NCBI GenBank assembly: GCA_947184155.2
Contig: CAMXCT020001662.1
Span: 62,001 to 126,000, forward strand
DNA from: Cladocopium goreaui
Taxonomy: Eukaryota; Sar; Dinophyceae; Suessiales; Symbiodiniaceae
Direction: 5' to 3'
DNA: 64,000 nt
In this document: piece after piece, positions 1 through 64,000 of the stretch
Position numbering within the stretch: the first letter of the stretch is position 1
Layout of the letters: every line of letters begins with the position of its first letter
The notes under the pieces: generated by a model
What the model was told of the DNA's origin: nothing
What the model saw: the letters and a program-made list of their open reading frames with translations, nothing else
The model's database searches: none
Program-made: the position numbers and the translations under genes

Positions 1-527
1 GATTCATCCAAAGGCAATGAGGATGTTCCCAATAGTCAAATTACACGACTTGGTGTTGAACCAACCAGGAAGGAACAGCTTTCGGAAGATGTTCAACAAC
101 TGACATGATTTTATAGATATAATTATGTATGTATATACATAATTATATATATATATATCGACTGACCAACAACAAAAACATGCAATTATGATTATGTTGA
201 TGATGACAATGGTGATGACTAATGTTGATGATGTTAATGATGATAATCAATGTCTGAATTGATCCATGATGTTCTAGCAACAAATACAATGCATTTTCTG
301 GGATGACTTGACCGACGGAAAATCAATATGAAGTACCCCATATCCAATGTGTGTTTCCCAATTGACATGACTCCATAACTTGGATGATTTAAGTGGCTTC
401 TTCTCAAGAATTCCCCAAAACAGTATGTTGATCTATATATTTTTCAATAGATTGAAATAGCAGACCTGGGTTCCTGGCTTTGTCTGAAAAGAGGCGAAAA
501 AAAACCCATGTGATGGCGAAAATCCAT

Positions 528-618
528 GGAAACTTCATGGCTTCCTCGGCAAATCGACCGATCATCCCCGCCTTGGCTGCCGCCGCTCTGTCGTCCATCC
601 CGTCGACGAAGCGGCATG
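528..618 (-). CDS. Exon candidate: unknown
   Basis: A GC-rich island reads RFVDGMDDRAAAAKAGMIGR then FAEEAMK. It begins immediately beside a CTGGTTGGTGG-family repeat, as do other exons here. The junctions could not be settled. The rest of 1-527 holds only AT-rich sequence with a TA microsatellite near 120-160. Confidence 0.3.
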
Positions 619-619
619 G

Positions 620-727
620 CTGGTTGGTGGTTGAGCCCTGCCCCTCTGAAAAATGATGGAGTGAAAGTCAGTTGGGATGATGAAATTCCCAATATATGGA
701 AAAATAAAACATGTTCCAAACCACCAT
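620..727. mobile_element. Foldback element, CTGGTTGGTGG family
   Basis: Left end CTGGTTGGTGGTTGAG; right part TGTTCCAAACCACC. The core CCCAATATATGGAAAAATAA is shared with the copies at 8116 and 14381. Confidence 0.75.
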
Positions 728-729
728 AT

Positions 730-2380
730 ATATATATATGTCTGAAAATGGGTGCACCATGGTAGACCCTCCAAAACGCCAATTTAATGGCGATGCAATA
801 AACCTAAATAGATCCGAACAGGAACTGGTGACTGCGTCTATGAAGCAGTCCTTAGTAAAGTATCGGTGGTCTCAAAGACTCAGAGTTGCATTACCATCAA
901 ACTTGGCTGCAACCATTCTGTGACTACAGGACTTCAAGCGAATCTCTGAGTCTTCTCAACTTGTTTCATACCCTGTCTGCTAACCCTGAAGTAGAGCATC
1001 TATTTAGAATTTCGGGATACCATCTGGTTATTTAACAGTTCGCCATGGAAAATCCACCCATTTTTAATTGGTAAACCATCTATTTCTATGGGCCATTTCT
1101 ACAGCAACATGGGGATGCCTCCACCTCCGGGAGCATAGATTTGGGAACCCCAAAAACCAGGGTCGGTCTACCCATGATCTCCCTAGAGAGCTGACAAAGC
1201 ATGGTCACTTTGGACCTGTGCCAAAAGGATTCAATTTTGGGTCGTGGCAACCAGCTGGAACCCCACTGGAACTGGCTGAGAAGTGACTTACCTCCTCAAG
1301 TCAACCTGAAAAGGAACATGCAAATGTCTAGAACCATAAATATGATGAAACATTAAAAAAACAACATGCGATACACTGGGTCCACCCTCAATTGTTAATG
1401 CGTTCCTGCAATAGTGTCAACTTCGAAACTCACCATACTGCTTGCACTGAGGCGCTAATGCAATGAATTTGCAAAAATTACCATCTGGAGAACAAGACAA
1501 TGGAAAATCCTCCATGTCCAAAATGTAAAATTTGTTTGCAGATTATTTAAGCCAGCCATAACACTTGCTTATCAGGAGGCAACGCTCAACCTATTGTGAT
1601 TCGAATCCAACAAGACATCACCCATAAAATAAGCTGCTTTTGCAGCGTCACGCGTCCTTGTTCGCGATCAACAGGACACCATCGTTCCTGCTCGTGGGCA
1701 TTGTTTGCGTGGATTCCAAACCAAAACACAGCAAAGGCAAAACAGAATCAAGTTTGGTTTTTAATAGACAATATGGCTTTGACTGAAAATAAGGAACCAC
1801 TGGCCCTAAACACGTTAATTAATCATTGCTTTCCTTTTGATCAATGCTATCTTGGGATATTTTAGGAACTATATCCCATCTTCAATCACCTGACAAATCC
1901 CTATCTTTTGCTTGGATGCTTCTACAGGTCGTCTTTGAGCCAGGCCAGGCAATATTCAAAGTCACTCATTCAGACAATAGTCAAGAAGTATGTAAACTCA
2001 TACAACTACGACATGTGTGAAAAACCCTTGTCTGTACTTTCTTTATCTTTTGCGACGCACCCTATACAGTGCTTTCAATCATTCATCAACAGGCGATGCT
2101 CTTCTTGCTGGAAGAGGAACAGTTTCCCCGAAACAGCCCAAATATAGACAATCATGCCAGATTTTAATACCCAAAATTGACCGAGATCATTCATCAAATT
2201 ACACCCGAAGTGTGTGGTACATGCACCTGTTTATTCATCCAGGATTAACATACCCGGAAGTAAACTAACATAGCTTGGAAATCCATGGCTTTTCCGTTAA
2301 TTGCTAGTTCACCCTTTAGTAAAGGTAAGTGGGTTCACTCCAGTTATCTCCAGTTATAAGTGGACTATCTGGATTTATCC
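730..2380. other. Intron or intergenic stretch without genes
   Basis: AT-rich, single-copy looking. I see no exon with credible junctions. Confidence 0.5.
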
Positions 2381-2505
2381 TACAATGTGAGGCCCCCAAG
2401 ATAGCTAAGTTGGTTTATAACTCCAATAAGTATGGTTTATGGTACTTATAACTATAGTTACTGGGGCTTATAAACCAACTTATAACTGGGGGGCATCACA
2501 TTGTA
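2381..2505. mobile_element. Foldback element, TACAATGTGAGGC family, copy 1
   Basis: Left end TACAATGTGAGGCCCCC; right end GGGGGGCATCACATTGTA. Long inner arms share AAGTTGGTTTATAA. Confidence 0.82.
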
Positions 2506-3799
2506 CTAATAACATCTAAAAACTATGGTGAACTAATCCACTTACTGGGGTGATCTCGCTATATCTCGCTGAACACCGAGAAATTTCTAACTCATCGGAT
2601 CACCTTAGGAAGGAGGCAGCCCCTCGAAGAAACCTCAGCGAAAGGCGTGATGCGAAAGAGTTGTGTAGTCGTGAGGGAACCGGTGAGAACCAAGAGCAAG
2701 AAATGGGGATGGGTCAAAACCCTATCCCCCTGTAGTTCACATCAAAATAGCTGGCAAATGGATGTTCATCCCCCTAAAAATGGTATGTATAGGTATTGAT
2801 CCATAGCCAAATAGCACGCAATGATAAGTAGTAAGTGATGAGAAGCAATAATAAGTAATAACAAGTAATGGCAGTAATGATACAGTACTAATAATAGGCT
2901 TAATTAAGGGCCTATTGTGAAGAGTTTATTGTCAGGGGCTTCTTGTCAGGGGCTTTTGTCAGGGGCTTGTTACCAAGGGCTTAGTCCAATCTCAAAACTT
3001 GGGCAGGTCGCTTTTTGCATTTGAAAAACATAGTGAAGAGCACCCAGTTTCTCATGCTCACGTGCGCTTTTACCCATTGTGTTCGCACCCTCATGCTAAT
3101 TAATTAAATATGCCAATGGAATCTCCGACATGGTATTGTTTGACCAAACATAACCAACAATAGATACCCTGCAACAAAACATGCAATCTTAACTGGTTCG
3201 TATGTTTACCCACAGAAGATTAGAGCGTACTATACCACCCAATGAGTGCTGGTTAGCATCCATTCGGTTGAGCTGGGATTGTTGGCTACATCCGTTTCTA
3301 TCCTGTCATGTCCAATTTTGTTTTGTTGATTCAATCACCTATATTTCTCTCCACCAGTGGCGTAGTCCCAAGGATTCCCCAGTCATTTTCTTGCTTAACT
3401 TTCAGGTGGTTGAAAAGCTCGGATTGTAGCCCCTTGGCTATGGCTAAGGGGGAATCACCGTTCGATACCGCTCGCTCCTTAGCAGTGTGATGTGGTAAAC
3501 CTAATAACAAACCATCCCATTCACCAGCCATTTGGGGGTAAATTTACATCATCCCAAATACGGGTATACCAAAAAGATACACCTCTATTGGGGAGTGTTT
3601 ATTCTTGGGTCTACCTCACTATAGTTAGTTACTCTCCAGTAAACAGACATCACCATGGTAAATCACCATTCACCATGTAAAAAAATAGGTACATGAAATT
3701 TATCATATTATAAATGACAATTTTTTTCAACTTAAGACCAGATTTTCATCTGAGCCATGTTGGTTTTATCACTTTTCAACCCCCGATTTTTTCGACCCA
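2506..3799. other. Intron or intergenic stretch without genes
   Basis: Contains short CAGGGGCTT repeats (2930-2970) and AGTAATAATAAGTAAT-like runs (2820-2890). No exon seen. Confidence 0.5.
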
Positions 3800-3868
3800 A
3801 CTGGCATCCCCCGGCTCCACCAGCATGGCGCGATTCGCAATCTGCACGTCGTGGTTGGAGGCGCGGGA
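3800..3868 (-). CDS. Exon candidate: unknown
   Basis: A GC-rich island in AT-rich sequence reads SRASNHDVQIANRAMLVEPG then DASW on the minus strand. The boundaries are approximate; an alternative acceptor just before ATTGCG is possible. It sits 64 bases from a TACCCTCTGG foldback element. Confidence 0.35.
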
Positions 3869-3931
3869 CTGACATGGACGGCCGAAAAAACCCCGATGGT
3901 CCCAGCATCGCTGGAGTGCTGGTGTTGATGT

Positions 3932-4039
3932 TACCCTCTGGTAAACTAACATAGCTATGGAAAGATCCACCATTTTTCATGGGAAAATTCACTATTTTGA
4001 TGGTGATTTTCAATAGCTATGTTAAATTACCAGAGGGTA
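3932..4039. mobile_element. Foldback element, TACCCTCTGG family
   Basis: Ends TACCCTCTGG and CCAGAGGGTA; the inner arms share ACATAGCTATGGAAA with its inverse. Non-coding, about 108 bp. Confidence 0.85.
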
Positions 4040-4550
4040 GATGTTATTTTCATGATGTTAGTGCTGGATGTGAATTGCCAAGAAATTTTCATGGATGTGA
4101 ATTGATAAAAAGAATCGAGAAGCTTATCCATGTGAACATGTAGAGATATTGTCGAATGATGGTCATAATGTGCTTATTCAGAACTATATGGATGGAATTA
4201 GTGACCCAGTTCGGGATAAGAATCGAATCAATCACTGTCACTGTCACAATCTGTCACTATTACTCTGCAGTATAGGGGTACTGGACAACAGATGTTGGCC
4301 ATTCTTGGTGTTTGAATAGTCCATTATTGGGGTACAGAGCCTGATTTTGGCATACAAACTGACCATCCAAAACTACCAACTGCTAAGATTCTGACATATT
4401 CTGACGCAGCCACGCCTTGTGAACCTTCATGGGCAACAAAGGGAAGTTGAAGACGATGCGCTGCCAGCGGCATCAGCATGCATCCGCCCAGCCGTGCATC
4501 GGTTTCCATAAATGGGGTACCCCAAAATGAATGGATTATAATGGAAAATC

Positions 4551-4660
4551 TACCCTCTGGTAATGACTAACATAGCTATTGAAAATGGCCATAGAAATAG
4601 TGGATTTACCCATTGATAGCATGGTGATTTTCAATAGCTATGTTAAATTACCAGAGGGTA
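4551..4660. mobile_element. Foldback element, TACCCTCTGG family
   Basis: Ends TACCCTCTGG and CCAGAGGGTA, 110 bp, with the inner arm AACATAGCTATTGAAAAT. Confidence 0.85.
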
Positions 4661-5344
4661 TCTACTGTATAAATGGATGCTTTGGGGGTAATTACCACCA
4701 TTTCAGGAAACCTCCAGAATAAAAGCTGGGTAAGAAACTTCTGAATTTACAGCATTCAAACAGGACCTACACTTCATATTGACATCCGCAAATTTTGCAT
4801 GGTAAACACAGTACTGCTGAGTCTCAAACCTGAAAACATGGAAAAAGGACATCAAATTGGATGGTTAAAACATGTTAAAACCAATGTTTGACTGTGACAA
4901 CTCTACTTTGGATGGTTAAAACAATATGTTCGATGGTAAGAATAAAACAATATATAGCTTTGTCTGAAAATAGACTACCCCGACATCCTCCGGCTTATCA
5001 TCATTCTCAGATTCTCCCTACAACATTTTTTACGGTATACCCCCATTTACCAGACACACCCAGCAGGTCTATTAAACACCCCATTAAACACCATTCAAAC
5101 CGACATAAACCCAATATACCGTGGCCATATACAGCATATTACATTATATAATAAATCAAAATATATCAAATATATATAAACCAAATATTGGGGGGTTCCT
5201 CAATTGTGGACATCCCCAAACCATCCAAGTCATTCGATCATCTTAGTATTGAAACCTGCGGTGACTTGGGGATCCCCCATGACTTAAGAAAACCCCAAAT
5301 CGTCCCGATTTTTTGATGGCTCGAAAACCCGACCCGTGGCACAC

Positions 5345-5410
5345 CTCAAAGGGTTCCAGCTTTGCCAGTGGCCCTTCTCTGAGGCGTGTTGCGTCTACGC
5401 CGCACAGCAC
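5345..5410 (-). CDS. Exon candidate: unknown
   Basis: Twenty-two codons, phase 0, between acceptor TCGCAG and donor GAG|GTGTGC. It reads VLCGVDATRLREGPLAKLEP then FE. Junctions and composition support coding. No domain recognised. Confidence 0.45.
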
Positions 5411-5543
5411 CTGCGACGAGCTGGCCATGGGGGATTTGGCCAACAAAAGCGGGATTGAATCGTCAAAAGATCTGATTTAATCATCAACAAAATGGATTTA
5501 TGTTCGCTTGGTCAGAAAAAAAACAATCCTGTAATCAACTTGT

Positions 5544-5649
5544 TACCCTCTGGTAAAATAACATAACTGTGGAAAATCACCATTTTTTGAAGGGAAAACT
5601 CACTATAAATGGCCATTTTCAATAGCTATGTTAGTCATTACAGAGGGTA
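5544..5649. mobile_element. Foldback element, TACCCTCTGG family
   Basis: Same family. The right end has lost two C bases (TTACAGAGGGTA). It lies 28 bases from a candidate exon. Confidence 0.8.
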
Positions 5650-5676
5650 ATCATCACTTAAGTTTCCCTCTGGCAC

Positions 5677-5720
5677 CTCAGCTCCCAGGCTTCGCAGCTG
5701 CTTCAAACGTTGCTGCAGAC
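5677..5720 (-). CDS. Exon candidate: short helix
   Basis: The exon is 44 nt, after acceptor CCTAG and before donor GAG|GTGCCA. The frame with two leading bases reads LQQRLKQLRSLGAE, a short amphipathic helix. Both junctions are canonical. It may be part of the 3' side of the host gene or of another gene. Confidence 0.4.
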
Positions 5721-6302
5721 CTAGGGGGCCACCATGGGCCACCAGTTTCCCATAGAAAAAGTGGTCGATTTCACCAACAACTGGTTAAGTATGATGGGGA
5801 TCAATGGGATTTCATGGGAAATGATGGGGATTTGGGGATGCAGCAACTTGATGGGACATTGATAGTTGAGTTGATTTATGATAGCGAAGGGGGGTGACAG
5901 TAAACCAACATACAAAACTGGGGAGTACCACCTTGTATGATGCTCAAAGAGAAAATAAATGTTACCTACATTAGGTTCAATCAAAACCACAATCAGCCAG
6001 CACTTCGAAAACGTCTTCGAAGATCAATTATTGCCAGTGTTGTGTAGCAAAAGTTCACTTGAAAGCCAATGTTGTGTAACTCGATGGCTTGACACACAAG
6101 AATGGGCCCACACAGGCTATACAATTTACAGAACCAGCACAATGTAAATTTTAAATCTGTTCCCAGAAACCATGGCGTTCAGTGGCGCAAGCGCCGTTTG
6201 CGGATGTTCACCATGGCCGATGGTGAACTCAGTCCCCAACCGGAATATTGCTGGACAGATTCAGCCTGGCATCATCGATAGAAACTGTGTCTCTACAAAT
6301 AG

Positions 6303-6414
6303 TGGTTCGTGGTTGAGCCTACCCCTGTGAAAAATGATGGAGTTCGTCAGTTGGGGTGATGAAATTCCCAATATATGGCAAGTCATAAATTCCATGTTCC
6401 AGAGCACCAATCAG
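6303..6414. mobile_element. Diverged element, CTGGTTGGTGG family
   Basis: GTGGTTCGTGGTTGAGCC and the core CCCAATATATGG mark a decayed copy. Confidence 0.65.
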
Positions 6415-6819
6415 ATTGCCAAAAATCCACAAGTTCATCATCGTCCCTTTGTAAACGCTTATCGGTATAGATCTCCCACAAAATCACCTCAAAATGCTGA
6501 AACACACAAACGGTAGTCATCCGTAAGTTCCACTTAAACCAGGATTGATGTTTCAACATAGGTGCTGGGTAGCATATGGGTAATTAGTCATAATGGTTGT
6601 CATGTATGTATATGTATATATACATATATGTATATATATATATGTATAGCTAATCTATATATATATAATCTTAAATAATTATATACATATATAGTATAGG
6701 GTAGAAAAGGGTAGAACATGGTAGAACCTTGTGCTTCTCCGGAGAAGATGTGCATTTCATGGAGACTACAATGTGTCATTATGTTTCATTGCAATACAAT
6801 GTGTTTGCCAATCAATCTA

Positions 6820-6929
6820 CCCACTGGTAATTTAACATGGCTATGGAAAATCACAATTTTTAACAGGTAAATCAATTCAACTATAAATAACCATTTTCCA
6901 TAGCTATGTTACCTAAATTACCAAGGATA
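6820..6929. mobile_element. Diverged foldback element, TACCCTCTGG family
   Basis: Ends are TACCCACTGG and CCAAGGATA. The inner ACATGGCTATGGAAAAT arm is kept. Confidence 0.65.
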
Positions 6930-7879
6930 AAATTTGTTGTAGTCACATGTCTGTTCGCGGACGCTCCGGAAGTCTGTGATAAGTTCATAGAGTTTTGCCA
7001 GATCTATGTAAAGTCGCATGTGTTCAATTGATCATATAGGTTTTACGATTTTCCAGCCTAGAATTGCCATGTCCAGGCAGTTCTCTGGTTTGTTCGAATT
7101 CCACAAACGCTGTTTAATTCACTGCGACGTCGTTCGAACATGCGAAGGTGTGTGTAAAAACCTGAGGCGGCCGAATAGCATAGCATAAAGTAGCGCAACA
7201 TCAAGTAAGTGTGCAAGTGCAGGAGAATATCTAATTGCGTCGAATCAAGTTTGTGTACAAGTGACTTGTGTTACAAGTGAAAGAGAAAATCGATGAACAT
7301 CGTCGAGCATCAAGAACGTGCGCATGTGTACATAGACGTTTTCCCCCCTCTAACGTAGCATCAAGCCTACGTGCAATTCTGATAGCGGATTATCAGTACG
7401 TCGCATGTGTACATGTACGTTGTTGCCCCACCCCACCCTAGCAGCACCCCAAAAGACTGAAGCCTGTCGGATCCGGAGAAACACAAGGATTGAACTCTGA
7501 ACCTACATATATATATTTTATATTCATATGAAAGAAATTGAAAGAATATGAGTTTTTCTTTAGTCAAAAGTCTATCTACTCCATGATGACAACCGCTGGG
7601 TTCTGCTCAGCAGATTGATGAAATACCCACAAATTTGATCAAATGCGCCGCATCAAAACAACGATATTTTGGGGAGTCACAATTAGCATTTTTTGGACAT
7701 ACACTTATTTGGATAAATCGGAATAGAAAATCCCTATAAATCATGATAAATCATTGGATGTATTCTATACAAATCATTATAAATCCATATAAATCCCTTT
7801 AAATCCATAAGAAAGTGGGATAGATCATGACACATCCATATAAATCCCTATTTTTCATGGTGAACACGGACCCTTCTTT
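6930..7879. other. Intron or intergenic stretch without genes
   Basis: Contains a run of short ATAAATC repeats (7730-7850). No exon seen. Confidence 0.5.
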
Positions 7880-7900
7880 GCTGCTGCTGCTGCTGCTGCT
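7880..7900 (+). repeat. CTG trinucleotide repeat
   Basis: Seven uninterrupted GCT/CTG units, 26 bases from the 7926 exon candidate. Confidence 0.85.
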
Positions 7901-7925
7901 AAGGAGGGTTGTTTTCACCAGGTCA

Positions 7926-8003
7926 TCAGGCCTCGGATTCCAAGCAGGTCACCACAAGCGGACCAGGAGGCGTTGCGGACGCCACACGCGCGGTGGCTAA
8001 GGC
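7926..8003 (-). CDS. Exon candidate, possibly 3'-terminal
   Basis: After acceptor CACCAG the frame reads ALATARVASATPPGPLVVTC, then LESEA and a TGA stop. It could be a last exon. It could equally be an internal exon ending at a GC donor (GAG|GCCTGA) six bases earlier. The adjacent repeat (CTGGTTGGTGG family) begins 113 bases upstream. Function unknown. Confidence 0.4.
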   Translation of the reverse strand, partial: ALATARVASATPPGPLVVTCLESEA

Positions 8004-8115
8004 CTGGTGGGAGTGAACGACATGATGATTGCTTATAATCCCCATGAATACTATATATATATAGATATAAGATGATATAAGCGCCATAAAGCCTAGGACA
8101 TTGTTAATATGATAG

Positions 8116-8222
8116 CTGGTTGGTGGTTGAGCCCTACCCCTTCTGAAAAATATGAAAGTCAAATGGGATTATTCTTCCCAATATATGGAAAAATAAAAGC
8201 CATGGTCCAAGCCACCAACCAG
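8116..8222. mobile_element. Foldback element, CTGGTTGGTGG family
   Basis: Ends CTGGTTGGTGG and CCACCAACCAG, 107 bp. It lies upstream of the 8003 exon candidate. Confidence 0.82.
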
Positions 8223-8240
8223 ATTGATAGGATATGATAC

Positions 8241-8353
8241 TGGTGGATGGAAGAAACCCTGCACCAGTTGATATTAGTGGTTTAGCAATGTTTATCCCAT
8301 TATTTATAGGGTTTCAACCATCCAAGGTGGTGCAGGATTTCTTCCAGCCACAG
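8241..8353. repeat. Foldback repeat, TGGATGGAAGAAACCCTGC arms
   Basis: TGGTGGATGGAAGAAACCCT and GCAGGATTTCTTCCAGCCA are imperfect inverses around an AT-rich loop. Confidence 0.65.
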
Positions 8354-8380
8354 TAGGATTAAGATACTTATGATTATATG

Positions 8381-8488
8381 GTGGTTTCCTAAGTCATAGG
8401 GGTACCCCCAAATCATCCATCTATAGATGGATTTTTCATGAAATAAACCATCCAGCTTTTGGGGTACCCCCATTTATGGAAACCCGCA
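8381..8488. mobile_element. Foldback element, GGAGGTTTCC family
   Basis: GTGGTTTCCTAAGTCATAGG and TTTATGGAAACCCGC are the ends; GGGGTACCCCC occurs near both. Confidence 0.7.
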
Positions 8489-8731
8489 TATCATTGTCAA
8501 TACTATTAATTTTGAAAGAAACATTGATTGTGATAGGATAGCTCTGGTAATAATAATAATATATATATATATTATATGGTTATCATATAATTGCCATATT
8601 AGGATTACTATGATTGTGATTATGATTGTGATTATGATCATCATTGGGATAACTATATCACGATGACTTGGATTAAATCACTATTGATGTCCGATGAGTA
8701 TTTATTGATTAGGAAAACCATTAAACAATTT

Positions 8732-8838
8732 GGAGGTTTCCGAAAATTAGGGGTACCCCGATAGCTGGATGGTTTATTTCATGGAAAATATGATTGAAAT
8801 GGATGATTTGGGGGTATCCCTATTTTAGGAAACCTCCA
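8732..8838. mobile_element. Foldback element, GGAGGTTTCC family
   Basis: Ends GGAGGTTTCCGAAAATTAGG and TTTTAGGAAACCTCC, with GGGGTACCCC inside. Confidence 0.78.
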
Positions 8839-9394
8839 TTGATTGATTAAGATAATTATAACCATTTCTGACCTGAAATACAAGTGACGTCAGAGGTCGC
8901 TTGAATCTATGCAGAAATGATGATTAGGATAGCTATCACTATCATATTTTTCATATGTATGAAACATATCTCAAGAAATGAGTAGCAAAACAATTACTGT
9001 TATATTTAGTATATTTTACAATGGATTTTGATAAATACGCCAATGATAATCATAATCATCATCAACATGTTCGGCCTGCATGGGTCTTAACAATGAAGAC
9101 TCATTATTGACTCATGATTATATATATAAAACAAAACTATAGTAATCATAGTTATTCATGTTGAATATTCATCATTGGTAATGATTGGGATGAAATACTT
9201 GATGAACTATGATACGTATCAATGATAATGAAGAAAACAATCATTCATTATATCGTATCATATAATATAATATCATATCATATCACTATGATTATCATTA
9301 TGTATAATTATACATGTTAGTAGGTTGTGCAACATTGACATTGACAAACCCATTCTAATGATCATTGATGAATATGTCAATTTGGGGAGCAGGA

Positions 9395-9406
9395 TTGTTG
9401 TTGTTC

Positions 9407-9438
<32 letters not shown>

Positions 9439-10200
9439 CTTGTTCTTGTTCTTGGTGTTGTTGTTGGTGTTGTTGTTGTTGTTGTTCTTGTTGTTGTTCT
9501 TGTTGTTGTTCTTGTTGTTGTTCTTGTTGTTGTTCTTGTTGTTGTTCTTGTTGTTGTTCTTGTTGTTGTTCTTGTTGTTGTTCTTGTTGTTGTTATTGTT
9601 GTTGTTCTTGTTGTTGTTCTTCTTGTTGTTGTTGTTCTTCTTGTTGTTCTTCTTGTTGTTCTTCTTGTTGTTCTTCTTGTTGTTCTTCTTGTTGTTCTTC
9701 TTGTTGTTCTTTTTGTTCTTGTTGGTGTTGGTGTTGGTGTTGGTGTTGGTGTTGTTGTTTTTGTTGTTGTTCTTGTTGTTGTTCTTGTTGTTGTTCTTGT
9801 GGTTGTTCTTGTTGTTGTTCTTGTTGTTCTTCTTGTTGTTCTTCTTGTTGTTCTTCTTGTTGTTCTTCTTGTTGTTCTTGTTGTTGTTCTTGTTGTTGTT
9901 CTTGTTGTTGTTCTTGTTGTTGTTCTTGTTGTTGTTCTTGTCGTTGTTCTTGTCGTTGTTCTTGTCGTTGTTCTTGTTGTTGTTCTTGTTGTTGTTCTTG
10001 TTGTTGTTCTTGTTGTTGTTCTTGTTGTTGTTCTTGTTGTTGTTCTTGTTGTTGTTCTTCTTGTTGTTCTTCTTGTTGTTCTTCTTGTTGTTCTTCTTGT
10101 TGTTCTTCTTGTTGTTCTTCTTGTTCTTGTTGGTGTTCTTGTTGGTGTTGGTGTTGGTGTTGGTGTTATTGTTGTTGTTGTTGTCGTCGTTGTCGTTGTC

Positions 10201-10231
<31 letters not shown>

Positions 10232-10992
10232 TTGTTGTTGTTCTTGGTGTTGTTGTTGGTGTTGTTGTTGTTGTTGTTCTTGTTGTTGTTCTTGTTGTTG
10301 TTCTTGTTGTTGTTCTTGTTGTTGTTCTTGTTGTTGTTCTTGTTGTTGTTCTTGTTGTTGTTCTTGTTGTTGTTCTTGTTGTTGTTATTGTTGTTGTTCT
10401 TGTTGTTGTTCTTCTTGTTGTTGTTGTTCTTCTTGTTGTTCTTCTTGTTGTTCTTCTTGTTGTTCTTCTTGTTGTTCTTCTTGTTGTTCTTCTTGTTGTT
10501 CTTTTTGTTCTTGTTGGTGTTGGTGTTGGTGTTGGTGTTGGTGTTGTTGTTTTTGTTGTTGTTCTTGTTGTTGTTCTTGTTGTTGTTCTTGTGGTTGTTC
10601 TTGTTGTTGTTCTTGTTGTTCTTCTTGTTGTTCTTCTTGTTGTTCTTCTTGTTGTTCTTCTTGTTGTTCTTGTTGTTGTTCTTGTTGTTGTTCTTGTTGT
10701 TGTTCTTGTTGTTGTTCTTGTTGTTGTTCTTGTCGTTGTTCTTGTCGTTGTTCTTGTCGTTGTTCTTGTTGTTGTTCTTGTTGTTGTTCTTGTTGTTGTT
10801 CTTGTTGTTGTTCTTGTTGTTGTTCTTGTTGTTGTTCTTGTTGTTGTTCTTCTTGTTGTTCTTCTTGTTGTTCTTCTTGTTGTTCTTCTTGTTGTTCTTC
10901 TTGTTGTTCTTCTTGTTCTTGTTGGTGTTCTTGTTGGTGTTGGTGTTGGTGTTGGTGTTATTGTTGTTGTTGTTGTCGTCGTTGTCGTTGTC

Positions 10993-11023
<31 letters not shown>

Positions 11024-11029
11024 TTGTTG
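9395..11029. repeat. GTT/CTT tract with 792-bp higher-order repeat
   Basis: The + strand has only four A bases in 1,635 positions (9595, 10168, 10387, 10960). These fall in two pairs separated by 792 bases, and a rare GTGG at 9799 recurs at 10591, also 792 apart. Because 792 is a multiple of three, long open frames run through in several frames, but they encode only Thr/Arg or Val/Leu repeats. It is treated as a repeat, not a gene. Confidence 0.9.
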
Positions 11030-11719
11030 AGAATATGTTTTGTATAGTTGTTGTCATGATTACGAGGTATCGGAGTTCAAAGAACTGTAATTTAACACAA
11101 TAAGTATCATTGTCATTGCCATCATGATTATTCTGATTGTTTTTTGTGCGTTTTATGTATCATTTGATATCATCCAGTATCCTTCAATCCGAGGTACCCA
11201 AAAATGGTTCCAGGAACAGATCCTGGATTTAGCCTGGACTTTGCCCTGAGTTTGTGAATAAGTAAAAGCTGCCTTTCAAAGCGATGAACATGGGATAAAA
11301 TGGCCTTGATCAACGAATAATTCAATGTTGGGACTTTAATTACAATCCATAACATTCCATAACCACTTTTTTGTTCGGGGGAATTTGCTGCAAGACTAGG
11401 GCTAGACTAAAAAACTGAACACTTGTTTGTCAAGGTCTGGGATGGTCAAATTTCATGATCCAGCATCAACTTTCACATATAATTGGATGGTAAAAACCAT
11501 GGTTTCCTGTAGATTTTCCCTTGAACCAATCCAGTGACTTTCACATTCTTTTCGACAAACCTCACATTTCAACGAGTCTCCCATTGCTTGTTGCGTTGCC
11601 TGCCAGAATTCACATCAAACAGCTGCAGCTTCGATAGTGGCTTTTTCACCAATCCTGTGGCTTCGATAGTATCGCTGTTCCACTAAAAAAAAGCTTTACA
11701 AGGCTATCAATATCGATTG

Positions 11720-11824
11720 TACCATCTGGTTATTTAACATAGCCATGGAAAATGGCCCATTTATAGATGGTTTGCCTATTAATAATGGTGATTTTCAATG
11801 GCTATGTTAAATAACCAAATGGTA
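11720..11824. mobile_element. Foldback element, TACCCTCTGG family
   Basis: Ends are TACCATCTGG and CCAAATGGTA. The change in the left end is matched in the right end. Inner arms ATTTAACATAGCCATGGAAA. Confidence 0.78.
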
Positions 11825-12002
11825 TAATTTATGGTCAATCATTGTAAATTCAGCAATCTAAACCGATTGCTGGTAGATGTTGGTACATGTTGGTTAAAAA
11901 AAACATCAACAAAAAACGACAAAACCTTAAAACAACAAAAAAAACATTCGAAATGGGTACATCATGGTGCTGGTCATTCGGAACTCCTATCTTTTTGCGC
12001 AC

Positions 12003-12098
12003 CTCGGAGAAGACGAAGTCGCCCTCGCCCACAGCCAAGGTCCGACAGGCCGGAGGTAACAGCCTAAGATCTAAGGTGCTCAGGTGACGTTGGATCTC
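12003..12098 (-). CDS. Exon candidate: unknown domain
   Basis: Thirty-two codons, phase 0, between acceptor TCGCAG and donor GAG|GTGCGC. It reads EIQRHLSTLDLRLLPPACRT then LAVGEGDFVFSE. Both junctions are canonical and the composition is clearly coding against the intron background. I do not recognise the domain. It lies just beside a TACCCTCTGG foldback element. Confidence 0.55.
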
Positions 12099-12131
12099 CT
12101 GCGACTTCTGGGTGTCCAACAAAAATACAGT

Positions 12132-12241
12132 TACCCTCTGGTAAACATACAAAAAACTATGGAAAATCACCATTTTTAATGGGTAAATCCACTAATTCTA
12201 TGGCCATTTTCAATAGCGAACTGTTTGCTTACCAGAGGGTA
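12132..12241. mobile_element. Foldback element, TACCCTCTGG family
   Basis: Perfect ends TACCCTCTGG and CCAGAGGGTA, 110 bp. It begins 34 bases upstream (in gene sense) of the 12098 exon acceptor. Confidence 0.85.
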
Positions 12242-12254
12242 GCCAAATGTTATA

Positions 12255-12358
12255 CTGGTTGGTGGTTTCAACCATCTTGAAAAATATGAGTCAATGGGAA
12301 GGATGACATCCCATATATGAAATGGAAAATAAAAGCCATGTTCCAAACCACCAAACAG
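12255..12358. mobile_element. Foldback element, CTGGTTGGTGG family
   Basis: Ends CTGGTTGGTGGTTT and AAACCACCAAACAG. Subfamily with CATCTTGAAAAATATGAG, as at 60424 and 62366. Confidence 0.8.
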
Positions 12359-12438
12359 CAAATGTTATATCAATGAAACATAATTGAACAACTATCATTA
12401 TTATACTTAATATTCAAAGGTACCACATTTTATATAAT

Positions 12439-12549
12439 CTGGTTGGTGGTAAAACAACCCCTCTGAAAAATGATGGAGTTCGTCAGTTGGGATCATTATT
12501 CCTAATATGATGGGAAAAATAATCCAGCCATGTTCCAAACCACCAACCA
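12439..12549. mobile_element. Foldback element, CTGGTTGGTGG family
   Basis: Ends CTGGTTGGTGG and CCACCAACCAA, 80 bases from the previous copy. Confidence 0.78.
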
Positions 12550-13282
12550 AATATATTGTTATTCCAATTATTAACCATTATTAACCATAGATTCACCATA
12601 GATTCACACAACGACAAAATCATCAATTCCATAAACAGAAACATTGGAGGTTTTAGCAGCAAAGATTTTTCACATTGCCAGCAAAAAACAACCTGGAATT
12701 AGACATACAAAAACGGAAGAATATCACCAGCAAGATAATGGAGTCAGTTTAACCAGGGTTTCGATTTTTGATCCATTTATCCACCGACCAGAACTGATAA
12801 TAAGTGGTATCATCAAATACTTCCAGCAAGAACTGACTCGTTGCTGTTTGCGTCACTGGCCAAGCTTTTTTTCTTCTGTGCATCCAATGGCAAACTCCAT
12901 GTGATAGATGGATTTCATCCAAGGGCATTGAACCCAAACAAATGACCAGTCATCAAGGTCCGAATGTGAAAAACATTCCTACTCAAAAATTTCAGTGAAA
13001 GGGGGAATAGACCAGTCCAAATGCTAGGCACATTCAACAGCTCCAGTTGGATTGGGCAAGAGATAGCTGGAACTTCAGACTCTAAAACTGCTGTGGATGC
13101 CATGGTGTACCCCCAGCTGGCTGGATCTCGGTTTGTTACTGGACAACTCCATATGCTGGCTAAGTTAACACTTGTCACTTGCAAAGTATAACTCCGATGT
13201 TTTAAACGCTTTTGAGGGTCAAAGAACGTGGCGTTGTGTTCAACTGTTAAATCATATTACAACAAGGGGGTCTTTACTGGAA

Positions 13283-13346
13283 CACTCCTGTGGTTGGTCA
13301 GGCGCGCGCTCAAGTCGCTCAAGTCGCTCCTCGGCTTTCTGGCCAC
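13283..13346 (-). CDS. Exon candidate: charged, heptad-like
   Basis: After acceptor TTCCAG a phase-0 frame reads VARKPRSDLSDLSARLTNHR. Spaced leucines suggest a short coiled coil. An alternative frame (GQKAEERLERLERAPDQP) is also open and also coil-like, so the frame is not settled. The donor is not clear. It could be the first exon after the propeller. Confidence 0.35.
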
Positions 13347-13638
13347 CTGGAATAGGAATGGGAAGGCTGTTACTCAATGGTAGCAATCTTTGGATGTGCA
13401 ACAGAACAGTGACTTATATTTGATTTATGTGATTTCATCGATTCCGACGTATGAAACATGGGAACATCCGAAAAAAATACTCTGACATTATATATAGAGA
13501 TTATATAGAGGTACAAGTACGGATGATCAAACAAAAATACTCTGACAGACTGGTACCACAAAATATCGGAAGAGATGATCATGGCATCCCCAGGGGATGA
13601 CTCAGTCGTCGGTGTTGATGTAGCTTGAGTTCAATCCA

Positions 13639-13716
13639 CTGGTTGGTGGTTTCAATCCACTGGTTGGGATGAAATTCCCAAATGGAAAATAATCCGGCCA
13701 TGTTCCAAACCAACCT
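13639..13716. mobile_element. Shortened element, CTGGTTGGTGG family
   Basis: The left end is kept (CTGGTTGGTGGTTTCAAT), the centre is deleted, and the right end is decayed (CCAACCTG). Confidence 0.65.
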
Positions 13717-14001
13717 GTCCAAATATGAGAAGACCAAAACTTAAGTTGTATGTTTTTTAATGTTGTTTCAATGTCAATTTTGAAACACCGAACACGAATG
13801 AACAATGTCAAGTTCCTGTGGACGAAAACCGAAATGCTGTTGACTTTGGGAGTGCCGCAAGATTTGTTGGAAACACCGGAGGTCACATTCGTAAACTTTT
13901 CTGCAAGGGTCAGGCAGCCGAAGCGCCATGCCGAAAATCGGCAGCTGCTACAATGGAACGAGCTACCAGCTTAAAGTTGTGGTATTCATGAGGTAACCAA
14001 A

Positions 14002-14091
14002 CCCATAGGATCCATGTATGCTATATATGGTAACATTTACCATCAATATACCCCCAATGTTAGCATATATACCATACATGGATCCTATGGG
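14002..14091. repeat. Foldback repeat with perfect 19-bp arms
   Basis: CCCATAGGATCCATGTATG and CATACATGGATCCTATGGG flank a 50-base centre that is itself partly inverted (GCTATATATGG, near-inverse GCATATATACC). Confidence 0.8.
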
Positions 14092-14380
14092 ATATGGTAG
14101 CCACTGGATCTGAATAATTGATAATATCATAAATATCGAAATCCCAAAGCAGATTGACATCCACTTTGACTGTGTCCACGATAGATCACGATGCTCTCTC
14201 TGGAATTTGACTTGAGTGTGTCTGAGAGTCTGGGCGGGTTACCCCCCAGATATGAATCATGGTGAACATAGTGATTGAATCAAATCAAAATACATCAAAA
14301 TAAAATTTGGGAGTAGGCTATGCTCAGACAAACCCAATTGAGGCTTTGTACTAACTAGATCTAAAATGATCTAAATAGAC

Positions 14381-14482
14381 CTGGTTGGTGGTTTGAACCC
14401 CTCTGAAAAATATGAAAGTCAGTTGGGATTATTATTCCCAATATATGGAAAAATAAAAGCCATGTTCCAAGCCACCAACCAG
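14381..14482. mobile_element. Foldback element, CTGGTTGGTGG family
   Basis: Perfect ends CTGGTTGGTGG and CCACCAACCAG, 102 bp. Confidence 0.82.
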
Positions 14483-14798
14483 AAATTCATTGCGCTGGGA
14501 TTGTGGTCCCATCACTTCGAAATCGCACAGCGCGATTTCGCTGACGTCGCTTTAACAAAAGCTCGGTTAGTTTCAGTTTCATCTACCATAAAGAAAAAAA
14601 ACATCATCCCATTACTCTGCAGGATACTCCTATATACTAATATAGCTATTCTATTCAATATAGCCTAATATAGCCTAGACAATATAGCCTATACAGTAGC
14701 CTATACGTTATATATGTCATAAAGCCTGTTTAACGGGGAAGGCCACGATCCCCCCCATTGGGTGAACTCATCGTGTTTCCTGGGAACCTTTGCCATAT

Positions 14799-14940
14799 AC
14801 CCGGCATGGTAAACATACAAAAAACTGATGGAAAGATCCACCATTTTTCATGGGGAAATCACCATTTTTCATGGGAAAATCTACTATTAATGGATATTAA
14901 TGGCCATTTTCAATAGCTATGTTGACATAACCAGAGGGTC
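14799..14940. mobile_element. Diverged foldback element, TACCCTCTGG family
   Basis: It keeps GGTAAACATACAAAAAACT and the right end ACCAGAGGG. A central CACCATTTTTCATGGG block is duplicated. It lies 42 bases from WD40 exon 14983-15129. Confidence 0.7.
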
Positions 14941-14982
14941 CTCACATCTCATCACATCTCATCACAATGGGATGAAGCTCAC

Positions 14983-15129
14983 GGACTTCACAGCCGCACG
15001 ACAAGTCAGCGTCGTTGACGTCTCTTCACCGAGCCCCACGACCTGCTCGGTGTCTTTCCAGAACCTCAGGTGGCCATCGCTGCAGCCACTGGCGAGTCCG
15101 CCGTCTTCGGAGAAGGTGGCACACATGAC
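14983..15129 (-). CDS. Exon: WD40 blade 6
   Basis: The exon starts VMCATFSEDGGLASGCSDGH after acceptor CCAG and continues LRFWKDTEQ. Two donors are possible. CAG|GTCGTG at 15043 would end it right after the blade. TCC|GTGAGC at 14983 adds GLGEETSTTLTCRAAVKS, which still looks coding by composition. The longer form is given. Both leave phase 0. The exon closes the sixth recognisable blade; a seventh, if present, may be the 51-kb exons. Confidence 0.8.
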
Positions 15130-15477
15130 CTGGCGCTGGGAAGGACATGTCATGGTGGATCTAACATGACCCAAAACATACCGGTGAACGACTCTAGAAA
15201 TGAGAAAAGTGTCATATGTATTCGTTTTTGCAGGTTTTGACCTATGTTCCATTCCAATACATATCCCTTACATAGACCTTTTTGGTGGTAGCCCATATGT
15301 TCTATGGATAAAGCGGATCAAATTGTCAAAACCTTTTTCTACGAGAAGCAACTGACTACGGGTGCTTGGAAGGCTTTGAAAGGCCGTGAACCAGACCAGA
15401 AATCCCCTGAAACACTGCGGATGATATTTGGGTGACAACCACCACGTCACCCAAGGAATCTGTAGCCTCTAGTTATA

Positions 15478-15582
15478 TACCCTGTGGTAATTTAAAATAG
15501 CTATTGAAAATGGCCCAGTTATAGTTGATTTACCTACTATAGATGGTGATTTTCCATAGCTATGTTAAATTACAAGAGGGTA
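15478..15582. mobile_element. Foldback element, TACCCTCTGG family
   Basis: Ends TACCCTGTGG and CAAGAGGGTA with inner arms AATAGCTATTGAAAATGG. The rest of 15130-15927 is intron without recognisable features. Confidence 0.78.
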
Positions 15583-15927
15583 CCAACTTCATCCAACTTC
15601 TAAGTTTAGTAGACACGCACAATTTCAAAATGTCCATGATCCCAGGCATCAACCCTGAAAGAAAAATTACGAATGACGGAACCCCCAAAATCCCATGAAT
15701 CATGATGCCTTCATATGTTCTATGGCATTATACCATTAAGAAAAATGAATTCTAATGTTCTAGAATACTCATTATATTTTTTTAAATTTTGGATTATCAT
15801 TATATCCACATGTTCCATTCATATGGAAAATGCTTATGATCCATTATGGGTATGATGTATGACGGATGTCCCATGGTATCTCCCACTTTCACACGCATGG
15901 GTGGCCCTGTAACAACTTCCCAGCCAC

Positions 15928-16036
15928 CGGCATGGGATGTTGGTGCGATGCCACCAGTGTTGCATCCTCCGCCTTCCACACATGCACAAAGGCGTCGTCC
16001 GACGCCGAGGCGACCAGCTTGCCATCGGCCGAAAAC
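15928..16036 (-). CDS. Exon: WD40 blade 5
   Basis: The exon is 109 nt, between acceptor CCCAG and donor CCG|GTGGCT. It reads FSADGKLVASASDDAFVHVW and continues KAEDATLVASHQHPMP. 'SASDDAFVHVW' is a textbook WD40 end strand. Phase 2 entry completes a glutamate shared with the previous exon; the exon leaves in phase 0. Confidence 0.85.
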
Positions 16037-16264
16037 CTGGGGGGTTTTACAAGCCTTCTTTGTATGAGTTTAACCGTTTAACGATGAATAGCAACGCGTT
16101 GAACTGTCGATGATTTTGTGAATCTTAGTTCGATATTAGCAATGGGATGTAATATAACCATTATATACCATTATATCAGTTACTAATCATTTCGATTCGA
16201 TCACTTTAGGAACTGCTCCTCTTGTCTCATCTCCGGAACTGAGGCTTTTTCTTCACCCAGGAAC

Positions 16265-16350
16265 TCCACAGAATTCACAAGATCCGTGTGGCTAAAAGCA
16301 TGCAGGCAGCGGCCGCCCGGGCCGCCCTTGCGGAGGTCCCAAATCTTGGC
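16265..16350 (-). CDS. Exon: end of WD40 blade 4, start of blade 5
   Basis: The exon is 86 nt, phase 0 in and phase 2 out. It reads AKIWDLRKGGPGGRCLHAFS then HTDLVNSV. The acceptor is TTTCAG and the donor is GTGGA|GTTCCT. Joined to 16036 it gives LVNSVEFSADGKLVASAS, the standard blade pattern. The loop PGGR between blades is slightly long. Confidence 0.83.
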
Positions 16351-16439
16351 CTGAAACCAGGGGGGATTTGACCAAGAAAAAAGGGAACCAGTTGATGAAC
16401 CATAAACTTACTTACTATATTCTATATAGTAAATTGTCC

Positions 16440-16506
16440 TTAGCCATAAATCAACTTACTATACATTTGATCATAGATCACCTATAGTAAGTTGGTTTAT
16501 GGCTAA
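16440..16506. repeat. Foldback repeat, TTAGCCATAAATCAACTTAC arms
   Basis: Near-perfect 24-bp inverted arms around a 20-base centre, followed by single-copy AT-rich intron to 17.6 kb with no gene. Confidence 0.75.
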
Positions 16507-17713
16507 GTGGGTAACTATAAGTTATATATCTATGGTCTATGGCCTAGATGTATCGACAAGTGGGACAATGGGGTCTGTAAGCCGACAATTTTAACTGGGT
16601 GGCACCACGGTGTAGGAAATCAGTTCCCCAAACAAAAGAAAAAAATCACTATATGTCAACATCAGGAAATGGGTCACTAAGGGGTAGGATATCACACAAA
16701 GGTCAGATTCAACTAGTAACAAATATGAGAGTTATTTGCAGAATGAAGATTTGCAGTTCAGATTCAACCAATGAACATTAATCCTCAACCTGTAACGGTC
16801 GACCCGGTCTCGGGTTTATTCTCAAAAGAAACCTGGGTTGTATTGCAAAAATCTGTGTCACAAAAAAAACAGTCCACCTGATTTCTTCTGCCTGACCATT
16901 ATATACCATTGTTCAAAAATAGAGTTGCCGGAAATACCCATAAAATCCCATTCACTCACGGTTCACCCATCATTACACCACCTGAGATACCCCCAGGCCA
17001 CTCCATGATTCTGGTTGCTTAATAGGCATCCCTATCGGGTTTTTTATCCACTCCCACTAACCAACCACTGCTCAACCAAACATGGTTTATGAATTAGAGT
17101 TTATTTTCATGTATTTCCCCATGTGTTTATTGTTTTTTTTGGTTTGTTTTGTGTTTAAAAAAACACTCACTAATGATGCCTTTAAATGCCCTTGAAATAC
17201 CCAATCAACACCAATTTCATAATTCCGGCCACATGTTCCATGTTTCATCATCAACCATATCCAACAATAATCTCTCAATCAAATCTGCATGTGTTGTGAA
17301 AATCAATATGACTGATGAATCAATCCAATATATCGACATTATTCTCACATGTTTGATAGTCAAAACCTCATTATCCGCAACATAAATGGTTGCATATAGC
17401 TGTCGGTTGACATATTATGTTCACATATTATGTTCACAAAACTATAGTTGCATATAACTGTTGGTTGCATAACTGTTCAAACACCAGAACTATCAAAACA
17501 TATCGATACTATTCCCAGATAGGATGATCGGAAACAAGTCACATCCTCCATGACTCCATATCCCAGGGAACTACTATATATACTATAAATATTATACTAT
17601 AGAGATACTATATATATATATACTATATAGATTTACAATACATATACCATATATATATATATATACTATAGATATACCACACTACTAACCTACACCCTTC
17701 CCCTTTCCCGCGC

Positions 17714-17824
17714 CTTTTTGTCCACCGCACCGGTGGCCAGGTAGCGCCCCGTTCCCTCGAAGGCCACTGCGTAGACGCGGCCGCTGTGGCCCTCGCCGCG
17801 GCGACCGTCCCAGTGCTGGAGCTG
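17714..17824 (-). CDS. Exon: WD40 blade 4
   Basis: Thirty-seven codons, phase 0. It includes GEGHSGRVYAVAFEGTGRYL and ATGAVDKK. The acceptor is GTCAG followed by CAGCTC; the donor is AAG|GCGCGG, again GC rather than GT. Joined to 16350 it reads AVDKK-AKIWDLRKGG. A hairpin of (GA)n and (TC)n with TA tracts lies just upstream of the acceptor. Confidence 0.83.
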
Positions 17825-17888
17825 CTGACCTGTCCTCCTGGAAGCAACCGAAGATGAAGAACGGGAGATGTTTATATATATATATATA

Positions 17889-17953
17889 CAGAGAGAGAGA
17901 GAGAGAGAGACAATGTATATATATATATATCTCTCTCTCTCTCTCTCTCTCAC
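17889..17953. repeat. (GA)n-(TA)n-(TC)n hairpin
   Basis: An AGAGAG run, a TATATA run and a CTCTCT run together form a long hairpin, 65 bases upstream of WD40 exon 17714-17824. Confidence 0.8.
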
Positions 17954-18599
17954 CTAGCCCTTAGAGGGGGGGACCTGGGACCTCAAGTAGGCATTTCCAA
18001 ATGGGGACAACTGCCTTCCTTGCCCACCATTTAACATGGAATATATGGAACCCCCCAAAAAAAACCCTTTGAAAGATGATCTTCCTATTGGATCTGGTCC
18101 CTTTCTTTGCCATCGGCCATTTTTCCACTCTGCGGCATTCTGCGGCGTTTTGTAGCTTCAGCACCTGGCATGGCTGGGAAATCCACAACAAAAAATGGTG
18201 GTTGTATTAGAAAATCATCAAGCTAAAAGGGAAGAATTGACCCAAAATGTTGAATTTGAATTGTAATGTATCTCAATGTAATGCCAACTCCGGGTTAATA
18301 AGCCATGGCCATGGCCCATGGTTTTACTAATTGGGGCGGTACTTCCCCAATAGTCAATGTCAATAGTCAATAGTCATAATCTGATTATCAGATTATCATT
18401 ATTTGTCTGATTATCAACTAAATAAAACATACAGCGACACAGTCAGAGTCAGCGTCTTTTGGCATACAGCCAAGATAGCGTCTTCTGGCATACAGCCAAG
18501 ATATGCCACGATAGCCAAAGGCCGAAGGTGTGTGAGCAGCCAGCACCCCAAATCATATGAGCACAATCGCAATTCACTGCAGTGCTACTGATGACATGT

Positions 18600-18874
18600 T
18601 GGCAACAGAAGAGGCTAAGATGTGAAAGTCCTAAGGCGTCACTCTTTGGAGACAGAAAGGGTTACCATTGCGAAGTTTTTAGGGTTTAAATTATATGATA
18701 GGGTTTGGCGACGTTAGGGTTTCGTGAGCGCGCGAGCGTGCAGTATAGGATTCTATCTACGTGGCAACATGTGGCAACAGAAGAGGCTAAGATGTGCAAG
18801 TCCTAAGATGTCCTAAGGCGTCACTCTTTAGAAACAGAAAGGGTTACAATTGCGAAGTTCTAAGGTTTAAATTA
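18600..18874. repeat. GAGGCTAAGATGTG repeat field, left part
   Basis: About 150-bp imperfect repeats of AGAGGCTAAGATGTG, AAGGCGTCACTCTTTGGAG and GCGAAGTTTTTAGGG, broken by the 1,982-bp element. No gene seen. Confidence 0.75.
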
Positions 18875-18876
18875 TA

Positions 18877-20858
18877 CTAAGACTTCTAAATTTATTTATT
18901 TTCACATCAGGCACTTAATGAAAATATTAGTAGTTATCTTAACTTATCATAGAAGTCATTTTTACTTATTTTCACTTATTTTCACTTAATTTAGGTTAAT
19001 TTTTCATTATTTTTTACTGTTTAAAATTGATAAAAGACGAAAGATGTTTCTGTCATAGGGTTTTGTAAAACATCTTTGAATTAAAAAAATATAAGAATGT
19101 TGCGTTTTCTTTTTTTGTTTGGATATTTTCATGGTTCCGATGCAAGATCTTCCTTGTCCTGTTAAATGTATCTTTTACAGGAAGTTTCCTTTTCAGGCAT
19201 CATCTCTTTTCAGGAACTATCCTTTTCAGGAATTATTCTTTTCAGAATGAATCCTTTTCAGGAGTTATCCTTATCAGGAATTTTTCAATTCAGATTGAAT
19301 CCTTTTTCAGGAATTTTCCTTTCCAGGAATTATCCTTTACAGGAAATGTCTTTTCGAAGACCTTTTTCCATTCAGATAATATTTGGTCACTTTTCCTTGT
19401 TTTGTCACAAGCTGGAAATTACTCACTTTCTTACTTTCTATAGTTTTAAAACTTTATCTTTATTGAAAATGTTATAAAAATGTTCATATTTTACTATTTT
19501 TCTAAATTTATATTTTTATATACATTTTGGTCATTGATTTTCATATTTTTCACATTTTCATAATTTTCTAAAAATTATCTGCGTTTTCGGAATGTTCTAT
19601 TTTTTTGGAACTTTCTAAATTTTCTAAATTTTATATATCTATGTATATATATATATATTTCTGAATATTGCGATTTTTTTCGAATTATCTAAATTTCCTA
19701 AATTCTCTGGATTTTCTGAAATTTTTGAATTTTCTGAATTTCAGAATTTTCATATTTTTTTTTTTAATTGTCTGAATTTTCTGAATTTTCTGTTTTTTTC
19801 TAAATTTTCTGAATTTTCTGAATCTTCTGAATTTTAGATTTTTTTAAATTTTCTAACTCTTCTGAATTTTTAAAATTTTCTAAATTTTCTGATTTTTTTG
19901 TTTTTTCCGACTTTTCAACATTTTCAATATTTTCTTCATTTTCTACATTTTCTCATTTTCAAAATTTTCTGACGTATATACATTAAAAATAATAAATTTG
20001 TTACCTTCTGTATGTTTAAGCATTATAAATTTTCTCAGTAAGTTACTTTTCTCCATTTATTTCTATTACAATCTTTTTTTGAGTGGTGTGTATTGTTTCT
20101 CAGATTTCTTATTACTCTGAATGTCTCAAACTTAATTTATATATATATATATATATTTGCAATATTTTTATATTTTATAATATTTTTTCTGCATAGTTTC
20201 AACTGAGTTGATCTGAAATTTTCTATTAGAATATATCGTAATGTTTGAGAAATTTAAAGAATTTGACTGTCAACAACTTCAAATGCGAATCCCTGGAAAA
20301 CGTAAAGCTCAAGAAGCTACATTTTTTTTTCTGGTGAAATATCATACTGAGTTTTTTTTATTTGTGAAAGAACTGCTTTTCATGAACATTATACTGCTCA
20401 TATTTTTGCCTGCCCAGGAAGTATACATTACAGGAGGTCATCTTTTCAGAGAAAAAAGGGATACTAACTTTCCAGGAACTACTCCTTACAGGAAACATTA
20501 TATATTCCAGATATTTTTTTCGTTATAAAAATTCCAATGCCCTTCCCTTTGAAGCCAAAATTGCTCCGTGGTAATCGACATCCATGTCCATCAATGTTGA
20601 AAACTGACAAAAAACATATTTTTACTTATTTTCGCTTCTTTTCCCTTATTTCAACTTATTTTTGAATAATATTCCACTATATTTACTTATATGTTCATTA
20701 TTATGTTACAAGTTCACCTAAACGATTAGTGGAACTTAAAACAAAAAAATAAAAATAAACAATTTAAACAAGATATTAGCAAGATAATAGCAACTTATAA
20801 TATACTTATAACTTCATTAAGTGCCTGATGTGAAAATAAATAAATTTAGAAGTCTTAG
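18877..20858. mobile_element. 1,982-bp element with 46-bp terminal inverted repeats
   Basis: Both ends start CTAAGACTTCTAAATTTATT; the inverted repeats are identical for 46 bases (18877-18922 and 20813-20858). The element is flanked by TA at 18875-18876 and 20859-20860. Neighbouring repeat copies without the insert read AAATTATATGATAGGG, which is the reconstructed empty site with one TA. The interior is very AT-rich with TTTTCAGGAAT repeats (19175-19360) and TTTTCTGAAT repeats (19680-19960). No convincing protein is encoded, so it is non-autonomous. Confidence 0.88.
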
Positions 20859-20860
20859 TA

Positions 20861-21790
20861 TGATTGGGTTTGGCGAGCGCGCGAGCGCGCGTTAGGGTGT
20901 CGCGAGCGCGCGAGCGCGCGGTATACTACGTGCCAACATGTGGCAACAGAAGAGGCTAAGATGTGCAAGTCCTAAGGCGTCACTCTTTGGAGACAGAAAG
21001 GGTTACCATTGCGAAGTTTTTAGGGTTTAAATTATATGATAGGGTTTCGCGAGCGCGCGAGCGCTCGGTATAGGATTCTATCTACGTGCTGTGGCAACAG
21101 AAGAAGGGGCTAAGATGTGCAAGTCCTAAGGCGTCACTCTTTGGAGACAGAAAGGGTTATGATTGCGAAGTTTTTAGGGTATAAAATGTATGATAGGGTT
21201 TGGCGACATGCGAGCGCGCGTTAGGGTTTCGCGAGTGTGCGAGTGCGCAGTAGAGCTTGAGGGTTTAGGGTTTAGGATTGCGAAGTTTTTAGCGTTTAAA
21301 CTATATGATAGGGTATATGGCCAGTGCACGAGCGCATGCGAGCGCGCGTTAGGGTTTCGCGAGTGCACGGGCGCGCGGTATAGGATTCTATCTACGTGCC
21401 AACATGTGGCAACGGAAGGGGCTAAGAATGGCGCGCTAGTTCGCGGTATAGGAGTCTACGTGCCAACATGTGGCGTCACTCTTTGGAGACAGAAAGGGTT
21501 ATCATTGCGAAGTTTTGAGGGTTTAAAATATATGGTAGGGTTTGGCGAGCGTGCGAGCGCGAGTTATAGGGTTTCGCGAGCGTGCGAGCGCGCAGTAGAG
21601 CTTGAGGGTTTAGGGTTTAGGGTTAGAAAGGGTTGGGATTGCGAAGTTTTTAGGGTTTAAACTATATGATACGGTTTGGCGAGCGCGCGAGCGCGCAGTA
21701 GAGCTTTAGGGTTTAGGGTTTAGGATGGTTTAGGGTTAGAAAGGGTTAGGATTGCAAAGGTTTTAGGGTTTAAACTATATGATAGGGCTG
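20861..21790. repeat. GAGGCTAAGATGTG repeat field, right part, with GCGAGCGCGCG
   Basis: It continues the repeat with alternating GCGAGCGCGC tracts able to form Z-DNA (about 20875-20920 and 21048-21070). TTTAGGG-type repeats lie at about 21250-21280, 21604-21640 and 21703-21745. The open frame at 21190-21660 is a by-product of the repeat. Confidence 0.75.
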
Positions 21791-21973
21791 CAACGGTTTG
21801 CCGAGCGGTTTTGCCGAGCGGTCCGCTAGCGCCTGTAGCCCGCAGATGGCCTAGATGCCCTCCTCCTGAATCATTCTTCATCCAGATTGGAGAACCCCGT
21901 GCAGTTCGATCGGTGCGCTAGCTAATGCTAGCTACTCTCTACTGATATATATTCATATATAATCATACCCACC

Positions 21974-22025
21974 AAAAAAGCCTATTTAGGCAGACCTTAC
22001 CCCTCCATCAAATAGGCTTTTTAAG
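21974..22025. repeat. Hairpin AAAAAAGCCTATTT / AAATAGGCTTTTT
   Basis: Arms of 12 bases around a 27-base loop. No gene nearby that would make it a terminator. Confidence 0.55.
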
Positions 22026-22103
22026 GAATGTGTGATATATATATATAGAATATGTGATTCATCGGGGGGTGAGCATGTATAATATATATAATTCCATATA
22101 TAT

Positions 22104-22205
22104 GCGGGTTTCCATAAATGGGGGATCCCCAAATGCTTGGTTTATAATGGAAACCTCTATTCGAATTGATGATTTAAGGGTACCCGCCCTTCCAGGAAAC
22201 CTCCA
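22104..22205. mobile_element. Foldback element, GGAGGTTTCC family
   Basis: Left end GCGGGTTTCCATAAATGGGG; right end CCAGGAAACCTCC. Confidence 0.7.
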
Positions 22206-22400
22206 TATATTATACTTGATGGTGTTTATATAAAACAACTTGGCTATCTACAGTGCACCACCTTGTAGATTTTGTCATCACGATTTAACCCTCCGGGAGG
22301 TTCACCTTTGGGCGGTGCTTGTATCCCCACTGCAGCTATTGGTGGACCTGTGAAGCTGTGTTTAGGACGCAAAACGTGCCAATCACACCATCAAATTTAT

Positions 22401-23099
22401 AGCGACGGACATATACTTAGAACATCAATTTTTCCAAAATGTCGGAACCTTTTCTTAGAACATCAAAATTACTATACCTAGAACATCAGAAATGTTCTAA
22501 GTACGCACTTAGAACATCAGAAAAACAGATACTTAGAACATCTCCTTTGATTTTTTGCCTACTTAGAACATTAAAACACACATATACTTAGGACATGTCC
22601 TGTTACTTTGGTAAATCTGCATATATACACACAAATACCTTGGTGAACACCATACTTAGAACACTTTCTCCCCTCACTGCTGCAGCATTCTATACCTTTT
22701 CTTCGGGAACAATATCCCAAGCAGTCTTCGCTGCAATGGGAAGGTCTCTAGTATATAATTTGTGGGTTTCCTACAGGGGGTAGTCAAAAAGCATAGGTTT
22801 CAATACTAAAATGAGCTAAAATGAATTATGTATAATTTTGAATGTTTATATATATATATATATAGTATTATATCGTGTATATATATATAATTAGCGACGG
22901 ACAAATACTTCGAACATACATATATGAATGGTTCCCATTGGTTCCCCACTGGGATGTTCTAAGTATAGCTTGGAAATGTTCTAAGTATAGGTTTTGGGTA
23001 TGTTCTAACTACTTTTTTCGACCCCATACTTAGAACATCCCCGCTGTGACGATTTCAGATTTTTTTCCAAATGATGTTCTAAGTATTTGTCCGTCCCTA
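22401..23099. mobile_element. AGCGACGGACA element with ACTTAGAACATC repeats
   Basis: The left end AGCGACGGACATATACTTAG is mirrored by TAAGTATTTGTCCGTCCCT on the right. The span holds about ten CTTAGAACATC motifs, some inverted. A second left-type end at 22893 (AGCGACGGACAAATACTT) means it may be two elements, 22401-22880 and 22893-23099. No gene. Confidence 0.65.
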
Positions 23100-23253
23100 T
23101 AGATCATTTAGATCAAAACCCAGGTTTTTTGACATAATTGTCCAATGTCCAACATCAAAACCCATTCTAAACGCAATTTTTAGATCAAAACCCATGTTTT
23201 TAGATCAACAAAAGATAGGAGAAACCCATTCTAAACGCCATGTTTTAGGCCAC

Positions 23254-23352
23254 GCATTGGCGACTCGTCCTATCCCAGGTGGCGAAGCAATAGTCGTCCG
23301 AGCCCGTGGCCAGGACATGGCCGTCCGGGGAGACAGCACAGGCGTTCACGTC
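23254..23352 (-). CDS. Exon: WD40 blade 3
   Basis: Thirty-three codons, phase 0 on both sides, from acceptor CCAG to donor TGC|GTGGCC. It reads DVNACAVSPDGHVLATGSDD followed by YCFATWDRTSRQC, a nearly ideal WD40 blade. It joins 47109 across the giant intron and 17824 on the other side. Confidence 0.85.
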
Positions 23353-23574
23353 CTGGCTGAGAACGTTGAACATATCTTCTCCTGAATATACAGTAAATGC
23401 ACACATACATATGCATTTAGCTGATATTTAAGGCCTTGTACAGATATACACATATATATATATATATACACATATACGCGCAACGCCTGGGCTTTGCCCA
23501 GGCGTTGCAGCGTAGAGGTTTCCCATCCCCAAACAAATGCTGATGCAATTTCACAGAATTCCTATGGGAAAAAC

Positions 23575-24172
23575 AACAAAGGTACTAGGGGATATTAAAC
23601 TCCCACCCCCGTTAAACTTTACATACAGTTGGGAAGATCAACAAAGGTACTAGGGAATATTAAACTCCCACCACCGGTAAACTTTACATTCAATTGGGAA
23701 GATCAACAAAGGTACTAGGTAATATTAAACTCCCACCCCCGTTAAACTTTACATTCGTTGAAGATCTTCAATAAGGGTTCAATTCTCCCATCCCCGTTAA
23801 ACATCTACATTCATTGAAGATCTTCAATAAGGGTTTAATTCTCCCATTTTCCCACCCCCGTTAAACTTCTACATTCATTGAAGATCTTCAATAAGGGTTT
23901 AATTCTCCCATTCTCCCACCCCAGTTAAACTTCTACATTCATTGAAGATCTTCAATAAGGGTTTAATTCTCCCACCCCCGATAAATTTCTACATTCATTG
24001 AACATCTTCAATAAAGGTTTAATTCTCCCACCCCCGTTAAATTTCTACATTCATTGAAGATCTTCAATAAGGGTTTAATTCTCCCATTCTCCCACCCCAG
24101 TTAAACTTCTACATTCATTGAAGATCTTCAATAAGGGTTTACTTCTCCAACCCCCGTTAAACTTCTACGATG
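23575..24172. repeat. Minisatellite array 1
   Basis: Imperfect repeats of about 49-60 bp. Each contains ATTGAAGATCTTCAAT, a perfect 16-bp palindrome, plus CCCACCCCCGTTAAAC. The first three units are a diverged variant with ACAAAGGTACTAGG. Confidence 0.85.
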
Positions 24173-25393
24173 AACCCCGGGCCGAAGAACAGCAAGAACA
24201 CGGCAGTCACCTTCGCAAGGAAAAAGTACAGAAACAAAAGAACAAAACTGCAAGGCCAAAAAAAAAACACCCGCCTGCATTGGCCTGCGCCACGGCAAAC
24301 CAAAATGCCACCTCAACGCTGTTGGACCACGAAAGCCACGGAGAATCCTGAGCAAAACCAAGAGAGTGGGGGAGAGAGGGAGAAGAAAAAAAAGCGAAAG
24401 AAAACCCAACAAAGAATCACCAACGCGACAAAACACAGTCTGAGAGCAAAGCCCGAGGATTGAGCGCCACATGTTCCCAAACGTACGTCCGGCGGGCGCC
24501 CTTGGGTTTCACACAGAAATCCAAGCACGCCGCGCCGCGAAACAAAGGACCTGAGTCAAGCAAAACAAGACACAGAGGAAGGAGAAAAAAAAACGCACAC
24601 AGAAAGCACACATGAAAAAGTCAAACGAACAACAGCAATCCGACCTGAGGGATAGAGACGACCAAAAGTACGCCCACCCGCAGGATAGGCACCAACCCTC
24701 CAAGACGACAAGATTTCACAACAATGCAATATGCTATGTTTTAAAGAAAAAAGCAAACTTCTTCAACCTACTGCGACAACAACATATGCCTGTCCGCCCA
24801 TAACCAGCCTCAGGAACAGCAACAGCCTCACAACAACGTGGCAAAAAACAAGACAGCAACAAAAGGAAAAACAAGGATGCCGGCTGTCTCGCCGCCCCGG
24901 TCAACGACTGATTTTCCATTTTTTTTTTATTTTCTTCTCGCTGTGGTTTCGGAGTGATGCACAGTCTGTTTCACCTGAACCAGAGCTTCAAATTCACTGT
25001 GTTTTCCAAGGCTTTTTGTTCCTCTTTTAAAATGTACTGTTTTTTCCATGGAAAGTCAGGTTTTTTTTTAAGGTCCGAAAAAACAAAAAAGTTTATCTTT
25101 TTGGAGTTTATGCAGGAGATATACATTTACACATATCTATCTATCTATCTACCTACCTATCTATCTATCTATCTACCTACCTATCTATCTATCATCTATC
25201 TATCTATCTATCTATCTATATCCATGTGCTTGTACATCGACCGCTCAATATTGTGATTTCCATGCGAGACAACAACAACATGTTGAATGATGAATCGGCT
25301 ATCTCTTTTCTGCGTTCTCTAGCGCCACAGCACTTCAGGCAACTCCTGCAGCACACTCGTTTTGAGAGCTGCATTGTGCCTCCACTGATAAGA
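24173..25393. repeat. Tandem unit copy 1, left part
   Basis: It matches 40949-42123 nearly base for base, apart from a short indel near 24675 and different (CTAT)n lengths (about 25130-25218 here, 41900-41950 there). No gene is recognised; open frames here are also present in the second copy but look non-coding. The unit is broken after 25397 by the 11.8-kb transposon. Confidence 0.85.
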
Positions 25394-25397
25394 GTAC
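25394..25397. repeat. Target-site duplication, left copy (GTAC)
   Basis: GTAC precedes the left end of the 11.8-kb transposon and is repeated at its right end. The empty site has one copy at 42124-42127. Confidence 0.88.
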
Positions 25398-25905
25398 CTT
25401 ATGGACCGTTTCTACTTATCCTACTTAAAGTAACTTAGGTTTACTTAACCTACTTAATAACAACTTATTTCTACTTATCTTTAATTGAATTTTGAATACT
25501 AAAGATAAGTAGAAATAAGTAACTTAAACTAGGTTATAAGTAGAAATAAGTAGAAACGATGTAAAAATCATAGTTTTCTCCAAAAACACAGGTTTTATGA
25601 AAAACCTTGTTTTTTGTGCTTCACAAAGACGTTTCACGACAGTTCAAACACAATATATTGCGTGCATGTAAAGAATCTTTGGCCAAAGAAATGCTATTTT
25701 TTTGATGTGCTGTTACACTGCTCACATGACATGAGCGGGCACACCGCGGTTTTTCGTGTGAAATGAGCGGTCACACCGCTTTGTTTGGTGACATGAGCGG
25801 GCACACCGCTTTCTGTGACATGAGCGGGCACACCGCTTTGTGTGTACACAAGCATGTAGCAAGCAAGACTGCGGTCAATTTTTTGATCTCCATGCTGCTT
25901 TAGAC

Positions 25906-26328
25906 TTAATCAGAAATCATTTTGTCGATTTCTGTACTCAGGGACAGCACTTCGTTGAACAGCGCCGGGTCGAAGTGCTTCAGGCTCGGGAGGACATCCT
26001 GGATGATCTCGATGTCTTTTTTGAAGGCACGGCGCCTGTATGGGTTCATTTTCTTCAGCAACTGAGATGGGTCTCCAAGGGCCACAGGCGGGCATGCCAT
26101 TCCATCGGCATCAATGTCGTGCCCAGAAGTTCCACCCAGCCTGCATTGAGTCATTGTTATCAGCACCCACAGGTTGCTGAGACACTCAGTTTGTGGAGTG
26201 CGACCAAGTTCGGTGCAGACTGAGCGGCAAAATTCCCGGCATGCTTCCAAGCGTTCTTGTTTTTCAGGTGGCCAAGCGTCAACTTCGGCAGCAATCTGGC
26301 ATGCCAACAAAAAGAGCGCTTCCAGCAT
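25906..26328 (-). CDS. 140-aa protein or C-terminal exon at the transposon's left end
   Basis: An ATG at 26328 opens a 140-residue frame ending in TGA-type stop at 25906. It starts MLEALFLLACQIAAEVDAWP, has a cysteine-rich middle (CREFCRSVC) and ends SLSTEIDKMISD. A possible acceptor (CGTAG) lies about 36 bases before the ATG, so this may be the last exon of the transposase-like gene and not a separate gene. Downstream, four AGCGG palindromes (25734-25837) fill the space to the subterminal repeats. No family recognised. Confidence 0.55.
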   Translation of the reverse strand: MLEALFLLACQIAAEVDAWPPEKQERLEACREFCRSVCTELGRTPQTECLSNLWVLITMTQCRLGGTSGHDIDADGMACPPVALGDPSQLLKKMNPYRRRAFKKDIEIIQDVLPSLKHFDPALFNEVLSLSTEIDKMISD

Positions 26329-26489
26329 GGCACTTTTCGCGACGCAGCTCTTGTCTTTCTACGTTTGAGACACAAATGTTCTGCAGGTATTAACAATTTC
26401 AAGGATCAGCAGAAGCTTCTATAGTCACGGTGATACAAGAGCATCCAAGTGAGACCCAAGTGAACTTGTGATCACAGCCTTTTTTTTCA

Positions 26490-26627
26490 GCGCAAGCACG
26501 TGATATACATCTTGTCGATGGAGAACCGGTACCATGTAGGAATGGTATATGCTTGAGTTGTTGAGACCGCTGCAGTGACAACATCGGTTGTAACTCGCCA
26601 AATAGATCCCCATGTCTTCCTCTCGAC
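26490..26627 (-). CDS. Transposase-like gene, next exon candidate
   Basis: After acceptor GCAAG the phase-0 frame reads VERKTWGSIWRVTTDVVTAA followed by VSTTQAYTIPTWYRF. The other two minus frames are also open here, so the frame is uncertain. The position between two better-supported pieces suggests it belongs to the same transcript. Confidence 0.35.
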
Positions 26628-26667
26628 CTTGCTTGAAGGTGTGCAAAATCTTTCAATGGTAAGTAAT

Positions 26668-26870
26668 GCTAAATTGTTTTGGGAAATGAGACAATACCAA
26701 GAAAGTAGGAACATGTAAGCAATGTTCGGGCCCAGCAACGAATGCCAACTTGGTGTAGCGCAGAAAAAGGCCATGGTCCGGCTGTGAGAACCACTCAGAG
26801 ACGATGCCAGCTTCGTGCTGCCAACACAAGATGTCGCCTTGCCTGATTTCGCAAGCCAGCAGGTGGCAAC
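26668..26870 (-). CDS. Transposase-like gene, following exon
   Basis: After acceptor TCTAAG a frame with two leading bases reads CHLLACEIRQGDILCWQHEA then GIVSEWFSQPDHGLFLRYTK, and on through a hydrophobic stretch, about 67 residues. It lies directly downstream of the main transposase exon on the same strand. The stretch has no internal stop until after the likely donor near 26668. The junction to the main exon was not fixed. Confidence 0.5.
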
Positions 26871-27029
26871 CTTAGATATACACGATAGCTGGGATGCCTT
26901 TTGCAACAATGTGTTGACTTGCGCATGAATACAACAAGAAGCGTGAAACATGTGAAGGTTTTAATGCAGATAAATGTTAACAATTTTATTTATATATCTG
27001 CGCCTAAAGCGGACACACCGCTGGAAATC

Positions 27030-28801
27030 TGTAAATGTGGGAAGCAGCAACAAGAAATGGTAACCATATACGACAGCGAGATACGTTGGCTTGTCTGGAG
27101 ACTGGTAGTCGCGAGAAAGATTTTGTCATCCAAGCTGGCTTCTTTGATGGGCGGAAGCAGTTCCCAAAAAGGCAGCCCATGCTTCTTGACAATGTCTAGA
27201 CTTGTTTGCAGCAGCCGGCAAAGCACAGATGCGGAAAAACTTTCGTGGTCTCTGACTTGCCCCACTTGCCTGTCAGCAACCCCAGATTTGTACAACCGAT
27301 GCTTCGACTCCAGTGGTTCGCAGTTCACCGGCACACCAGCAGCCAACCATTGTGTGGGGATATGCATTCGGTGATGGTGCTTGGGCTTGTGCTGCTCACC
27401 ATATGCCGCTGCAAACAGCGTTTGGTGCTTTTGCTGTAGGGCAGCAAAATGCTGCATGGATGCTTCGTGAAGGGGGTAGAGGCCATGAGATATTTCTCGA
27501 ATGAAGGATACGATGTTGCACAGACACCGAAAGGATTCGACACAAGCGGGTGGCACACGGCTCGCTGGCTCTATGAGAGTTTCCATGTAGTACCGGACCA
27601 ATGGTACCAACGCTGCTGTCTGGTGGGCCTCGCCTTTAAAGTTGTCGTCACTGAACATCTTGGCATTGAGCAAATTTTTCACATAGTTTTGTGTTTTGCC
27701 ACTGGCCTTCAGACCCATCCACTGATCAGAAGCTACGGCTCCTTGGAGAATTTCCAGCGTCACATGAGTATGATCAAAAACAGATTGCAAAAATATGGCA
27801 AGCTCCCAGCTCGCGCATCCATTTGTCATGTAGCAGTGCATAGTGTCATTCATGACACGTGAAGGAGGGAGCTTTGTTCTTTCAGCTTCTGAAAACATCA
27901 AGGACGCCTCATCGAAGACAATTCCCGAAGCTTTCTCATAGATCTCCCTCTCCGCCTTCGTTCTGAAGCTCTTCAATTTGTCACAATGGCCAAAGATCTC
28001 TTGGTCTGTGCTGACTTTGAAGCCACCTGATGCCCCAACATCCTTCCATGTGCTGTCATTGAGGAAGCTTGAAGAAGTTGCCTTCACGACGTTGGAGCAA
28101 AGGACGCAAGGTCTGAGACCTGCGCTCCCCTTGAGCGAAAACACCGACCTGATGGCGTCATTGTGCCCCAGAAACCAAGCTTTTTGGTTTTGTTTGAAGT
28201 GGACCTCTGGAGTCAGCAACCAGCCAGCTTCATGCTCACCGCTGACCAGGTGTTCCAAAATGGATTTCATGATTGCTGAGCTACCTCCCACGATTGCGGA
28301 GCTGCCTTGCAAACATGCTGATTGCACGACGCAGATAACAATCCACATCGAAGGGCTTTTGAGGTGATGCCAGCACTGCAACCAGGACATGTACCATATG
28401 TTTGCCTTGCGCAATTTTTCCACAGACAATATGTTTCCTGCCTGGCACTCATCGCAATAAAAAATGGGCGTCAAAACGCCAGTACCAAGCAGCGCCCGTG
28501 CTAAAGCCTTTGTGAATGCCGGCGACTCATGTGCCATTCTCTGCAAGGTTGGTTTCAAATCCACAATGGGTAGCACCACCTGCCCACCTTCATAGGTAGG
28601 AAATGCCACGTTGATGGTAGCCTCTTTCCATGGCTGCAGCTCCTTGTCCACGATTCTTTGGAAACTTCCCCTTGCAATTTGTTCGTCCTCAGCATGCCAG
28701 AGGTTCCAAAGCTGGTTCACAGCTCTTTCGGAGGCTCCTCGAACCGACAGGCCACGCGCAACTTGGTCACGCGCCTCACATGTGACCTTTCTCTTTGGCA
28801 T
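27030..28801 (-). CDS. Transposase-like protein, main exon
   Basis: An ATG at 28801 opens a long frame starting MPKRKVTCEA, a basic N-terminus. Visible motifs: YCDEC at residues 115-119 followed by QAGNILSVEKLRKAN; a 'KGSAGLRPCVLC' stretch at about 224-235 that looks like a zinc knuckle; NDTMHCY at 318-324 (aspartate 319); and CEPLESKHR at 494-502. Asp117, Asp319 and Glu495 or Glu498 could be a DDE-type triad, but this is my inference. The frame remains open to 26990, past a copy of the AGCGG palindrome at 27008, so the exon probably ends before it, around 27.03-27.08 kb. It is the largest gene in the element and the best candidate for the enzyme that moves it. I cannot name the family. Confidence 0.7.
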
Positions 28802-29408
28802 CGCGAAGGCATGATCAAAAGATTCAATACACAACCAAATGTATCTGTATGGAGACATAATGAGTAAATGGCTTTGAGTTGGAAATTGATATATGGACAT
28901 TGAGATAGGTAGATGTACAGATTGATATATGGATAGATGGATAATTGGACTGACAGATATATAGTATATCCATATCATGTATTGTCAACTGTTGAAACTT
29001 GACATCTTCAAGTGCTTGTCACAAAAGCCACACAATATATATTTAGGAGCAGAATATGTCTGAGTTGTGCATGCGACAGTAACCAAGTTGTGCATCCTAT
29101 AGTGACATGAGCGGCCATACCGCTAATAAGGAGCGGTCACACCGTTGTGCAATGAGCAGCCACAGCACTGTACAATCAGCGGTCACACCGCTTTGCATTC
29201 TTCTATAGAAACAAGAACTCAAGGTGGAATGGATCTCTGCATGTGAAAAACCGCATGGGAAGCCAAGACATGTAGCAAAAGATTTTGATTCTTTTTGCCA
29301 TGCTCTTTTGCCACTGCTGCGTCGAAAGAAACGCAACAATCAATGCGGAATTGCGAGGATCGAATTTCGAGTCATCAAATCTAATTGCACTGTCAAATGT
29401 GTCAACTA

Positions 29409-29646
29409 TCACTTGGCCTTGGCCTTGGCGCTACGCTTTGCCGCCGGTGCAGCTTTCGGTGCTGCCGCCTTGGCCTCCCTGGCTTCGCGAGACTTCTCTG
29501 TGAAAATCGCCCGGCAATCTTTCAAAACTGCTTGGGCGGCTTTGAGCTGGTCATTGCAACAGGAGTCAGCATCAAAGCCTTCAAGCAAGCTGGAACTTTT
29601 AGTCCCATCAGAGGCGCTGATGAGCTGGGTGGCACCTCAATGCAAT
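29409..29646 (-). CDS. Transposon: C-terminal exon, alanine/lysine-rich
   Basis: After acceptor TTGAG a frame with two leading bases reads ATQLISASDGTKSSSLLEGF, continues LKAAQAVLKDCRAIFTEKSR and ends AAKRSAKAKAK before TGA at 29409-29411. The basic tail resembles a nuclear or nucleic-acid-binding extension. It may be the last exon of gene 2 or of an otherwise unseen gene. I found no donor that joins it in phase to the exon ending near 29900. Confidence 0.5.
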
Positions 29647-29899
29647 CAACATTGAGTGGGCACATCGCGGTTTACAGTCAATGGTTATTAAGTAAAAGAA
29701 AAATTATAAACGCCTTTCACTCGGCACATTAGAATATTTTGAATCTAGTACGGTACATGAACACAAGTCTCAACAAGAAACAAGCGGACACACCGCTGCA
29801 TGGCGAATCCCTGTATTATATCAATTTTCGCTTTTAAGATTGAACCGTTACATTGTTGACAAAAAGAAGCGGACACACCGCTGCCAGGGACACAAATTC

Positions 29900-30415
29900 T
29901 TAGGCGGCCCAGTGGCGCTGCTTGAAGTAATTCATCTGCGTAACAGCCTGCTTCAGGCCATCAGTCAGCTTGTCAGGAATCAACTCGGGATTCTTCTCAA
30001 CTTTGGCGGAGACGGTCGCCAAAGAATGGCAAACGGAGTTGAGGCTGTTGATGTACCTGGTAGCCTTGCCAACCTCTTGCTTCCACTTTTGGTCCCGCTC
30101 TCGTGCAGCCCTTCGGGCAGCCACCGCGGCGTCGTCCTCTTTCTTCGTTTTTGTAGCCTTCTGCGGCTTCCCTTCTCCAATCACCATGGGGCCTTCATCC
30201 TCGGATGGAATGCTCCAAACATCGTCGTCGATCGCGAAGGCAGAGCTGCCTGGACCATCTGCTGGGGGTGAAGCAGAATCTGCCGGCTTCTTGCCTTTGA
30301 CCTTCTTCTTCTCCTTCAAGCGGTTCTCCTTCTCCAAGATCTCTTTCTCCACGGTACCACGAATGTCATCATCGGAGATCGTGGACAGTGGTGCTGTCCA
30401 GACTTCACCAAAGAC
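29900..30415 (-). CDS. Transposon gene 2, exon 2: charged coiled-coil
   Basis: After acceptor TGTCAG the phase-0 frame reads VFGEVWTAPLSTISDDDIRG, then a long run rich in Lys and Glu (KEILEKENRLKEKKKVKGKK), an acidic linker, and a helical end (KATRYINSLNSVCHSLATVS). It reaches a stop at 29900. The frame joins exon 1 (donor TTA|GTATGC at 30517) in phase 0. With both exons the protein would have about 318 residues. Whether the stop is used, or a further exon at 29409 is spliced on, is unresolved. Confidence 0.65.
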   Translation of the reverse strand, partial: VFGEVWTAPLSTISDDDIRGTVEKEILEKENRLKEKKKVKGKKPADSASPPADGPGSSAFAIDDDVWSIPSEDEGPMVIGEGKPQKATKTKKEDDAAVAARRAARERDQKWKQEVGKATRYINSLNSVCHSLATVSAKVEKNPELIPDKLTDGLKQAVTQMNYFKQRHWAA

Positions 30416-30516
30416 CTGACAAAGACGATTTTTCTTTCAGGTGCAAAAGCATTCTTTGGAAAATAGTTGAAACAAGAATTAAACATGAATTATGTGTGCC
30501 CCAATGTACTGCATAC

Positions 30517-30957
30517 TAATCTCCAAAGGGCCTTGTCCTCGCGCATCTCCCCGTTGGCTTCAATTCGCTTCGTGTCGAAGCCCCTTGTTGCCCACACTGA
30601 CAGAGGGAGAAACTCACGATTGCACCTGATCCTTCTTTGCTCCGTATGGAAGTGGGTCATCTGTGAGACCAGGGAACTTCTAACGTGGCTCCACCGTCCA
30701 TTTTTGGGCGCGCACTTGATGGCACTTCCAGCATGCTTGAAGAATTGCACCTGCGACTCTGGTGTCATATTGTTCCAGGATTCCGGTAATCCGCCCATGT
30801 GACGGTAAAGGATCTGGTACACATTGGTGCAGGACTTGCATTGCCAATTTGCGCCTCTGAGAACAGCGCTATCCTTTGCGCTACAATCCAGGCCGCACTT
30901 AATGCAAGGAAACACGGTGTCATCTGGCTGCGTCTCGGCGATCGACTGCGCAGACAT
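30517..30957 (-). CDS. Transposon gene 2, exon 1: zinc-ribbon-like
   Basis: An ATG at 30957 starts MSAQSIAETQPDDTVFPCIK. Two CxxC-type pairs follow, CIKCGLDC at about residues 18-25 and CKSC about 20 residues later, suggesting a zinc-binding fold. The remainder is basic and rich in aromatic residues. The frame is open upstream of the ATG, so an earlier start or exon is possible. A DNA- or RNA-binding accessory role in transposition is plausible but is only inference. Confidence 0.65.
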
Positions 30958-31059
30958 GGCCAGTTGTAGCAACTTGGGTTTTACCAAGTCAAGGCAGCCA
31001 AAAAGTTCTCCAAAAAGAACACTGGACGCTGTAGAGGACCTTGAAACATCTATGTTTCG

Positions 31060-31400
31060 CCTACAGAAATCAAATAGATATCCTATAGATATCCGATAGA
31101 TAGCAATAGATATCTGATAGATATCCGATAGATAGCAATAGATATCGGATAGATATCCGATAGATATCAATAGATAGCAATAGATAGCAATAGATAGCAG
31201 ATAGATATTAGGATAGATATTTCTCATGATTTTGAAAGATAGCAATAGATAGCAATAGATAGCAATAGATATCAGGAAAGATATTCCAAGTGAGTTTGAT
31301 AGATAGCAATAGATAGCAATAGATAGCAATAGATAGCAGCATCGGTATCCGATAGATATCAAGCATAGACTTATATAACAGATAGATTCCAGTAGATGTT
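31060..31400. repeat. GATAGATAGCAATA microsatellite field
   Basis: Irregular repeats of GATAGATAGCAATA and GATATCCGATA inside the transposon, upstream of gene 2. It makes the open frame of gene 2 seem to run on to 31362. Confidence 0.85.
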
Positions 31401-31710
31401 CGATGCATGTCCGTTCCTCATATATGTAGAAACTCTTACTTCACAGCGGCCCAAACAAGCCCAAGAAAAAAAAATCAAACTTTAACAGAGCACACCTATA
31501 GCGGGCACACCGCTTTGACCAAATGAGAGCGCAAAAACATAGTATACCTTTGCAGCGGAGCACACCGCTCGCAGGCACACCGCTGTCGCTATACATCTGG
31601 CTCTTTGGCGGAAGCACCGCTCTTTCTGTTTGAAAATGTCTTGGAAAAACGCAGCTCCAGGAAACATCGATGAGCCTTTTTTTTACCGGGCAAGTTGCTG
31701 TGTCAAGCTC

Positions 31711-31843
31711 TTAGACCTTGCGAGCAGGCTTCTTCATGTGCGCAGCCGATGCTGGCTTCTTCATCTTGTTTTGCACCTTCTGCTTGGGTCGCTGCTGCGT
31801 CTCATGAGGAAGTCCCCGAGGCAGGCCATTTCCCCGACTCATC
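31711..31843 (-). CDS. Transposon gene 3, last exon: basic tail
   Basis: The exon is 133 nt, from acceptor GTCAG. It reads MSRGNGLPRGLPHETQQRPK then QKVQNKMKKPASAAHMKKPA and ends RKV before TAA. It is strongly basic. It joins the 31933 exon in phase through a GC donor (CAAG|GCTTGC). Confidence 0.65.
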
Positions 31844-31932
31844 CTGACAACCATCTAGATCATCTATATAGGGTGGAACAGGGAATAAACTGTGAGAAGA
31901 AAAATCTGAAGACGAGGCTCTGTTGCGCAAGC

Positions 31933-32196
31933 CTTGCGTCTTCATCACTGCTGCCCTCTACATCTCCGGAGCTGCCAAAATCACCCCAGAGTTCTTCGAG
32001 GGTTAGCTTCCTCATCTCTGGTCCAATCACGGTGTCTTCCTTCACAGCTGCAATTTGGCATGACCCAAGGATCATGGACGGATTGCCGCTGCTCAAATCA
32101 CAGAAGCCAAGAAATGCATCCATGACCTCAGGTTGCGCGAGACACATGTTGAAAAGCCAGTCTAGTATATAGGGTTTTGAAAAAGCTGAGCTCATT
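31933..32196 (-). CDS. Transposon gene 3, exon
   Basis: The exon is 264 nt, after acceptor AATAG. It begins MSSAFSKPYILDWLFNMCLA and ends with an acidic run, SSGDVEGSSDEDAR. Phase 2 entry and exit fit both neighbours. The preceding intron (32197-32239) is only 43 bp and contains the AGCGG palindrome. No domain recognised. Confidence 0.65.
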
Positions 32197-32239
32197 CTAT
32201 TAAAAAGAGATTGCTTTCAAGCGGTCACACCGCTATCAC
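32197..32239 (-). other. 43-bp intron built around the palindrome
   Basis: The intron starts GTGATAGCGG and ends TTTTTAATAG. The palindrome fills bases 6-20. Flanking exons match in phase (phase 2). It is the shortest intron in the window. Confidence 0.6.
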
Positions 32240-32467
32240 CTTCTCTCCAAATTTTGTTTCATCGGTATTTGTTCAGACCCTGCCTTGTGGAAGACTGTGC
32301 GTGGACCCCATCTGCCAGGAATCTTGCCAATCTCTTGGCCAGAGGTAGGTACGCTCACCTTCATCTCCTTCTTCTCCCTCAGCCAGGTAAACTCAAAGCA
32401 CAAGGTACCCTCAGGGACACCTGTGGGACGAACCACAAAAGCATCAGCTGATCGAACAGATTGGTAC
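32240..32467 (-). CDS. Transposon gene 3, exon
   Basis: The exon is 228 nt, from acceptor CTGCAG to donor AGAAG|GTGATAG. It reads YQSVRSADAFVVRPTGVPEG then TLCFEFTWLREKKEMKVSVP and ends QIPMKQNLERR. The donor lies five bases before the AGCGG palindrome. Phases fit both neighbours. Function unknown. Confidence 0.65.
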
Positions 32468-32675
32468 CTGCAGCGTGTACATAGCGCTGAGAGAAATTAT
32501 GTTTATGTGTTCGAAAAATCGGTATAATATTGAAGACGCTAGACATTGATTGCCTTCTCTCTTCTCTCTTCAACTGGTTGGGAGAAATAGCATTATATCC
32601 AAGTGTTTCTTTATTATATCATATTCATGAATATATACCTCCTTTTAATGACTTGTGAAGACAAACGACATGCGC

Positions 32676-32961
32676 CAGCTGGGCTTGTGCTTCAAGTTCT
32701 CGTGGTTAACCAAGGTGAACTTCAAAGAAGAAGTCCCATCTCCCATCCACAAAACTTTGTCGTTGAGTCTGTGCCGGGTCTCTTGAGCTGGAGGGAGGCT
32801 CTGAAAGTTCTTCGGCTTCGCCCATGAATCCCAAAGCCGCTCTTCTGTGAGCTCCTCCATTTCTCTCCATGTGATGAAATGCCACTCAAATTTGGTCATT
32901 GGAATGTCAGATTCGGTGTTCCTGCGCAAGGCGGTGGACATCCAACTAGACACAGTCAAAC
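32676..32961 (-). CDS. Transposon gene 3, first recognised exon
   Basis: The exon is 286 nt, after acceptor GAGCAG. It reads LTVSSWMSTALRRNTESDIP then MTKFEWHFITWREMEELTEE. The best end is a GC donor (CTG|GCGCAT) giving phase 2, which fits the next exon. No start codon was found, so a short upstream exon is expected in 33.0-33.3 kb, where three palindromes lie. From here to 31711 the gene has 303 or more residues. Confidence 0.6.
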
Positions 32962-33119
32962 CTGCTCTGAGCCTGATGAAGTCATGGAACTATAGCAAAG
33001 GCAAGTGCCATATGAAAGCGGGAGCACCGCTATATACGATGATCTACTATAGCGGACACACCGCTTTGGATACAACAACTCCTAAGCGGACACACCGCTG
33101 TACCAGCAACAAGAAGGAC

Positions 33120-33196
33120 ATATACATATACATATCCATATATACACAAACATACATACATACACACATATATATATATAATGCATACATACATAC
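33120..33196. repeat. CATA/TA microsatellite
   Basis: CATACATACATAC and TATATATATA runs between transposon genes 3 and 4. Confidence 0.75.
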
Positions 33197-33326
33197 CAGG
33201 TAGTTACCAAACTCTAACAACTCAAGTTCCTATAGTGCAAGTGATACTTGGGCCGCAACTTGAAAGGCCATCTTTTTTGCACTTCTCAGCCAAGGATCCT
33301 TGCAAGCTCCATCCGTGACATATCCC

Positions 33327-33427
33327 TCAGCGTGTAGAGAAAGCACGCTGCACAGCACGGTGGCCAGCTGCCCTGGCTTTCAATTTGATAGCATCCTTTT
33401 TCAGGCTGCTGTCCTTCACCAACCTAC
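33327..33427 (-). CDS. Transposon gene 4, last exon
   Basis: The exon is 101 nt, from acceptor CTTAG. It reads RLVKDSSLKKDAIKLKARAA then GHRAVQRAFSTR and a TGA stop. Length and phase fit the donor CTC|GTTTGC of the preceding exon exactly. It is a basic helix-rich C-terminus. Confidence 0.65.
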
Positions 33428-33485
33428 CTAAGCAAGGTTGATCAAAGATTCGGGAAATTGTCTCTTTAAGGGAAAAAGCGCAAAC

Positions 33486-34011
33486 GAGCTGACAGAAATC
33501 CAATCAAGATGCTTCGGGTTTGGTGGTAAGCCCTGCTGTAGACATCCTTCGCTGTCATTTGAAGCTCCCGTTTGTCCACCTTGGTCTTCTTGACCTGCGG
33601 CTTGGCCTTGATCTCCTGGCCCTTGCGAGTCTTCTTCAGCTTGTCTTTGTCCGCCTTCTGAGCTCGCGTCTTCGACGTCTGGTCCTTCTTCTTTGTGTTA
33701 TGCTTTCTGGTCTTGGCCTTCTGCTTCTCCTGTGGCTTCTTCACCTTGGCTTTGCTCGACGCCTTAACCGGGCAAGATGCCTTTGACTTGGCCTTGGGCT
33801 TTGCAGCCGCCACCTTTGGAGTAGCTCTGAGCATCTCTTTCTTCTCCACGTCACGGTTTTTCAAAGCTTCAGCCAACTTCTGCACTGCATCCCCCTCTAG
33901 CTCCTCTGTGAGCTCACCGCCATCTCCATCATTCGGCTCAGCTTCTTGACGATCGGGAAGATCTTGGTCAGGAACTGCGCACTGCTCTTCTGGCGCAGCT
34001 TCAATCTGGTC
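33486..34011 (-). CDS. Transposon gene 4, lysine-rich exon
   Basis: The exon is 526 nt, from acceptor GTTAG. It starts DQIEAAPEEQCAVPDQDLPD, an acidic stretch, and then becomes about 45% Lys/Ala/Arg (for example KAKTRKHNTKKKDQTSKTRA). It ends AKDVYSRAYHQTRSIL. The low-complexity basic part suggests an extended nucleic-acid-binding or nuclear region. Phase 0 in, phase 1 out. Confidence 0.7.
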
Positions 34012-34049
34012 CTAACATGGCACACCCGTGTACACATTAACATGTATAT

Positions 34050-34190
34050 GGGGAGAAACAGATAGATAGATAGAAAGATAGATAGATAGATAAATAGATA
34101 GATAGAAGTTAAACGCGTCTGCACAATATCTAATGTACATATATGCATATATATGTATGTATATATATATACATATATATATATACATGA
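34050..34190. repeat. GATA and TA microsatellites
   Basis: An AGATAGATAG run (34058-34110) and a TATATATA run (34140-34190) in the intron between the 34353 and 34011 exons. Confidence 0.8.
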
Positions 34191-34352
34191 GTAATGACAC
34201 ATGTTTCTTAGTCAGTGATAACAAACATGATAGCGGACATACCGCTCAAGCGGGCACACCGCTTCGATACAGTCACACCGTGAACTAAAGTGTCTTACAA
34301 TCAGCAAAGCTTGAACCTGAGAAATTCTTTCAAAAACATATATGGTGTCAAC

Positions 34353-34657
34353 TCCACCATCCTGGAGTGCCAGCATGCCCGGCGGTGAAGGCAGCGCGGG
34401 AAACTGCGGCGCAGCACCGCCCGAGCTAGCTGAAGAAGCCGGGGTCCTTGGAGACCCACTTGCATTCTGCCCCATGCGGAAAGCTAATTCCATCAGCTTC
34501 ATGTCCTTCTCCAACCCTGGGTCACTGGTCGCCTTCTGCTCAGCTGGTCCACGCCACCGCAACTTGGTGGAGCTAGCTGCCATCAAAAGCTCCTCCATCG
34601 GCAGTCCTTGATCGCTTAAATTCTCTCCAGGCCAATTCCACTCCAAAGAATTCACCC
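34353..34657 (-). CDS. Transposon gene 4, exon
   Basis: The exon is 305 nt, between acceptor TTTTCAG and donor GGA|GTTGAC. It reads VNSLEWNWPGENLSDQGLPM then EELLMAASSTKLRWRGPAEQ and ends in a Pro/Ser/Ala linker. It joins the exon before it across a 92-bp intron (34658-34749) and the lysine-rich exon after it in phase 0. Confidence 0.65.
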
Positions 34658-34749
34658 CTGAAAAAAATCACCGAATTCAGCAGAGACACTGCATGGAACA
34701 AACGGTTCGTGAACAAATGCTTGCAAATGATATTCTGCTGGTAGCTCAC

Positions 34750-35095
34750 GAGGCTCCCCAGGTAGAGTTAAGAGGTATTCCCCATAGTCCTGATCAGTGG
34801 CCCGGTTGAGCGCCTTGAAGCTTTTCCACTGCTTCTTCAAACCATTGATGAACTGGTAGAACTCAAAAGCGGTCAGAAGCCCTGCGCCCTCTGGCTTGGT
34901 CATCTGAAGAAGGTTTCCCAGGAGCGCGAATGTCCCTTCTGAGGGACACCTCAAACCTAAGAGCCAGCAGTGTTGAAATAACACTATCGCTGCCTTCTCG
35001 CGCGAGGATTGCTTCAGCCCATCCCATATGGGAGCGGTCAGGTAGCGGTGCAGAGAAGAATAATTCTGCTGCTTCCTCCGCTCTGCCATCTTGAT
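34750..35095 (-). CDS. Transposon gene 4, exon with possible start
   Basis: An ATG at 35089 starts MAERRKQQNYSSLHRYLTAP, and the helical sequence continues SREKAAIVLFQHCWLLGLRC. An acceptor (CTGTAG) six bases upstream means the exon could also be internal. From this ATG to the stop at 33327 the four exons give exactly 424 codons (423 residues). If the intron at 34658-34749 is kept, the frame stops soon after. Function not recognised. Confidence 0.65.
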
Positions 35096-35339
35096 CTACA
35101 GTTGCCTATATGGGAGAGTGAAACCGGAACAGCAAATGCTGCAGTCACTAGACATAGATTGCCACAATGGTATTATGTCTATCTAGTCTAGTTCACAAAA
35201 CCTGTTGCCTATATATAGCGTTCACACTGCTGAAGAGTTACAAGCGGACACACCGCTAGCCAACAAGACGAAAAAACCCTACAAGCGGACAAACCGCTTC
35301 GCCACAACATGCACAACCCTTTGAAGCCCTTTTTTTACC

Positions 35340-35498
35340 ACCATTCGGACCATTCGGACCATTCGGACCGTTCAGCTTCATTTTGCAGTCGCTTCGTCCA
35401 CCCGCCTCGTCCACGCCAGATTCCGAAGAGTCGCCATTGACGCTGCCTTGACGATTCTCCAACCTTGAAGTCGTAGATCCCTGTGGACGCATCCCCAC
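35340..35498 (-). CDS. Transposon exon candidate
   Basis: After acceptor TTTGAG the frame reads VGMRPQGSTTSRLENRQGSV and ends with three copies of Asn-Gly-Pro. The likely donor is GTAAAA near 35340. It may belong to gene 4 (with an unresolved phase) or to a separate upstream gene with the exons at 35998 and 36388. Confidence 0.4.
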
Positions 35499-35624
35499 CT
35501 CAAACAGGCTAGAGCATCAAACCAAAAGAAACCAAAAACAGAATTTCGGATATGCTGATATACTTTTGATTTTTTTTCGGCGACAGATACGTGTAGAACC
35601 AGACGCAAAATAACAAACTGCAAG

Positions 35625-35998
35625 TCAAGAAGCTCCGTGCTGGAGGAACCGGGTAGGGAGCAGCTGCCTTCACTCGCGTCCCAACGGTTGTAGGCATGGC
35701 TGGGACAGGTGGTGGGCGCGGCACACCCGGTGGATGTGGCACACCCAAAGAAGGTGGCACACCCAATGAAGGGCCCAGTGAAGGTGGGACTGCATCACTG
35801 GAAGAAGACGCACTTGCCGATACACTAGCAGCCATACCACCAATCGAAGCGACTTCAGGTGCCACATGGGATGTATGTGCGCTGCTTGTGGCCGCAAGAC
35901 CCGCTGTTGCATCACCAACACCTGGATCAACACTTGACCCCAATGTCAATCGCCATGGCACATTCTTTCCTCCTGCGTACAGCAAGCACTGCTTATAC
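35625..35998 (-). CDS. Transposon exon candidate, Pro/Ser-rich
   Basis: After acceptor TCTTAG the frame reads YKQCLLYAGGKNVPWRLTLG, then Ser/Ala-rich and proline-rich repeats (GVPPSLGVPHPPGVPRPPPV). The end is approximate. Low-complexity composition makes the function unclear. Confidence 0.45.
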
Positions 35999-36134
35999 CT
36001 AAGATTCCTCCTATATATATATACACACACACATCATTCCTCTCTATATATATATATATATATTACAAGCGGACACACCGCTAGCGGAGACACCGCTGCA
36101 TCCAACAAAACAAAAAAACATGAAATCCAGTAAA

Positions 36135-36388
36135 ACGACTCCTCCAGCTGCCGCAGATGCCGTGCAACCACTAGATGCCGACGCCCTTGCTGGTGCCTTT
36201 GGAGCAGCCTTGGGCAGAGCAGGCATCGGATCCGCTCTCCTAGCAGCATTTGCTGCCCGACTCTTGCAAATTGGCTGCGGCAGCTTGCGCTTCGGGCGAG
36301 GAGCCAAGTGAACAAGGGGTGGCTCACTTGGATTGGCAGCTGCTACTTCGGGTTCGGGCGCAGGTTCAGCTGGCAAAGCTTTATCCAT
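36135..36388 (-). CDS. Transposon exon candidate with start codon
   Basis: An ATG at 36388 starts MDKALPAEPAPEPEVAAANP, with a basic stretch APRPKRKLPQPICKSRAANA that could be a nuclear localisation signal. The left end is not resolved. Two palindromes (36068-36097) lie between this exon and the 35998 acceptor. It is probably the first exon of the right-most gene of the transposon. Confidence 0.5.
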
Positions 36389-37173
36389 TGCTAAGGCTCT
36401 ACGTTTCTTTTCTCTATACAGAAAAGCTTTTCACATTCATGACAATACACACACATCTATCTATATATCTATACCTATTATCTTTCTATCATATATATAT
36501 ATATACATATATCACTATCCATATTTGTTTGCTTGCCGCTGGCCGCACAGGAACTGTTCCGATTTGAGAGGGCAACCGTAAAATCACAGTTGCTGATCAA
36601 GAAAAACAACAGCGGCCACACCGCTATGTACCTACCAAAAAAGTTTGCAAGCTGAAAGCTACTACTAATAGCGGACACACCGCTACAATCCAATCTGATT
36701 CTGACAATATGAAACAGTATAACAAAGTATATAACATGTTGCACAAAGCACTTTTGAGTTTCTATTCGTAACTTCCTCAATGCAACATTTTCAATTTTTT
36801 GCACGCTAAATAGCAAAAGCCGTTTTTTAACATTTACAACTATTTTCGTGAAAAAAACAAAAAACGCAAGGAAAAAATAAGTAGGATAAGTAGAAATAAG
36901 TAGACCTAAGTAGAAATAAGTAGAAATAAGTAGATGTAAGTAGACTTACCCTACTTAGACATTCCGAAACTTTGTGAACTTAAATCTACTTATTTCTAGT
37001 TACTAAGTAGGTTAATCAGAATTAAATCCATATAAGTAGCGACTAAGTAGAATAAGTAAAAGTGTTAACTTAACCTACTTACTACAACTTAAAAGCTACT
37101 TATCCTACTTAAAACCATGTTAAAACCTACTTATAAGTAGGTTATAACTACGTAAGTAGGAACGGTCCATAAG

Positions 37174-37177
37174 GTAC
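37174..37177. repeat. Target-site duplication, right copy (GTAC)
   Basis: GTAC follows the right end of the transposon. The next bases, GCCCAATCCC, match the empty site from 42128 on. Confidence 0.88.
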
Positions 37178-38034
37178 GCCCAATCCCAACGAAGCCTATG
37201 CGTTTGTTGCATGCAACAACGGTGGCAACGACTGGTTCGAAATTCGAATTAGAAGAAGCAATGTCAAAGCTTCTAAGTCCATGATATCTTGAGATCCAGA
37301 CGGACGCAATGAATCCAGAGTGAAAACAACGAATCATAACCATTACATTCAAAATTCCACAAGATTGACAACATCAATCGTTCACTCACCTACCCCACAA
37401 TTATCCTAAGCCAAGCCGTCCGAACAAGTGCAACGCCACTGGCATCGAAAGTCCGAACCGTTGGAAGACATCGTAACATATGCATATCAATCCTTATGTA
37501 TATATATATATAAATCTATAACAGCTAATGTGCGTTTCAAAACATACAAGTGTTTGTCTCAAATTTGCCAAACGAATGTTGTATCGATATGAGCAATCTT
37601 CAAGAGCCTTGTTATTCCATTATAGTAATGAGTTAAAAAATATTATAAACCCCACTATGTCGTAAACCAAGTTCTGTTATTCCATCAAGGTGACCAAGTA
37701 CTAAATATTATAATCCACTCTAGGCCGGAAACAATGTAATGTTATTCTCTTATATGGATCAGTTCATAGTAATTGTAACTCCCTATTACGTCGGAAAATA
37801 TGGTATGTCATTCCATAATAGAAATCACTTACTAAATACTATAATACCAGTACATCGGCAACAGTTTAATGCGTGCCAGGCCCCTGAGTCGCGAACCTGC
37901 AGCGGAGAGAAGCCAAAGCAAGAGAACACATATGTTCCCATCATTTCACATCTATATAATACATATGGTATTATTAATATTATGATATAAACGGATCGAA
38001 AACCTATGCTGCAATGCAACACCCCACCCCATAT

Positions 38035-38640
38035 GCAACATAGCAACATGTAACGTGGCAAGCATTCCAGAGCTCTCGGCACCGTAGCAACATGTAACGT
38101 AGCAAGGATACCACAGGAGATCTCTGCAAGCATTCCAGAGATCTCTGCAGCGTAGCAACATGTAACGTGGCAAGCATTCCAGAGCTCTCGGCAGCGTAGC
38201 AACATGTAACGTGGCAAGCATTCCAGAGATCTCGAGATCTCGGCAGCGTAGCAACATGTAACGTGGCAAGCATTCCAGAGATCTCGGCAGCGTAGCAACA
38301 TGTAACGTAGCAAGGATACCACAGGAGATCTCTGCAAGCATTCCAGAGATCTCTGCAGCGTAGCAACATGTAACGTGGCAAGCATTCCAGAGCTCTCGGC
38401 AGCGTAGCAACATGTAACGTGGCAAGGATACCACAGGAGATCTCTGCAAGCATTCCAGAGATCTCGGCAGCGTAGCAACATGTAACGCGGCAAGCATTCC
38501 AGAGATCTCGGCAGCGTAGCAACATGTAACGTAGCAAGGATACCACAGGAGATCTCTGCAAGCATTCCAGAGCTCTCAGCACCGTAGCAACATGTAACGT
38601 GGCAAGCATTCCAGAGATCTCGGGAGCGTAGAAATATGTA
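38035..38640. repeat. Minisatellite with GAGATCTC core, copy 1
   Basis: Repeats of about 40-65 bp built from AGCAACATGTAACGTGGCAA and GCATTCCAGAGATCTCGGCA. They produce long false open frames on the minus strand. The array is copied at 42990-43590. Confidence 0.85.
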
Positions 38641-38668
38641 CTGTACGCACTAGACAGAACGTTAACAT

Positions 38669-38701
38669 CCCCACCCCACCCCACCCCCCCCACCCCACCC
38701 C
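38669..38701 (-). other. G-quadruplex-prone tract, copy 1
   Basis: Several CCCC runs separated by single A bases, which give GGGG runs on the minus strand. Repeated at 43621-43653. Confidence 0.75.
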
Positions 38702-39524
38702 AACATAATCCCCACGTCCCATTAGCAAAAATGTGCGTTTTATGAGCACGGTTTTCGATCCGTAGGCAAAAATAACAACCCTCGTGGAGGCGGCGAGTCA
38801 GCCGCCCACCAAAAACAACAACACAAAACAAAACAGAAATTAAAAAACACAACAAGCAAGAGATCATGTCCCGCCTCAGAAGACATCTTCCTCGACCTGA
38901 GAAAACACAACGTAAACTACACTCGCACATCAGGCACAAGATCGAAACAAAGAAACGCACATCAAAAAAAAATGACTGCTAGAACTTCAGAGGCAATCGA
39001 CAACTGCTCGAGAAACGAAAACATCAGAAGCAAAAGCACCAAAAAAAACACTCTGCTGAGGCCACTGCGAAGTGCGGGGCAAAGAATAGATCCAAAAACA
39101 CCCTTTAAAAGCGCTTGAAGAAACACACTGCGGACAAGCAACACACAATCTGCCTTGGTAACCCTTTCTGCAAACAACTTGGTAACACCCTCTCTCTACC
39201 GACATCCCCTTTGGTGGAAAAATTAAAACGACCCTGTCTTCACCCCTTTTCGTGAAACACAGACTTAGAAGAAAAAAACATTTGTCCTTAACCGGTGGTC
39301 CAATTTTGTTGTTCCCTAAACTTACAAGTGAGAAACACAAGTCAACCGTTAACACCTGTCCCCACTCCGTCCTACACCCGAGGCCCGAGGCCCTTCGCAC
39401 TCCAGCACTGTTTTTCAAAGGCGTCGGACGCCGAGTAATGGAAAATGCCCCGCTTATGGGGGGGTTGTTCAATCGGTCCCCCACTGATCTAAAAAATCCC
39501 CTCTTATGGGGGGTGACATGCAAT

Positions 39525-39585
39525 CTTGTTTGAGCTCAGCTATGGGCGGAGCAAGCCTCCACCCTCATAGCTGAGCTCAAACAAG
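39525..39585. repeat. Perfect hairpin, 20-bp arms
   Basis: CTTGTTTGAGCTCAGCTATG and its exact inverse surround a 21-base loop. It is repeated in the second tandem unit near 44479-44539. Confidence 0.85.
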
Positions 39586-39594
39586 AAACTCCGT

Positions 39595-39635
39595 CCGGCA
39601 GTTGCAGCTGCCCACGCAGCAGCTGCAACTGCCGG
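39595..39635. repeat. Perfect hairpin, 17-bp arms
   Basis: CCGGCAGTTGCAGCTGC and its exact inverse surround a 7-base loop, ten bases after the previous hairpin. The second unit's copy has a 2-base insertion in the right arm. Confidence 0.85.
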
Positions 39636-40508
39636 AATTCAGCGCCACTAAACGGAAGCTGGACCTGCCACCTGCGCCCCTCGCGCAGGTGGAGGCGAAG
39701 AACATCCTCCGCTGCAGCATAGGCCCAGGCCCCAAGCCGCGTCTCGGCGCGAAAATTCACCCAAGATGCTCGCTCCTCCAGCCAGGTTGAACCATACCAC
39801 GTGGCAACTCTGACCTCAGAATAGCTATACTTTCAAAAACCAGTAATCCAAAAGAACCCCCGCAAAAAAAGTACCAATCTTATGGAAACATTATCAGCAC
39901 CAATCATTATGCATAGTAACGTCTTGGAATCGAAATGCTTACAACTGGATGCAGGGATGATCCATACATATCCCCTTGTAACAAAAAGAAAAGACCCAAC
40001 CAAAACAAAACCATACAAAAAAGCATCATCAAAAACGCCAAGGCACAGCATCATGCGGCAGGTTAAAAAAACCTAGCCTGGCTAGGAACCAAAAGGGCCC
40101 CTGAAGTCTACGATGCCCGAGAGCAACCTCAAACAGGGTTGACGTCACAACCAGAAGAAAAACATTTTCTGAAACTAACTTTAAAGCTGCGTCCTGTAAA
40201 CAACAACTTTAAAAAAAGACTTCTCGACCCCTTTAAAGTTCACCCTGGCCTGCAGCATCCAGAGGGCCCTCGGCTCCAGCATTTGCAGCAATGAAATGCT
40301 GCTGGACACGACAAGGGCAAAGGTGTTCATACTGAGAACAAAGAGAAAAAAACGGGGCGAGGGCGGGAACAAACGAATTAGCCAAAAGCTGCGATGTGCT
40401 TCATGTGGTGTCATGCCGTGAACCCGCTGGATTGGACCAAACCCCGGAAGCTGGAAGAAACACAAAGGGTAACATTACAAAGCCCTTTGAATCCATTATT
40501 TTCGGAGG

Positions 40509-40945
40509 ATACCACCCACCCCCGTTAAACTTCTACATTCATTGAACATCTTCAATAAAGGTTTAATTCTCCCACCCCCTTATAATTTCTACATTCATTG
40601 AAGATCTTCAATAAGGGTTTAATTCTCCCATTCTCCCACCCCCGTTAAACTTCTACATTCATTGAAGATCTTCAATAAGGGTTTAATTCTCCCACCCCCG
40701 TTAAACTGCTACATTCATTGAAGATCTTCAATAAAGGTTTAATTCTCCCACCCCCGTTAAAGTTCTATATTCATTGGAGATCTTCAATAAGGGTTTAATT
40801 CTCCCACCCCCGTTAAAGTTCTATATTCATTGAAGATCTTCAATAAGGGTTTAATTCTCCCATTCTCCCACCCCAGTTAAACTTCTACATTCATTGAAGA
40901 TCTTCAATAAGGGTTTACTTCTCCAACCCCCGTTAAACTTCTACG
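40509..40945. repeat. Minisatellite array 2
   Basis: The same ATTGAAGATCTTCAAT-bearing repeat as at 23575-24172. It separates the two tandem units. Confidence 0.88.
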
Positions 40946-42989
40946 ATGAACCCCGGGCCGAAGAACAGCAAGAACACGGCAGTCACCTTCGCAAGGAAAA
41001 AGTACAGAAACAAAAGAACAAAACTGCAAGGCAAAAAAAAAAACACCCGCCTGCATTGGCCTGCGCCACGGCAAACCAAAATGCCACCTCAACGCTGTTG
41101 GACCACGAAAGCCACGGAGAATCCTGAGCAAAACCAAGAGAGTGGGGGAGAGAGGGAGAAGAAAAAAAAGAAAGAAAACCCAACAAAGAATCACCAACGC
41201 GACAAAACACAGTCTGAGAGCAAAGCCCGAGGATTGAGCGCCACATGTTCCCAAACGTACGTCCGGCGGGCGCCCTTGGGTTTCACACAGAAATCCAAGC
41301 ACGCCGCGCCGCGAAACAAAGGACCTGAGTCAAGCAAAACAAGACACAGAGGAAGGAGAAAAAAAAACGCACACAGAAAGCACACATGAAAAAGTCAAAC
41401 GAACAACAGCAATCCGACCTGAGGGATAGAGACGACCAAAAGTACGCCCACTATAGGCACCAACCCTCCAAGACGACAAGATTTCACAACAATGCAATAT
41501 GCTATGTTTTAAAGAAAAAAGCAAACTTCTTCAACCTACTGCGACAACAACATATGCCTGTCCGCCCATAACCAGCCTCAGGAACAGCAACAGCCTCACA
41601 ACAACGTGGCAAAAAACAAGACAGCAACAAAAGGAAAAACAAGGATGCCGGCTGTCTCGCCGCCCCGGTCAACGACTGATTTTCCTTTTTTTTTTAATTT
41701 TCTTCTCGCTGTGGTTTCGGAGTGATGCACAGTCTGTTTCACCTGAACCAGAGCTTCAAATTCACTGTGTTTTCCAAGGCTTTTTGTTCCTCTTTTAAAA
41801 TGTACTGGTTTTTTCCATGGAAAGTCAGGTTTTTTTTAAGGTCCGAAAAAACAAAAAAAGTTTATCTTTTTGGAGTTTATGCAGGAGATATACATTTACA
41901 CATATCTATCTATCTATCTACCTATCTATCTATCTATCTATCTATCTATATCCATGTGCTTGTACATCGACCGCTCAATATTGTGATTTCCATGCGAGAC
42001 AACAACAACATGTTGAATGATGAATCGGCTATCTCTTTTCTGCGTTCTCTAGCGCCACAGCACTTCAGGCAACTCCTGCAGCACACTCGTTTTGAGAGCT
42101 GCATTGTGCCTCCGCTGATAAGAGTACGCCCAATCCCAACGAAAACTATGCGTTTGTTGCATGCAACAACGGTGGCAACGACTGGTTCGAAATTCGAATT
42201 AGAAGAAGCAATGTCAAAGCTGCTAAGTCCATGATATCTTGAGATCCAGACGGACGCAATGAATCCAGAGTGAAAACAACGAATCATAACCATTACATTC
42301 AAAATTCCACAAGATTGACAACATCAATCGTTCACTCACCTACCCCACAATTATCCTAAGCCAAGCCGTCCGAACAAGTGCAACGCCACTGGCATCGAAA
42401 GTCCGAACCGTTGGAAGACATCGTAACATATGCATATCAATCCTTATGTATATATATATATATAAATCTATAACAGCTAACGTGCGTTTCAAAACATACA
42501 AGTGTTTGTCTCAAACTTGCCAAACGAATGTTGTATCGATATGAGCAATCTTCAAGAGCCTTGTTATTCCATTATAGTAATGAGTTAAAAAATATTATAA
42601 ACCCCACTATGTCGTAAACCAAGTTCTGTTATTCCATCAAGGTGACCAAGTACTAAATATTATAATCCACTCTAGGTCGGAAACAATGTAATGTTATTCT
42701 CTTATATGGATCAGTTCATAGTAATTGTAACTCCCTATTACGTCGGAAAATATGGTATGTCATTCCATAATAGAAATCACTTACTAAATACTATAATACC
42801 AGTACATCGGCAACAATTTAATGCGTGCCAGGCCCCTGAGTCGCGAACCTGCAGCGGAGAGAAGCCAAAGCAAGAGAACACATATGTTCCCATCATTTCA
42901 CATCTATATAATACATATGGTATTATTAATATTATGATATAAACGGATCGAAAACCTATGCTGCAATGCAACACCCCACCCCATATGCA

Positions 42990-43590
42990 ACGTAGCAACA
43001 TGTAACGTGGCAAGCATTCCAGAGCTCTCGGCACCGTAGCAACATGTAACGTAGCAAGGATACCACAGGAGATCTCTGCAAGCATTCCAGAGATCTCTGC
43101 AGCGTAGCAACATGTAACGTGGCAAGCATTCCAGAGCTCTCGGCAGCGTAGCAACATGTAACGTGGCAAGCATTCCAGAGATCTCGAGATCTCGGCAGCG
43201 TAGCAACATGTAACGTGGCAAGCATTCCAGAGATCTCGGCAGCGTAGCAACATGTAACGTAGCAAGGATACCACAGGAGATCTCTGCAAGCATTCCAGAG
43301 ATCTCTGCAGCGTAGCAACATGTAACGTGGCAAGCATTCCAGAGCTCTCGGCAGCGTAGCAACATGTAACGTGGCAAGGATACCACAGGAGATCTCTGCA
43401 AGCATTCCAGAGATCTCGGCAGCGTAGCAACATGTAACGCGGCAAGCATTCCAGAGATCTCGGCAGCGTAGCAACATGTAACGTAGCAAGGATACCACAG
43501 GAGATCTCTGCAAGCATTCCAGAGCTCTCAGCACCGTAGCAACATGTAACGTGGCAAGCATTCCAGAGATCTCGGGAGCGTAGAAATATG
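42990..43590. repeat. Minisatellite with GAGATCTC core, copy 2
   Basis: It has the same order of unit variants as 38035-38640, so the whole array was duplicated with the tandem unit. Confidence 0.85.
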
Positions 43591-43620
43591 TACTGTACGC
43601 ACTAGACAGAACGTTAACAT

Positions 43621-43653
43621 CCCCACCCCACCCCACCCCCCCCACCCCACCCC
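43621..43653 (-). other. G-quadruplex-prone tract, copy 2
   Basis: Same sequence as 38669-38701 in the second tandem unit. Confidence 0.75.
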
Positions 43654-45463
43654 AACATAATCCCCACGTCCCATTAGCAAAAATGTGCGTTTTATGAGCA
43701 CGGTTTTCGATCCGTAGGCAAAAATAACAACCCTCGTGGAGGCGGCGAGTCAGCCGCCCACCAAAAACAACAACACAAAACAAAACAGAAATTAAAAAAC
43801 ACAACAAGCAAGAGATCATGTCCCGCCTCAGAAGACATCTTCCTCGACCTGAGAAAACACAACGTAAACTACACTCGCACATCAGGCACAAGATCGAAAC
43901 AAAGAAACGCACATCAAAAAAAAATGACTGCTAGAACTTCAGAGGCAATCGACAACTGCTCGAGAAACGAAAACATCAGAAGCAAAAGCACCAAAAAAAA
44001 CACTCTGCTGAGGCCACTGCGAAGTGCGGGGCAAAGAATAGATCCAAAAACACCCTTTAAAAGCGCTTGAAGAAACACACTGCGGACAAGCAACACACAA
44101 TCTGCCTTGGTAACCCTTTCTGCAAACAACTTGGTAACACCCTCTCTCTACCGACATCCCCTTTGGTGGAAAAATTAAAACGACCCTGTCTTCACCCCTT
44201 TTCGTGAAACACAGACTTAGAAGAAAAAAACATTTGTCCTTAACCGGTGGTCCAATTTTGTTGTTCCCTAAACTTACAAGTGAGAAACACAAGTCAACCG
44301 TTAACACCTGTCCCCACTCCGTCCTACACCCGAGGCCCGAGGCCCTTCGCACTCCAGCACTGTTTTTCAAAGGCGTCGGACGCCGAGTAATGGAAAATGC
44401 CCCGCTTATGGGGGGGTTGTTCAATCGGTCCCCCACTGATCTAAAAAATCCCCTCTTATGGGGGGTGACATGCAATCTTGTTTGAGCTCAGCTATGGGCG
44501 GAGCAAGCCTCCACCCTCATAGCTGAGCTCAAACAAGAAACTCCGTCCGGCAGTTGCAGCTGCCCACGCAGCAGCTGCAACTGTGCCGGAATTCAGCGCC
44601 ACTAAACGGAAGCTGGACCTGCCACCTGCGCCCCTCGCGCAGGTGGAGGCGAAGAACATCCTCCGCTGCAGCATAGGCCCAGGCCCCAAGCCGCGTCTCG
44701 GCGCGAAAATTCACCCAAGATGCTCGCTCCTCCAGCCAGGTTGAACCATACCACGTGGCAACTCTGACCTCAGAATAGCTATACTTTCAAAAATCAGTAA
44801 TCCAAAAGAACCCCCGCAAAAAAAGTACCAATCTTATGGAAACATTATCAGCACCAATCATTATGCATAGTAACGTCTTGGAATCGAAATGCTTACAACT
44901 GGATGCAGGGATGATCCATACATATCCCCTTGTAACAAAAAGAAAAGACCCAACCAAAACAAAACCATACAAAAAAGCATCATCAAAAACGCCAAGGCAC
45001 AGCATCATGCGGCAGGTTAAAAAAACCTAGCCTGGCTAGGAACCAAAAGGGCCCCTGAAGTCTACGATGCCCGAGAGCAACCTCAAACAGGGTTGACGTC
45101 ACAACCAGAAGAAAAACATTTTCTGAAACTAACTTTAAAGCTGCGTCCTGTAAACAACAACTTTAAAAAAAGACTTCTCGACCCCTTTAAAGTTCACCCT
45201 GGCCTGCAGCATCCAGAGGGCCCTCGGCTCCAGCATTTGCAGCAATGAAATGCTGCTGGACACGACAAGGGCAAAGGTGTTCATACTGAGAACAAAGAGA
45301 AAAAAACGGGGCGAGGGCGGGAACAAACGAATTAGCCAAAAGCTGCGATGTGCTTCATGTGGTGTCATGCCGTGAACCCGCTGGATTGGACCAAACCCCG
45401 GAAGCTGGAAGAAACACAAAGGGTAACATTACAAAGCCCTTTGAATCCATTATTTTCGGAGGA

Positions 45464-45996
45464 TACCACCCACCCCCGTTAAACTTCTACATTCATTGAA
45501 CATCTTCAATAAAGGTTTAATTCTCCCACCCCCTTATAATTTCTACATTCATTGAAGATCTTCAATAAGGGTTTAATTCTCCCATTCTCCCACCCCCGTT
45601 AAACTTCTACATTCATTGAAGATCTTCAATAAGGGTTTAATTCTCCCACCCCCGTTAAACTGCTACATTCATTGAAGATCTTCAATAAAGGTTTAATTCT
45701 CCCACCCCCGTTAAAGTTCTATATTCATTGGAGATCTTCAATAAGGGTTTAATTCTCCCACCCCCGTTAAAGTTCTATATTCATTGGAGATCTTCAATAA
45801 GGGTTTAATTCTCCCATTCTCCCACCCCCGTTAAACTTCTACATTCATTGAAGATCTTCAATAAGGGTTTAATTCTCCCACCCCCGTTAAACTTCTACGT
45901 TCATTGAAGATCTTCAATAAGGGTTTAATTCTCCCATTCTCCCACCCCCGTTAAACTTCTACATTCATTGAAGATCTTCAATAAGGGTTTAATTCT
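45464..45996. repeat. Minisatellite array 3
   Basis: The same repeat, ending in a GATGATGATG microsatellite (about 45998-46037). It closes the second tandem unit. Confidence 0.88.
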
Positions 45997-46036
45997 GCTG
46001 ATGGTGATGATGATGATGATGATGGTGATGATGATG

Positions 46037-47080
46037 CGTCGCCTGTCGTCATTGCGGGTCCGGGCAAAGCCCAGGCATTTGCCATACATATACATATATG
46101 CATAGGTACAGTATATATATAATATATTCCCAGCATTCAAATGCAAGTAGTTTAAATCACATCAAGTACAAATAAATCGTAGACTGCATTATATATGTAT
46201 ATCCATATCATGTTTAACATGCATGAAATCTACAAATATGTGCATACCAGCAAACAAAAACAAGCAACCATACAACCACATAAATAAAGAAATAAATAAC
46301 TAAACAACATAAATAAATAAACATATATACATGATACAACCAAGCATCCTATCTTTTCACAGTGTAATGTTGCTTGGTTTGGGGGAAAGGGGTATGTCAA
46401 ATATTTATCTACATATCTATCTACCTATCAACCTATCCATCTATCTACCTATCTACCTCTCTACCATGTACCTATCTATTCATCTATCTATTTATCTATG
46501 TAAAAGGGACCACAATAGACATTAACTACTATAAATAAAACAAACACATTCAGCACAGAATACATTGAAATACTGAGTCTGGAAAGCACAACATGCCTTC
46601 AGGTAAACACTGTTGACCATACTACTTCAATACACAATATCGCATTCAAAAAGTATAGTATAGGGATTCTTTCAAGAAGATGCACTGTTCCTTTCAGGTA
46701 AGGAAGTTTGGTTTTGTTTTATTTGTCTCCTTAAGCCACCATTAAACCCCCACTTGGTCATTAAAGATTCCATATCTATTCCGTCTATTGCCTTGAAAAC
46801 CACATTAAAATTTGTCCAACTTCATCTTAATCCCCAATAAATCATTATTTTGATCTCTTTTGCACCCCATTAAACCATATTAAATCCAAGTAAATCGTAT
46901 TAAACCCCATGAAATCCAAACCTAATTAAATCCACCAAAACACCTTAAATCTCAATAAAATTCTATTCAACCCCATTAGTTCATACTTAAATTTGATAAA
47001 TCACATGAATTAAACCCCATTAAAATCCCATTGAAATCCTACAAAAAAAACGCCGAACATCAAACATCCTTTTTTTTTCT
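46037..47080. other. Intron stretch without genes
   Basis: AT-rich sequence with CTAT/CTAC repeats (46405-46500) and many CCCATTAAA-type motifs (46740-47040). Nothing coding seen. Confidence 0.6.
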
Positions 47081-47108
47081 GCGATCCAACCCCCCGTGGC
47101 CAAGGTAC

Positions 47109-47179
47109 ACGGCGATGGCCCCGCAAACAAAGCAACTCTTGGCCCGAGCAAATGTCCCAGAGCCGCGCCGTGGCGTCGC
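47109..47179 (-). CDS. Exon: WD40 blade 2 end, GH of blade 3
   Basis: The exon is 71 nt, entering in phase 1 and leaving in phase 0. It reads DATARLWDICSGQELLCLRG then HRR. 'LWD' closes blade 2 and 'LRGH' opens blade 3. The donor is CGT|GTACCT. The next exon of the gene is about 23.8 kb away at 23352, and the joined reading LRGHRR-DVNACAVSPDG is a perfect WD40 continuation. Confidence 0.82.
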
Positions 47180-47514
47180 CTGGGGTGGGGATATTCAGAT
47201 CTCTGATCGATTTCTGATAGAACTGTGATCCGTAATGGAAAGGTAAAAAGATTTATAATGGATGTCAGCCTGCAATATCTGTAGTAGATATACTAGGTAA
47301 ACTTCTTTTAACAGATCTCTAATTTAATGTACATTATATACTTGAAATGTATGAAGATCTCCAACATCTCCAGAATTAATAGATATCAAGTGCCGAAATT
47401 GTTCATATATGTATACAAAATTCAAAGCCAAAAATAATATGCTGTAGACTGCATATACGTCTGATTATTGTGGCTCTCTCTTGATAGCCATAGGGGGTTC
47501 AGGATTTAATCTAT

Positions 47515-47668
47515 ATATATATATAATACATATAATCTACATATAATCTACATATAACCTACATATAATCTACATATAACCTACATATAACCTACATATA
47601 ATCTACATATAATCTACATATAATCTACATATAATCTACATGTAATCTACATATAATCTACATATAAC
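47515..47668. repeat. 11-bp repeat CTACATATAAT
   Basis: About 13 copies of CTACATATAAT or CTACATATAAC after a TA run. Intron between two WD40 exons. Confidence 0.85.
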
Positions 47669-47764
47669 ATCATGATAAAGAGTTGCATAATATGAATCAA
47701 TATACCCTCTCCGATTCAGAGGCCCACCAGGACTTTCCGCTCATGGACTTTCCAATCCCAAGGC

Positions 47765-47879
47765 CTGATGCAGAGAACAGGCTGGAGGAGACTGGACAGA
47801 AACGGATGGGGTAGACTTGTCCCTGGTGGCCCTGCAAGTTGAACTCCACATCCAAGGGCTCTCTTTGCCACAGGATCAC
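47765..47879 (-). CDS. Exon: end of blade 1, start of blade 2
   Basis: The exon is 115 nt, phase 0 in and phase 1 out. It starts VILWQREPLDVEFNLQGHQG after acceptor GTGCAG and continues QVYPIRFCPVSSSLFSAS. The GH dipeptide and the FSAS strand are typical WD40 positions. The exon ends TCAG|GCCTTG, a GC donor; the next exon starts GCGACG, restoring glycine: SASG-DATARLWD. Confidence 0.8.
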
Positions 47880-48783
47880 CTGCACGGCTAGGGTAGCATG
47901 CTGATCCTGTGTTGAAAGGGAAAACAACCGTGAAGCCTTGACTGTTTAATTTGTTTAATTATCATATAATATCAATTGCGACGAGGCCGTTCGAAATTAC
48001 ATTCTGATAGAGTATTCTAGAGTCTCTTGGACGCCAAATCGTCCTCAAGTAAAACAACTTGGACTTCAACTCTCTGAGATCAAATTGCCATGTATATCAG
48101 ACTTTCACCGAACCAAAATGGCCAAAATGGTTAAATGTGACAAATCGCCTAACATGTCAGTTGAACAGTTCATGTGTTTAAAACCCTTGCTGATTGATGA
48201 TTTGTTCTGGGATCATGATATCATTCCATTCGTTGGGGATCATCGCTAGATACAAAAGCGGAACGCACCTTGTGCATCTACAGGGTTTTGTCTGAACGGC
48301 TACCTTAAAAAAACCCATCCTGGTTGGTTTATCATAATTCTCCCATTTCAAGGCTTTGATTTGCCATTTTAGGCAACTAAAGCCTCATATCTGGACGAAG
48401 CCCGATACCATATTCTTGGCTATTTATATCCTATTAATTAATAATTATCCCACATCCGCATATCACTGATTCTTTTGATGATTCTGTTTTTATACCCCCA
48501 TTCTGGTAAGCTCCCTTTGCTTTGAGCTCTCCCATCATGTGCAACCATTCTAACCCATTACATAAGATGCCCTGAAAGGTGGCGTCCCCCGAAGTAGCTA
48601 AGTTCAATCCATAGTTGCCATGGGCTTGGTAAACCGACCCACATCACTATTAATTATTAAACACGCCTATGTTTCAACCCCGTTTACCCCCATGAAAAAC
48701 ATAATTAAACCACATATCACCATCATTCAACCCACCATTTCGGCTTTCTCCGTCCCCCGGCCCCCTACGGGACCCAGCCCGAC

Positions 48784-48873
48784 CTGCCCATCCGCCCCGG
48801 CGGTCCCCAGGAACTTGCCATCCGGCGACACCGCCGCACTGTGCAACTCGGCGCCGTGGTGAAACCCGTGGAC
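48784..48873 (-). CDS. Exon: WD40 blade 1
   Basis: Thirty codons, phase 0 at both ends, between acceptor GTGCAG and donor CAG|GTCGGG. It contains [20 protein letters not shown], the canonical inner strands of a WD40 blade. Joined to the 47879 exon it reads AGADGQ-VILWQ, completing the blade with the outer strand. A GATA microsatellite begins 27 bases upstream of the acceptor, inside the preceding intron. Confidence 0.8.
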
Positions 48874-48899
48874 CTGCACGGGAGGCCAACAGGACAAAA

Positions 48900-49375
48900 G
48901 TTGCATAGATAGATAGATGGATAGATAGATAGATAGCTAGGTAGATAGATAGATAGAAGGATGGATAGATGGATAGATAGATAGAGAGATAGATAGATAG
49001 ATAGATAGATGGATGGATGGATAGATGGATAGATAGATAGATAGATGGATGGATAGATGGATAGATAGATAGATAGATAGGTAGATAGATAGATGGAAGG
49101 ATGGATAGAAAGATGAATATATAGATAGATAGGTAGATAGATAGATAGATAGATGGATGGATGGATAGATGGATCGATAGATAGATAGATAGATAGGTAG
49201 ATAGATAGATAGATGGATGGATGGATGGATAGATAGATGAATAGATAGATAGATAGGTAGATAGATAGATATATAGACAGATAGATAGATAGAAAAGATA
49301 AGATACGATAAGATAGATAGGTGGATAGGTGGATAGGTAGATAGGTAGATAGATATACTCTATATATATATATAT
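48900..49375. repeat. GATA / GATGGATG microsatellite
   Basis: About 470 bp of GATA with GATG and GGTA variants, just upstream of WD40 exon 48784-48873. Its reverse frame gives a false Tyr/Leu/Ser-rich reading. Confidence 0.9.
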
Positions 49376-49540
49376 AATATACAAATGTGAAAGGGTCCAA
49401 AACTCCACCACTAGATTGGGAATATGTTTTAAAGTCCCATATTCTATCTATTTCAGTATCATGCTGCTTTCACCAACCAAGAGTAGTGCGGAAATCACCG
49501 ACACATATGGGGATTCATTGACGATATTCTATAACCAACT

Positions 49541-49626
49541 AATTGGTGGTTTCCACCCAACTGAGAAACAATATACTCGTCATTGCAGATTGTCATCTCA
49601 TTTCTATGGTTTGAAACCACCAACCA
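49541..49626. mobile_element. Diverged element, CTGGTTGGTGG family
   Basis: AATTGGTGGTTTCCACC and GGTTTGAAACCACCAACCA are the arms; the centre is unrelated. Confidence 0.5.
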
Positions 49627-49665
49627 CTGAAGAATGGCGGAGCCAGCTGGCCAGATGAGACATGA

Positions 49666-50343
49666 AAAAGTGCACGCCGTTGTGGCGCGAAGCACATTTC
49701 CAAGCCAAAATGGACAAAACACTAGAGGAGCGGACCACTTTTGGCAGTTGCGATGTCGAAAAACTGCACGCCGTTGTGGCGCGAAGCAGATTTCCAAGTG
49801 AAAATGTACAAAACACACCACGTTCGGACCACTTTTGGAAGTTGAGATGTCGAAAAAGTGCACGCCGTTATGGCGCGAAGCACATTTCCAAGTCAAAATG
49901 TACAACACACACCAATGTCGGACCACTTTTGGAAGTTGAGATGTCTAAAAAGTGCACGCCGTTGTGGCGCGAAGCAGATTTCCAAGTGAAAATGTACAAA
50001 GCACACCATTCTCGGACCACTTTTGGAAGTTTCAAAGTCGAGTTTCGAAAAAGTCCACGCCGTTGTGGCGCGAAGCACATTTCCAAGTGAAAATGTACAA
50101 AGCACACCATTCTCGGACCACTTTTGGAAGTTGAGACGTCGAGTTTCGAAAAAGTGCACGCCGCTGTGGCGCGAAGCAGATTTCAAAGTCAAAATGTCCA
50201 AAACGCACCATGTTCGGACCACTTTTGGAGGCTGAGATGTCGAGTTGCGAAAAAGTGCACGCCGTTGTGGCGCGAAGCACAGTTCCAAGTCAACATGTTA
50301 AAAACACTAGGGTTTCTGACTACTTTCGGAGGTTCAGATGTCG
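49666..50343. repeat. Tandem repeat, 92-101 bp, seven copies
   Basis: Copies contain CACGCCGTTGTGGCGCGAAG at about 49674, 49767, 49860, 49954, 50055, 50155 and 50256. The unit grows from 92-95 bp to about 100 bp through an added GAGTTTCGA. Open frames exist on both strands, but variation is not codon-like, so I call it a satellite. Confidence 0.85.
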
Positions 50344-51144
50344 CTTCGCTTCGCTTCACTTCAGTTCACTACACTACACTACATGACACGACACTACACT
50401 TCGAGCGGTTGCGATGTTCTTCCGTGCGGCCGGGACCTGCTCAGCAGATAGATAGATGGATAGAGAGATAGATAGATAGATGGATGGATGGATAGATAGA
50501 TAGATAGATAGATCGATCGATAGATAGATAGAGATATTTTTTACCCCTAAAGCATGTAATCCTAAGATCTATTTAGTCGGTTGCCGGCTAATGTCGTGGC
50601 CAGATCGAGAGATAAATCGAAAGATGGGTGGCTAGATAGAGAAAAAGATCGACAATAGACAGGTAGATGGAACGACCGATGGACACACGGATCGCTAGAT
50701 CGAAAGATCGCTAGACACGTCCATGTCCAGATAAACTCATGGATAGCTGGATAGATCGATGGATGGCTGGAAGAACAGAGAGACGGACAGATGCATGGAT
50801 GAATCGATAAACACACAGAACGTGTTGTGAGAGCTAAACCGTCTTAAGTGAAGATGGACACTCTCATGACTAAAAACCAAGCATCTACACATCATTCATA
50901 GGATGAGAGTCGTAGCATCACAATACCAACATATTGAACATATTGATGAATCCACCATGAAAGGACAACCGATATTCTCTCATCCAATGGACATGTTCCT
51001 ACCATAAGCGTCGATACAGGATTAGAAAGACAGCTAGCATGCAATGGTATAACCCAAGGTTACGATCGTACAGAAAAACATGAAGAAATGTTGCCCATCC
51101 CTCCGACGTGTCTGCCTCGCGGTGTCGCGGCAGCTTGGTCCTAG
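50344..51144. other. Intron stretch without genes
   Basis: CACTACACTACA microsatellite (50365-50400), a GATA array (50445-50532), then a region with decayed GATCGA motifs (50590-50810). No gene seen. Confidence 0.6.
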
Positions 51145-51221
51145 CAACAGCGGACAGGAATCGTCGGCTGCCGCTGTGCTGGCGTGCGCCATCGTGCCGT
51201 CAGAAGAAAACACACAACCAC
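51145..51221 (-). CDS. Exon candidate: WD40 strand
   Basis: After acceptor GAAAG the frame reads GCVFSSDGTMAHASTAAADD. 'VFSSDGTMAHAST' resembles the central 'FSPDG..laSgS' strand of a WD40 blade. It follows the 51.5-kb exon in a workable phase. The left end is approximate: no donor gives the phase 0 needed to join 48873 cleanly. Confidence 0.45.
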
Positions 51222-51487
51222 CTTTCAATCCATCAGTGGGTTCGCTCTGCCATTTTTGCGCCACAGCAACACTCTTCTCCTATAGGTTTCCTATTTTTGA
51301 AACTTCCGCCACCGCCTTGTGCGGTACTACTGGTATTTGCGTGTGTCTGGAAATGGGGTACTGTATACACTCTGTATACCGATACCTCAAAAGGACAATT
51401 TTAATCATCCAAGCGAGCTTGGAATAGGCCCACCAAATGGTAGCTTAAACCATGGGGAAATTTTGAGCATTCAGGAAACACAAGTGC

Positions 51488-51547
51488 CCTTGCAGGCCTT
51501 TGTCGGGCCTTCCAAGTCCCAAATGCTTCCAGTACCATCGACTGCTC
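51488..51547 (-). CDS. Exon: WD40 blade end
   Basis: After acceptor CACAG the frame reads AVDGTGSIWDLEGPTKACKG. The 'DGTGSIWDL' run is the typical end of a WD40 blade. A GC donor (AAGG|GCACTT) would leave phase 1, which fits the start of the next candidate exon at 51221. It is probably the blade just before the well-supported propeller exons. Confidence 0.5.
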
Positions 51548-51801
51548 CTGTGTGAGGAAAAACCGCAGGAAGAGCCCCAGCGAGCGTTGCTGATTGTGGC
51601 AAACGAACATGGAATGCTCTCGACCAACCAAAAAACTGTGACATGTTCATCGTTTCCACGCTTGAACCACAATAACCATCCAATTCTTGGGGAAAATCAT
51701 CCGCACAGCTTCCAGGGTGACCCATCTCACACTGCAGGCATCATCTCCCACCAGGTCAGGGTCTCGAGATTTTCTCCTTCTCTCCTCAAATATTATATAG
51801 C

Positions 51802-51921
51802 TACCCTCTGGTTATTTAACATAGCCATGGAAAATGGCCCATTGATAGATGATTTTCCCATTAAAAAATAACATTTATATAAAAGGGATTTTCCATGGCT
51901 ATGTTAAATAACCAGAGGGTA
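51802..51921. mobile_element. Foldback element, TACCCTCTGG family
   Basis: Perfect ends; long arms of ACCCTCTGGTTATTTAACAT and inverse. 120 bp. Confidence 0.85.
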
Positions 51922-52137
51922 AATGTTCAAACCTAGCATGACACATGCAATGTCCCAAAAATCATGATTTGTTTGGGAAAAAAAACGAATACACTCTTGT
52001 AGGCGATGGAAAAACTCCCATTTATAATTTATAGATCATGTTCCCATGAAATGCGGTAAAACCATGAAAAACATCTATTTCTGGTGGAATTCCCAGCCAC
52101 GTAGTTTTTGTGTATCCTTTTTAGCAGGACGGCAAGC

Positions 52138-52191
52138 CATGTCCCAGGGTCCCACTCCTGCCAGAAGTTGCTGCGAGTTGCAAATGATCAC
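52138..52191 (-). CDS. Exon candidate upstream of the propeller
   Basis: After acceptor CCAG the frame reads VIICNSQQLLAGVGPWDM in phase 0, followed by a possible GC donor (ATG|GCTTGCC). The hydrophobic strand followed by a WD dipeptide is compatible with a degenerate propeller blade. Composition is higher in GC than the surroundings. Support is weak because the exon is short and neither junction could be proved. Confidence 0.35.
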
Positions 52192-53009
52192 CTGGATTTC
52201 AGCACCAGTCCTTCCGAAACCATGGAGGATAGGCTGGATACAAAAAGCTTGGCCCCAACAAAACAAGGCTAAGAAAAACAACACTTTGCAGTTGAAACAT
52301 ATATATATATATATGTATATGGTATATGTCTTGAATATATATATATATATATGAAGAATTGTCGTATGAAGTTATGATGTTACTAATCATATGAGTGATT
52401 CCGTAAAGGTTAAAACCACATGATTGTTGGAAATACATAGTTTCTCGAGTTGTTATGGATTAAATCACATCAAATCTATTCAAATATCCCCATTCGATTA
52501 CAGATCCTGGTTCACCAAAGAATGGTGATATGAGCCAACAACAAAAATATGTTTTATAAATCACCCATATAAGTTGGTGGATTATACCTACCTTCTATGG
52601 AACTTAAATTAGGGGATGGTGGATCCTATTGCTGTCCCAGCATTATCCCAAATCCAGTGATCAATCATTCAATCATCAAAATTCCCGTTCGATGGCTATT
52701 TTGAGAGTGTGCTTCATCTCTTGTATTCAAATTCCGCATCTCATATCGGTGGTTAGTTGATTTACATATATATATATATACAATTTGATTTCCACTACAT
52801 GAAGCTTTCCTAAAGTATGGATACCCAAAACCATTCATGTCCCATGAATAATAACCAATAACTTGGATGATTTTGATGTAATGTGGGTAAAACAATTACA
52901 CTAACTACAGTATTTATGGTGATTTGGGGGATGGTTGATTGTTGTTTCACCCAGATTACCCCCATTTTAGGAAACCCGCATATCCCGAAGTCCCCATCTG
53001 CAGCATCTC

Positions 53010-53071
53010 CTGAGCCCCGCGTCCACCAGGGTCGCTCCGTTCAGCGGCAGCCCGTCGTGGAAGAGCTTCAC
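53010..53071 (-). CDS. Exon: C-terminal half of ubiquitin-like domain
   Basis: After acceptor GCTAG, the frame reads VKLFHDGLPLNGATLVDAGL. It matches the strand-turn-strand of UBL folds and continues the 56.0-kb exon in phase. The right side (lower coordinates) is uncertain: the best end is CTCAG followed by GAGATG, which would be a GA donor, or the exon runs on a few codons. The flanking sequence is AT-rich repeat. Confidence 0.6.
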
Positions 53072-53159
53072 CTAGCGGCCAAAGTCAAGCGACATGGCAT
53101 GGATCATGGGTCTATATATATAATTTTATCGTAGATCATGTTTTGTATATCTATACATC

Positions 53160-53384
53160 TATATGTATGTATGTATGTATGGATGTATGGATGTATGGAT
53201 GTATGGATGTATGTATTTATGTATGTATGGATGTATGGATGTATGGATGTATGGATGTATGTATGTATGTATGTATGTATGTATGGATGTATGGATGTAT
53301 GGATGTATGGATGTATGTATGTATGTATGTATGGATGTATGGATGTATGGATGTATGGATGTAGGTATGTACGTATATAAATAT
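53160..53384. repeat. TGTATGGA / TGTA microsatellite
   Basis: About 220 bp of TATG with GGATG variants, then a TA run to 53400. All frames are open as a result. Confidence 0.9.
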
Positions 53385-53832
53385 ATATATATATATATAT
53401 ACATAATATGTATAATATGATATGTATATGCATGTATATAAATATATATGTATATATATATATTATGTCATATCATCTACTATATATAGAATGATAATGA
53501 TTCATAATACAGTATTATATACCTAAATCAAAAAATGAGTCGTTACTGTATTCTAAATTCTAAATGATCTGGTATATATATATATATATAAGGTGGATAT
53601 TATTTGAATAATCATGTTTCAAAATAATCTGGGGATAATCATGGTTGGGATCACTTGGGATCCAATCATGGCTTTGCCCAATTTCTATGTGAGGTGTTAA
53701 CTTAGGGCAATCAAATATCATATAGATGGGGATATTTGACATAGTTATGCATCATCCATTAAAAATACGGGTCTGAAAGGGAAATGGTTGGAATTCTTCA
53801 ACTGGAAACACACCGTTATTAGACATATATCA

Positions 53833-53940
53833 TGTGGTAAACCCCCCCCTCAAAAAAAACTAGAATTTGGGGATGGTTGTACAACCCATAAAATGAACAG
53901 TGTGATTTTAGGGATGGTTTATGGCTCGGGGTTTACCACA
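53833..53940. mobile_element. Small foldback element, TGTGGTAAACCCC ends
   Basis: Ends TGTGGTAAACCCC and GGGGTTTACCACA are exact inverses, with GGATGGTT inside. Only one copy seen. Confidence 0.7.
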
Positions 53941-54844
53941 TTAGTTGTGATTCCCCGTAGCATCATCCAATACATGACATGTATCTAGTATGGGCAAGGA
54001 TCTCAGCGGCTTCGACAGCCCAAAAAGGAACTGCAGTCCCTCGGGATAGTTTGACATTTCATGGTTTGGAGGATCCCAAACTTTAAGAAACATCCAGGAA
54101 TCCAACTTTCTGGACAACCCCCCAAAAAATTCTGGTTTCTCTTGACTTGATGTATTCTGATCTAGACATCTAAAAACCGCGGATGCAAATTTCATATGTA
54201 TAGATTTGTCAAATGGATCAAACACATCAAAAGCCAAGTTTTCCTACTGGGTTTGTTTCAAATCGAAGGACACAGCACAGCAAAACCATAATTTCTATGG
54301 GGAAAAATGCGCTGAAATAAAATCATTAAACACCAAGTTGTTTGAATTAATTGTCCTCAAAAATCCTTGATCTCTATGTAGCTCCAGAGATCATCTCCGC
54401 ATCCAAGTTCATTTGTATCAACATGCAAACTACATCATTTATACTTCATGCTATATCAAATGATTATCATTGAACTTTAAACATCTAACACCACATCCCA
54501 AGCAAATAAATAAATAAATGAATAAATAAATAAATAAAGATATATATATATATGTATCTATATCTATATATATATAGATGCTAATCCAGCAAAATCCGTG
54601 AAAACATCATCCATAGATACCCGTGGCTCCAGACTTCCAACGATATGTCCCATGATATCCCTCCCGTATTCATGGAACACATTCTTTTGCAGATAATATT
54701 TGTCCTCAAACCCCTGAAATCCATCATTTGACAATTAAAATCAATCCATCTTCCCCAAATAGTTGATTTATAGTTGATTTACCCATTAACATGGGTGATA
54801 AATTCAAATTTTACATACAGCTTGAGTATTGTACAAGAATTCAC

Positions 54845-55885
54845 TGTATAAGAATTTGAAGGGCTCGATTCCAAGGCGGGCTACATATTTTCAGCTATGC
54901 CAAACACATAGTACGTTAAGAATTTGAGGGACCCTGGAATAGGACTGCCAAATTCTTAAATTATTGCTTATACGTGAAGTTTGAAATTCTCCTTTTTTGC
55001 GTTTATTTTTTTAGGCGTGAGCCCTTGTACTGGAGACCAAGGCGTTCTTTTTTGCGCACTAACCGCACGAAACTCAGACAAGCCTGGCTTAGCAGAAAAA
55101 AGCTTTTTTTTCCTCCAGAATCTACAAAATCATATTTTCGCATGCCCCTTGTCAAATCTGCTTGGCAAGCGCATTGAAAGAATAGAATAGAAAATACCAA
55201 ATAGTAAAACGAATGCCAAGCATGACCACGAGCGTGGCTTGCTACACGGACTGTGTGATGACTCGCTTCCTTCAAGCAAAAAAAACGCCAAGCCCAAGCC
55301 TGTAAAGGGCGCACCGGGAGAGAATCGAGCCTTGGCGCGGCTGCGGCGCCCGGGCGCTGAACTTTAGTCTGCTGGATAAACCGCCGAGCCGCCGCCGCCG
55401 GGGTTGCCTGGCGGTCCCGACCCTTTAGGGCCTCTCCAGTGGGCGCTGGGACTGCTCTGCCCAGCGAAACCCGGCTCAAAAAGCAAAAACGCGCGTAGAT
55501 CGTCGATCTACGCGCGTTTTTGCGTTTTCCCGGGCGTGACGGGTGTCATCTTGCGTCTGCGCGGCGGCCCCGCGGCAAGCAACCAAGGCCGGGAAAAAGC
55601 GTAGCCGGAACAGCTATGCCGGATTCCGGCCACGACAGAGCCCAGCGCGGCCAAAACCCTGGTTTAAGCAACGCAAAATCGTGCTGTAGCTCGATTTTGA
55701 AGTCATTTTTTCGCATGAATAGTCAAATCTGCCAACTCCACCTCGTTACCTTGTTTAATCTTGCTCCAAATTGTGCAGATGCTTGCGATACAATACTAAG
55801 AATGCCTTAAGAATTTGAGGGACCCTCGGCCTGTTGTAGTGTAATTTGCCTGTATTTAGAAATAAGAATTTGAGGGGCCCTGGAC
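54845..55885. repeat. Repeat island with TAAGAATTTGAGGG ends
   Basis: TAAGAATTTGAGGG(A/G)CCCT-type motifs occur at about 54850, 54918, 55809 and 55866, bracketing a GC-rich core (55270-55640) unlike its surroundings. The core contains a 41-bp palindrome. Possibly an inserted element. No protein recognised. Confidence 0.55.
55483..55523. repeat. 41-bp perfect palindrome
   Basis: GCAAAAACGCGCGTAGATCG and its exact inverse are separated by a single T. Confidence 0.9.
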
Positions 55886-55987
55886 CTCAAGCTTTCGGAT
55901 TCTTCACCAGCGCTCGGGCTGTAGCTCTCTTAGTTTACCAGAGGGTATCCCCAAACATCTTCCCATTGTTCCATGGAAAAATCCGAC

Positions 55988-56131
55988 CTCAACGATGAAC
56001 CGAGCATCCGCCGGCGCCGGAAGCAGCGCGGCCGCCACAGCGCGGCGCAGCTCCGACAGCGGCGCCGTGGCAGGGAGCCGCAGCGTCACGAGCAGCTCGC
56101 CGCTGATGGCGCCATAGGCCTCGGGGGTGGT
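55988..56131 (-). CDS. Exon: N-terminal half of ubiquitin-like domain
   Basis: The exon holds 48 codons, phase 0 at both ends, between an acceptor CCCCAG and a donor GAG|GTCGGA. It reads SGELLVTLRLPATAPLSELR, then an alanine-rich helix, and ends ARFIVE. This matches the first strands and helix of a ubiquitin-like fold. Joined to the next exon it gives ARFIVE-VKLFHDGLPLNGATL, the usual 'll.dG.pL...tL' run of UBL domains. GC content is far above the flanking intron. No start codon is present, so the N-terminus lies further right, beyond what I could identify. Confidence 0.65.
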
Positions 56132-56494
56132 CTGGGGGATTTATGACCAACAAGTGATGGGAAAAATGAAGGATCCCATGGAAAAATGTTATTTTATTCC
56201 ATATTCTGATTGTGTTTGACTGTTATATTGACATCCAAAAAATGTGATATTTCCTGATTGTTCATTTTCACAATTCCCCCTTTTTTCTTTTCGTGGTTAT
56301 ATGACTTATATGATGTCATTAAATCTCTATGTGTAGTTGTTTCCATCATTAGTGTTATAAATCCATCATTAGTTTTCCATCATTAGTGTTTTACCATCAT
56401 TAGTGTTATGAATCCTTATCCTTGTGGGGATACATCTACAAATTTCCGTTGACATCTCCATGAAATCCCATGAAATCTCCATGTTCTCATCACT

Positions 56495-56600
56495 TACCCT
56501 CTGGTAAACATACAACAAACTATGGAACATCACCATCTTTAATAGGTAAATCAACTATACATGGGCCATTTTCAATAGCTGTGTTAAATTACCAGAGGGG
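56495..56600. mobile_element. Foldback element, TACCCTCTGG family
   Basis: Left end TACCCTCTGG, right end CCAGAGGGG. Inner part as in the 58154 copy, so both share a subfamily (AACATACAACAAACTATGG). Confidence 0.8.
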
Positions 56601-58153
56601 ATTATCTCCAGTTTTCCCATGAAATCTCTATGTTTCATCATTCATAAGAACGACTATATATTATAATTGGACATGACAACAATGGGATTGTTCATGTGGT
56701 AGTATATTTGTATGTATTTATATCATTTTATATCTATTAGTAGTAACATTGTAGTATCATGACTGGATGTACTTGTGTAGCTTATGTATAAAATATATAT
56801 ATATATATACACGTATGTATATATATATATTTATACATATGTAGCATAATAATGGGGTGTATAAACATGTTCAGTATTGGTAGTCCATTTGGGCTAGTTA
56901 CTTCTGTGAAAAGGAAACAAACCAGTGGGAAAACAGAAATCCATAGTAGGAGGATAATATTTGTGTTAAATCTGCATGTGGGACTATATGGATCTACATG
57001 ATATAAATCTGGAATCATAGTAAACATGGGTGGTTCAACCATAAAATTATATGGATGCGTCCCAGGTTTTCAATCCTTGTGTCTGAAGCACACATCAATG
57101 GCCATCATGAATTCCCAAAAATCTAAACAGAATCTAAACACATGACAAACATTGAGAATAAGTTTGGGCATTTGGACGGGAGATAAGGAACAACTACAAC
57201 CAACACGCGGGATATGCAAATGTATGGTGAACAAAACCATGAACGGCACAAAACCATAATGCAAACAAAACATAGATATGTTGTGTTGGGAACAAGCAAA
57301 TTTGCAAGAACGGTTTGAAAACATATGAACTATATGGAACAGTGTGGAAAATTAAGATGAAATATGGGAACAAGTTGGAAATTGGGTGGATGAAAGGAAA
57401 CACAATGAACAAACAGGAAAAGGCATGGGGAACAATGAACAACATTAAGACGAAAGATGGAGACTGGACATAATAAAAGAAACAAATGGGGATGAGAAAT
57501 CAAAACAGTTGCAATCTATGAAACACATTGGAACAAATCATATCGGATGTGATTCAGTGGTCAATATCTATATATATATATGATATATAATATATATATG
57601 TGTATAGAAGTATGCGAATTTCAGCATGAATCAGCTGGACAAACATATATGATTCAATCCACATACATAAATAGGGATGCTCTCTTTCTACAGTTTGTGA
57701 AATTAATTTTCCACAGGATCATGGTCATATGGTTGCTATAAGTAGGGCAATGCTTGTGAAACCAACAGAACCAAGGGTTTGGGATTTGCTGTACAGCAAT
57801 GCAACCAGCGTTTACATGTGATTTTTAGTGATCTTCAGATTCCAAGGCGAATGTTTAGAGAACTGTATTCGTTGATATTCGTTGTACTATACTTAGCATT
57901 ACTCAACTGTTACAGTGTTTGCTGCTAGTTCACGTGATATCTCATGGCTAAAATGTGCAGATCTTTGGTTCCTCGAACAAATTGAAATAGCCTCCGGAAA
58001 TCAAACGAATCGTTTTTCGAACATGCGCCATTTCAAACATCATGATTTTCCCATGATTTTCTCATTCAAAAACACAACTCCCAGTATGCATTGCCAACTC
58101 AGCTGCCGACGGAGATTTCCAAGTCTGCCATCGGAAGAAACGTTGAGACGTCC
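56601..58153. other. Stretch without recognised genes
   Basis: AT-rich, with TA microsatellites near 56800 and 57570. No exon could be supported. Confidence 0.5.
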
Positions 58154-58272
58154 TACCCTCTGGTAAAGATACAAAAAACTATGCAACATCACCATCTTTA
58201 ATAGGTAAATCATGGTGAATCAACTATAAATGGACCATTTTCAATAGCTAACTGTTAAATTACCAGAGGGTA
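58154..58272. mobile_element. Foldback element, TACCCTCTGG family
   Basis: Perfect ends TACCCTCTGG and CCAGAGGGTA, 119 bp. Confidence 0.85.
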
Positions 58273-60008
58273 ATTAATCTGCTTGGTCTCGTCCATTGGA
58301 ATTTTACTCCAGCTATGGATATATAACATGTGTTCTTTGTGTTTCTTCAAATCACCAGCCAGTCATCTGGTCATTTTGTACCATGCGTATTTCACTCCAC
58401 TCCGGAAAACTGTGGTCACAACGAGAGTGAGGGGCCATCACCTGGTATCCGTATTCAACATGGTGGACCATAGGGATAATCAATAGGGCTTCTCTTGCCA
58501 TCCATTTTTCAGACGCCGCTGACTTCATCTTGGGATCTTCTACCCAACATGAGATATCGATCTTTCATCCAAAACTAAGTATGTGTTGGCATCTAAGAAG
58601 AATGGATGGTTATCCTCCACCTGAACGCTACCTGTAACCCGAACATGTGAACTTGATGGTAGGGCCTTGCTTCATGCTGCACCATCCTTTAATGAAATTT
58701 GTCACTGGCCTTCATGGTCCTTCATGTGTCTTTTCATTGATCCCAAAAAGCTGCAATGAGACGCATCCAGTGACCATTCAGGTCTTGTGTTTCTGTCAAC
58801 CCATCCCAAACATGTTGTATAATCAATCGATTGGGATCCCTTGAACCCAATATGTTTGAACGTCAAAACATGTTCAAACAATATCTGATTCTAGTCTGAA
58901 ATCACAAACCACTTTTCGATATCCATCAAAAAAGAAATGCCTAAGAAAAACACCAGGCCTCGCCATAAAATGTGACCTTTGTATCATTTTGTATCCACTG
59001 ATTTGAGGTGAACATCGGGGCCAAACTTTGGGAATCATCATAGCTGGGAGCCTCGACCACAAAAAAAAACATAAATACTGGCACTTCCAGGATCTTTAAC
59101 TCCGAAATTCTTAGGGTTTTCAAGACAAAGTGGCAGTAAATTGGGTGTCGAGTCCATACTAGTCATCTTCTACTCGAGAATATCCATAATTTTTGGCTAG
59201 TCTTGTATAGATACCCTATATTTTCGCTATGATTGGCGAAGGATCAGTCCCTAGCCATCCAAGGTTGACCCACCTCCAAAAAGCTCTGATAGCACGGTGA
59301 AGAGCATTCCTCCGTCGCATGGATGAACTCCACTTTGAAATGCTGTAGTTATATCATTCCAATATATTCCAATTCTCTATAGAAAGAACTTGGAAAAGGA
59401 AAGTCATCCATTTCTCCACATGTCTTAGTTGATTTTCCCAATTAAAAAAGGATCCGCATGGATCAAGACACGGAATTTCCATAGGCTTTGCCAGATTCAG
59501 TTGTGGGTAGAGTCAACTGCCTTTGGATCAACGGAACTTCCAAGTGGAGCAAGATCTTTTTTTTCGGAAATTGACCTCTACGTTGCTTAACTTCAGAGGA
59601 GCTTGGCCAAACACCAACATCAAGTAAGGCCGAGTACAGAAATGAAATCACTGACATTGAGACTTTCCATCCGTACACAGAGTCTGCTGACCAGATCCTA
59701 CAGTATTTCCTGCAACCATAGGGGATTTATTTCCCCTACCTTGGATCTTAGTGTGTTACAGAAAGTGGATCCACCAGCCTGTGCCATTGCTGTTTGCCAT
59801 GGCGAGCCGCTGCGACGTCAATCGCTTTTTGTGAACGATTCGAATCCCTAGGACCTGGAGATCTTCGTCACGTTTACCACACGAGTCGTCTCCATATCTT
59901 TTTTGGGGGGTACACAATGACGTGATCCACACGGGTCATTTGGGGATCTATGTTGTCAACTGATTCATCCCTGGTCTCATTATTCTCATTCCAACCTTAT
60001 AGCAGACG
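58273..60008. other. Stretch without recognised genes
   Basis: Single-copy looking. Short open frames are present (for example near 58950-59060, minus) but no convincing junctions. Confidence 0.45.
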
Positions 60009-60103
60009 ACCCTCCGGTAATCAAACATAGCAATGAAAAATTGTGCTGTAAACCTCCATTTACTTCGGGGATGTCCCAGCCACGTTTGATTACCGGACGG
60101 TGT
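60009..60103. mobile_element. Diverged relative of the TACCCTCTGG family
   Basis: Ends are ACCCTCCGGTAATCAAACAT and ATTACCGGACGGTGT. Shorter, with a different centre. Confidence 0.55.
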
Positions 60104-60423
60104 TCCATTACAGTAAATATCCCATCATTGTTACCCATATATAGTTATATTAAGCCATTATTAAGCCACTATCATATGATCATATATATACGTATATACA
60201 ATATATATATATATAAACTAATATATATATATAAACGAAATAGCACGTGTAAATCAGCACTTATATCTAAACAATCAATCAGGTCACGAGTCACTAGATC
60301 CTGAAAAGCTACAAAAAAACAGGGCCAGGGCTCGAGCCATGAGCTGCCAGTTCCGCGCCATGAAACATACTGGTCAAAAGCTATCCTTCTATATCCTTTT
60401 TAATGTTTTCTTTTAATGGTAAT

Positions 60424-60525
60424 CTGATTGGTGGTTTTAACAATCTTGAAAAATATGAAAGTCAATGGGAAGGATAATCCCATATATGAAATGGAAAATA
60501 AAAAATGTTCGAAACCACCAACCAG
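60424..60525. mobile_element. Foldback element, CTGGTTGGTGG family
   Basis: Ends CTGATTGGTGGTTTT and GAAACCACCAACCAG; subfamily as at 12255. Confidence 0.8.
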
Positions 60526-61744
60526 TAATAATAATCCCCAATAACACAGGTAGTTCATAAATTCCCTTCATAATCAATCAACAACAGTGGTATTTTTAAT
60601 GGCTCAGTTTGACATGTCTTGCGCTAGGAACTAGCGTGATTCAGCGGATCAGCCGCTTCCCGTTCCCCACCAACAAACACCGGTGGTCCTGGCGACGCAA
60701 CTAAAGCACCACTAACCATGGGGCTGTACTTGATTAATCTTGATTAACTATGCTTCATGGGGCTTACAATCGTTTGAAATAGTTAGGTAAACATGAGGAC
60801 TGTGTGACTTTCACGGTGTGATTGTTTGGAACTGTTGATCAAATCCTTATCTTCGGTATTGAGCTGTACAAATTTTGGTTGCATGCGGCAATGATTTATT
60901 GTCATGTTATTTCTACTGGTGGTGCATTGGTATGGTTCTTGGCTGCCTATCTTGCATACCATGTTTTTGCACCCATGTTTCTGAGCTACATCACATAACA
61001 TCCAAATATCTCCAGTCCAAGGCTGTTTGGTTGTTGCACTTACCTTAAGTCTTCATCTCCTGCAGCTATCCAGTCTAAGTCGAACCATACCACAAACAAC
61101 TAATATGCCATACAGTACAAATATGTACAAGTTATTTCACGTTGTGGCCAATGAAACAGAGAAACCATACCTATTTAGCCATTTCCTTGTCAATAGATAT
61201 ACTAGATGACCAATGACTCCGATGACCGGATTTTCCAACGCGCAGCCACACCCTATCGCCGCAAAATGCACAACGATTGTGAAACGGAGCTCGGGCGGTC
61301 TGACACCGTTTTGGCCAATGTTCCCAACGATTCTGACTGAATACGGCGGTAGATTATGGGTCAACTTTACAGATCTACCAGAGTTTGCCAATGTCCAGTC
61401 GTGCTAGGCCCAACAACCCAAGTATCACCCCAATTGGTAGGCATCACCTTGTTTGGTTTGTAAGATTTGTAAGTACATCTGGCTTTCTTCCAGCAGGACT
61501 TCCTGTCATCAGGCAAAACCAATTCGGTTTCTTATGCTTTGGTAATCTCGAAGTTTGGCAATGGAAAATTAACAAACATATACATATGGCTGAATTATAG
61601 TATTTAGTCTTAATTCACCAACCTGAATATAGCTGGAAAAAAGGCAAATTCTGGGGATAATTTCCCTATATTTCCCTTATTAATCATCATTCAAGCGACG
61701 TCATGAGCACATGATCGAATTCATCCAAATGTTCATGAAATACC
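60526..61744. other. Stretch without recognised genes
   Basis: AT-rich, single-copy looking. Nothing recognised. Confidence 0.45.
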
Positions 61745-61889
61745 TACAATGTGAGGCCCCCCAGTTATAAGTTGGTTTATAAGCCCCAGTAACTATAGTT
61801 ATAAGATGTTATAAGTACCATAAACATCCATAAACCATAGTTATTGGAGTTATAAACCAACTTAGCTATCTTGGGGGCCTCACATTGTA
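61745..61889. mobile_element. Foldback element, TACAATGTGAGGC family, copy 2
   Basis: Ends TACAATGTGAGGCCCCC and GGGGGCCTCACATTGTA. Opposite orientation to copy 1; the inner arms match it. Confidence 0.82.
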
Positions 61890-62365
61890 TGAAACGTATG
61901 AAAGACGGTGATAGCTCAGGCAACCAGCTTCAATCAATGACCACCCAAAGGTATCCTTCATGGCCGACCAAGCAGTGTCTATGTTCGTACCTGCTTGTGT
62001 TATACGAGGCACATATTCTACAATGAGCAACATATGGTAACATATGTAGAACATGAAAGGATATTGAGTAAGTGTAAGACCAAATAAAACTCATCAAGAG
62101 TCGACATGTCTTACGAAAAGAAAATCCACACATATAAAATCATACAGTATAAATATAGTTTTTTGAAAAGAAACAAACACAACTTACACAACACATATCT
62201 TACATAGTTTCACAGGTCCAGCAAATCCACGTTGCTATTGCCGCCGCCATCATTGGGCTTCGGTTCGTTCGAGTGCTTTGAGTTCGAGCTGGGAGTTGTA
62301 CCTGGGAGTGGTGCGTCTCCAGCCATGGGCCATGGCTTCCATAGCAAACGGTATCAAACTCTTAG

Positions 62366-62473
62366 CTGGTTGGTGGTTGACCTACCATCTTGAAAAATAT
62401 GAGTTCGTCAGTTGGAATGATTATCCCATTTTTTTTTGTGGCAAAAAGAAAAATGTTCCAAATCACCAACCAG
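62366..62473. mobile_element. Foldback element, CTGGTTGGTGG family
   Basis: Ends CTGGTTGGTGGTTG and AATCACCAACCAG. Confidence 0.78.
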
Positions 62474-62848
62474 TTAGTCATCACCGGAGGCTATTTCTTT
62501 ACTCAGCTTCCCCCCGGAACGTATCTGGGCTGTTAGGGGCAACGTTGAGCATCTGTGTGAAATTATTCCAGATATCAAACCGTCACAAGAATCCATTTTG
62601 GTAATTAAAGATGTTTTTTGGTTGGTTCATCAGGATTCCCGGTTGGATTATGATACTCCTAAACATACTAATGACTAAGGGTCTTATCAAGTATGAACCC
62701 CTTATGTTTTACTATATATACTATATATCAATGCCAAGGTTTTTCTTGGTGCTTCACAATAGTCACAAACCTGAAGAAAAACTATCACGTTGAGGTGGGG
62801 TAAGGTCGAAAAACATGGTTGCAGGGCATCCATTGGATTGATCTTATG

Positions 62849-62953
62849 GGGGGTTCCAAACATGGGGCTATCCTAATAGCTGGATTGCTTATTTCATGGG
62901 AAATCCTTTGAATATATGGATGATTTGAGGCTATTCCATTTTAGGAAACTACC
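62849..62953. mobile_element. Diverged element, GGAGGTTTCC family
   Basis: GGGGTTCCAAACATGGGG and ATTTTAGGAAACTACC; the centre ATTTCATGGGAAAT matches the 8732 copy. Confidence 0.6.
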
Positions 62954-63061
62954 ATATATATATATAATATTGGTAGTTTTGGAGTATATATATATATATA
63001 CCTCACAACTGTATATCATAGCACCATGAGAAAGTGGGATACATCATAGATTACATCCACA

Positions 63062-63172
63062 TACCCTCTGGTAATTTAACTGTTTGCTACTGAAAATGGC
63101 ACATTTATATACATTTATACTTATCTGTTAAAGAATTGTGATTTTCTATAGCAAACTGTTTACCAAAGGATA
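63062..63172. mobile_element. Foldback element, TACCCTCTGG family
   Basis: Left end TACCCTCTGG; right end diverged (ACCAAAGGATA). Followed at once by the ATATAAATCC array. Confidence 0.75.
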
Positions 63173-63214
63173 ATAAACCCTTAGGCTGTTGAGTATACCA
63201 TGATGCAGCATTAA

Positions 63215-64000
63215 TAATGCATATAAATCCATATAAATCCATATAAATCCACATAAATCCACATAAATCCATATAAATCCATATAAATCCATATAAATCC
63301 ATATAAATCCATATATATCCATATAAATCCATATAAATCCATATAAATCCATACAAATCCATATAAATCCATATAAATCCATATAAACCCATATAAATCC
63401 ATATAAATCCATATAAATCAATATAAATCCATATAAATTCATAAATTCATATAAATCCATATAAATCCATATAAATCCATATAAATCCATATAACCCATA
63501 TAAATCCATATAAATCCATATAAATCCATATAAATCCATATGAATCCATTTAAATCCATATAAATCCATATAAATCCATATAAATCCATATAAATCCATA
63601 TAAATCCATACAAATCCATATAAATCCATATAAATCCATATAAATCCAAATAAATCCATAAATCCATATAAATCCATATAAATCCATATAAATCCATATA
63701 AATCCATATAAATCCATATAAATCCATATAAATCCATCTAAATCCATCTAAATCCATCTAAATCCATCTAAATCCATATAAATTCATATAAATTCATATA
63801 AATCCATTTAAATCCATATAAACCCATATAAATCCATATAAACCCATATAAATCCATATAAATCCATATAAATCCATATAAATCAATATGAATCCATATA
63901 AATCCATATAAATCCATATAAATCAATATGAATCCATATAAATCCATAAATCCATATAAATCCATATAAATCCATATAAAATCCATTAAATCCATATAAA
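63215..64000. repeat. 10-bp tandem repeat ATATAAATCC, runs off the window
   Basis: About 75 copies of CCATATAAAT, with few variants. The reverse frames read a ten-residue cycle (MDLYGFIWIY) because three units make 30 bases. Not coding. Confidence 0.92.

Follow-up and report, generated by a model that had tools for sequence, protein, structure and literature searches.

The 64,000-bp stretch of Cladocopium goreaui DNA analysed here (the window) corresponds to positions 62001-126000 of contig C1662 in an assembly of 1.17 Gb and 6,202 contigs, to which all genome-wide counts below refer. It contains two tandem host units, one of which is split by nearly 12 kb of additional sequence. This locus raises the questions of whether the additional sequence is a transposon that has moved, to which group of transposons it belongs, and what the genes and repeats inside it contribute.

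Empty Sites and Mobility

An initial annotation of the window had read this sequence as a multi-gene element that moves by cut and paste, with ends defined to the base and an unoccupied copy of its target; other copies and empty sites in the genome support this reading. The ends, their spacing and the empty site were seen as described there, and the exact limits are here amended to 25397-37174, with terminal inverted repeats (TIRs) of CCTTATGGACCGTT. The features concerned are as follows.

25397..37174, no strand: complete transposon, 11,778 bp
25395..25396, no strand: left TA of the target duplication
37175..37176, no strand: right TA of the target duplication
25397..25410, plus strand: left TIR, CCTTATGGACCGTT
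37161..37174, minus strand: right TIR
42121..42131, no strand: empty site of the second host unit, AGAGTACGCCC

Deletion of the element together with one TA rejoins the window flanks into exactly AAGAGTACGCCC, the empty site, and 2,915 of 2,939 ungapped aligned bases agree in the alignment of the two sites, which has a few gaps of up to 39 bases. The tandem units are 99.5% identical between 37169-40945 and 42118-45899 and 97-98% identical between 23732-25397 and 40515-42127. A second empty copy of the window site is present on contig C1907 (97%).

Two sister copies, on contigs C5992 and C3510, are about 98-99% identical to the window element. Identical flanks at all other copies had been named in advance as the observation that would speak against mobility; the flanks of both sisters differ, and the suggested genome search for paired ends and empty sites showed these copies to have variable flanks, a constant TA and empty sites. 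Joining the C5992 flanks over a single TA gives a sequence that recurs at 116 of 116 bases in two places (C3246 and C1001), and the joined C3510 flanks match over their full length in eight places (92-99%), one of them on the same contig. All three insertions thus have uninterrupted counterparts elsewhere and therefore lie in repeated host sequence with empty counterparts. The element is mobile: three near-identical copies occupy unrelated places, each with empty sites, and misassembly does not account for the window insertion. That the insertion is younger than the duplication of the host unit, as first suggested, holds as the simplest reading of the window locus, with duplication first and insertion later, although exchange with an empty allele is a possible alternative.

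Ends and Target Duplication

The inverted ends of the window element are 14 bp long and have TA on either side. The junctions, with slashes at the element limits, read GAGTA/CCTTATGG...CCATAAGG/TACGCC in the window, CTAGTA/CC...GG/TAGGAA in the C5992 copy and TTGTA/CC...GG/TAAGAA in the C3510 copy, and the TIR of this family is CCTTATGG(A/G)CCGTT. The target duplication of the window family is TA. A GTAC duplication had been proposed initially and is refuted by the sister copies, in which the 13-mers of the ends are surrounded by GTAC/GTAG (C5992) and GTAC/GTAA (C3510); GTAC is a coincidence at the window target. Neither GTAC nor the shorter GTA was retained, given also that in the elements on C533, C5796 and C1963 the left TA is not preceded by G.

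Chance would give 0.004 inward-facing pairs of the exact 13-mer per genome at distances of up to 15 kb, and two such pairs were observed, along with a third, the C3510 copy, that has one mismatch in one end; the pairs are therefore not due to chance. Four other exact 13-mer matches (C2, C11, C1583, and C3839) were rejected as ends, having neither an exact inward partner nor a preceding TAC. Six elements had their ends located by searches that required no duplication, and every one of them shows a 2-bp duplication, namely TA in the window, C5992, C3510 and C3109 and CA in C402 and C3891. The end search in C358, C533 and C5796 demanded a matching 2-bp flank and adds TIR evidence more than duplication evidence; C358 and C533 end in CAGGATGG..CCATCCTG, and the window family ends in CC..GG. 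Among the left ends located for the C4605 group, most are preceded by TA and one by GC. The ends of the C2090 element were not found by the first end search.

Two short elements, on C1963 (1.7 kb) and C860 (1.6 kb), also have related ends flanked by TA; the pairing of their ends likewise demanded a matching 2-bp flank and adds mainly TIR evidence. Searching both with the transposase yielded a single insignificant match. Short elements that keep related ends alone would be expected if the ends are mobilised in trans. Inside its TIRs, the window element carries two arrays of a short repeat.

25397..25646, both strands: left subterminal repeats, 7 copies of CTACTTA in 250 bp
36725..37174, both strands: right subterminal repeats, 18 copies of CTACTTA in 450 bp

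CTACTTA is absent from the interior of the element and occurs three times in the remaining 52 kb of the window.

Transposase and Placement

The enzyme of the element is encoded on the minus strand.

26993..28801, minus strand: main open frame of the transposase, 603 aa counted from the likely start codon (ATG), predicted RAG1-like fold
28163..28165, minus strand: transposase codon 213, His in the window copy

No sequence-level match of this protein to any known transposase family was found. The best structural matches (Foldseek, VIA-align) were RAG1, BbRAGL and Transib, in a ranking where VIA-align reorders Foldseek's own list and which covers the families on that list. These matches suggest that the transposase is a RAG1-fold DDE enzyme. 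In an alignment of 33 rows, the putative catalytic residues D117 and D213 are each present in 31 and E498 in 32; C232xxC235 is found in all 33, and H475 and H480, with four residues between them, in 32. The family therefore has the C(2)C and H(3-4)H residues that PMC12730594 describes for the CMCT clade (EnSpm/CACTA-Mirage-Chapaev-Transib/RAG1) and, apart from His at 213 in the window copy itself, a candidate CMCT triad in an RNase H-like fold.

Position 213 is Asp in both sister copies, Gly in one other aligned row, and is predicted to be the second catalytic Asp. The window copy's enzyme thus probably lacks a catalytic Asp, and this copy probably cannot transpose on its own and would need enzyme in trans. 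The transposase of the C5992 copy is split over two frames with a stop, and that of C3510 has an open frame. The description of the element as intact accordingly fits its ends and not its enzyme. Six synonymous and six non-synonymous differences separate the window and C3510 transposases (dN/dS 0.28); six other close pairs, with few differences, gave 0.25-0.67, and an eighth, distant pair was saturated.

In a tree of the 33 transposases, the window copy clusters with P0001 and P0002, both of other sources. The 26 relatives in the protein collection include two from Durusdinium trenchii and three with the prefix Skav, which we take to denote Fugacium kawagutii. PF02992 (Transposase_21) had no match among the 33 transposases; a genome search with it also gave none, but as it detected none of its 14 controls this carries no weight. 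A viral origin was considered and rejected, as 21 pattern matches in viral contigs included no relative.

The element very probably belongs to the CMCT clade of cut-and-paste DNA transposons, in a branch that duplicates TA, a placement based on fold and motif residues. The duplications, TA in the window family and C3109 and CA in C402 and C3891, fall within the 2-5 bp described for this clade (PMC12730594). CMCT ends are 5'-CA..TG-3' in most cases, according to the available text of PMC12730594, whereas those of the window family are CC..GG, and CA..TG was found in C358 and C533 alone. Weighing against the placement are the probable loss of a catalytic Asp in the window enzyme and the broken frame of the C5992 copy.

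Two other placements were weighed. A Transib/RAG-type element proper, belonging to RAG1's own ancestral lineage and not to a separate branch of the clade, would agree with the leading structural matches. To our knowledge, however, no CACTA-type structure is present in the PDB, and RAG1 would for that reason head the structural list for any CMCT member. The accessible part of PMC4411706 describes more than one gene in known RAG-bearing transposons, as here, and also a 5-bp duplication in Transib, against 2 bp in six of six elements in this study, which leaves a Transib/RAG element proper improbable. The TA duplication of the window family would also suit a Tc1/mariner-type element, which is nevertheless extremely unlikely given the RAG1-like fold, the conserved C2C and H4H residues and the duplication of CA, not TA, in two relatives, C402 and C3891.

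Companion Genes

Besides the transposase, conserved coding blocks are distributed across the element, all on the minus strand, with exon limits drawn from conservation alone.

26734..26871, minus strand: conserved coding block past the transposase frame (further exon or gene)
26481..26630, minus strand: conserved coding block downstream of the transposase frame
26098..26316, minus strand: conserved coding block inside frame 25906-26358
29412..30879, minus strand: zinc-protein gene (blocks 30538-30879, 30269-30418, 29963-30175, and 29412-29576; limits approximate)
31723..32893, minus strand: middle gene(s) (blocks 32663-32893, 32275-32376, and 31723-31797)
33318..35089, minus strand: gene A (blocks 34658-35089, 34428-34544, 33511-33807, and 33318-33428)
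35359..36307, minus strand: upstream conserved blocks (36149-36307, 35632-35715, and 35359-35493)

The zinc protein, whose version used as search query starts at 30957, is named for its CxxC pairs and has no domain match. No Pfam family scored above cut-off in the nine non-transposase frames of the window or in the C402 proteins, and the window contains no tRNA gene or Rfam family. Over 18 conserved blocks and both ends, the window element is collinear with a 13.0-kb relative on C3109, whose transposase is 50% identical; the relative on C402 (10.1 kb, transposase about 30% identical) keeps the order with longer frames. The 18 collinear blocks are consistent with the earlier estimate of at least three spliced genes, as judged from sequence conservation.

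Genome-wide, the companion frames gave 57 matches for gene A, 146 for the zinc frame and 12 for the third frame. Within 20 kb upstream and on the same strand, the zinc frame is present at 51 of 71 transposase loci and gene A at 24 of 71, and 45 of the 57 gene A matches lie upstream of a zinc match on the same strand. Because many diverged relatives have the genes in this order and on this strand, we infer that the companion genes are core transposon parts, that is, co-inherited machinery rather than captured cargo. The load had been called unusual at first; this is partly right, but the genes recur as core parts, and the CACTA group is known to include large elements with several genes.

The companion genes might instead be captured host genes that are dispensable for movement. 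None of them has a recognised domain above cut-off, and no scored transposase lies within 20 kb of 94 of the 146 zinc matches and 32 of the 57 gene A matches, which, like the single locus with a companion match out of order (C1181), we count against the core-part reading and the placement above. Capture nonetheless appears most improbable, since order, strand and gene set are shared with relatives whose transposases are 43-50% identical, and gene A and the zinc gene are also found in the 30%-identical C402 group.

In the proposed mechanism, the RAG1-fold DDE transposase would cut at the element ends, perhaps assisted by a companion DNA-binding protein sitting on the subterminal repeats, a role that TnpA plays in En/Spm. 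The element would insert at TA through cuts staggered by two bases, its companion genes would travel as co-inherited machinery, and an oriented 15-base motif in the non-coding gaps would most likely serve self-recognition by an element protein.

Oriented Motif

The motif reads AGCGG-N-CA-Y-ACCGCT on the plus strand and AGCGGTRTGNCCGCT in gene sense, and forms a small inverted repeat.

25735..36685, plus strand: 19 motif copies with the 13-base core GCGGNCAYACCGC, outside the conserved coding blocks

All 19 cores in the window lie within the element on one strand, and 20 of 20 in the C3109 element likewise share one strand. With at most one mismatch, the window has 22 sense and 0 antisense copies and C3109 has 36 and 0. 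None of the 19 falls in the conserved coding blocks, which cover 4,852 of 11,778 bp (chance about 4e-5); the copy at 27009 does overlap the transposase frame, but in a tail part that is not conserved. At least one motif is present in 11 of the 19 gaps between or around the blocks, and the eight motif-free gaps are all under 290 bp.

Exact matches number 359 genome-wide, versus 12 for the reversed pattern. Among 100 matches listed, 68 have a gene match of known strand no more than 4 kb away, and all 68 share one orientation relative to the genes; the remaining 32 could not be placed. In 18 sequence pieces, some closely related, up to two mismatches gave 181 sense and 12 antisense matches, all 12 with two mismatches; positions 5 and 6 are invariant and position 10 is free. 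The C402 group has one core copy and no exact full match.

A family-specific motif concentrated in non-coding element parts is a feature of VANDAL21, in which, as given in part of PMC5735166, the element's own VANC protein binds a short motif located in introns, between genes and in terminal non-coding sequence; VANC proteins induce loss of silent marks (available text of PMC10398659). By analogy, the motif is most likely a VANC-like, putative self-recognition tag for an element protein, and its strict orientation hints at reading on the transcript. RNA folding of four sense variants predicted a 5-6-bp stem (-6.0 to -7.3 kcal/mol), and the antisense form is predicted to be about equally stable (-6.1 kcal/mol). 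We tentatively suggest a more specific possibility, that this dinoflagellate RAG1-fold branch recognises itself through a companion, perhaps the zinc protein, that reads about 20 same-sense 15-base tags per element, set in the longer gaps between coding parts, on the transcript and not on DNA, as a hairpin in introns and spacers. If so, the tag would single out RNA made from the element, so that it is spliced, exported or spared from silencing.

The main rival to self-recognition, to which we give a little less than an even chance, is that the motif is passive, spread by local tandem duplication or as part of introner-like intron sequence. Some copies do lie in short tandem arrays (25727-25841), and introners are common in dinoflagellates, as stated in the consulted part of PMC11453091. 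The stem changes also show no clear compensation: among 40 changed pairs in the 181 matches, many of which share descent, G-U pairing survives 19 one-sided changes, 17 changes break the pair and four two-sided changes keep pairing, which by our reasoning is about what transitions alone would give. Passive spread has to be set against the shared orientation of every placeable copy, the exclusion from conserved coding blocks and the genome-wide excess over the reversed pattern. No spliced-leader relic was found in the window.

Comparison With Known Systems

RAG1-type transposases and their wider kin are known mostly from animals, plants and fungi (PMC12730594, as far as its available text extends). 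A recently mobile, multi-gene dinoflagellate branch would broaden the set of transposons within which V(D)J recombination originated, and genomes with poorly classified DNA transposons gain a family in which ends, targets and empty sites are all defined; the oriented, gap-only motif provides a testable handle on transposon self-recognition. Literature searches, which covered open-access papers but few subscription ones and not Repbase, listed no title on such a family in dinoflagellates. Merlin elements, of another superfamily, are reported from Symbiodinium in the accessible section of PMC8101967, and dinoflagellate DNA transposons are treated in general terms only in the available portion of the review PMC11453091.

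Similar to VANDAL21 of Arabidopsis, the window element has amassed a short family-specific motif in the non-coding parts of a multi-gene element, but here the motif is a small inverted repeat of 15 bp on one strand only. The VANDAL21 transposase is unrelated to the window transposase type. Transib/ProtoRAG/RAG1 provide the best structural match, with similar catalytic and zinc residues, yet the 2-bp duplication speaks against Transib proper, which duplicates 5 bp (PMC4411706, in part).

EnSpm/CACTA elements of plants and fungi are, like the window element, large and multi-gene, with short TIRs and the same clade residues, and subterminal repeats are common to both. Fungal EnSpm elements have a 3-bp duplication and CAC..GTG ends in the available text of PMC12730594, in contrast to the 2-bp TA and CC..GG of the window family. 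ESTA shares with the window family the TA duplication, a RAG1-like transposase, the CMCT residues (C2C, H3-4H) and, in some elements, companion genes; it belongs to another kingdom and its companion set differs, no TET/JBP gene having been recognised in the window element. By TA duplication and RAG1-like enzyme, and likened by description rather than by sequence, the window element works most like ESTA.

Repeats within the transposon and in related copies

The motif AGCGGTRTGNCCGCT, as read in gene sense (the (-) strand of the window), is specific to the TA-flanked transposon with its probable RAG1-fold transposase, where it sits in the non-coding gaps in a single orientation, with copies spanning positions 25735-36685. 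A simple-repeat array of the ATAGATAGCA type was also identified within the transposon at 31073-31362, and repeats related to it are present in a short element on C860, another contig of the same assembly. This short element (L071, 1.6 kb) and a second one on contig C1963 (L070, 1.7 kb) have related ends and are flanked by TA, and a recognisable transposase is absent from both. The sister copy of the transposon on contig C3510 is inserted into a dispersed repeat, with eight full-length matches to the site that lack the interruption.

Tandem repeats outside the transposon

Each of the two host units, the tandem copies of the flanking DNA, contains one set of tandem repeats of approximately 44-112 bp with GAGATCTC within them (38034-38640 and 42986-43592). 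Elsewhere in the window, a long tandem array at 9395-11022 comprises 137 copies of the 12-bp unit TTGTTGTTCTTG, which accounts for the strong strand bias of composition in this region, and another at 63216-64000 comprises 79 copies of the 10-bp unit AATCCATATA and reaches the window edge.
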